Assembly (NCBI GenBank): GCA_021805735.1
Contig: JAJZEE010000040.1
Location: 1-32,580, forward strand
Source of the DNA: Bacillota bacterium
Lineage (GTDB): Bacteria > Bacillota > Bacilli > Alicyclobacillales > SLC66
Direction: 5' to 3'
DNA: 32,580 nucleotides
Shown: positions 1 through 32,580 of the stretch, piece after piece
Layout of the letters: each line of letters begins with the position of its first letter
How positions within the stretch are numbered: position 1 is the stretch's first letter
Program-made: the position numbers and the translations under genes
Notes under the pieces: model-generated
Database searches by the model: none
What the model was told of the DNA's origin: nothing
What the model saw: the letters and a program-made list of their open reading frames with translations, nothing else

Positions 1-439
1 TCTCGCAAGTGATTCTGAGATATTATTTTGAGTACTTTCTATACAGCGGTGATTGAGTTTCGTTGTATCAACGGGATCGTGTTTATAAAAGGCTCATAGA
101 AATTGTGAATTGAAATCAACTCTAGTTTTGAAGTGATCACTCATGACTTGTCGCCATGGTGCGGAAGAGAGGCTCTATCGACCACTATAATGGTTCCAGG
201 AAACCGACTCTTCGTAAATCCCCCTCGCCGCCGATTCCTCTCACTCGAATACCCCCTGGGAGAAATCTTGTGTTGGACACGGATCGTTTCGGACTTCCGA
301 AACGAAAGGCGTGTCACTGTGACGACAAATGATCAGACAACAGTCCCGCCAAAACGAGAATTTCTGCGCCTAAGAAGGACGATTCACGAGGAAGGTTGGC
401 ACAAAATGCCGGATATGTGGATAAAGTGTGCCGAGTTTG
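1..439. other. Upstream non-coding stretch with no supported gene
   Basis: No convincing gene is visible here. An open frame of 110 codons beginning with GTG at 133 exists, but it has no Shine-Dalgarno site, resembles no family I know, and its tail overlaps the promoter of the next gene. The one clear structure is a 22-bp dyad at 284-305, listed separately. The region may hold the 3' flank of a gene that lies outside the window. Confidence 0.4.
284..305. repeat. 22-bp near-perfect palindrome
   Basis: Two 10-base arms, TCGTTTCGGA and TCCGAAACGA, are separated by only two bases. The spacing is too short for a normal RNA hairpin loop and no T-run follows, so a protein-binding dyad is more likely than a terminator. 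It lies about 135 bp upstream of the promoter at 440-468. Confidence 0.5.
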
Positions 440-468
440 TTGACATAGATTTTATGCATCATTAAACT
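440..468 (+). promoter_or_regulatory. Sigma-A-type promoter of the globin/GGDEF/EAL gene
   Basis: A perfect -35 box TTGACA (440-445) is followed after exactly 17 bp by TAAACT (463-468), which matches the -10 consensus at four of six positions. The predicted transcript would start near 475 and give a leader of about 60 nt before the ATG at 534. Confidence 0.6.
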
Positions 469-533
469 TCAAGTAATAACTAAGATGTCATTTCACCTCC
501 GAATTTTTGATTGAAGGAAGGAAGAGCACAACG

Positions 534-3500
534 ATGGATGTTATGGATTCGTCCTTATCGATGGATGTACTCATACCTGAGTTTCTTGTTTTACATCCAA
601 TGGAAAAACAACTTGTCACGCAGTATGCCCCATATTTGGCGGCGCGGGCGCAGAGATTTAGCCATACCTTTTATGAGCATGTGCTGCAAGAAGACGAAGT
701 ATCGTCTGCTCTCACCGGACATGATATGGAATTACTAATGAAAAATATGGTTAGGCACTATCGGAATATTCTGCTGCATGATTACGACGTTTCGATGCGA
801 AATATCCTGCATCATGTGGGTAAAGCGCATCAGCGCATCGGCTTGCCCATTCACTGGCTCGTTGCGACGTACAGCCTCTATGCCATGGATTTAGATGCTG
901 GCATAGAGATTCTCTCGGGCATTTCTGAAGGGGAATCCGCTATCTTACGGCAAGCCATGATTAAACGCTTACAGCTCGATATGTTTTGGTGTCTGGAAGG
1001 GTTCGGCGATGCGGAAAAGGCTCTGATTGCGTGTCGGAATGCGTTTTATCAGGTATTGGCGGAGGCTAATCGACTCTTTTCTGTATCGGTTGACGCTCGC
1101 TTGGAAGACGTGTTCCAAATACTTACGGATAGTATCGCGAATAGAATCGGGTGTATGTGTGTTTGGGCGGGCTTGGTTTCAGAGCAAGAAGGGTCGGTGA
1201 AGGTGCTGGCAGCTTCCGGCGTTGCCGCACATATGACAAACAATCTTCACATTTCAATCGATGCTTCTGTGTCAGAGGGGCAAGGGCCGTTCGGAATCGC
1301 TTTGCGTACAGTGATTCCACAAATCACTGAATTGCCCGTAGGGCTACGACTAGGTCCTTGGGAGACGTTTGTTCGGGAGAACGGGTTGGGAGGCGGAATG
1401 GCGGCGATCCCTTTTCAGACGCGCGACGGGCAAGTGGGAATCATTGGGCTTCATCAAGGTGTCAATTCCTCTTTTCCCATTGGCGTGATGGATTTAATGA
1501 AGGGTCTCGCAATGGATCTCAGCACGTTTTTGGATCGACGACTGGAAGCAATAAAACTTTCCAATCTTCGGAGATACCAGATCATTTTAGCGGAACTCCA
1601 GCAAAAATTTCTGGAATATCCTCCTCCGGAGCGTTTGTTTGAGTCAGTGGTGCAGGCTCTTGTTCAAGGAACCGATGCTTTGGGTGCGTTTGTTGCTGTT
1701 CCTCCGGAGCCAGATGGGCAGTGGCTGCGCATTGTGGCGGTCGACGCTCGTTCTGAAGATCATCAGAGGGCCCTTCGGAGACTCACGCCGTCCATTGATC
1801 CCAACAATCGGCCGTATGGACAACTGGTTGCGGCGCGCGTCTACCGCGAGGGGAATTCAGTCGTTGTGAATCCAGCAGAAGACTCTGATTTACAGATCAT
1901 CCAGAACAGTGATTCGTCTTTTTGGAGCACGAAAAGTGTTGGCGGATGGCCCATTTTTGAAGAAGACAAAAAAAGCCCATCGGCTGTCTTGGTCGTGGCT
2001 GGTCCGGTTGATCGTTATTTCACTTCGGAATTTCGCGTGTTCATGGATCAAGTGATCGCGAGCATTCAGATTGTGCTTGCACAGCACAAAAATCATCAAG
2101 AAATCGTGCGGTTGGGGCTTTGCGATCATCTCACCGGGCTGCCTAACCGCATCTCCTTTGGGAACTACGCGATAAAGGCGATCACTCGCGCCGAACAGGA
2201 GCAAAGGATGCTCGCCATCGGGATCCTTGATTTGGATGGCTTCAGGGAATGGAATGATACGTTTGGCCATCAAGCGGGAGACAGCTTGCTACAGGACTTG
2301 GTGATGCGTCTTCAGGGTGTGATGCGGCCCGAACAGGGATTGGGCAGACTCGGCAGCGACGAGTTTGGACTCTGCGTGTTCATAAATCGACCGGATGATC
2401 TGGTGAACATCTCGAAGACTGTGCTTGAAGCCGTGTCTTCCGTGGACCATCACGTGGGGCCTGTGACGGGTAGTCTGGGATGGGCGATGTATCCGGATGA
2501 TGGGAAGACGTATTCAACGCTGCTGACGTATGCCGATCAGGCACTGTTCGGAGCAAAAGAAGAGGGTCGGAATTCATTTCGAATGTTTGGAGGGAACATT
2601 GCAAAAAAACTTGCAAGGCGTCTTCACGTTCGTCAAACGTTTCCGGCTGCCTTGAAGTCTGGAGAGATTCAATTTTTCTTGCAACCTCAAGTTGACGGGT
2701 TGACCGGCAGAGTTGATGGCGTGGAGATGCTCGCGCGATGGAAAGGACCGAAAGGGTGGATCTCGCCGATTGATTTTATGCCTGAAGTAGAAAGAGATCC
2801 GAACCTCATTCGTTTAATGGGCAACCATGTATTGCGTGAAGCAGGCGCTCTACAAGACAGACTTCGCGATTCGGGCCTTTCTCTACGCGTATCCATGAAC
2901 ATTGGCGCTCGTCACTTTTTGCACCCAGACTTTGTGGCTGATGTGAAGTCCTGTTTTATGGGGCGCCCTGGTAAGGGAGTAGTCATTGAAATTACGGAAA
3001 CCACAGCGCTAATAGACCTGGATCACGCAATGGTTGTCATTCGTGATCTCAAGAAAATGGGCTTCACTGTCTCTCTTGATGACTTTGGCACCGGGTATTC
3101 TTCGCTAAGTCACGCAGCCAATCTCCCCGTAGATGAATTGAAACTGGATCAACACTTTATCAGACGCTTTCGTACCGATCCGAATGTCTTTGCGGTGGCT
3201 GGAGCAATCATCCAATTGGGGGCGCTATCAGGGCGTCTTGTGATTGCGGAAGGGATCGAAGACCAAGAAGACTTGGCGCTTTGGGCCCGAATGGGCGGAT
3301 ATCGACTGCAGGGCTATTTGCTTTCGCCACCCCTGCCAGAGAAGGCGTTTATTGAATGGGCGCAGCAAACGGATCTCTCTCATCCGCGCTTCCCACGGGC
3401 CTATCCCATCGAGGATCTCCCGTTACTCGCGTATGTTTTTATGAACCCAGATGGGTACCAGCACTGTGTCGCCCATCAGTCTTCTGTCTGTTTTTGTCCG

Positions 3501-3698
3501 TTAGAGAGATGGTTTGCGGAGCGCAAAGGTCACTATGGCCATTTGCCGAGTTGGAATTGGGCGTATGACGCGTATTGTGACACTGTTCCCTTGTTTGCAC
3601 AATCGAATCAGGCGCCCGTCGATTGGGGGGTAAGTCTCAAACCATTTAAGGAGGCGTTGAAGATGCTTAGCGCAGAGGTGGACGGGTGTTTGAGATGA
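534..3698 (+). CDS. Globin-coupled GAF-GAF-GGDEF-EAL c-di-GMP protein with CZB-like tail
   Basis: A predicted cytosolic enzyme that makes and/or breaks c-di-GMP. The ATG at 534 follows GAAGGAAGGAAG; an in-frame TTG at 507 precedes that site and is unlikely. Domains in order: a sensor globin (about 12-165) with the GKAHQRIGLP motif, so His99 is the candidate proximal heme ligand; two GAF-like regions (about 180-340 and 365-520); GGDEF (about 525-680) with GSDEF near 606 and RPEQ where the inhibitory RxxD site would be; EAL (about 700-940), where EAL reads EML but the catalytic EITE, DDFGTGYSSL, LKLD and AEGIE motifs are intact; and a tail (about 970-1050) carrying CPLERWF. The phosphodiesterase is probably active; the cyclase is uncertain because of the G-to-S change. 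Oxygen or a related gas is the likely signal. A chain of small ORFs follows directly. Confidence 0.92.
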   Translation: MDVMDSSLSMDVLIPEFLVLHPMEKQLVTQYAPYLAARAQRFSHTFYEHVLQEDEVSSALTGHDMELLMKNMVRHYRNILLHDYDVSMRNILHHVGKAHQRIGLPIHWLVATYSLYAMDLDAGIEILSGISEGESAILRQAMIKRLQLDMFWCLEGFGDAEKALIACRNAFYQVLAEANRLFSVSVDARLEDVFQILTDSIANRIGCMCVWAGLVSEQEGSVKVLAASGVAAHMTNNLHISIDASVSEGQGPFGIALRTVIPQITELPVGLRLGPWETFVRENGLGGGMAAIPFQTRDGQVGIIGLHQGVNSSFPIGVMDLMKGLAMDLSTFLDRRLEAIKLSNLRRYQIILAELQQKFLEYPPPERLFESVVQALVQGTDALGAFVAVPPEPDGQWLRIVAVDARSEDHQRALRRLTPSIDPNNRPYGQLVAARVYREGNSVVVNPAEDSDLQIIQNSDSSFWSTKSVGGWPIFEEDKKSPSAVLVVAGPVDRYFTSEFRVFMDQVIASIQIVLAQHKNHQEIVRLGLCDHLTGLPNRISFGNYAIKAITRAEQEQRMLAIGILDLDGFREWNDTFGHQAGDSLLQDLVMRLQGVMRPEQGLGRLGSDEFGLCVFINRPDDLVNISKTVLEAVSSVDHHVGPVTGSLGWAMYPDDGKTYSTLLTYADQALFGAKEEGRNSFRMFGGNIAKKLARRLHVRQTFPAALKSGEIQFFLQPQVDGLTGRVDGVEMLARWKGPKGWISPIDFMPEVERDPNLIRLMGNHVLREAGALQDRLRDSGLSLRVSMNIGARHFLHPDFVADVKSCFMGRPGKGVVIEITETTALIDLDHAMVVIRDLKKMGFTVSLDDFGTGYSSLSHAANLPVDELKLDQHFIRRFRTDPNVFAVAGAIIQLGALSGRLVIAEGIEDQEDLALWARMGGYRLQGYLLSPPLPEKAFIEWAQQTDLSHPRFPRAYPIEDLPLLAYVFMNPDGYQHCVAHQSSVCFCPLERWFAERKGHYGHLPSWNWAYDAYCDTVPLFAQSNQAPVDWGVSLKPFKEALKMLSAEVDGCLR

Positions 3699-3829
3699 TT
3701 CATGAGAGTCAAACGGCGAAAGAGAATGGTCAGCGCGGCATCCCAGCCACGGTTTCGCCAGTTGGATATCGTTGCATCCGCAGGAATGACTGGAGAGAAT
3801 GCAAGACATCTTTAATTCTCCATGAGTGA
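3695..3829 (+). CDS. Possible 44-residue small protein, coupled to the upstream stop
   Basis: The ATG overlaps the TGA of the c-di-GMP gene as ATGA, a usual layout for translational coupling, and the frame overlaps the next small ORF by 8 nt. The product would be polar, with two cysteines (RCIRR and RECK) and no signal peptide or membrane segment. It has no recognisable family and is short enough to be chance. Its position in a chain of overlapping frames is the only real support. Confidence 0.2.
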   Translation: MIHESQTAKENGQRGIPATVSPVGYRCIRRNDWRECKTSLILHE

Positions 3830-4004
3830 GAACGTTTGGCAAGGGCGAGGCCCGTTCATGATAGTTCGTCGGACGGAGACGTTGCTGCTCATTCAGGACA
3901 TCGCTTCGGATCAGGCCGTGTCGCTGCGGCAGGACCAACGAGAAATGTGGCGTACAGTCTATTATTTGGCCAAGAGGCAGCTTGCGGCTGCGGCGATTAA
4001 GTAG
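3822..4004 (+). CDS. Hypothetical 60-residue protein
   Basis: The frame encodes a small charged protein with a hydrophobic patch (IVRRTETLLLIQDI) and a basic C-terminus (YYLAKRQLAAAAIK). Its composition looks more protein-like than that of the neighbouring tiny frames. No good Shine-Dalgarno site lies before the ATG at 3822; an internal ATG at 3858 follows GGGCGAGG and could be the true start. It ends 17 nt before the next small ORF. I recognise no family and assign no function. It could be a partner or substrate of the radical SAM enzyme encoded 150 nt downstream. Confidence 0.4.
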   Translation: MSENVWQGRGPFMIVRRTETLLLIQDIASDQAVSLRQDQREMWRTVYYLAKRQLAAAAIK

Positions 4005-4021
4005 ATAATAGGAGTGGGTAT

Positions 4022-4162
4022 TTGCTGCGATCGCTCATGCCCCTGCATACGGAGCAGTCTGACGCCTGGTTGATGGAACGTTGCAACGATCAGGCAGAGG
4101 TCGGTGACGGGAGTGGAATCGGAATGAATGTGATACTGGCAGGGGAACCGTATGACGATTAG
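4022..4162 (+). CDS. Possible 46-residue peptide overlapping the radical SAM start
   Basis: A TTG start sits 7 nt after a good AGGAG (4010-4014). The frame runs through MPLHTEQSDAWLMERC and a Gly-rich middle (GDGSGIGMN) to an acidic end (GEPYDD), overlapping the radical SAM start by 11 nt. That spacing and overlap fit translational coupling. It has one cysteine and no signal peptide. It could be a leader frame, a modified-peptide precursor or chance; conservation of the peptide would separate these. Confidence 0.3.
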   Translation: MLRSLMPLHTEQSDAWLMERCNDQAEVGDGSGIGMNVILAGEPYDD

Positions 4163-5402
4163 CGTCATGTGGAAGACGGTTTCCGAAGCCTGCAATCTGG
4201 CCTGCGATTACTGCTACTACAGCCATTGCGGCGGTCAGCCAAAAGAGATTCGGCGAATCGAATCGCGCGTGCTCGAAAGCTTCATCCGCGACTATATGAA
4301 TCTGTCCGTCGGGTCCGCCTCCTTTGCCTGGCAGGGGGGAGAGCCACTCCTGGCTGGCTTGCCTTTTTTTGAAGAGGTGGTCGCCCTGCAGGCGCAGTAC
4401 GCGCCACCCGGCACGTCCATCGGCAATGCGGTGCAGACCAATGGCACGCTCATCACCGAGGAGTGGGCGCGGTTTTTTAAACAGTACAACTTTCTGGTCG
4501 GCGTGAGCATTGACGGTCCAAAGTCTATTCACGATGCGCGGCGAGTGACGCACTCTGGGGTCGGCTCGTTTGATCGCGTCATGCGCGGCGTGGCCCATCT
4601 CAATCGGCGCCAGGTCGAGTATAATGTTCTCACTGTCATCCATCCCGGCAACGTGCGTCGTGTACCCGAATTGATGGATTTTTATCGGAACAATGACTTC
4701 CGGTGGGTTCAATTCATTCCCTCCATGGCCTTTTCTGCACAGGAGGTCCAGCAGAGTGGATCCTACGAGATCACGCCCGACGAGTACGGGGATTTTCTGT
4801 GCGAGGCGTTTGAATATTGGTACGACGAGGAGTACCCGCGTTTCTCAATCCGCATGTTTGACAGTGTTCTGGCTCTGTACATGAATCGCGATCCGGGATT
4901 TTGCGTGTTGTCGAAGACCTGTGGGCAAACGCTGGTCCTGGAGCAAAACGGCGACGCCTATCCGTGCGATTTCTATATGGATGCGGATTGGCGATTGGGG
5001 AATGTGGGAGAACAGTCCATCGCAGAGCTTCTCGCGAGTCCTGCGATGCGTCGTTTTGCGAGTCTGAAGCCGACACTTCCTGCGGCCTGTCAGACGTGCC
5101 AGTGGAAGAGCGTCTGTCACGGGGGCTGTCCGCGCAACCGCGTATACGGCGGGGGCGGGGAAGTGGCGCCAGATTATTTTTGCGCGGCGTATCAACGTTT
5201 CTACTCGTATGCGGAAGAGCGTATGCAGCGGTTGGCTCTGGGGTTGCGCAAACGTCTTTTCGAAGAACAAAGCGGTCGGGTGCGGGATGTGGGCAGAAAC
5301 GATCTGTGTCCCTGCGGCAGCGGGCACAAGTACAAGCGCTGCTGTCAACCATTAAAAGAAGCTGGATGGAGGCCGGCGTTCCAACCTAAGCATTCCTGCT
5401 AG
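4152..5402 (+). CDS. Radical SAM/SPASM protein, anaerobic sulfatase-maturase type, with SEC-C tail
   Basis: A cytosolic iron-sulfur enzyme of the anaerobic sulfatase-maturating (anSME) group, whose known members oxidise a Cys or Ser of a sulfatase to formylglycine. The radical SAM cluster motif is CNLACDYC (Cys14, 18, 21), followed by the SAM-binding WQGGEPLL and VSIDGPKSIHD. A SPASM region (about 255-345) has the expected cysteines, including YPCDF, CQTCQWKSVCHGGCPRNR and a later CAAY. The C-terminus ends in a SEC-C zinc motif, CPCGSGHKYKRCC (about 383-396), which is an addition to the core family. No sulfatase lies in the window, so the substrate is unknown. Small ORFs just upstream, one overlapping this start, make a peptide substrate possible. 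The family assignment is firm; the substrate is not. Confidence 0.85.
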   Translation: MTISVMWKTVSEACNLACDYCYYSHCGGQPKEIRRIESRVLESFIRDYMNLSVGSASFAWQGGEPLLAGLPFFEEVVALQAQYAPPGTSIGNAVQTNGTLITEEWARFFKQYNFLVGVSIDGPKSIHDARRVTHSGVGSFDRVMRGVAHLNRRQVEYNVLTVIHPGNVRRVPELMDFYRNNDFRWVQFIPSMAFSAQEVQQSGSYEITPDEYGDFLCEAFEYWYDEEYPRFSIRMFDSVLALYMNRDPGFCVLSKTCGQTLVLEQNGDAYPCDFYMDADWRLGNVGEQSIAELLASPAMRRFASLKPTLPAACQTCQWKSVCHGGCPRNRVYGGGGEVAPDYFCAAYQRFYSYAEERMQRLALGLRKRLFEEQSGRVRDVGRNDLCPCGSGHKYKRCCQPLKEAGWRPAFQPKHSC

Positions 5403-5452
5403 ACATCATGATTGCGTATTCAGTTTTTCCCCGTATAGTTGGCAGTCCTTCA

Positions 5453-5489
5453 GCCTCGTCCCCGTTGCCAAAGCAAACGGCGACGAGGC
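5453..5489. terminator. Hairpin between convergent genes
   Basis: GCCTCGTC pairs with GACGAGGC and, after one mismatch, CCGTT pairs with AACGG around a short loop. It lies between the ends of the radical SAM gene and the AraC gene on the opposite strand. On the plus strand a T-rich stretch (CTCTTTCTAT) follows. The U-tract is weak, so it may act as a bidirectional terminator of moderate strength. Confidence 0.5.
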
Positions 5490-5491
5490 TT

Positions 5492-6361
5492 CTAATGCCT
5501 CTTTCTATAAAAAGATGGAGGTACACCTTCCAGTTTGTGAAAAGCTCGACTGAAAGAATGGATGCTCTGAAAACCGAGTTTTTCCGCGATAGTAGACAAT
5601 GGCAAATTGGTAAACTGTATCATTTGCTTCGCTTTTTCCAGGCGAATCACCATGTGATATTGAATTGGCGTCATCCCGAATGCCTGTTTAAACAGTCTGC
5701 ACAAGTAATATTTGCTTAGATTTGCGAGAGAGGATAGTTCGTCGAGCGTGACGTCCTGTTCCGTGTGATGACTGATATAATTCTTAATGCGGTCCAACTG
5801 TTCCAAATTGGGTAATAGGTGGGGGTTGCTCAGCCAATGGTTTTCTCTCAGTAATTGAGTCCACAATTGAATGAAGAGTCCTTTGGCGGCAGTTTCGTAA
5901 AAGGGGAATTTTCTGTCGAATTCAAGGATGATATCGTAGATCAGTTTTTCAATGATCACCGGTTTATTCAGACGAATATGATTCGGCAACGGATTCATCA
6001 TGTATTGGGTTACATCTTCTCGGAACAGTTGTGTTTCCTGTACTGTCATCGCTTCAAGCGGTTTATAGGAAACTTTCACCACTGGGCTGTCAGGCAAATA
6101 GTAGAGGTCGAAATGAAGATGAGGTTGATATAACGGCTTGTTGTTCTGCAGATAAATGGAATGTGTCTCCATGGGCTTGAACAGGAATATATCCCCCGGT
6201 ATACCATGATACACACGGTCCTCTACCTTCACTTCAATTTCACCATCCTTCACATACAGCAATTCATAATCAAAAATGACGCGTTCAGAAATGTTCACCG
6301 GAGGATAGATGACACTATCCCAAGCAACGCGGATATATGGCGACAGCGTGTTCAAATCCAC
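5492..6361 (-). CDS. AraC-family regulator of the adjacent sugar operon
   Basis: A cytosolic transcription factor: an N-terminal cupin-like sensor (about 10-150, with GIPGDIFLFKPMETHSIY) and a C-terminal pair of helix-turn-helix units (about 190-290, ending SFSRAFHKLEGVPPSFYRKRH). The start is a choice. The ATG at 6367 is only 1 nt from AGGAGG, whereas the in-frame GTG at 6361 is 7 nt away, so I prefer the GTG. It is transcribed divergently from the GH172/GH183 operon, the usual place for a local sugar-responsive activator. The ligand is inferred to be a product of that operon's enzymes. Confidence 0.9.
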   Translation of the reverse strand: MDLNTLSPYIRVAWDSVIYPPVNISERVIFDYELLYVKDGEIEVKVEDRVYHGIPGDIFLFKPMETHSIYLQNNKPLYQPHLHFDLYYLPDSPVVKVSYKPLEAMTVQETQLFREDVTQYMMNPLPNHIRLNKPVIIEKLIYDIILEFDRKFPFYETAAKGLFIQLWTQLLRENHWLSNPHLLPNLEQLDRIKNYISHHTEQDVTLDELSSLANLSKYYLCRLFKQAFGMTPIQYHMVIRLEKAKQMIQFTNLPLSTIAEKLGFQSIHSFSRAFHKLEGVPPSFYRKRH

Positions 6362-6641
6362 AGCCATTCCTCCTGACTTTAATCTGATATAAAACTGTAC
6401 CAGAAGAGACGCTGTGATGAAAGCAATTTTGGTTAAATCTTCGTCTGCTTATGCTAAATACTTTATTCTGAAAAGGCTTACAATGCAGATATAAAAGGCA
6501 TCGATGATGTGATTCTTATACTCTCAAAGTGGAGGTGGCGGGATAAGCGAATGCGTGATTCGGAGTTTCTGGAAAACGGGTGACCAAAGGACTGATGATG
6601 GGGGTTTTGAAGCGGCGTAAATAGAGGAGGGGGGCTTCAGT
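6362..6641. promoter_or_regulatory. Divergent control region between AraC gene and sugar operon
   Basis: This gap carries the leaders of both transcription units and presumably the AraC sites. It is AT-rich over 6415-6500. Promoter-like pieces include TTGGTT (6429) near TATGCTAAAT (6450), and TATAAA near 6492, but none has ideal spacing and I do not pick one. The long leader (about 150 nt) is GC-richer and includes a run of short ATG frames. Confidence 0.4.
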
Positions 6642-7910
6642 ATGAAGAGAGTGAAAATGAGTTTTAAATCAGCGGCGCCTGTGGTTTTTGCACTGGCTAT
6701 GTCATTCGGATCTGTATTTCCCGGAGTAAATGCTCAAGCAAGTTCCGCGAAAGAGACGATCAATCTATGGATGCTCAACGCCGCGTCCACACCTGCCATT
6801 GAACAGTTGGCCAAGGAGTGGAATGTCCTGCATCCGAACATCCAGGTGAAAGTAACCGCGGTGACCAACGATACGAACACCTACTTTGCGAAGGTGGCTA
6901 CAGCAATTGCATCAGGTGCGGGACCGGACATCATTTACATGTCCGCTGCAGACTATCAACAATACGTATCCAGCGGCATTGCGTATCCCGTCGATCGGTG
7001 GCTGGACAAGAACAAGAGTGATTACTATCCGAATGTACTGAAATCTGTTGAAACTAACGGTCATTTTTACGCGTTCCCCAAGACCCTTCAACTCATGGTT
7101 CTCTATTATAACAAAGCAATGTTTGCCCAATCACACCTGCAACCTCCCAAGACGTGGTCGCAAATGCTTTCTGACGCCAAGAAGCTCACAACGAAAAATA
7201 GGTACGGATTGCAGATAGAGACTCATGAGGGTGGGTATCAAAATTTTGAGTGGTATCCGTGGGTCTGGATGCAAGGTGGAAATATCATCTCGGACAACGG
7301 CAAGAAGGTGGCGGTCAACCAAGCGACGGCGAACGCCCTGCAACTCGAGCGTAACATTATGCAATCCGGTGTGGCGCCAAGAAACCTCGCCACAGGCGGA
7401 TTCGATCTGACGTCGTTCGGACAGAACAAGGTTGCCATGGCGATAAGCGGTACGTGGGCCATCCCATTTTTGGCACAGAATTATCCGAAAGTGAAATATG
7501 GAATCGTGCCCTACCCAGTTCCGAAATTGGGTATGAAATCATCCAGCGATGCAGGTGGTTGGATGTGGATGATCAATTCTCGAGGCAAGGATCCCATCGC
7601 CGCCGGCAACGTGATGAATTGGATGACGAATGAGAACCCCAACCGCTACACTGCTTGGCTGAAAGCTGAAGACAACTGGCCGCCACGTAAATCTGTGGTC
7701 ACAGCCATGAAAAATTTCTACCAGACCGGTGTGAACAAGGTGGTAACTGATCAGGTTCTGCCGGTGGCCGGCATGGAACCCGAGTGGAACGCGGGAGTCG
7801 TCAAGGCGGTTGGAGATGCCATTCAGGCGGCTGAATTTACGAATGAACCGATCAGTCAAATCATGCAGAAGTTGAAACAGGCATGTCAAAACGCACTGAA
7901 CAACGGCTGA
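6642..7910 (+). CDS. Sugar ABC transporter solute-binding protein (family 1)
   Basis: The extracellular binding protein of a carbohydrate importer, first gene of the operon. A purine-rich GAGGAGGGGGG precedes the ATG. Residues 1-32 form a Sec signal peptide (basic MKRVKMSFK, hydrophobic core, then GVNAQA as a probable signal peptidase I site). There is no lipobox cysteine, unlike most Gram-positive binding proteins. The mature part shows family 1 features: INLWMLNA, AKEWNVLHPNIQVKV, ASGAGPDIIYM, a WVWMQGG region and a C-terminal MQKLKQACQNALN. Its length (422) is normal. Neighbours (two permeases, GH172, GH183, isomerase, kinase) suggest the ligand is a D-arabinofuranose oligosaccharide; that is inference. 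Confidence 0.92.
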   Translation: MKRVKMSFKSAAPVVFALAMSFGSVFPGVNAQASSAKETINLWMLNAASTPAIEQLAKEWNVLHPNIQVKVTAVTNDTNTYFAKVATAIASGAGPDIIYMSAADYQQYVSSGIAYPVDRWLDKNKSDYYPNVLKSVETNGHFYAFPKTLQLMVLYYNKAMFAQSHLQPPKTWSQMLSDAKKLTTKNRYGLQIETHEGGYQNFEWYPWVWMQGGNIISDNGKKVAVNQATANALQLERNIMQSGVAPRNLATGGFDLTSFGQNKVAMAISGTWAIPFLAQNYPKVKYGIVPYPVPKLGMKSSSDAGGWMWMINSRGKDPIAAGNVMNWMTNENPNRYTAWLKAEDNWPPRKSVVTAMKNFYQTGVNKVVTDQVLPVAGMEPEWNAGVVKAVGDAIQAAEFTNEPISQIMQKLKQACQNALNNG

Positions 7911-7930
7911 GTTGCTCACTTTGAGTTCTG

Positions 7931-7960
7931 TGAAGGGCGCCTGTCGTTGTGCGCCCTTCA
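7931..7960 (+). promoter_or_regulatory. Intercistronic stem-loop after the binding-protein gene
   Basis: TGAAGGGCGC and GCGCCCTTCA form a perfect 10-bp stem with a 10-nt loop, 20 nt after the binding-protein stop and just before the permease ribosome site. No T-run follows, so readthrough is expected. Such structures in malE-malF-type gaps protect the upstream mRNA and raise binding protein over permease; that role here is inferred. Confidence 0.7.
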
Positions 7961-7981
7961 CGTTGGAGGAGGTTCCCGGCA

Positions 7982-8923
7982 ATGGCGTGGTTCAAACTTG
8001 GGCTGGCAGGGAGTGACTCCCCACCCGTCCAACGAGAGAATACGAGAGGGTTGAAGCGCAGGACACGAGAGGCTTTGGCCGCGTACGCTTTGCTGGCTCC
8101 AGCTGTTTTGGGTTTGGTCACTTTCGTGGTGTTTCCCATGATATATGCCTTTTGGGTGAGCCTGCACCGATGGAACGCTTTGTCTTTACAGATGCCCTGG
8201 GTTGGCTTGCAAAATTATGTTTCATCGTTCCAGGATACAGATTGGCTGCAGGCACTTGAGAGAACGTTTCTGTATACCGTGATATTTGTGCCAAGTTTAT
8301 TTGTCATGTCTCTGATTCTAGCCCTTATTGTCAAGTCCGTTCCGCATTTGAGCGGCGTATTTCGAACCATGTTCTTCCTCCCCGTCGTAATGTCTCCGGC
8401 TATATCTGGAATTATATGGACACTGGTATACAGTGATCGGAATGGCCTCATCAACCGATACTTGGAGAAATTCGGGATTGATCCTGTGCATTGGCTCAGT
8501 TCCACTCATGTCGCCCTCGTCTCAGTTGTCATTGTAAGTGTTTGGCTGGGTATGGGTTACTTTATGATCATTTTTCTTGCGGGATTGCAGGACATTCCGA
8601 AGCAATACTACGAGGCGGCAAAAATCGACGGTGCAAGCAGTTGGCAGTCTTTCTGGTTCATCACACTCCCGAACTTGAGGCACACCAACATCTTTGTGCT
8701 CATCGTGTCCATCATTGGCTCGTTTCAAGTGTTTGACCAAATCATGTTGATGACGGGTGGAGGTCCCGCAAACTCCACAACGCTCGTTGTGCTGTATATC
8801 TTTCAACAGTCTTTTGAGCAGTACAATTTCGGTTACGCAGCAGCATTATCATTCATATTATTCATGATCATTCTGGTGTTTACCCTTCTGCAAGTGAAAT
8901 TCCTGCGAATCGATGAAGAGTAG
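7982..8923 (+). CDS. Sugar ABC transporter permease 1 (MalF/UgpA type)
   Basis: One of two membrane subunits of the importer. The ATG at 7982 follows GGAGGAGG by 9 nt; an upstream GTG at 7949 would lie inside the stem-loop and is rejected. About six membrane helices are visible, beginning with LAAYALLAPAVLGLVTFVVF. The cytoplasmic EAA loop reads YYEAAKIDGASSWQSFWFIT, which docks the ATPase. The C-terminal NSTTLVVLYIFQQSF segment is typical of the MalF-like partner. No ATPase gene lies in the operon, so a shared MsmX-like ATPase encoded elsewhere is expected. Confidence 0.93.
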   Translation: MAWFKLGLAGSDSPPVQRENTRGLKRRTREALAAYALLAPAVLGLVTFVVFPMIYAFWVSLHRWNALSLQMPWVGLQNYVSSFQDTDWLQALERTFLYTVIFVPSLFVMSLILALIVKSVPHLSGVFRTMFFLPVVMSPAISGIIWTLVYSDRNGLINRYLEKFGIDPVHWLSSTHVALVSVVIVSVWLGMGYFMIIFLAGLQDIPKQYYEAAKIDGASSWQSFWFITLPNLRHTNIFVLIVSIIGSFQVFDQIMLMTGGGPANSTTLVVLYIFQQSFEQYNFGYAAALSFILFMIILVFTLLQVKFLRIDEE

Positions 8924-8939
8924 GAGGTGCACGGCGACG

Positions 8940-9749
8940 ATGAAACGGAATTACTGGCTCTACATCCCGGCGATTCTTTTGTCCGTCAGCACGATATTTC
9001 CAGTCCTTTGGAACATCATGGGGGGCTTCAAGAACGCGAAGGAAGCGTCGAATTTCTCTGGTTCTCTGTTTCCCAAGCATCCCACTCTGAATAACTACAT
9101 TGAAATAATAAATTCCACGCCGTTTTTGCATTATATGTGGAACACCTTGGTATACGCGGGAAGCGTAACCATTGTGGCGTTGCTCATCGCAGCGATGGCG
9201 GGATATGCTCTTGCCCGCTTGGATTTTCCGGGCCGCCGCGCGATCCTCATCGGTATTCTCTCCACTATGATGATTCCGTTTTCGGTCATCATGATCCCTC
9301 TGTTTTTGATTGTAAAGTCCTTCGGCTGGGTGGACTCCCTGTGGGGGTTGATTGTTCCCAGTTTGTTCGGGGCCTTCAGTGTTTTTCTGTGCCGACAGTT
9401 TTTTATGGGACTTCCTCGTGAGCTGGAGGATGCTGGTAAGATAGACGGGCTGTCAATACTGGGAATTTTCTTCAGAATTGCGCTCCCGCTGTCGCGGCCG
9501 ATTCTCTATGCGCTTGCGATTTTCATCTTTCTGGCCAACTGGAACAGTTATCTGTGGCCTTTAATTCTCCTGCAGTCACAGAAAAACTGGGTGATATCGC
9601 TGGGTATTTCCTCTTTTTCGACGGACCACAGCACGCAATGGAATCTGGTCATGGCTGGAACCACGCTCGCCATTGTTCCAACCCTGATCCTATTCGCCCT
9701 TTTCCAGAGGAAACTGGTGGAAGGGATAAAGATGACAGGCGGCAAGTGA
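8940..9749 (+). CDS. Sugar ABC transporter permease 2 (MalG/UgpE type)
   Basis: The second membrane subunit. I chose the ATG at 8940: AGGAGG lies at 8922-8927, which gives a rather long spacer of 12 nt, while an upstream in-frame ATG at 8913 would overlap permease 1 and precedes that ribosome site. The protein has about six helices. Its EAA-loop equivalent is LEDAGKIDGLSILGIFFRIA, followed by LPLSRPILYALAIFIFLANW, and it ends in the standard VEGIKMTGGK of MalG-like permeases. It lies 16 bp after permease 1 in the same operon. Confidence 0.93.
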   Translation: MKRNYWLYIPAILLSVSTIFPVLWNIMGGFKNAKEASNFSGSLFPKHPTLNNYIEIINSTPFLHYMWNTLVYAGSVTIVALLIAAMAGYALARLDFPGRRAILIGILSTMMIPFSVIMIPLFLIVKSFGWVDSLWGLIVPSLFGAFSVFLCRQFFMGLPRELEDAGKIDGLSILGIFFRIALPLSRPILYALAIFIFLANWNSYLWPLILLQSQKNWVISLGISSFSTDHSTQWNLVMAGTTLAIVPTLILFALFQRKLVEGIKMTGGK

Positions 9750-9846
9750 GTCTGGTTCCGGTTTTGCGAGGAGGTGAATGTTGCAATCTACGGGTGACGA
9801 TGGACCAGTTTGAAATCACAAGCATCGTTGGAGGAGATCGATCAGC

Positions 9847-10938
9847 ATGACGGGGACATCACTGAGAAACTTGTGCCATGTTAGAAACCACAGGAGCAAG
9901 AGGGAGTCATCCTACGATAAAACGGGAGGGAACAAAGACTACAAAGAACTGATGCCCGGTCAGGCGATGGATATTTGCAACATCGCCGGGTCCGGATGCA
10001 TTACGCACATCTGGATCACCATGGCTTCGAAGGAACGAGAAATGGAACAGGCGCTCTATCGGAAAGTGGTGCTCCGCATGTTCTGGGATGGCGAGAAAAA
10101 CCCAAGCGTGCAAGCGCCAATCGGCGATTTCTTCGGCATGGGGCACGGCATCACGAAAAATTACTGGTCAGCCCCTCTGGCGATGAGCCCGGAGAACGGG
10201 CAGGCGTTAAATTCGTTCTTTGCGATGCCGTTTGGTTTTTCCGCCCGAATTCAAATCGAGTGCAACGCGGAGAGGCCTATCAAACTGTATTTTTACGTCG
10301 ACTATGAACTGTATGATATAGAGTCGGAGACTCCGCTCCGTTTTCATGCGATTTGGCGCAGGGAGATTACGAAGGGCATTCCTGACAACATCTCCAATGC
10401 CCTATATGAGTTTGGCGGCGAAAACAGAACGGGCGACCAGAACTATGTGCTGCTTGATGCGGTGGGAAAAGGGCATTATGTAGGGTGCAATCTTAACATT
10501 CACAACCTGCGTGCCACAAGGGAATGGAATTGGTATGGCGAGGGGGACGACATGATCTTTATCGATGGAGAATCCTGGCCTCCCTCTCTCCATGGAACGG
10601 GGATGGAAGATTACTTTAACACCGCCTGGTGTCCGCAGCAGGAATATTGCTCTCCGTATCACGGCATCGTGCTCGGAGGCGGGCCGAACTGGTCTGGAAA
10701 GATAAGTGTCTACCGATTCCATATCGAAGATCCGATCATGTTTGAAAAGTCCATTCGAGTGACGATCGAGCACGGCCACAACAACCACCGAAGTGATGAC
10801 TACTCCAGCACCGCCTACTGGTATCAAACGGAACCGCATAAGGACCATCCACTGATTCTGCCGGTGGACCAGCGCTTGCCGTTACCGGATATACTGCCTT
10901 TCAACACCCAGGATTTCAATGCTTGCTTTGACAATTAA
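9847..10938 (+). CDS. DUF2961 / GH172 glycoside hydrolase, intracellular
   Basis: A furanosidase-family enzyme. GH172 (formerly DUF2961) includes alpha-D-fructofuranosidase/difructose-anhydride enzymes and exo-D-arabinofuranosidases acting on D-arabinan. Family marks are SSYDKTGGNKDY near the N-terminus, GCITHIWITM, GDFFGMGHG, and GTGMEDYFNTAWCPQQEY, whose Glu254 lies in the conserved acidic motif of the family. No signal peptide is present, so it should act on imported oligosaccharides. GGAGGAG precedes the ATG by about 11 nt. Length (363) is normal. Placed after the permeases and before a GH183 protein, an arabinose-5-phosphate isomerase and a sugar kinase, it is best read as an exo-D-arabinofuranosidase; fructofuranosidase is the main alternative. 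Confidence 0.88.
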   Translation: MTGTSLRNLCHVRNHRSKRESSYDKTGGNKDYKELMPGQAMDICNIAGSGCITHIWITMASKEREMEQALYRKVVLRMFWDGEKNPSVQAPIGDFFGMGHGITKNYWSAPLAMSPENGQALNSFFAMPFGFSARIQIECNAERPIKLYFYVDYELYDIESETPLRFHAIWRREITKGIPDNISNALYEFGGENRTGDQNYVLLDAVGKGHYVGCNLNIHNLRATREWNWYGEGDDMIFIDGESWPPSLHGTGMEDYFNTAWCPQQEYCSPYHGIVLGGGPNWSGKISVYRFHIEDPIMFEKSIRVTIEHGHNNHRSDDYSSTAYWYQTEPHKDHPLILPVDQRLPLPDILPFNTQDFNACFDN

Positions 10939-10949
10939 AGGGGGTGGGC

Positions 10950-12080
10950 ATGATTTTGCTGCAAAAATTGCTTGTCGGTTCGCTGATCTCCGTCCTGAGT
11001 GTCGCTTCCTTTGCAGATTCCGACAGCGTGTTGTCCGTCAGGTTGACTGCGGGCAAACACGTTCCATTCGTGTTAAAAAAAGTGGTCGACGTGCAAAAAA
11101 TCGCGCAATTGACCGGGGCAGACTCGATCAACAAGACCGAGCGGTACGATGTGTATGGAGCAGATCTCGGTTCGATGTTTAATCAGGGAGATAAAACGTA
11201 CCTCGTTTTCGGGGACACGTTCGGCCTTCGTTCCCCCGGCATGACGGGCGGCGGGGGTCAGGACTGGAGATCCAACACGATGGCGTTTACTACTACCAGG
11301 AACCCTTCCCATGGGTTGAAGTTTGCCGGATGGATCACTGACGGTCGGGGCGATGCGAAAGAATTGTTGCCGTCTTTGAAGGTGGACAATGTGGAGATCA
11401 CAAAGATCCCGACGAACGGGGTGAGCGTGGGGAAAACGTTGTATCTCTATTACATGTCGGTCAGACATTTCGGTCCTCCCGGCGTGTGGAGCGCCAATTA
11501 TTCGGGGATCGCCAAATCGGTGGACAGCGGTCAAACATGGCAGTTCATCAAAGGTGCCAAATGGCCGGGCAACAGTAATTTCATCCAAGTCAGCGCCTAC
11601 AAAGTGAAGGTCAACGACCACCTGACGGAAATTTACTTTTGGGGCATTCCCGCAGGGCGGTTTGGCGGCGTGAAACTGATGCGGGTGAATGCAAGAGACA
11701 TCCAGGACATTGCCAAATATCGATATTTTGCCGGAACGAATGAAAACGGGCAACCGCTCTGGTCGCATCGGATGAGTCGCGCGGTGAAGATCGTGAACAA
11801 TCCTGTCGGGGAACTGTCGGTCATCTGGGATCCGTATCTCCAGCGGTGGATCATGATGTATCTGCAGGGGCGGGGCAATGTGGTCATGCGCGAAGGAATC
11901 ACGGAGTGGGGACCTTGGGGAAAGGCGATCACCGTGGCGACTCAGGAGCACTACCCAGGGCTTTACGGCCCCTTTATGAACCCGAGGTACATGGATAAAA
12001 ATGGTGAGTACATCTATTTCACCCTGTCAATGTGGGGTCCCTACAACGTCTTTTGGATGAAGGCAAAACTTGTGAAGTGA
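10950..12080 (+). CDS. Exported DUF4185 / GH183 protein, putative endo-D-arabinanase
   Basis: DUF4185 includes the mycobacterial-type endo-D-arabinanases classed as GH183. The ATG at 10950 follows AAAGGGGGTG; a GTG at 10944 falls inside that site. Residues 1-22 form a Sec signal peptide (LLQKLLVGSLISVLSVASFA), so the protein should be secreted. Family features include a beta-propeller-like pattern: YDVYGADLGSMFNQGDKTYL, VFGDTFGL, WRSNTMAFTT, SVDSGQTWQF, and a C-terminal PRYMDKNGEYIYFTLSMWGP. It starts 11 bp after the GH172 gene. The inferred job is to cut D-arabinan outside the cell into oligosaccharides for the ABC importer. Substrate is inferred from family and context. Confidence 0.82.
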   Translation: MILLQKLLVGSLISVLSVASFADSDSVLSVRLTAGKHVPFVLKKVVDVQKIAQLTGADSINKTERYDVYGADLGSMFNQGDKTYLVFGDTFGLRSPGMTGGGGQDWRSNTMAFTTTRNPSHGLKFAGWITDGRGDAKELLPSLKVDNVEITKIPTNGVSVGKTLYLYYMSVRHFGPPGVWSANYSGIAKSVDSGQTWQFIKGAKWPGNSNFIQVSAYKVKVNDHLTEIYFWGIPAGRFGGVKLMRVNARDIQDIAKYRYFAGTNENGQPLWSHRMSRAVKIVNNPVGELSVIWDPYLQRWIMMYLQGRGNVVMREGITEWGPWGKAITVATQEHYPGLYGPFMNPRYMDKNGEYIYFTLSMWGPYNVFWMKAKLVK

Positions 12081-12101
12081 TTCAGTTGGGGGAATCGCTC
12101 T

Positions 12102-12713
12102 ATGATTAAATCCATGGCTCGCGAGATTCTTGACTCACAACTTCAGGCAGTAACGAAAGTGACAGAGGTGTTGGATGATCACTTTGTCGGCGTCATCGAA
12201 CTGTTGGAATCGTGCACTGGCAAAGTGATCGTCTCAGGACTTGGGAAATCAGGCCACATTGGCAGAAAAATTGCGGCCACTTTGGCGTCGACAGGAACGC
12301 CCGCATTCTTTGTTCATGCGGCCGAGGCGCTCCACGGAGACTTGGGTATGATCAGTTCTTCAGATCTTCTGATCGCTATCTCCAACTCTGGAACATCTCC
12401 TGAGATTGTGTCCATGGCAAGACATGCCCGGTCATTTGCCGGAATGGTCATTGCCATGACATCCAATCCCTCATCGGAATTGGCACAGATGGCTGATCGG
12501 TTACTATTGTTGCCAAAAGTATCGGAATCAGATCTCTGGGGATTGGCGCCAACAAATTCTACCACAATAATGCTGGTGTTGGGTGACATCGTTGCAATCA
12601 CGTTGTCTCGGCGTAAAGGGTTCTCGCAGGAACAGTTTTTTCGCTCACATCCAGGAGGGGCGTTAGGGCAAACATTATTGAGTTTAGGCCTCATAGAGAA
12701 TGCAAAAAAATGA
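12102..12713 (+). CDS. kdsD: KdsD/GutQ-like D-arabinose-5-phosphate isomerase, SIS domain only
   Basis: A cytosolic SIS-domain sugar-phosphate isomerase expected to interconvert D-arabinose 5-phosphate and D-ribulose 5-phosphate. The match to KdsD/GutQ is strong along its length: GLGKSGHIGRKIAATLASTG, FFVHAAEALHGDLGMI, ISNSGTSPEIV, LAPTNSTTIMLVLGD, and SHPGGALGQ. At 203 residues it stops where KdsD enters its two CBS domains. GGGGGAA precedes the ATG by about 9 nt. In Gram-negatives this enzyme feeds Kdo synthesis; a Gram-positive has no Kdo, and the sugar-operon setting points to catabolism. It ends in a run of seven A residues followed by TGA, treated as a separate feature. Confidence 0.88.
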   Translation: MIKSMAREILDSQLQAVTKVTEVLDDHFVGVIELLESCTGKVIVSGLGKSGHIGRKIAATLASTGTPAFFVHAAEALHGDLGMISSSDLLIAISNSGTSPEIVSMARHARSFAGMVIAMTSNPSSELAQMADRLLLLPKVSESDLWGLAPTNSTTIMLVLGDIVAITLSRRKGFSQEQFFRSHPGGALGQTLLSLGLIENAKK

Positions 12714-12793
12714 GCCTTTTGGGAAAGACAATGGTGCGTTCCGATGACATGTCACCCTATGCCAATGGGCTCGTCAGAGTGGGGGTTCCGTAG
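12710..12793 (+). CDS. 27-codon frame after the isomerase, possible frameshift extension or coupled peptide
   Basis: The ATG overlaps the isomerase TGA as ATGA and directly follows A7. In the -1 frame the isomerase would continue through LLGKTMVRSDDMSP to a TAG. That stretch vaguely recalls the linker into the CBS region of KdsD (LLRVNDIM-type). It may be a remnant of lost CBS domains, a slippage product or chance. Product and function are unknown. Confidence 0.2.
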   Translation: MSLLGKTMVRSDDMSPYANGLVRVGVP

Positions 12794-12796
12794 TGG

Positions 12797-13726
12797 ATGC
12801 TTTATAATCCGATTGCCGTGGTGGGGAGTCTGATTGCGGATATCGTAATACAGGTGCCGAGATGGCCCAGTCCGGGCGAGACCATGTTCGGAGAGCAACT
12901 TGACCTGTTCCCTGGCGGGAAGGGTCTGAATCAGGCCATTGCGATCGCCCGTCAGGGTGTTGGTGTGACGTGTGTTGGTCAAGTGGGTGACGATGTATTT
13001 GGTCATACGCTCAGGGAAGCCATTCGGGCCGAGGAACTATCTGACGAACTGGTCTTCACAGCAGTCGCTGAGGGCAGTGGGGTGGGAATCCCATTTGTAT
13101 TTCCAAATGGGGAGAACGCCATCGTGTTGCTGCCCAGAGCAAATATGGCACTGAGTGCAGACCATATTTTGCAGGCGCGCCCGGCGCTTGAGTCGGCAAG
13201 GATTCTGCTGTTGCAGTTGGAGATACCGGATCACGCAGCAAGGTTGGCGGCGAGCATAGTTGCTGAACGAGGTGGAACGGTGATTCTGGACCCGGCTCCA
13301 TTTCGATCGTTGGACGATGAGTTAATGAGGCATGTGACGATACTCACGCCGAATCAAACGGAACTGGAGATGATGGTTGGGAACAGGGTCGGCTCGACAG
13401 ACGATATAAGGGCGGCATCCAGGAGGGTTCTGCAGCGGTATCCGTCACTACAAACGCTGATCGCTACCATGGGCGATCAGGGAGCCATGATTTCTACCAC
13501 AGACTCCAGTGTCTGGATTGCTGCTCACAAGGTAAACGCCATCGATCCCACTGCAGCAGGTGATGCGTTCAATGGTGTGCTGGCGACGAGATTGCTAAAG
13601 GGTGAGTCGCTGGAAGCGGCGAGCCGATACGCGTGTGTGGCAGGGGCGCTGGCAGCCACAAGATTGGGCGCTGTGCCATCTCTGCCAACGTTCTCGGAGG
13701 TAGAGAGCGCCTACACGAAAATGTGA
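12797..13726 (+). CDS. PfkB/ribokinase-family sugar kinase, putative D-arabinose 5-kinase
   Basis: A cytosolic carbohydrate kinase of the ribokinase branch. Visible marks are the N-terminal sugar-binding GSLIADIV and FPGGKGLNQAIAIARQG (PfkB signature 1), TPNQTELEMM, the ATP-region TMGDQGAMI, and signature 2 DPTAAGDAFNG, with Asp256 as the catalytic base. Length (309) matches ribokinase. The ribosome site is weak (AGTGGGGG about 12 nt before the ATG). Ribokinase is known to act slowly on D-arabinose at the 5-OH. Last in an operon with a D-arabinose-5-phosphate isomerase, this protein probably supplies that isomerase's substrate. Ribose or another pentose is the alternative. Confidence 0.87.
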   Translation: MLYNPIAVVGSLIADIVIQVPRWPSPGETMFGEQLDLFPGGKGLNQAIAIARQGVGVTCVGQVGDDVFGHTLREAIRAEELSDELVFTAVAEGSGVGIPFVFPNGENAIVLLPRANMALSADHILQARPALESARILLLQLEIPDHAARLAASIVAERGGTVILDPAPFRSLDDELMRHVTILTPNQTELEMMVGNRVGSTDDIRAASRRVLQRYPSLQTLIATMGDQGAMISTTDSSVWIAAHKVNAIDPTAAGDAFNGVLATRLLKGESLEAASRYACVAGALAATRLGAVPSLPTFSEVESAYTKM

Positions 13727-14054
13727 GTTGGATGCCACGGTGAAGGCACATTGGGGAACAATCATGTTTCAGAACCCAATAAAAGAATAAATACCCTCCC
13801 GAACGAAGAAAACTGCAAAATAGATGACCTGCAGAATTGATTGTCTCAGGGCATCAGGGAAGGTTGGCGATTTTTCGGGATAGCACCTTCTGATTACCCG
13901 AGTTACAATTTTCTACCTCGAGCTGGCTTGGCCTTGGTTCACGTAAGAGAGGGGGTGTCGTCACCCCTCGTGTTTCTCCATATATGACACCGATAAACGC
14001 AGAAAATTAGACTACTTGCGCGCTTCTGGAGAATCTGATACACCATAAACAGAG
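13727..14054 (+). other. Gap with a GC hairpin after the sugar operon
   Basis: No gene is visible. GGGGTG (13952-13957) and CACCCC (13962-13967) form a 6-bp stem with a TCGT tetraloop, followed by a moderately T-rich TCGTGTTTCTCC. It could terminate the sugar operon weakly or sit in the leader of the next gene. The rest is AT-rich and should contain the promoter of the diguanylate cyclase, which I cannot place with confidence. Confidence 0.4.
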
Positions 14055-15365
14055 ATGCAACGGAGCGAGAGGCGGTCGGTGAACTACTTGGAACGAGAAG
14101 ATTACCCGTATGAGCGAGCGTTGTTTGAATGCAGTGAAGAGCCGATCTTTCTGCTGGACCTGGCAGGGCACTGTCTGGATGTCAATCCAGCGGGTCGCTC
14201 GCTGTTCCGTATCCCGATTGACGAAATTCAGATAGGTTTCTTTTTCTCCCTTATCTCACCCGTGGATCTTGCGTCGGTGGAACGGGCGCTGCAGAGTGCG
14301 CGGCAGGTCAAGCAGACAACAGAAAGACTGACGCTGGTCGCTGGACCTGACGCGGTTCGTTGGCATGTGACGTATATTCCGGTCGTGGACGAAGATACCG
14401 TGCGCGCTGTCTACGTCATTTTGAGGAAACCGGATGTACCGGCAGCATTACTGTCGAAAGGCGAGACACTACAACTCATCGAAGAAAATATCTCTGACTT
14501 TATCGCGGTTCTCGACACGCATGGAGTGATACGGTACGCATCCCCATCCCACGAAAAGATATTTGGAATTCCGGTTTCCGAAGTGCTGGGTAAGCGCGCG
14601 GTTGACTTAGTGCACCCGGAAGACGCGGCATTTGTCCAGGAGCGGATGATGGAACTCCTTCGGCAGGAAGTGTATGAGGAGCCTGTCGAGATTCGGTACA
14701 AAAATCGTGATGGTTTGTGGCTTATGACCGAAATTCGTGGAAACCCTATTGTTCAAGGCGATAGTGTAACCTCTATCGTGATCGTCGCCCGTGAAGTCAG
14801 TCGGCGTAAACAAGCGGAGTCATTCATCCACTATATGGCATATCACGACTTACTGACGGGACTGCCGAACCGTTTGGCCTTCTCCGAGAAACTGGCGAAA
14901 TCGATAGACGGTTCGCGCCCGAGTGATAGTATGACTGCGCTGATCATGCTTGATCTCGATGGATTCAAGCAGGTGAACGATACGAGCGGACATGCCGTGG
15001 GAGATCAGCTTCTCCAGGCCGTTGCGGTGCTCCTTACGGAAACGGTGGGTCCATTTGGATTTGTGGCGCGTCTTGCAGGAGATGAATTCGTCATTGTTGT
15101 TCCCTCCGTTAGCGTAGTAAAGGATGTCTCAGACGTCGCGCATGCCATTTTGGACGCATTTCAGACAAGCCTACTGTTGAATGAAGAGGAGTTTCTACTG
15201 ACGGGCAGTATCGGAATCAGTGTACACCCGATACACGGAACAACCGTAGACACCCTGTTGACGAGAGCGGATCAAGCACTATATGTTGCAAAGGGCCTGG
15301 GCAAAAATCAATACGCCATCGCGGATGACTGGAGTCTGTCCATGACGGAAGCGCTAGACCTATAG
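14055..15365 (+). CDS. PAS-PAS-GGDEF diguanylate cyclase
   Basis: A predicted soluble c-di-GMP synthase. Two PAS folds are visible: about 18-125 (EEPIFLLDLAGHCLDVNPAG) and about 135-255 (DFIAVLDTHGVIRYASPSHE, ending in the PAC-type EIRYKNRDGLWLMTEIRG). The GGDEF domain (about 262-425) begins YHDLLTGLPNRLAFSE and has LDLDGFKQVNDTSGHAVGDQ and an active-site motif AGDEF, a variant usually still active. No RxxD inhibitory site is present before it. No membrane helices are seen. The ATG at 14055 lacks a clear ribosome site; a GTG at 14079 after GAGAGG is a fair alternative start. It is flanked by gaps and is probably a single gene. Confidence 0.9.
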   Translation: MQRSERRSVNYLEREDYPYERALFECSEEPIFLLDLAGHCLDVNPAGRSLFRIPIDEIQIGFFFSLISPVDLASVERALQSARQVKQTTERLTLVAGPDAVRWHVTYIPVVDEDTVRAVYVILRKPDVPAALLSKGETLQLIEENISDFIAVLDTHGVIRYASPSHEKIFGIPVSEVLGKRAVDLVHPEDAAFVQERMMELLRQEVYEEPVEIRYKNRDGLWLMTEIRGNPIVQGDSVTSIVIVAREVSRRKQAESFIHYMAYHDLLTGLPNRLAFSEKLAKSIDGSRPSDSMTALIMLDLDGFKQVNDTSGHAVGDQLLQAVAVLLTETVGPFGFVARLAGDEFVIVVPSVSVVKDVSDVAHAILDAFQTSLLLNEEEFLLTGSIGISVHPIHGTTVDTLLTRADQALYVAKGLGKNQYAIADDWSLSMTEALDL

Positions 15366-15469
15366 CTTGTAAAAGGATCAGACACGAATACATCCAAACG
15401 CGCGAGCAGATGCGCGGCCAAACAGGATGAGCCTTTACTCCAATAACCGAATGGAGTGTGGAGTGTAGA

Positions 15470-16585
15470 GTGAGTGAATATGTAAAACCTTCTGTGGCCG
15501 GTCTATTTGTGGGTTGCGGCGGGCTGGACTTTGGATTTCAGGCAACAGGTTACGAGATTGGATGGGCCAATGAATGGTCGGCAGATGCAGCCAAATCCTA
15601 CGCGCAACTGATTGGGCATGATGTTGTCGTCGGCGATATTTGGGATCATCTTGAGCAAATACCGCAAGTTGAAGTCATTGTGGGCGGGCCGCCTTGTCAG
15701 GCATTTTCCTTGGTTGGGAAGCGGCTGGAAGACGATCCTCGCGCCAAGCTGGTATTCGCTTTTGAGCAAGCTATTGAACGTGTAATGCCGCAAGCGTTCG
15801 TCATGGAGAATGTTCCGGGACTTATGGCGTCAAAAATCGATGGCCAACGACTCCCCATTCACCTCGCCGAACAATTCACACGATTAGGATATGAAGTTAC
15901 GATTCTAAGACTCGTTGCCACCGATTTCTTCGTGCCACAGAAACGACAGCGGGTCCTGATGGTGGGGCATCGTTTTCCACGGAGGGTGTTCAGTCTTATT
16001 GACTCGGTTACGTTCGCCCAGTTACTGGGTGACTCGGAGTTGCGGAAGCCGATTTCTGTGGCTGAAGCCCTTGATGACTTGCCTGCTCCCTTGGCCAAGG
16101 GGAGTAAAGCATCCGCCGCCTATTTGACGGCGCCCCATTCCGCCTACTCACGACTCATGCGCAGATCGGGTCAAACTGCCGTCACGCTGCAAGCGATGCC
16201 GACTATGTCATTGCTGGACCGTGAATTTGTCAGACACATTCCACCGGGCGGAAACTATACGAATATACCGGACTCGGTGGCCACCAAACGCATTTTATCG
16301 TTCAAGGCCACAGGCGGCAGAACAACCACTTATGGCCGACTCCATCCGGACAGGCCGGCGTACACCATCAACACTTATTTCAATCGTCCAAATGTAGGCG
16401 CAAATTATCACCATCAAGAAGAACGTCTCATCACCGTTCGAGAGGCTTTGCGGTTGCAGTCGTTCCCTGATCATTTCAGCCCCTATTACAGCAACCAGCG
16501 AAGCTTGCACATGCAGATTGGAAACGCTGTGCCGCCTCTGATGGCGCAAGCTCTCGCCGAGTCTTTAAGAGGGTTGTTTGTATGA
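15470..16585 (+). CDS. DNA (cytosine-5) methyltransferase
   Basis: A Dcm-type modification enzyme. Motif I is GLFVGCGGLDFGFQATG, motif IV is GGPPCQAFSLVGKR with the catalytic Cys76, then MENVPGL (motif VI), FVPQKRQRVLMVG (motif VIII), and GNAVPPLMAQALA (motif X) at the end. The target-recognition region is about 200-280. I place the start at GTG 15470, 6 nt after GGAG; a GTG at 15458 is in frame but precedes that site. The stop overlaps the next methyltransferase as ATGA, so the two are co-translated. The recognition sequence cannot be read from the protein. Confidence 0.93.
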   Translation: MSEYVKPSVAGLFVGCGGLDFGFQATGYEIGWANEWSADAAKSYAQLIGHDVVVGDIWDHLEQIPQVEVIVGGPPCQAFSLVGKRLEDDPRAKLVFAFEQAIERVMPQAFVMENVPGLMASKIDGQRLPIHLAEQFTRLGYEVTILRLVATDFFVPQKRQRVLMVGHRFPRRVFSLIDSVTFAQLLGDSELRKPISVAEALDDLPAPLAKGSKASAAYLTAPHSAYSRLMRRSGQTAVTLQAMPTMSLLDREFVRHIPPGGNYTNIPDSVATKRILSFKATGGRTTTYGRLHPDRPAYTINTYFNRPNVGANYHHQEERLITVREALRLQSFPDHFSPYYSNQRSLHMQIGNAVPPLMAQALAESLRGLFV

Positions 16586-17922
16586 CACAATCCCAACTCG
16601 CTCTCAACTCAGCCCTGGGCCAGGTCTGGACTCCAGAAAACATTGCGCTGGAGATGGCGCAAAAAGCCTTATCATTTAAACCTGACGCCAGAAAGGTCCT
16701 TGACCCATCATGCGGCCCCGCCACATTCTCAAGGTCCTTGAATAAAGCCGGGGCGAATGGCTTGGAACTGATTTGTTATGACGTTGATGAGCGGATGGCA
16801 CAGCTTACTGCAGAGATCAATCATGCCCTTGGCCTCTTCGGCGAGGTTAGAATGAGAGATTATTTGTTAGACCAGTCTCTCTCCGGGGTGTTTGACCTCG
16901 TTATCATGAATCCGCCCTACATTCGGCAAGAGGCAATCCCTCAGAATAAGAAAGATATATACCATCAGTATTTGACCAAGATGCTGGAAAGCGACCTGGA
17001 TAGAAGGGCAAACCTGTTTGCGCTCTTCCTGCTAAAAGGGTTGGTTGATTTGGCGCCTGGCGGCGTTTTGTGCGCGATAGTCTACGATGCGATCACGCAG
17101 TCTGGTTACGGGAAGAGAACATTGGAGCTGATGGCTCGCCACGCAGAGTTGCTATCTTCCTGGCCCGTACAAGCTCCTTTTCAGGAGGTTTTGGTTGACG
17201 CGCAAATACTCCTGTACCGTAAGAGAGAACACGCGCTTCCAAGGGAATGCCAGCAACCGGATCGCGCCGACGATGGATTTGTTGCGCTGGGCCAATTGCT
17301 GACTATCCGCCGGGGAACGAGCCTGCCTCTCCGAAAGGTTTTTCTTGCTTCACAGACAGACCCTTACTACGACCGATCGGAACCTTTCTTCGTCAAACAG
17401 GCAAAGCTCTCCGGTCTTGTGATTAACCCAGACGAGCGCGCGTACCTGGCTGACACACCGCAAGACCCAGAGGTGAAACGGTGGCTAAGAGAACGGGCAG
17501 GCGCGCACAACGTGGATCCCACAAAAATCTCCGTCAAGAGCGTAAAGGGTCCGATTGCATTTAATTACTACATACGGAATGCTCCGCGCCATCTTTGGAA
17601 TCAGGAGAACGTCGCCATCGCGGATAACTTTTATGTATCAACGCCTATTGGTGGATTTCCGGCGGAAGCAGCCTGGTTGCTGCTCAATAGTGACTCTTAT
17701 CTCGACAGCCTTGTGGCCTCATCCCGAAACCAGGGGAACGGTCTGTTGAAGTTGCAACTGTACGAATATAAGCAGGCAAGGGTGCCTGACTGGAGACGGC
17801 TCTCCATCAGAAAGATCAAATCTCTTTCTGCCGTGGCAAGGGACCTGATCGATAATGGGGCCGTCCACGACAGCGTAAGACTAGAAGCAAACAGATCGGC
17901 GGAGGTCCTGTTCAATGCCTAA
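16582..17922 (+). CDS. N6-adenine-type DNA methyltransferase with C-terminal specificity domain
   Basis: A class N-6 methyltransferase of the TaqI/Eco57I-like layout. The SAM-binding motif is [15 protein letters not shown] (about 35-49), the catalytic motif is NPPY at 110-113, and the C-terminal half (about 230-440) is likely the target-recognition domain. AAGAGGG precedes the ATG, which overlaps the stop of the C5 methyltransferase. A pair of unlike methyltransferases often belongs to a restriction system with an asymmetric site, each enzyme modifying one strand; that is inference. Immediately downstream a third gene begins but is cut short, which suggests the nuclease has been lost. Confidence 0.9.
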
Positions 17923-18094
17923 ACCACTACTTCCATCCTATTCATCCCCAGAAAACACCCACTTCCACCCAGTATTCAAGGCTGCCGCGGAAGAGGTTCT
18001 TGTTGCCAGGAGAATTACATCCGGGAAATTCAGTTGCAGGGTGTCGATTTGTTGGGTTCGCAACCGACGTAGGGGAACATTGCCGGCGGATTGA
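17915..18094 (+). pseudogene. Truncated third gene of the restriction-modification operon
   Basis: An ATG preceded by GGCGGAGGT overlaps the methyltransferase stop, the layout expected for the next gene of the operon. Only about 28 residues ([20 protein letters not shown] and a helical FKAAAEEVL) look native. After about 18000 the DNA instead matches, in another frame, the tail of a UxaA-family dehydratase, and this frame stops at 18094. The missing gene was most likely the restriction endonuclease, but the remaining part is too short to name a family. Confidence 0.5.
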
Positions 18095-18275
18095 ACTTTA
18101 TGGACTCTTCTTCTGCCGCCGGAGAATTTATTACACTGATGGCCGCTGCGGGCGCAGTCGTGCACTTTTTCCCACTGGTCAAGGGAACATCGTGGGCAAT
18201 CCGATTGTTCCAGTCATTAAGATTACGGCCAATCCACTTATAGCAAGCACGATGTCTGAGCACATCGACTTTGAT
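18010..18275 (+). pseudogene. UxaA-family (altronate/galactarate dehydratase) remnant, 5' part
   Basis: The frame reads [20 protein letters not shown], then TAG (18070-18072) where the family has Pro, then GNIAGG. After an apparent in-frame deletion it continues [13 protein letters not shown] and [10 protein letters not shown]. Near 18171 one base is missing (TTCCCACT where TTCACCACT is expected), and the family sequence continues one frame over as [20 protein letters not shown] and MSEHIDFD. It is interrupted there by the IS element. The intact enzyme would dehydrate a hexonate or hexarate. The gene is dead by at least four lesions. Confidence 0.8.
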
Positions 18276-18284
18276 CCGGCTTTA

Positions 18285-18322
18285 GCGCCGCAAACCTCTT
18301 GCTTCAGGGAGAGGTTAGGCGC
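18285..18322. repeat. IS left-end imperfect palindrome
   Basis: GCGCC pairs with GGCGC, and AACCTCT with AGAGGTT, around an 11-nt loop. This is the subterminal hairpin that TnpA recognises in IS200/IS605 elements. It lies 9 bp inside the left boundary and ends next to the tnpA stop codon. Confidence 0.8.
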
Positions 18323-18323
18323 G

Positions 18324-18740
18324 TCACTGCGGTGTTCTTTGGCTCTCAACATACTGCCGGATAATCGACAGCGGCGCGCCGCCGCAACTCCCGGCAAAGT
18401 AACTGGGGGACCAAAGATGTCCGCCCCATAGTTTCTGACGGATTTCCGGATAGTTCTTTTGCCGAATCAGGCGACTGGAAACACCCTTCAGGCTGTTGAC
18501 CAAAGTGGAAATCGCTACCTTGGGCGGATAATTGACCAACAAATGCACATGGTCATCTTCTCCGTCGAACTCCACCAACTCAGCTTCAAAATCGTTGCAG
18601 ACGGAAGCCAGGACCGGGCGCAAGTCGTCCAGAATGGCTTTGGTAAACACGCCGCGTCGGTACTTGGTGACAAAGACCAAGTGAACATGCAGATTAAATA
18701 CACAGTGTCTTCCGGATCGGATATCATTTGACGGTTTCAT
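18324..18740 (-). CDS. tnpA: IS200/IS605 TnpA, Y1 HUH transposase
   Basis: A single-strand DNA transposase. The HUH pair is DHVHLLV (His64, His66) and the catalytic tyrosine is Tyr130 in IIRQYVESQ. Other family marks are [15 protein letters not shown] and WSPSYFAGS. At 138 residues it is full length, and nothing visible is missing. It starts 22 bp from tnpB on the opposite strand. No strong Shine-Dalgarno site lies before its ATG, which suits low expression. Confidence 0.93.
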
Positions 18741-18762
18741 AGACCAAGAGTATCATAGACCT

Positions 18763-19965
18763 ATGAAGATTCTCAAGGCGTTCCGCTTTCGCCTGGAGCC
18801 TACGGATGAGCAGGCTCGCAAGTTCTCGCGATATCTAGGGTGCATGCGCTTTGTATGGAACAAAGCCCTTGCGCTACAAAAGGAACGGCTGAAAGCGGGC
18901 TATCCCTTATTGTCGTATGGAGAATTGGCGAAACTACTGACGCTTTGGCGGCATAGTGAAGAGTACGGGTTTTTGGCTGTCGCTCCTGAGCATCCGCTGC
19001 AATGGACGCTCAAGTTTCTCATGCAGTCAATCACGGCGGCTTTCGATCCCTCCAACCCGGCGCAGTTCCCGACCTTCAAGAAAAAGAATCGGGACGAGGC
19101 CGGTCTTCGCTACCCGGACGCCAAGCAGATCAAACTCAATTTGACGACGAAAGATCAAGACGGTCGAAACGTCTTCCCGAAGGTGTTTGTGCCCAAGGTT
19201 GGCTGGGTCAAGTTTCGCCAGTCGCGAGATGTTGACGGAACCATCAAGAACGCGACGGTAACCTGGCGCGCGGGTCACTGGTACATCTCATTTCAAACGG
19301 AAATCGAGGTTCCCGATCCAGTCGTTCACCCATCCTCATCAGAAGTTGGCATTGACCGCGGCGTTGTTCATCTCTTGGCATTATCCGACGGAAGCTTCCT
19401 CGATGCACCGGGCTGGTTTCGCCGCTATGAAGAGAAAGTGGCTTGGGAGATGCGCAAGCTCTCACGCATGAAGAAGTTCTCGAAACGCTGGCACAAGCAG
19501 GTGGGCCGGATCGGGCGATTGCACGCCCACATCGCCAATGCCCGCCGGGATTTCTTGCACAAGGCATCCACAACCATCAGCCAAACCCACGCGATGGTGT
19601 TTGTGGAGAACCTGAGTGTGAGGAACATGACCAAATCGGCGAAGGGCACGAAGGAAAATCCGGGTCGCAATGTACGGGCCAAAAGCGGTCTGAATAAGGC
19701 CATTTTGGACCAAGGGTGGTCGATGTTTCAGGCATTCTTGACATATAAGCTGGATTGGTCGGGTGGACGGCTGGAGGAAGTTCCGGCTCCTTATACGAGT
19801 CTCACCTGCCCGGTTCCAGAGTGCGGCCACACCAGCAAGGCCAACCGATTGTCGCAATCGGAGTTTCGGTGCGAGAAATGCGGCTTCAAAGCCAATGCGG
19901 ATACGGTAGGTGCAATGAATGTTTTAAGGGCCGGGCTGGCCCAGATCGCCTGTTCGCCCGCGTAA
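18763..19965 (+). CDS. tnpB: TnpB RNA-guided nuclease of the IS605 element
   Basis: A compact RuvC nuclease, ancestor-type of Cas12, that uses an omega RNA to cut DNA next to the element's target motif. An N-terminal helix-turn-helix region (LEPTDEQARKFSRYLGCMRF, WNKAL) is followed by the RuvC triad: Asp198 in VGIDRG, Glu282 in VFVENLSVRNM, and Asp380 in NADTVGAMNVLRAG. A zinc ribbon (CPVPECGHTSKAN, CEKCGFKAN) lies between the second and third. Length (400) is normal and no residue of the triad is lost, so it should be active. No Shine-Dalgarno site is visible. Its 3' end should overlap the omega RNA. Confidence 0.94.
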   Translation: MKILKAFRFRLEPTDEQARKFSRYLGCMRFVWNKALALQKERLKAGYPLLSYGELAKLLTLWRHSEEYGFLAVAPEHPLQWTLKFLMQSITAAFDPSNPAQFPTFKKKNRDEAGLRYPDAKQIKLNLTTKDQDGRNVFPKVFVPKVGWVKFRQSRDVDGTIKNATVTWRAGHWYISFQTEIEVPDPVVHPSSSEVGIDRGVVHLLALSDGSFLDAPGWFRRYEEKVAWEMRKLSRMKKFSKRWHKQVGRIGRLHAHIANARRDFLHKASTTISQTHAMVFVENLSVRNMTKSAKGTKENPGRNVRAKSGLNKAILDQGWSMFQAFLTYKLDWSGGRLEEVPAPYTSLTCPVPECGHTSKANRLSQSEFRCEKCGFKANADTVGAMNVLRAGLAQIACSPA

Positions 19966-20099
19966 CAGTGGAAGAGTCGGTTCTGACCCGCAAGGGAGTG
20001 AAGAGTCGATCCAAGGGGTGCAACAAGACCCCTGATGGCAGGAAGGAATCCTCCGCGTTTACGCGGGGGAGGAAGTCAAGTAACGGGATTGTTGTCGCG
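19940..20099 (+). ncRNA. Omega RNA (reRNA) of TnpB with guide at its 3' end
   Basis: The element's right end has the expected folded segments: GGGGT/ACCCC (20015-20032) and CCTCCGCG against CGCGGGGGAGG (20050-20072), then GAAGTCAA. The guide should begin at 20080 with GTAACGGGATTGTTGTCG, which is the dehydratase gene flank. The 5' limit is estimated by analogy and may lie further inside tnpB. Confidence 0.65.
20050..20072. repeat. IS right-end hairpin
   Basis: CCTCCGCG and CGCGGGGGAGG pair around TTTA with a small bulge. It lies 7 nt inside the right boundary. It doubles as the terminal stem of the omega RNA scaffold. Confidence 0.75.
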
Positions 20100-20232
20100 C
20101 GATCTCACGCTTTCGGAAGCGGGAATTGGGCTGCTCGCCCTGATGGAGCGCACGGTCAATGGCCGACTGACGTGTGCCGAGGCATTGGGTCATCGCGAGT
20201 TTATCTTGACGAAACTGTATCGCAGAGCGTAA
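20080..20232 (+). pseudogene. UxaA-family dehydratase remnant, 3' part
   Basis: Directly after the IS end the frame reads [19 protein letters not shown] and then [22 protein letters not shown] to a TAA at 20230-20232. GKLTKAE.LGHREF is the usual C-terminal signature of the family, so this is the same gene as the remnant left of the IS element. This 50-codon tail has no lesions of its own, and the codon phase is preserved across the insertion. Confidence 0.82.
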
Positions 20233-20352
20233 GTTGAGGACTTCCCGGTCCCTTGCGAACGGTGCGATAAGAAGCGTGGCTGTGCAAGGGGCCGGGGAGA
20301 TTTGTGATTGCAGGACATCGCCATGTGATCTGGTTTGGGAGGCGCGCGTCAT

Positions 20353-20475
20353 ATGTTTCAACGAATAGTGCGAAGCGACAATTTGCGGGTCGCTGTCATG
20401 GAAGAGATCAAGCGTCTGATCAGCGAAGAAACGTTGCAGGCTGGAGACAAGTTGCCGCTGGTTTCGCCGCCGTGA
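20353..20475 (+). pseudogene. Clipped GntR/FadR-type regulator (N-terminus only)
   Basis: GGGAGG precedes an ATG that opens MFQRIVRSDNLRVAVMEEIK and continues RLISEETLQAGDKLP. That is the start of the GntR winged-helix domain, which should proceed into SERELA. Instead the homology stops at about 20457 and the frame ends at 20475. The rest of the DNA-binding domain and the ligand domain are gone. FadR/UxuR-type regulators commonly sit beside hexonate dehydratases, matching the neighbouring remnant. Confidence 0.7.
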
Positions 20476-20744
20476 TCATCCTTGGATCCTCCAAGAGCAT
20501 CAACGGCAACAACGTCGTTATGATGCTTGCGTTGAAAACGTTTTCCGCCTGGTTTGTCGTATTGTTCACCATTGCCGCCATCTTTTCCGCTATCATTCCC
20601 GCCGGCCCGATCGTAATGACTTCTGCGAGCTTGATCGTGCGCAACGTCTGTCAGGCGATTCGTCCACAGACCAGCGAACCCAAAAAAGATCACTATCCCG
20701 GGAAATCGCCGCAGGCGTACCATTTGGCGGGAGTGACGGGGTAG
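20458..20744 (+). pseudogene. Sodium:solute symporter fragment
   Basis: An open frame without its own start reads FAAVIILGSSKSINGNNVVM, then hydrophobic ALKTFSAWFVVLFTIAAIFS, then AIIPAGPIVMTSASLIVRNV. The last part resembles the MSTADSLLLSASSLIVRD-type helix of the SSS family. N-terminal and C-terminal helices are missing. It is joined directly to the clipped GntR gene, so one deletion probably removed the rest of both. It was probably the uptake protein of the lost sugar-acid locus. Confidence 0.6.
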
Positions 20745-20799
20745 AGACGAGCTAGAACATGAGGGCGATTCCGACTGGGAGGAACTCATAACAAGCGCC

Positions 20800-20857
20800 C
20801 GAAGAGGGGGCAGGCAAGCCGTATGAAACGGAGCCCTGCTCTCTTCGTGCAATTTTT
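20800..20857. terminator. Long hairpin followed by T5
   Basis: CGAAGAG (20800-20806) pairs with CTCTTCG on the far side, with further pairing of GGGGCAGG to CCCTGC and of CCGT to ACGG inside. AATTTTTG follows on the plus strand. It may end transcription from the decayed zone, and on the other strand it lies beyond the MarR gene. The stem is imperfect. Confidence 0.45.
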
Positions 20858-20953
20858 GATGGTATGAGGCGGGATTCATGAAAACGCTTTCTTACCATCG
20901 GCATCTTATGCAAAAGCTATTCCCGCATTTCTGGCAAAATGGTTCACGGCAGC

Positions 20954-21409
20954 TCATTGGTCAATCGTGGCGGCGTCCGCCAATTTGTGGAGCAACTCCA
21001 CCAGCGTCGTCTGTTCATACTGGGTCAAAGTCGAAAGAGGCGCCACGAGTCGCTCCTGCCAGACCGCTTCCACAGAGTGAACGAACGACAACCCTGGCTC
21101 GGTCAGTTGAACCAGACGGACCCTGGAGTCGTCTGGCGCTTGCGAACGCGTGACCCAGTGTTCTCTTTCGAGTCGATCAAGCATTTGCGACATCGTGCTC
21201 GGGCGCACATTCATGCGCTCCGCCAATTGGCCGATGGTGCAATGTTCGATGCGTTTCAGATAACGCAAAATCATCCACTGCACGCGTGTGATCTGCTGTT
21301 CATTCTGCTGCAGCGCGCCGGAGCGAAGATGACGGTTGATGCGCCAAAATGCGCTCATGAACGTCTCCACTGCTTCCGCTATATTCTGCGTCTCCTTTTC
21401 AGAAGCCAA
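20954..21409 (-). CDS. MarR-family regulator
   Basis: A dimeric winged-helix repressor. The core is HCTIGQLAERMNVRPSTMSQ (recognition helix) followed by the wing DDSRVRLVQLTEPG, with helical dimerisation ends; 151 residues is normal. Translation probably starts at TTG 21409, 9 nt after GAGGAAG, overlapping the end of the exporter gene by 11 nt. It is thus the second gene of the exporter operon. It likely controls this operon in response to small hydrophobic compounds, but the ligand cannot be inferred. Confidence 0.9.
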   Translation of the reverse strand: MASEKETQNIAEAVETFMSAFWRINRHLRSGALQQNEQQITRVQWMILRYLKRIEHCTIGQLAERMNVRPSTMSQMLDRLEREHWVTRSQAPDDSRVRLVQLTEPGLSFVHSVEAVWQERLVAPLSTLTQYEQTTLVELLHKLADAATIDQ

Positions 21410-23330
21410 TTGAGGTCACTTCCTCGTGATCGCGTTGATTGCGTTGATCGCGTTGAACGGCGTTCCGATCGGCGGCGAGACCGCCGGTTTGCCCGTCTTG
21501 GGAAAACTGCGCCTCGTAGAGTTGTCTGTACAGGCCGCACGTCGCCAGCAAATCCTCATGACGCCCCTGCGCCACGATCTCACCATGCTCAAGCACCACG
21601 ATGAGGTCGGCGGCCAGTATGGTAGACAGGCGATGCGCGATCACCACTGCCGTTCTCCCTTTCATAAGCGCAGTCAAAGCAGCCTGAATCTGACGTTCCA
21701 CCAGCGTATCAAGCGCGCTGGTCGCTTCGTCGAGCAGCACGATTCGCGGCGCGCGCAGTAAGACACGAGCGATGGCGAGGCGCTGCCGTTCACCGCCCGA
21801 GAGTCGGTAGCCGCGCTCGCCCACCACTGTATCGTAGCCTTGTGGCAAGCTTACGATCATGTCGTGAATCTGGGCCGCCTGACAGGCGCTCTGAAGTTCT
21901 TCATCCGTGGCCTCTTCCTTGGCAAACAACAGGTTCCGGCGAATGGTGTCGTGGAAGAAAAATGGGTCTTGGGGAACCAACCCCATTTGCGACCGCAGGG
22001 AGTCGAGCGTGAGACTCTTCGCATCGTAATCGTCGAGGAGCAGCCTGCCCTCCAGTGGATCAGAAAAGCGCGGGAGAAGATGGAGGAGCGTCGTCTTGCC
22101 AGCGCCGCTCGGGCCAACCAGGGCCACCATTTGTCCGGGCTCCGCTGTCAGTGTGATGTGGGACAGCGCCAGCGACGGCTCCGCAGTCTCTGCGCGATAG
22201 GTGAAGGATAACCCTTCCATCCGGATCCGCCCCTGCACGCTACCTGGCGCCAATACGGTTGACCCGTCATCCACCTCCGGCACAATATCCAAAATCGCAA
22301 AGATACGCCGAAACAGCGCAATCGACGACAACAGGTTGACCTGCACCTGTGCGAGTTGACTGAAGGGAGAGTAGAGTCGGTTGATCAGCGAGGTGAAGGC
22401 AACAATGGCACCCAGTTCCATCTGGTGATGAATCACCAGCCACCCCCCGTAGCCCCAGAGCAGAGCGGGTCCCACCGACGAAAACATGCCAATCCACATG
22501 AAGAGCCAGCGCCCCACCACACTCTGGCGCACATACAGATTGCGCAGGTCGCGGTTGTCCGCGTCGAATCGCTCAGTCTCCCGCTTCTCTCGATTGAAGA
22601 TGCGTGTGAGCAGCGCCCCGCTCACGCCGAACTGCTCTGTAAGTTGGACGGTCAGTGTGGATAACCGCTCTTGGATCCGCCCCTGGAGTTTCTGACGGGC
22701 GCGCCCGACCCGTTGCGTGGGCACGATAAATCCTGGAACGACGACCAGGGCGAGCACGGCCAGTTGCCAATTCATACTGAACATAAAAACAACAGTAAAG
22801 AGAATGACCAAGATATTACTAGCAAATCCGATCAATGTGTTGTTGATGACGCTTTGAATCGCGCCCACGTCATTCATTACGCGCGAGACCAAATCTCCCG
22901 ACTGGCGAGTGGCAAAAAAACCAACCGATTGGCGCTCCACGTGTCGAAACAGCTGGAGCCGATAATCCGCCATGACATCCTGGGCTATCAGGTTGCTCAG
23001 CCATGTCTGCAACACGCCGAGCAACCCCGTTCCCACCGCGACCAGGATGAGAAACAGTGTCAGTTCGATCACCACGGAGAGTCGACCGCGCAAGATTCCG
23101 TCGTCAATGATGCGTTGTGTCAAGTAGGCCGGGATGACGCCACCCGCCGCTGTGGCGAGCAGAACCAGCGACACGAGGATGGCGTTCCCCCAATAAGGCA
23201 CAAATGCGACGAGCGCCCGGCGCAAGATGAGCCAGTCGAGTTTCTCCGACTTGGCCAGCTCCCGCATCTGCCAGCTGTGTGCCCCCCACATCCCGGATCC
23301 TCCGCCGCCACGTTCCATCGGCATTCCCAT
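21399..23330 (-). CDS. ABC exporter half-transporter (MsbA/BmrA type, multidrug-like)
   Basis: A membrane-spanning domain of six helices (about 35-330) fused to one ATPase, so it works as a dimer. Motifs are Walker A GPSGAGKT (406-413), the signature LSGGERQRLAIARVLL, Walker B IVLLDEATSALD and the switch AHRLST. GGAGGTGA precedes the ATG. The extreme N-terminus is Gly/Met-rich (MGMPMERGGGGSGMWGAHSW), an unusual cytosolic tail. Pairing with a MarR gene fits an inducible drug or lipid exporter; the substrate is unknown. Confidence 0.93.
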   Translation of the reverse strand: MGMPMERGGGGSGMWGAHSWQMRELAKSEKLDWLILRRALVAFVPYWGNAILVSLVLLATAAGGVIPAYLTQRIIDDGILRGRLSVVIELTLFLILVAVGTGLLGVLQTWLSNLIAQDVMADYRLQLFRHVERQSVGFFATRQSGDLVSRVMNDVGAIQSVINNTLIGFASNILVILFTVVFMFSMNWQLAVLALVVVPGFIVPTQRVGRARQKLQGRIQERLSTLTVQLTEQFGVSGALLTRIFNREKRETERFDADNRDLRNLYVRQSVVGRWLFMWIGMFSSVGPALLWGYGGWLVIHHQMELGAIVAFTSLINRLYSPFSQLAQVQVNLLSSIALFRRIFAILDIVPEVDDGSTVLAPGSVQGRIRMEGLSFTYRAETAEPSLALSHITLTAEPGQMVALVGPSGAGKTTLLHLLPRFSDPLEGRLLLDDYDAKSLTLDSLRSQMGLVPQDPFFFHDTIRRNLLFAKEEATDEELQSACQAAQIHDMIVSLPQGYDTVVGERGYRLSGGERQRLAIARVLLRAPRIVLLDEATSALDTLVERQIQAALTALMKGRTAVVIAHRLSTILAADLIVVLEHGEIVAQGRHEDLLATCGLYRQLYEAQFSQDGQTGGLAADRNAVQRDQRNQRDHEEVTSIGF

Positions 23331-23423
23331 GTCACTTTCACCTCCACAGTAATGATTAGGTTAGCTATACAATATACCTGTCATGCACAAGGCGCAATCC
23401 TTGCACAGGGGTATGGGCGATCT

Positions 23424-23447
23424 GCTGCGGTGGATCTCTGCCGCAGC
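23424..23447. repeat. Perfect 7-bp stem between divergent genes
   Basis: GCTGCGG and CCGCAGC flank a 10-nt loop in the gap between the ABC exporter and the acetyl esterase. It is not followed by a T-run on either side. It may be a regulatory dyad or leader structure of the exporter transcript; no function is assigned. Confidence 0.4.
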
Positions 23448-23484
23448 GGTCGCAAGAGGGCCATATCGTGACGACCCGCGCCCG

Positions 23485-23493
23485 TGATACAAT
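23485..23493 (+). promoter_or_regulatory. Extended -10 promoter of the acetyl esterase gene
   Basis: TGATACAAT is an extended -10 (TGn plus TACAAT, five of six). A -35 is not clear, which is tolerated with an extended -10. The leader would be about 60 nt. Confidence 0.45.
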
Positions 23494-23562
23494 GGAGCAG
23501 GTATGTGTCCTGATTGCGGAATTGTCCGCTCGGATGCAATATTTTGGGGGAGGAAAACCTGG

Positions 23563-24522
23563 ATGGCGCAACCTTATGATTTGTCCTTGGACCAATTGCG
23601 GGCGTATCGACCGGAATTGACCAGGCAAGATGATTTCGACTCTTTTTGGGCGGACACCAAATGCGAGGCGCATGCGGAGCCGCTTGACGTCGAAGTGCGC
23701 AAACAGGAATACCCGGTCGATGGGGTGCGTCTCTACGAACTCTCGTATCGGGGTTTTCAAGGTGCCCGCATTCGGGGTTGGTACGCGGCGCCAGAAAGTG
23801 CGGGTCCGCACCCCGGGCTGGTCGTTTACCACGGATATAATTATAGTTTTGACGGCGGCGTTCATGAAATCGTGAACCTCGCGCTGCATGGATACGCGAC
23901 ATTCGGCATGCAGACGCGCGGGCAATATGGCAGCGAGGATACCATGATCAGCCCCGAGGGACATTACGCGGGCTGGATGACTAAGGGAATTCTCCACAAG
24001 GAGACATATTATTACCGAGGCGTGTACATGGACGCCATCCGGGCTCTCGAGGTGTTGTCGGAGATGCCGGAAGTGCGTCGCGACCGCATCGGCGTGACGG
24101 GAGGGAGTCAAGGCGGGGCTCTGACGCTTGCGGCCGCTGCCTTGTCAGACATCCCGTGCGTCGCCGTGGCGGAGTATCCCTATCTGAGTCATTTTCGGCG
24201 CGCTGTCGATGTGGCCCCTAAGGGGCCGTATTTGGAGATCAACGAGTTCTTTCGGCGCAATGGCGACGTCTCGGTTGAAGAGCGGGCGATGGCGACTCTG
24301 TCCTATCACGACGTCATGAATCTTGCCGGGTGGATTCACTGCCCCGTACTCACGGCGATCGGGTTGGTGGATGAGATTACGCCGCCTTCCACCGTATTTG
24401 CCGTTTACAATCATCTTCAAACGGAAAAAGAGATTCGCGTATACCGCTACTTCGGTCACGAGTACATCCCGTCCTTTCAAACGGAAAAACTCGCCTATCT
24501 GCGCAAACGATTAAAGGGGTAG
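23563..24522 (+). CDS. CE7 acetyl esterase (acetyl-xylan esterase / cephalosporin-C deacetylase)
   Basis: A cytosolic alpha/beta hydrolase that removes acetyl groups from imported oligosaccharides. The ATG at 23563 follows GGGGGAGG by 9 nt; an upstream GTG at 23503 precedes that site. The nucleophile is Ser182 in GVTGGSQGG, the acid Asp270 in GLVDEITPPST, and the base His299 in YFGHEYIP. These fall within one residue of the triad numbering I recall for Bacillus CE7 enzymes. The RGQ motif (TRGQYGSED) of the family is also present. Length (319) is normal and there is no signal peptide. It corresponds to Cah of Bacillus subtilis. It stands alone but fits the oligosaccharide theme of the region. 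Confidence 0.93.
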   Translation: MAQPYDLSLDQLRAYRPELTRQDDFDSFWADTKCEAHAEPLDVEVRKQEYPVDGVRLYELSYRGFQGARIRGWYAAPESAGPHPGLVVYHGYNYSFDGGVHEIVNLALHGYATFGMQTRGQYGSEDTMISPEGHYAGWMTKGILHKETYYYRGVYMDAIRALEVLSEMPEVRRDRIGVTGGSQGGALTLAAAALSDIPCVAVAEYPYLSHFRRAVDVAPKGPYLEINEFFRRNGDVSVEERAMATLSYHDVMNLAGWIHCPVLTAIGLVDEITPPSTVFAVYNHLQTEKEIRVYRYFGHEYIPSFQTEKLAYLRKRLKG

Positions 24523-24570
24523 AGAAGACAGGAAGACGGAACCGACGCGTTAGTATAGGAGGGGCTATTT

Positions 24571-26526
24571 TTGTACCCTTCTCTTGTATTATACTATCCT
24601 ATGAATCGAGGGAGATGGATGAAGAGACGCAGGTGGACAACTGGCGTAGCATTGTCGGTCGTTTTAGGGGTTGCTCCGTGTTCGGTGGCCTTTGCGCAGA
24701 CTGCGGCGACGATGACGCAGCGTGAAATCGACATCAACGGTCAAACCCTGTCGCATCCATACAGTTTTGTACATGACGGCACAACCTATATGCCTATTTG
24801 GTATATCATGCAAGCGTTAAAAAACCTTGGAATCTCCGCGACCTGGAACGGATCAACACATCAGTGGACCATCACGGGACCGACTTCAGTAACCCCGCAA
24901 GTTGTAGCTGCAAATGGGTTGACAGGCATTGATGTGAATGGGGTTCGTGTGGAAAATGCACCTACTTTGGTTCGTGAAGATCCAACCACTGGCGTTTATA
25001 CAACCTTCATGCCTATTTGGTATATCATGCAGGCGGTGAGTTACATCAATTTGACGAGCACGTGGGCAAACGGGATCTGGAACCTGACCGAAGCCCCGTC
25101 CGGAACCGGGAGTTCATCTCAAACCAGCAGCGGCTCGAGCCCGTCAGGGAACACGACTGCAACCACACCGAACTCTCCGCTCACTATCGATGGACAGGTG
25201 GTTCCCACCGTGGCTCTTGCTAATGCTGCGACGAACGACAGTGGGTTTTGGCGACGCGCTTCAGAGTCGTTCTATTTGTCGGCGCAAACCAACAATCCTG
25301 CCACAACGGGGATTGGAACAACCCTGCTCCAGGTGCAACCGAATCAAACCCTGTATCTATTCGCCTATACGAACGCTACGGATGTTGTGGATCAAAATAC
25401 ATCGTGGTATGTCAACAGTTTAGACGCTACAATCACATCTGGATCTTCGGAATGGACGATGGGAAACAACAATCGGCAAATCGCTAAAGCGGACTTTGTC
25501 GCAAGCGCCCCGGGAATCTACACCGTTCAGGCGAAATACAACGGAGTCTACAGCGTTCCGCTGGTAATCACAGTGGGGCAAAGTCGACTATCGAGCATAC
25601 CCTTTACCTTGCCCACAAAGTACACAGGGGTTCTTTCGCTTCCGATTGGCTTACCGGCAGCCCCTCTGAGCACGCATGCCGGACTCACATATTTGAAGGG
25701 TGCGGCAGCGGGTGGCTGGATTCCGGTCAGCGGCACCACCACGCGACCGTTGTCGTCGATCACCGTGCTCCTGTACAGCAGCAGCAACAAAACGCAGCCT
25801 TTTTGGGATTATCGATTGCCGGTGGTTAATGGCGTGTTTTCTGGGCTAGTCCGGTCGCCATTCACGGGATTGGTCCTGGTCACTTTATTCCCCAACTTCC
25901 TGAAAACTGTAACGGCGTCAGATCAAACAGGTACCGGGTATACCGTTCCGAATAGCTCATACAGTGTCAATGTTTCCGGCGCTGCGCCCACGGTCCTGCG
26001 CGCGGCGCTGCTGTCCTCCACGCAAGGGGATTACAACATGAGTCCTGAATTCAATGCGATCGCCGCCACCCTGCTCGAAAATTCACCATCCATCAACACG
26101 GCAGTTGAGGCGATCTCAAACTACGTCAGCGAGTCTATCATATACAATAAAGCGGAACTTCAGAGCGCGACGAACTACTATTATCAAGACAATCTATCCG
26201 CTTTGAACTCGGGATCGGGGGTTTGTCAAGATTACGCATCACTTACCGCCTCACTTTTGCAATCCGTGGGCATCCCCACAGAATTTTTAGGGGGCCTCGC
26301 CAACAGCGCTTGGACGACTCCAAATGCCTTGTCCAAAAATCCACAAGATGCGCATGCGTGGGTGCAGGCTTGGAATGGCACGAGTTGGATACTTCTTGAT
26401 CCGACGTGGAACGGTGGTGATCAAACGGTCAATTCGATGATTTCAAATGAATTCGTCACGAACACGGTTAGCTTTAACGACACGCATGTCTTGGTTCCTT
26501 CCTCAAGCAATGGTTTAATACAATAA
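24571..26526 (+). CDS. Exported transglutaminase-like protein with two stalk-type repeats
   Basis: A secreted protein. A strong AGGAGGGG lies 6 nt before TTG 24571, giving a long signal peptide; ATG 24619 (MKRRRWTTGVALSVVLG) is the conventional-looking alternative. Cleavage should follow AFAQ. Two tandem repeats with the sequence FMPIWYIMQA or YMPIWYIMQA (about 70-125 and 140-195) resemble the copper-amine-oxidase N-terminal/stalk fold used in Bacillota surface proteins. A Ser/Thr-rich linker (about 195-215) and a beta-rich middle follow. The C-terminal transglutaminase core has Cys552 (GVCQDYA), His595 (DAHAWV) and Asp610 (LLDPTWN), a full Cys-His-Asp triad. It could be a protease or a cross-linking enzyme; its partner is unknown. 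Confidence 0.88.
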   Translation: MYPSLVLYYPMNRGRWMKRRRWTTGVALSVVLGVAPCSVAFAQTAATMTQREIDINGQTLSHPYSFVHDGTTYMPIWYIMQALKNLGISATWNGSTHQWTITGPTSVTPQVVAANGLTGIDVNGVRVENAPTLVREDPTTGVYTTFMPIWYIMQAVSYINLTSTWANGIWNLTEAPSGTGSSSQTSSGSSPSGNTTATTPNSPLTIDGQVVPTVALANAATNDSGFWRRASESFYLSAQTNNPATTGIGTTLLQVQPNQTLYLFAYTNATDVVDQNTSWYVNSLDATITSGSSEWTMGNNNRQIAKADFVASAPGIYTVQAKYNGVYSVPLVITVGQSRLSSIPFTLPTKYTGVLSLPIGLPAAPLSTHAGLTYLKGAAAGGWIPVSGTTTRPLSSITVLLYSSSNKTQPFWDYRLPVVNGVFSGLVRSPFTGLVLVTLFPNFLKTVTASDQTGTGYTVPNSSYSVNVSGAAPTVLRAALLSSTQGDYNMSPEFNAIAATLLENSPSINTAVEAISNYVSESIIYNKAELQSATNYYYQDNLSALNSGSGVCQDYASLTASLLQSVGIPTEFLGGLANSAWTTPNALSKNPQDAHAWVQAWNGTSWILLDPTWNGGDQTVNSMISNEFVTNTVSFNDTHVLVPSSSNGLIQ

Positions 26527-26576
26527 GTGCCCAACGGATCCACTCTGAGAACCAACCTGAATGAGGGGGACCACAA

Positions 26577-27455
26577 ATGCTGGATTCGAGAAGTGTAACC
26601 ATTGGTTTTGCAGGTATAGGAGTCATGGGGAATGGAATGGTTAGCAATTTGATCCGTTCGGGCTATACCGTACATGTCTACAGCCGAACCAAATCAAAAG
26701 CCGACAAGGTGATTGGTCTTGGCGCCATCTGGCGCGACAGCTTGGCGGATTTGGTGGAAAAAGCAAATGCGGTCATCACCATGGTCGGATATCCAAAAGA
26801 TGTGGAAGAGATCTACCTGCACGACCAAGGAATCATCCGTCACGCGAACCCCGGCACGGTTCTGGTGGACATGACCACCTCCAGTCCGTCTCTTGCTAAA
26901 CGCATTTATGAAGAGGCAAAGAAGCGGCGGCTTTATTCTTTGGACGCTCCGGTCTCAGGTGGTGACATTGGGGCGCGGGAAGGAACGCTGTCCATCATGG
27001 CAGGTGGAGACAGAGAAGTTTTCGAGGCGATGCGTCCACTATTTCTGGCGATGGGAAAGAATATCGTGTACCAAGGTGCAGCCGGATCCGGGCAGCACAC
27101 GAAAATGTGCAACCAGATTGCCATTGCATCGAACATGATTGGCGTGTGTGAGGCATTGGTTTACGCTAGAAGATCAGGGTTAGACCCTATAACGGTTCTA
27201 AAGAGTATTGAAACGGGTGCTGCGGGGAGTTGGTCCCTGAGTAATCTGGGTCCGCGGATCATCAACCATGACTTTGATCCTGGTTTCTATGTCAAGCACT
27301 TTATCAAAGATATCCGGATAGCGTTGCAATCGGCAAAGGAAATGGGACTGGAAACTCCGGGACTGTCCCTCGCAGAGTCTCTCTATGAGCAACTGGCTGA
27401 GATGGGCGAGGGCGAGAGCGGAACCCAAGCGCTGTACAAACTCATAGATAGCTAA
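26577..27455 (+). CDS. Beta-hydroxyacid dehydrogenase (3-hydroxyisobutyrate / tartronate-semialdehyde reductase family)
   Basis: An NAD(P)-dependent dehydrogenase. The Rossmann motif is GFAGIGVMGNGMVSNLIRSG, then VDMTTSSPSLAKRI, substrate-site DAPVSGGDIGAREGTLSIM, and catalytic Lys176 in GSGQHTKMCNQ. Arg in VYSRTKSK after the second strand suggests NADP preference, a tentative call. GAGGGGGA precedes the ATG. Length (292) is normal. An EamA transporter gene follows 13 bp on, and the two should be co-transcribed. The substrate within the family cannot be fixed. Confidence 0.92.
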   Translation: MLDSRSVTIGFAGIGVMGNGMVSNLIRSGYTVHVYSRTKSKADKVIGLGAIWRDSLADLVEKANAVITMVGYPKDVEEIYLHDQGIIRHANPGTVLVDMTTSSPSLAKRIYEEAKKRRLYSLDAPVSGGDIGAREGTLSIMAGGDREVFEAMRPLFLAMGKNIVYQGAAGSGQHTKMCNQIAIASNMIGVCEALVYARRSGLDPITVLKSIETGAAGSWSLSNLGPRIINHDFDPGFYVKHFIKDIRIALQSAKEMGLETPGLSLAESLYEQLAEMGEGESGTQALYKLIDS

Positions 27456-27468
27456 CGGAGTGTGTGAA

Positions 27469-28398
27469 ATGTCAGTGCAGAAGTCAGCTTTTCTCGGGTT
27501 ATTGGGCGTAAGTGTGTTGTGGGGCTGTAATTACGTGGCAAGCGCGTACTTGTTGGGAGGATTTTCGCCGATTTTTCTTTCGTTTGCACGGCTTTGCATG
27601 ACAACGTTATTTTTGCTCGCGACGGCATTTCAAATACGCGGATTGCGTCGGCCTACGAACCGGGAGTGGCTTCTCCTTGCAGGGGTTGGGGTATTTGGAA
27701 CGCTGTTGAATCAAATCTTCTACTTTACAGGTCTGCGTCATTCTACGGCGGCTAATGCATCACTGATTATCGGGTTGACTCCTGTGGCGACCATTTTGCT
27801 CGAACGAATGATTTATAAGGTGACGTTCACGACCGCGAGACTGGCGGGTGTGATCCTCGGGTTGACAGGCATCGTTGTCATCGTAGGAACTGGCGGCGGG
27901 CTGCACGCATCTCCCGGCGATTTGAACCTCATCGTCGCCATGATTGCTCTCTCTGTCAGCATTATTTTTGTGCGCGGTCTTGCCAGGTCTATGTCGTCGT
28001 TTGCGGTTACGATCTTCTCAACTGTTCTGGGCGCAGTCTTAATGGCGCCGGCAGCCGGCGGCGAAGCATTGCTTGGCCAGTCTGAGGTGAGCCACAGTCT
28101 GGTCATGTGGGGCATCCTGGCGGCGGCTGGCATCATCGCTCAGGGCATGGCCAGTTTCTGGTGGAATCGCGGCGTGGCGGTTCTTGGCGCCGGCACTGCC
28201 GCTATGTTTATGAATGTGCCGCCTTTTATTGCGATTCTTCTCGGGCATTTTCTGCTTCATGATCCTATTCAAGGATCGCAAATCATCGGAGGCGTTCTGA
28301 TTTTAGCCGGAGTGTTTGTGGCCAATCAATCCGCGTTGTTCACGCATCGACGATTGCCTCCAGATCATAGACGCTGCGCACCCGCAACTGATTCCTGA
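27469..28398 (+). CDS. EamA/DMT-family transporter
   Basis: A ten-helix membrane transporter (drug/metabolite superfamily) with two EamA repeats: LLGVSVLWGCNYVASAYLLG opens the first, and LNLIVAMIALSVSIIFVRGL opens the second. The family hallmark ANASLIIGLTPVATILLERM closes the first repeat. I prefer ATG 27469, 8 nt after GGAG, over GTG 27460. It follows the dehydrogenase gene in one operon and may export or import a related acid or amino acid; direction is not known. The last 59 bp overlap the end of the convergent beta-mannosidase gene. Confidence 0.9.
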   Translation: MSVQKSAFLGLLGVSVLWGCNYVASAYLLGGFSPIFLSFARLCMTTLFLLATAFQIRGLRRPTNREWLLLAGVGVFGTLLNQIFYFTGLRHSTAANASLIIGLTPVATILLERMIYKVTFTTARLAGVILGLTGIVVIVGTGGGLHASPGDLNLIVAMIALSVSIIFVRGLARSMSSFAVTIFSTVLGAVLMAPAAGGEALLGQSEVSHSLVMWGILAAAGIIAQGMASFWWNRGVAVLGAGTAAMFMNVPPFIAILLGHFLLHDPIQGSQIIGGVLILAGVFVANQSALFTHRRLPPDHRRCAPATDS

Positions 28399-30823
28399 AT
28401 TCAGCCCACGTCAGCACTGTGGAAAGCGTTGTTTTTGCCACTGTGATCGTCGTAATCGCACCAGCTGAAACATCAAAGTAGTTGTCACTAAACCGCGCGT
28501 CGTCGGCGCTCAAGTCCAGTTCCACAAACTTGGCAAAAGCTTGCGAGGTGATCGCTAGGGAAAAATGGTCAGGCGTCTCGGTCACGGCTACGGCAATCTT
28601 CGGTGGCACAAATGTAAAATGCTTTGTCGGAACAAAAAGGACCGTTCCCCCACTGATGAACTCTCCGTCCACGCGCAGCGCATAGTCCAAGTAAGTGGAA
28701 CGCCGTGCGCGGCCGGTGGTCAGAGGACCCGCAAAGTCAAGCGCAGACAGTTGCTCAACTGTCAGCGCGGACACCGTGACTGACTGTTGACCGCACGTTT
28801 GCACACGCGAGTACTCATCGCGCAAGTGCCAGACGACTTCGCCGCGCACGGTCTCTCTGGTATCGTTTGTCACGCATAGCGTAACGGTAGTTCCATCTTC
28901 CTGCGCAGATAACAGCACTGGACTGTAGAAACGTTTTGCAAAATAGTGTAGCGCTTTCCACCTCCCCGCACTATCAATGCTGGACCACGAGGCCACCGGC
29001 CAGCAGTCATTGAGCTGCCAGTAGATCGACCCCATGCAGCGTCCCCGATTGCGCCGCCAGTGTTCGACGCCATAGCGTATCGCTTCAGCCTGAAGAATCT
29101 GCGATGCGTATAGCACAGCGGAAAAGTCTCGCGGATACTTAAAATTTTGCGCCAGGTAGTATAGGATCTTGCCATTGGCGTCGCCGTTTTTCTGATGCCG
29201 TTCCATCACATAAGAAAAGATGTTGCGATCCTCAGGAAGAGTAAACTCACGCACCGTCTTGTCGCCTGGAAACGATTGAAAGCCAAATTCTGAGCAGAAC
29301 CGAAAGTGGTACTTGCGGTATTCGGTGAACGGTTTGAGCGCGTGCCACACCTCCCAGTAATGAACATCCCCGCGATGTTGGTCATTCGGTACAACGAAGC
29401 CTCCGCCGGAGGAAGGTGACGAGGGCCAGTAGGGAGTTTGCGGATCCTGTTCCGCCACGATCGCCGGCAGAATCTCTTCAAAAAGACGCAGGTAATCAGC
29501 GCGCAAATCATCAGGTTTGGGAATGTTCCAATCTACCCATGCCGTCTCCATTTCATTGTTGCCGCACCACAGACACAGGCTGGCATGGTGACGGATACGC
29601 CGGATGTTGTCGGCCGCTTCCTGCCGCACCGTCGCTTCAAACGTTGGAGTCAGACGGTAAACCCCGCAGGCAAACATGAAGTCCTGCCATACGAGCAGTC
29701 CGAATTTGTCGCACAAATCATAGAAATAGTCCTCCGGATAGATGCCTCCGCCCCAGACGCGCAGGGCGTTGAAGTTCGCCGCCTGAGCATCTCTGAGCAG
29801 CCGCTCAGTGCGCTCGCGACTGCATCGGCTAAGCAAGTTGTCTTCCGGAATGTAGTTAGCTCCTCTTATAAATATAGGGATTCCGTTAACAACGAATTCA
29901 AACGATTCACCCCACTGATCCGCTTCCCGTCGCAGTTGGATAGTCCGCAGACCGAGGCGAAGGGATCGTTCATCGATTACGGCTGAGTTTGCTAGTAATT
30001 CCACTTTGAAGTCGTACAGCGGTTGGTCGCCATAACCCGTCGGCCACCATAACTGCGGTTGAGCAACGATGATCGTATGCCGTATCTCCCCAGACTCCGC
30101 CTTGACGGAGTGTGCGATGTGATCTCCGCTTGGCGCAGTCACCGTGATGCGCACTTGAGCGGCGGCAAACTCTTCACCGAACACATCAACTTGTACGCGC
30201 ACAGCCAGCATGACCTGCTTATCTTCGTGTCGCTGCGTCACTTGGACATCCGCGATCCGCGCGCCTTTGACGCCCTGAAGATAGATTGGTCGCCAGATCC
30301 CCGCATCAGGTATCTGCGGACCCCAATCCCAGCCAAACATAAAATGTCCTTTGCGTATATGGGTGAACCCTGCGATGGCTTCGGCCGCACCCCAGAGCGG
30401 ATCTGCGTTCTCGCGTTCCTCCATCAGGGGCAACGGAGAACGCAGCAACACGCTGATTTCATTGCGACCCGCTACAAGATGGTGGCGCACATTCCACTCA
30501 TAGCGCCTGTGCATGTTATCCGTGGAGGCAACCAGTTGCCCATTGATCCGTACATCCGCCAACGTGTCGAGCCCCTCACAAACAAGGAACACAGCCGCAC
30601 AGTCCATCAACTCGCTGTCTACCGTGAACTCCCGGGAATACAGGTAAGTCTGCCGTGCATACGCATCTGCCATGCGCTCCTCACGATCGCGGTAAAAGGG
30701 GTTTTCCATTTTACCTGCCCGCAGCAGATCCAACATAAAGCTTCCTGGAACAAGGCCTTCCACGATTTCCCCTGATTCACATTGGAGACGCGCCCATACA
30801 CCTGCCAAGTCAAGTGTTTTCAT
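28340..30823 (-). CDS. GH2 beta-mannosidase
   Basis: A cytosolic exo-beta-mannosidase of the GH2 fold. The N-terminal sugar-binding domain (about 1-170) includes VPGSFMLDLLRAG and KGHFMFGWDWGPQIPDAGIW, characteristic of the beta-mannosidase branch. The immunoglobulin-like domain ends near 290, and the barrel starts near FIRGANYIPEDNLL. The acid/base is Glu424 in CGNNEMETAW and the nucleophile Glu512 in FCSEFGFQSFP. WQLNDCWPVASWSSID is also typical. Length (827) is normal and no signal peptide is present. GAGGAGATAGGACA precedes the ATG. It lies 57 bp after an AraC gene and likely works on mannosides imported by the divergent ABC system. Confidence 0.94.
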   Translation of the reverse strand: MKTLDLAGVWARLQCESGEIVEGLVPGSFMLDLLRAGKMENPFYRDREERMADAYARQTYLYSREFTVDSELMDCAAVFLVCEGLDTLADVRINGQLVASTDNMHRRYEWNVRHHLVAGRNEISVLLRSPLPLMEERENADPLWGAAEAIAGFTHIRKGHFMFGWDWGPQIPDAGIWRPIYLQGVKGARIADVQVTQRHEDKQVMLAVRVQVDVFGEEFAAAQVRITVTAPSGDHIAHSVKAESGEIRHTIIVAQPQLWWPTGYGDQPLYDFKVELLANSAVIDERSLRLGLRTIQLRREADQWGESFEFVVNGIPIFIRGANYIPEDNLLSRCSRERTERLLRDAQAANFNALRVWGGGIYPEDYFYDLCDKFGLLVWQDFMFACGVYRLTPTFEATVRQEAADNIRRIRHHASLCLWCGNNEMETAWVDWNIPKPDDLRADYLRLFEEILPAIVAEQDPQTPYWPSSPSSGGGFVVPNDQHRGDVHYWEVWHALKPFTEYRKYHFRFCSEFGFQSFPGDKTVREFTLPEDRNIFSYVMERHQKNGDANGKILYYLAQNFKYPRDFSAVLYASQILQAEAIRYGVEHWRRNRGRCMGSIYWQLNDCWPVASWSSIDSAGRWKALHYFAKRFYSPVLLSAQEDGTTVTLCVTNDTRETVRGEVVWHLRDEYSRVQTCGQQSVTVSALTVEQLSALDFAGPLTTGRARRSTYLDYALRVDGEFISGGTVLFVPTKHFTFVPPKIAVAVTETPDHFSLAITSQAFAKFVELDLSADDARFSDNYFDVSAGAITTITVAKTTLSTVLTWAEFRNQLRVRSVYDLEAIVDA

Positions 30824-30880
30824 TGTCCTATCTCCTCACTCCTATATGGAAGCATTTATCAACAGATTTGTTTCAGCAGT

Positions 30881-31819
30881 TCATTTGTGAAAAGACGGCG
30901 GCGAGCTCTTAGCTTTAGAGATTTGCTGCTGTGTTCGATATTCCGATGGACTCGCGGACATCATTTTCTTAAAGCAACGACTAAAATATAACGGGTCGTC
31001 ATATCCGGTCATGCAGGCAATATCATGGATGCTGGCGTTGGTTGTGGCAAGCAGGTGGCTGGCCAACTGAACCCGCAATCGCAGAATATAAGAATACATG
31101 GTTATACCCGAGTATCTCTTAAATACGTTACATAAATAGCCATATTTCCGTTGCAGGTGTTGCTCTATAACTTCGGGAGATAAGTCCCTTTTGTAGTTTT
31201 CATCCAAAAAGTTGACCACGCGTCGATATATTAAAAAAGACTTGGGGAAGGAGCGTTGCAATTCCAAATGGTTGAGGAGGTCAGAAGCAATCATTTCAAG
31301 AATTTGCCCCAACATCAATGAGGTCCGAAGTCGGTAGTAACCCGTGGGATTCAAAAGCTGATGGCGAATTTCCTCGAATACGGAAAGCACCCGATAGCGA
31401 TGAGTCAACTTTCCCCATCTCGGGATCAAGATTGTTTCGGTAGAGTGTAACCCTTCAGTTCGTAAATCTGATTGGTCGGCATGGATCATGTTCATTTCTG
31501 TGGTGAATTCTTGAATGGTGAGTGGTCTTCCAAGGCCAGGTTGTAAAGCAAATTGAACCCAAAAAAACCCTGCCGATTCATCTACGGGTTTCCATCCCAT
31601 GTGCTCTTCCCATGGCGACAATAGCAACACTTCGCCGGCCTGAAGTGACAATTTCTCGTCGTGAACCTGAATGAATACGGGTCCCTGTGTCACTGCCAGA
31701 ATCTCATAAAAGGGATTAGAATGAACAACATTGAGAAATTCGTTGTTGGCGGAGTGCAAATCTGCCCATTTAACGTCGATGGTCGACAATCGATTCATTG
31801 AATAAAACGTGAGGTCCAC
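30881..31819 (-). CDS. AraC-family regulator of the mannoside locus
   Basis: An N-terminal cupin-like sensor (about 30-100, with LQAGEVLLLSPWEEHMGW), a helical middle, and a C-terminal pair of helix-turn-helix units (about 205-300, including GYDDPLYFSRCFKKMMSASP). GTG at 31819 follows GGAGG by 8 nt and is the start. It is the first gene of an operon with beta-mannosidase and is divergent from a sugar-binding protein gene. It should activate both in response to a mannoside; the ligand is inferred from the neighbours. Confidence 0.9.
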   Translation of the reverse strand: MDLTFYSMNRLSTIDVKWADLHSANNEFLNVVHSNPFYEILAVTQGPVFIQVHDEKLSLQAGEVLLLSPWEEHMGWKPVDESAGFFWVQFALQPGLGRPLTIQEFTTEMNMIHADQSDLRTEGLHSTETILIPRWGKLTHRYRVLSVFEEIRHQLLNPTGYYRLRTSLMLGQILEMIASDLLNHLELQRSFPKSFLIYRRVVNFLDENYKRDLSPEVIEQHLQRKYGYLCNVFKRYSGITMYSYILRLRVQLASHLLATTNASIHDIACMTGYDDPLYFSRCFKKMMSASPSEYRTQQQISKAKSSPPSFHK

Positions 31820-32049
31820 GGCCGCGTCCTCCCAATATCGTCGTCAATGTAATAAGAAAATGTCAGATACCAAACACAATACTGTGCATGTACACAGATT
31901 TCAATAGGTGTTATTCATATTATGAAAGCGGTTGTAGAGTCGTTTCATAGAAAGAGGGGGAGCCTGATAATGAAGGTGCCGAACTTTTGAAAAGCGTCGT
32001 CGGGGAAATGCGTGGTGGCAAGCAGTCAAAACAGAGGAGGATGATGGCA
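31820..32049. promoter_or_regulatory. Divergent control region between AraC and binding-protein genes
   Basis: Two dyads stand out. CTGTG and CACAG flank six bases at 31882-31897. TTCATA-T-TATGAA at 31914-31926 is a perfect 13-bp palindrome and contains TATTAT, a possible -10. Either could be a regulator site. The remainder up to the AGAGGAGG at 32033-32040 is leader sequence. Confidence 0.4.
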
Positions 32050-32580
32050 ATGAGGAAATGGACGAAAGGGCTGGCAGCAGTTGCGTCGCTCGCGACTGTC
32101 GTGACCGTGTTGCCGACGGCGAATGTAAGTGCGGCAAGCGCCGGAAGCGGCAATTTGACGTTTAAGGGCGTTATCACCATGGACGCAGGTATGTACAATC
32201 CGTCGCCGCCGCCGCCGAAAGGGCAGCAAGGTTTCGGGATTCAATACGTGGCGACTAAGGTGTTGGCGAAGGAATTTGAAAAGCTGCATCCGGGGATCAC
32301 GATTCAATTCGTGACGTCGCCTTCCGGACAATCCGTTACACCCTGGTTGCTTGCCAAAGCGGACGGGGGTCAAGCACCTGACATCACGCCGCAAAACGTC
32401 TTGTCACTGTCTTCATATCCGTCGGGAATATTCACCAATCTCAAGCCGTATCTGCAGCAACCGGATCCGTACTTGGGCGGGAAGAAATGGTCCACAGAGT
32501 TTCAACCGAGTATTACGGCGCAGTATGTATCCCCGGATGGCGGGCAATATGTCATCAACGGTGACTATGTCTGTTTTGCC
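32050..32580 (+). CDS. Sugar ABC transporter solute-binding protein, N-terminal part (runs off the window)
   Basis: The open frame reaches the window end with no stop (177 codons seen). Of three in-frame ATGs (32041, 32044, 32050), the last has the best spacing, 9 nt from AGAGGAGG. Residues 1-27 form a Sec signal peptide (MRKWTKGLAAVASLATVV, then NVSAASA) without a lipobox cysteine. A short proline run (NPSPPPPKG) follows, then a family 1-like core: LAKEFEKLHPGITIQFV, AKADGGQAPDITPQNV and VINGDYVCFA. It is divergent from an AraC/beta-mannosidase operon, so the ligand is probably a mannoside; permease genes are expected just beyond the window. Confidence 0.85.
   Translation, partial: MRKWTKGLAAVASLATVVTVLPTANVSAASAGSGNLTFKGVITMDAGMYNPSPPPPKGQQGFGIQYVATKVLAKEFEKLHPGITIQFVTSPSGQSVTPWLLAKADGGQAPDITPQNVLSLSSYPSGIFTNLKPYLQQPDPYLGGKKWSTEFQPSITAQYVSPDGGQYVINGDYVCFA

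Follow-up and report, generated by a model that had tools for sequence, protein, structure and literature searches.

The 32,580-nucleotide stretch analysed here (the window; contig JAJZEE010000040.1 of a Bacillota bacterium) carries an operon whose products probably serve to degrade and catabolize D-arabinan or alpha-D-arabino-oligosaccharides; this reading was given a probability of about 0.84. A secreted GH183 endo-enzyme would cleave the polymer, the pieces would be taken up by an SBP and two permeases with a MalK-type ATPase supplied from elsewhere in the genome, and D-arabinose would be freed by a cytosolic GH172 protein, phosphorylated at C5 by a ribokinase-like kinase and, as D-arabinose 5-phosphate, converted by an SIS protein to D-ribulose 5-phosphate, feeding the pentose phosphate pathway. 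An AraC-family protein is probably the inducer of the operon. This scheme of cutting, import, trimming, phosphorylation and isomerization, put forward in a preliminary description, gained support from the linkage of GH172 to the SIS and kinase genes, exclusion of fucose isomerase, a kinase signature and retained catalytic residues. With less confidence, but still on the favourable side, we consider that a further natural bacterial D-arabinose route exists, in which 'ribokinases' are really D-arabinose 5-kinases acting with SIS-only arabinose-5-phosphate isomerases; within D-arabinan operons the pair would stand in for fucose isomerase and FGGY kinase, together with an MFS permease it would serve for free D-arabinose as well, and evolution would have reached the Gly98 of engineers.

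All genes named in the preliminary description were found as open frames between positions 5492 and 13726, each with a Pfam match (Table 1). The AraC gene was divergent, as described, and is probably a local activator; the seven plus-strand genes followed in the order SBP, two permeases, GH172, GH183, SIS-only isomerase and kinase, with six intergenic gaps of -11 to 97 bases between them. Direct or inverted repeats were looked for in the AraC-SBP gap and none were found, the promoter scan gave no promoter-like site inside it, and an Rfam search of the window gave no match. Promoter and terminator scans of the region were close to shuffle level (12 terminator-like sites versus 8.9 +/- 3.3 in shuffles). 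The sugar ABC importer was represented by an SBP, for which the nearest solved structure by sequence was 4QRZ, and by two permeases, but no ABC ATPase lay in the operon; a MalK-type ATPase match was found elsewhere in the same genome. No Pfam match to GH116 or GH4 was obtained among the 27 window frames scanned. 'Complete', as the locus had been called, was an overstatement, because the operon lacks both an ATPase and a GH116-type beta-arabinofuranosidase. Judged by eye, a signal peptide without lipobox was present in the GH183 protein and absent from the GH172 protein, in agreement with the secreted and cytosolic locations ascribed to them.

Table 1. Features of the candidate D-arabinan locus (window coordinates).
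Feature	Position	Strand	Match and proposed role
AraC-family regulator, divergent	5492..6367	-	Pfam AraC type HTH_18 2.4e-22
AraC-SBP intergenic gap	6368..6641	.	probable control region
SBP of sugar ABC importer	6642..7910	+	Pfam SBP_bac_8 2.6e-34
ABC importer permease 1	7949..8923	+	Pfam BPD_transp_1, NCBIfam
ABC importer permease 2	8913..9749	+	Pfam BPD_transp_1, NCBIfam
GH172 (DUF2961)	9847..10938	+	Pfam 4.9e-84; E232 + E254; proposed intracellular exo-alpha-D-arabinofuranosidase
GH183 (DUF4185), secreted	10950..12080	+	Pfam 7.2e-89; D74 + D91; proposed endo-D-arabinanase
SIS-only KpsF/KdsD-type protein	12102..12713	+	SIS 2.2e-27; proposed D-arabinose-5-phosphate isomerase
Ribokinase-like PfkB kinase	12797..13726	+	PfkB 1.1e-51; proposed D-arabinose 5-kinase
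Terminator-like hairpin 3' of operon	13951..13968	+	weak, terminator scan

The secreted GH183 protein and the possible food

The walls of mycobacteria characteristically contain D-arabinan, and actinobacterial walls may be the natural food. The GH183 protein matched PF13810 at 298.5 bits (cut-off 39.5) and its residues 53-376 aligned to EndoMA1 (6.3e-60). Translation probably starts at the ATG at 10950, preceded by a Shine-Dalgarno-like stretch, rather than at the GTG at 10944, from which D74 and D91 were counted. The Asp pair was kept at the positions matching EndoMA1 D33 and D51; D51N is a catalytic mutant of EndoMA1 (PMC10509167), and D33 was taken as the catalytic partner because of the D170/D188 pair of DgGH4185b (PMC10115798). 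Endo-D-arabinanase activity is proposed for the protein from this resemblance.

The same chemistry might serve another food, such as pilin or O-antigen glycans with alpha-D-Araf or free oligosaccharides, and this was regarded as the less likely case, at odds of roughly one in four. Such residues occur in pilin glycans of P. aeruginosa PA7 (PMC10115798) and in a Stenotrophomonas O-antigen (PMC8605356), and two genomes of the window's class (G329 and G380) have GH172, SIS and kinase genes in a genome with no GH183 match. Against it stands the window's own secreted GH183 protein, of a family with activity shown on arabinogalactan and lipoarabinomannan (PMC10509167, PMC10115798). The proposed search for co-occurrence of DUF2961, DUF4185 and SIS-only genes was borne out in that GH172 recurred with the SIS-kinase pair, but not for GH183, which was strong in only 2/8 SIS-kinase genomes. 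A GH183 candidate in G311 (46 bits, positions 96-265) was rejected, and left uncounted because the whole protein shows FIMAH alone in Pfam. Genome contigs searched with the single GH183 sequence yielded one locus, in an actinobacterial MAG, with neither a GH172 nor an SIS gene within 17.7 kb.

Genomic linkage and the kinase signature

The survey covered 398 genomes of the window's class. An SIS-only gene adjoined a kinase gene in eight of them, GH172 was present in 21, and both were found together in five; with the window's genome left out, GH172 was present in 4/7 SIS-kinase genomes versus 20/397 (p = 1.5e-4). Window-type GH172 occurred four times in the class (the window's own and three scoring at least 639 bits), each time in an SIS-kinase locus, and none of the other GH172 loci of the class exceeded 170.2 bits to the window protein. 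In the three SIS-kinase genomes lacking GH172, the locus had LacI-like and MFS genes. Fucose isomerase (PF07881) was found in 0/8 SIS-kinase genomes, the window's included, which upholds the claimed departure from the fucose-isomerase route, and in six of nine genomes outside the class with GH172 57-65% identical, lying close to GH172 in five of the six. Mutual exclusion of fucose isomerase and the SIS-kinase pair is supported.

The kinase was closest to ribokinase, as described (TIGR02152, 276.3 bits, below the cut-off of 299.65), versus 72.9 bits for fructokinase (NCBIfam). Substrate contacts of RbsK are N14, D16, G42, K43, N46, E143 and D255 (PMC9604405), all kept in the window kinase except N14, replaced by Ile (I13); its G97 corresponds to RbsK position 98. 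Gly at position 98 was present in 8/8 SIS-paired kinases versus 3/15 unpaired, and position 14 was neither Asn nor Ser in 8/8 versus 0/15. In EcoRK, A98G raised kcat on D-arabinose 15-fold with KM still at 310 mM, and in simulation Asn14 bonded ribose and not arabinose (PMC9604405). Position 14 is nevertheless an ambiguous sign of specificity: an Asn-to-Ala change in a plant ribokinase affected ribose activity little (cited in PMC9604405), selection of E. coli on 2-deoxyribose yielded N14D and N14S (PMC6452873), and E. coli evolution on D-arabinose went via fuc enzymes and AraB, not RbsK. Pro at position 100 of the window kinase was absent from every other aligned row. The seven other paired kinases clustered in two trees (82/88 and 55/81), which suggest but do not establish that the window kinase arose separately; a single clade of all eight was not rejected (p-AU 0.069). 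The signature may have arisen once, because the paired kinases are related, non-independent sequences.

D-arabinose 5-kinase function is proposed for the window kinase on these grounds. Were it instead an ordinary ribokinase or 2-deoxyribose kinase, the SIS protein would act on another sugar phosphate and GH183 and GH172 would be passengers. Such an arrangement would suit the six kept RbsK contacts, the window's genome having no kinase over the ribokinase cut-off, and the selection of position 14 changes on 2-deoxyribose (PMC6452873), but is improbable in view of Gly98 in all eight paired kinases, the recurrence of the pair with GH172 and the missing PF07881.

Substrate of the GH172 protein and role of the SIS protein

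The GH172 protein matched PF11175 at 282 bits (cut-off 27), and its E232/E254 correspond to DgGH172c E233/E254. R165, Y230, T259 and P263 were the same in DgGH172c and different in alphaFFase1 and two GH32-linked proteins; at R315, DgGH172c sided with the fructan-type proteins against the window protein. Placement by clade, like those four residues, put the window protein on the side of DgGH172c. ExoMA1 is a proven exo-alpha-D-arabinofuranosidase, and its clade took in the G380 GH172 adjoining an SIS gene and second GH172 genes of G038 (474 bits to 8IC8) and G311, as well as GH172 of four class genomes without an SIS gene (G369, G271, G172 and G171). Intracellular exo-alpha-D-arabinofuranosidase activity is proposed for the window protein.

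An alpha-fructan or difructose-anhydride operon, with GH172 acting on alpha-D-fructofuranosides and a fructokinase, would resemble that of Bifidobacterium dentium alphaFFase1, which has LacI, GH32 and ABC genes and an enzyme that acts on both alpha-D-Fruf and alpha-D-Araf (PMC8605356). On plasmids of Arthrobacter and R. phaseoli, GH172 genes of 43-45% identity had GH32 in their vicinity, and relatives at 43-51% identity lay with GH32 or had no pentose genes within 9 kb. This reading is very improbable: none of the 27 scanned window frames matched GH32, the kinase scored 276 bits as ribokinase versus 73 as fructokinase, alphaFFase1 and the two GH32-linked proteins clustered (100/99) apart from the window's group (97/97), and GH183 and the KdsD-like gene would be given no role.

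The SIS protein had no CBS domain (Pfam). Over the SIS part it was closest to GutQ (202.6 bits) and KdsD (202.3 bits), with both scores under the full-length cut-offs (NCBIfam), and it matched positions 1-154 of 268 of TIGR00393 (KpsF) at 186.2 bits, below the curated cut-off of 203.7. K59, H88, E111 and HPGG of the E. coli KdsD/GutQ type, which we take to be the catalytic residues of arabinose-5-phosphate isomerase, were kept in the alignment, and D-arabinose-5-phosphate isomerase function is proposed. Two SIS proteins used as queries against plasmids matched 202 and 236 records; among the matches listed, KpsF/GutQ lay near LPS, export or sorbitol genes in five of six annotated regions, in the sixth its neighbours included pdxA and a gene for a four-carbon acid sugar kinase, and no ribokinase-like gene was named beside it in any of the six. 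All six plasmid proteins were longer than the window's (320-332 aa versus 203). That an isomerase of KDO, capsule or sorbitol metabolism lies in the operon by accident, as those five neighbourhoods might suggest, is scarcely credible, since KDO-8-P synthase exceeded its cut-off in 0/8 SIS-kinase genomes (weaker matches in 7/8 are presumably DAHP synthases) and the SIS gene adjoined a kinase gene in 8/9 class genomes with an SIS-only match.

Relation to described systems

The D-arabinan locus of Microbacterium arabinogalactanolyticum (PMC10509167), with which a Gram-positive D-arabinan operon is as a general idea already in print, likewise combines secreted GH183, an SBP_bac_8 importer with 4QRZ nearest to its SBP, cytosolic GH172 and a downstream isomerase and kinase. 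Unlike the window, it carries four GH183 genes together with an exo-beta-enzyme of GH116, and its GH172 fell in another clade of our tree; its isomerase and kinase families are unnamed in the text consulted, and the words Bacillota and Firmicutes are absent from the main text. Dysgonomonas gadei PUL42 sets GH172 and GH183 against arabinogalactan (PMC10115798), as proposed for the window, with DgGH172c 46% identical to the window GH172, but in a Bacteroidota host. The B. dentium operon (PMC8605356) shares a regulator, an ABC importer and an intracellular GH172 (44% identity) and differs in its GH32 partner, its alpha-fructofuranoside substrates and its GH172 clade. The passage of PMC3750489 on the Thermotoga maritima ribose operon mentions neither protein families nor a GH172, GH183 or KdsD-like gene. 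Compared with E. coli KdsD/GutQ, the window SIS protein shares the SIS domain with K59, H88, E111 and HPGG, but has no CBS domains and stands in a catabolic setting with no KDO-8-P synthase over the cut-off. Gly98, engineered in E. coli ribokinase A98G (PMC9604405), is natural in the window kinase, which has also lost Asn14.

The window route would phosphorylate first and then isomerize, whereas a known arabinan degrader is reported with the fucose-isomerase route; both routes end in D-ribulose 5-phosphate. The literature searched, which held few subscription journals, yielded no description of a pair of the KdsD/ribokinase type in a D-arabinan operon. The chemistry itself may have been known for a long time, since an old report is said to describe a phosphoarabinoisomerase from Propionibacterium. 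If the proposed reading is true, the route has been hidden from annotation because its kinases score as ribokinases and its isomerases resemble KDO-pathway enzymes, and kinase positions 14 and 98 with SIS adjacency would sort genomes at once. A further bacterial group would be able to live on D-arabinan, beside the Bacteroidota (PMC10115798) and the actinobacterium (PMC10509167) characterized as degraders. The kinase would also offer a tool taken from nature for making arabinose 5-phosphate and arabinoside drugs, a use in which the engineered ribokinase is still held back by its KM of 310 mM (PMC9604405).

Layout of the operon and residues of its enzymes

Gene set and places agreed with the preliminary description: genes for an SBP, two permeases, GH172 (DUF2961), GH183 (DUF4185), a SIS-only KdsD-like isomerase and a ribokinase-like kinase form one run, with an AraC gene divergent from it. 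Successive genes of the run are separated by 38, -11, 97, 11, 21 and 83 bases, and the single GH172 and single GH183 matches in the 3.76-Mb draft genome are those of this locus. Judged by eye, of the four enzymes only the GH183 protein carries a secretion signal. The operon holds no ATPase gene; importers of this type usually have it elsewhere in the genome, and one good MalK-type match was found elsewhere in this one. The SBP has, by eye, a signal peptide that lacks the lipobox cysteine, which is unusual in a monoderm; its counterpart in genome G038 has such a cysteine (LAGC).

Coordinates of features in the window
Feature	Position	Strand
Seven-gene run	6642-13726	+
AraC gene, divergent from the run	5492-6367	-
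SBP gene	6642-7910	
Protoglobin-GAF-GGDEF-EAL protein	507-3698	
Anaerobic sulfatase maturase with C-terminal SEC-C motif	4152-5402	
C5-cytosine methylase, then Eco57I-type methylase	15458-17922	
Galactarate/altronate dehydratase fragment, just before IS605-type TnpB (Cas12f1-like) gene	18000-19965	

The enzymes look intact in sequence. K59, H88, E111 and HPGG of KdsD, which we take to be functional residues, are all present in the SIS protein. GH183 was aligned to the Microbacterium endo-D-arabinanase EndoMA1 at 6.3e-60, and Asp was found at the columns of D33 and D51, the latter mutated as catalytic residue in a crystal study (PMC10509167), in the window protein and five other GH183 proteins compared. 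By analogy with the D170/D188 pair of Dysgonomonas gadei DgGH4185b (PMC10115798), D33 may be the catalytic partner of D51. Weaker proteins of G311 and G565 have Asp at the same columns, for G311 only via a loose alignment. Both catalytic glutamates reported for D. gadei DgGH172c (E233 and E254; PMC10115798) and the adjacent Asp are conserved in window GH172.

GH172 and the SIS-kinase pair across the class

Among 398 genomes of the window's class, its own (G000) included, 13 had SIS matches. A SIS-only gene adjoined a ribokinase-like gene in eight (G000, G038, G311, G329, G380, G174, G159 and G246), with GH172 lying between the two in G038; G175 had a SIS-only gene without kinase, and four matches were longer reading frames, assigned from retrieved sequences for G335 and G084 and by length for G053 and G123. 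GH172 was found in 21/398 genomes, together with the pair in G000, G038, G311, G329 and G380; without the window's genome, it occurred in 4/7 SIS-kinase genomes versus 20/397 (p = 1.5e-4, overstated in treating genomes as independent). All four window-type GH172 genes of the class, the window's and three scoring at least 639 bits to it, shared a locus with the pair (window, G038, G329, G311); the remaining class loci scored at most 170.2 bits or gave no match. In the window, G038 and G329 they are separated by between a few hundred and some 2,000 bases; in G311 the importer lies in between and the distance is about 6.5 kb. GH183 is missing from the otherwise window-like operon of G329, which is made up of an AraC-like gene, genes for two SBPs and two permeases, GH172, the SIS-kinase pair and MalK; in G038, GH183 and its importer lie alongside.

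The GH172 that adjoins the SIS gene in G380, and second copies in G038 and G311, group with ExoMA1, whose alpha-D-arabinofuranosidase activity is proven (PMC10509167). As a counter-case, G369, G271, G172 and G171 have ExoMA1-clade GH172 but no SIS match. Because G369, the sole same-genus genome among those listed, has no GH183 and no SIS gene, the locus is patchy, as if gained.

An LPS role for the isomerase was dismissed because KDO-8-P synthase (TIGR01362) was above cut-off in none of the eight SIS-kinase genomes; sub-cut-off matches, present in seven of them and also in B. subtilis, are presumed DAHP synthases. In G174, G159 and G246, which have no GH172, the pair (loci L058, L059 and L060) is accompanied by a LacI-like gene and by an MFS gene that we read as fucose-permease-like (Pfam, scanned for the G174 protein, gave MFS_1 only); these are possibly loci for free D-arabinose, masked by the name ribokinase.

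Two predicted pairs of last steps

With window GH172 as query (E 1e-30), 17/296 genomes matched in the phylum of G780, an actinobacterial draft genome, seven of them with window-type GH172 (at least 456 bits; 59-62% identity in one comparison, 57-60% in another); the other ten (36-49%), of which G790 and G1006 were retrieved, were left out of the count. The seven were joined with G697 and G689 of the window's own phylum. Six of these nine genomes had a fucose isomerase match, within about 6 kb of GH172 in five and about 22 kb off in G689; an FGGY kinase lay beside the isomerase in G975, G1028 and G780, and beside GH172 in G986 (Pfam confirmed the families in G975 and G986; elsewhere they were assigned by similarity). 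G1055, G1007 and G986 gave no fucose isomerase match, two of these loci being on 11- and 8-kb contigs. Loci that combine GH183 with window-type GH172 are those of the window, G038, G697, G689 and G1055. Seven GH183 matches, six above cut-off, were seen in G780.

The proposed departure from the fucose-isomerase route was supported: none of the eight SIS-kinase genomes matched fucose isomerase, the one family covered by that search. Both pairs, fucose isomerase with FGGY kinase and kinase with SIS isomerase, would convert D-arabinose to D-ribulose 5-phosphate, so the exchange of one pair for the other suggests that D-arabinose is the intermediate they share.

A Gram-positive D-arabinan locus was described by Shimokawa and colleagues, with GH183 secreted, GH172 and GH116 in the cytosol, an ABC importer, and both an isomerase and a kinase, given without family names in the passages cited (PMC10509167); D. 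gadei PUL42 of Al-Jourani and colleagues has a fucose isomerase (PMC10115798). From its genes, the window locus would work like both, but in another group and with a predicted pair of last steps that departs from the fucose-isomerase route.

Sugar specificity and other window genes

Fructose is the rival substrate for GH172. In a tree of 35 sequences, the Bifidobacterium dentium fructofuranosidase alphaFFase1 clustered with two GH32-linked proteins (Arthrobacter, R. phaseoli; 100/99), and window GH172 fell in the opposite group (97/97) with DgGH172c, whose branch is long. Eleven positions separate 13 window-type from three fructan-type proteins; DgGH172c agrees with the window at R165, Y230, T259 and P263 (the last three at most nine residues from a catalytic Glu), with the fructan type at R315, and with neither at six. 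Because alphaFFase1 cleaves both alpha-D-Fruf and alpha-D-Araf (PMC8605356), sequence alone does not decide the sugar; gene neighbours settle more. On plasmids of Rhizobium and S. meliloti (loci L011 and L012), a GH172 sharing about 50% identity with that of the window lies beside genes for LacI and an ABC importer, and the annotation shows no pentose gene within 9 kb.

Kinases were numbered by E. coli MG1655 RbsK. The eight paired kinases have Met (7) or, in the window, Ile at position 14 and Gly at 98 throughout; in 15 unpaired kinases, 12 of them from these eight genomes and the others from Vibrio, Thermus and E. coli, position 14 is Asn in 12 and Ser in 3, and position 98 is Ala in 12 and Gly in 3. 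The two Fisher p-values are 2.0e-6 and 3.4e-4, position 14 having been picked from the sequences and 98 from PMC9604405 with the alignment columns already in view; the counts are not independent, since the seven non-window paired kinases group together (82/88 in one tree, 55/81 in another). The window kinase fell outside that group in both trees, and a single clade of all eight was not rejected (p-AU 0.069). In simulations by Zayats and colleagues, Asn14 bonds ribose and not arabinose, and a clash of Ala98 and two neighbours with the arabinose 2'-OH is suggested; the A98G change made kcat on D-arabinose 15 times higher, although KM is still 310 mM (PMC9604405). The residue at position 14 is an equivocal marker: Asn-to-Ala in Arabidopsis ribokinase cost little on ribose (cited in PMC9604405) and N14D and N14S were selected in E. 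coli on 2-deoxyribose by Guzman and colleagues (PMC6452873). For growth on D-arabinose, the E. coli evolved in that study relied on fuc enzymes and AraB rather than on RbsK (PMC6452873). Pro at position 100 of the window kinase is found in no other alignment row.

Among the 27 window frames scanned there was no sulfatase, despite the maturase. The GGDEF-EAL protein is likely a gas-sensing c-di-GMP enzyme, and the two methylases are a probable restriction-modification pair. The dehydratase fragment matches only 43 positions of the C-terminus and is perhaps a gene broken by insertion of the TnpB element.
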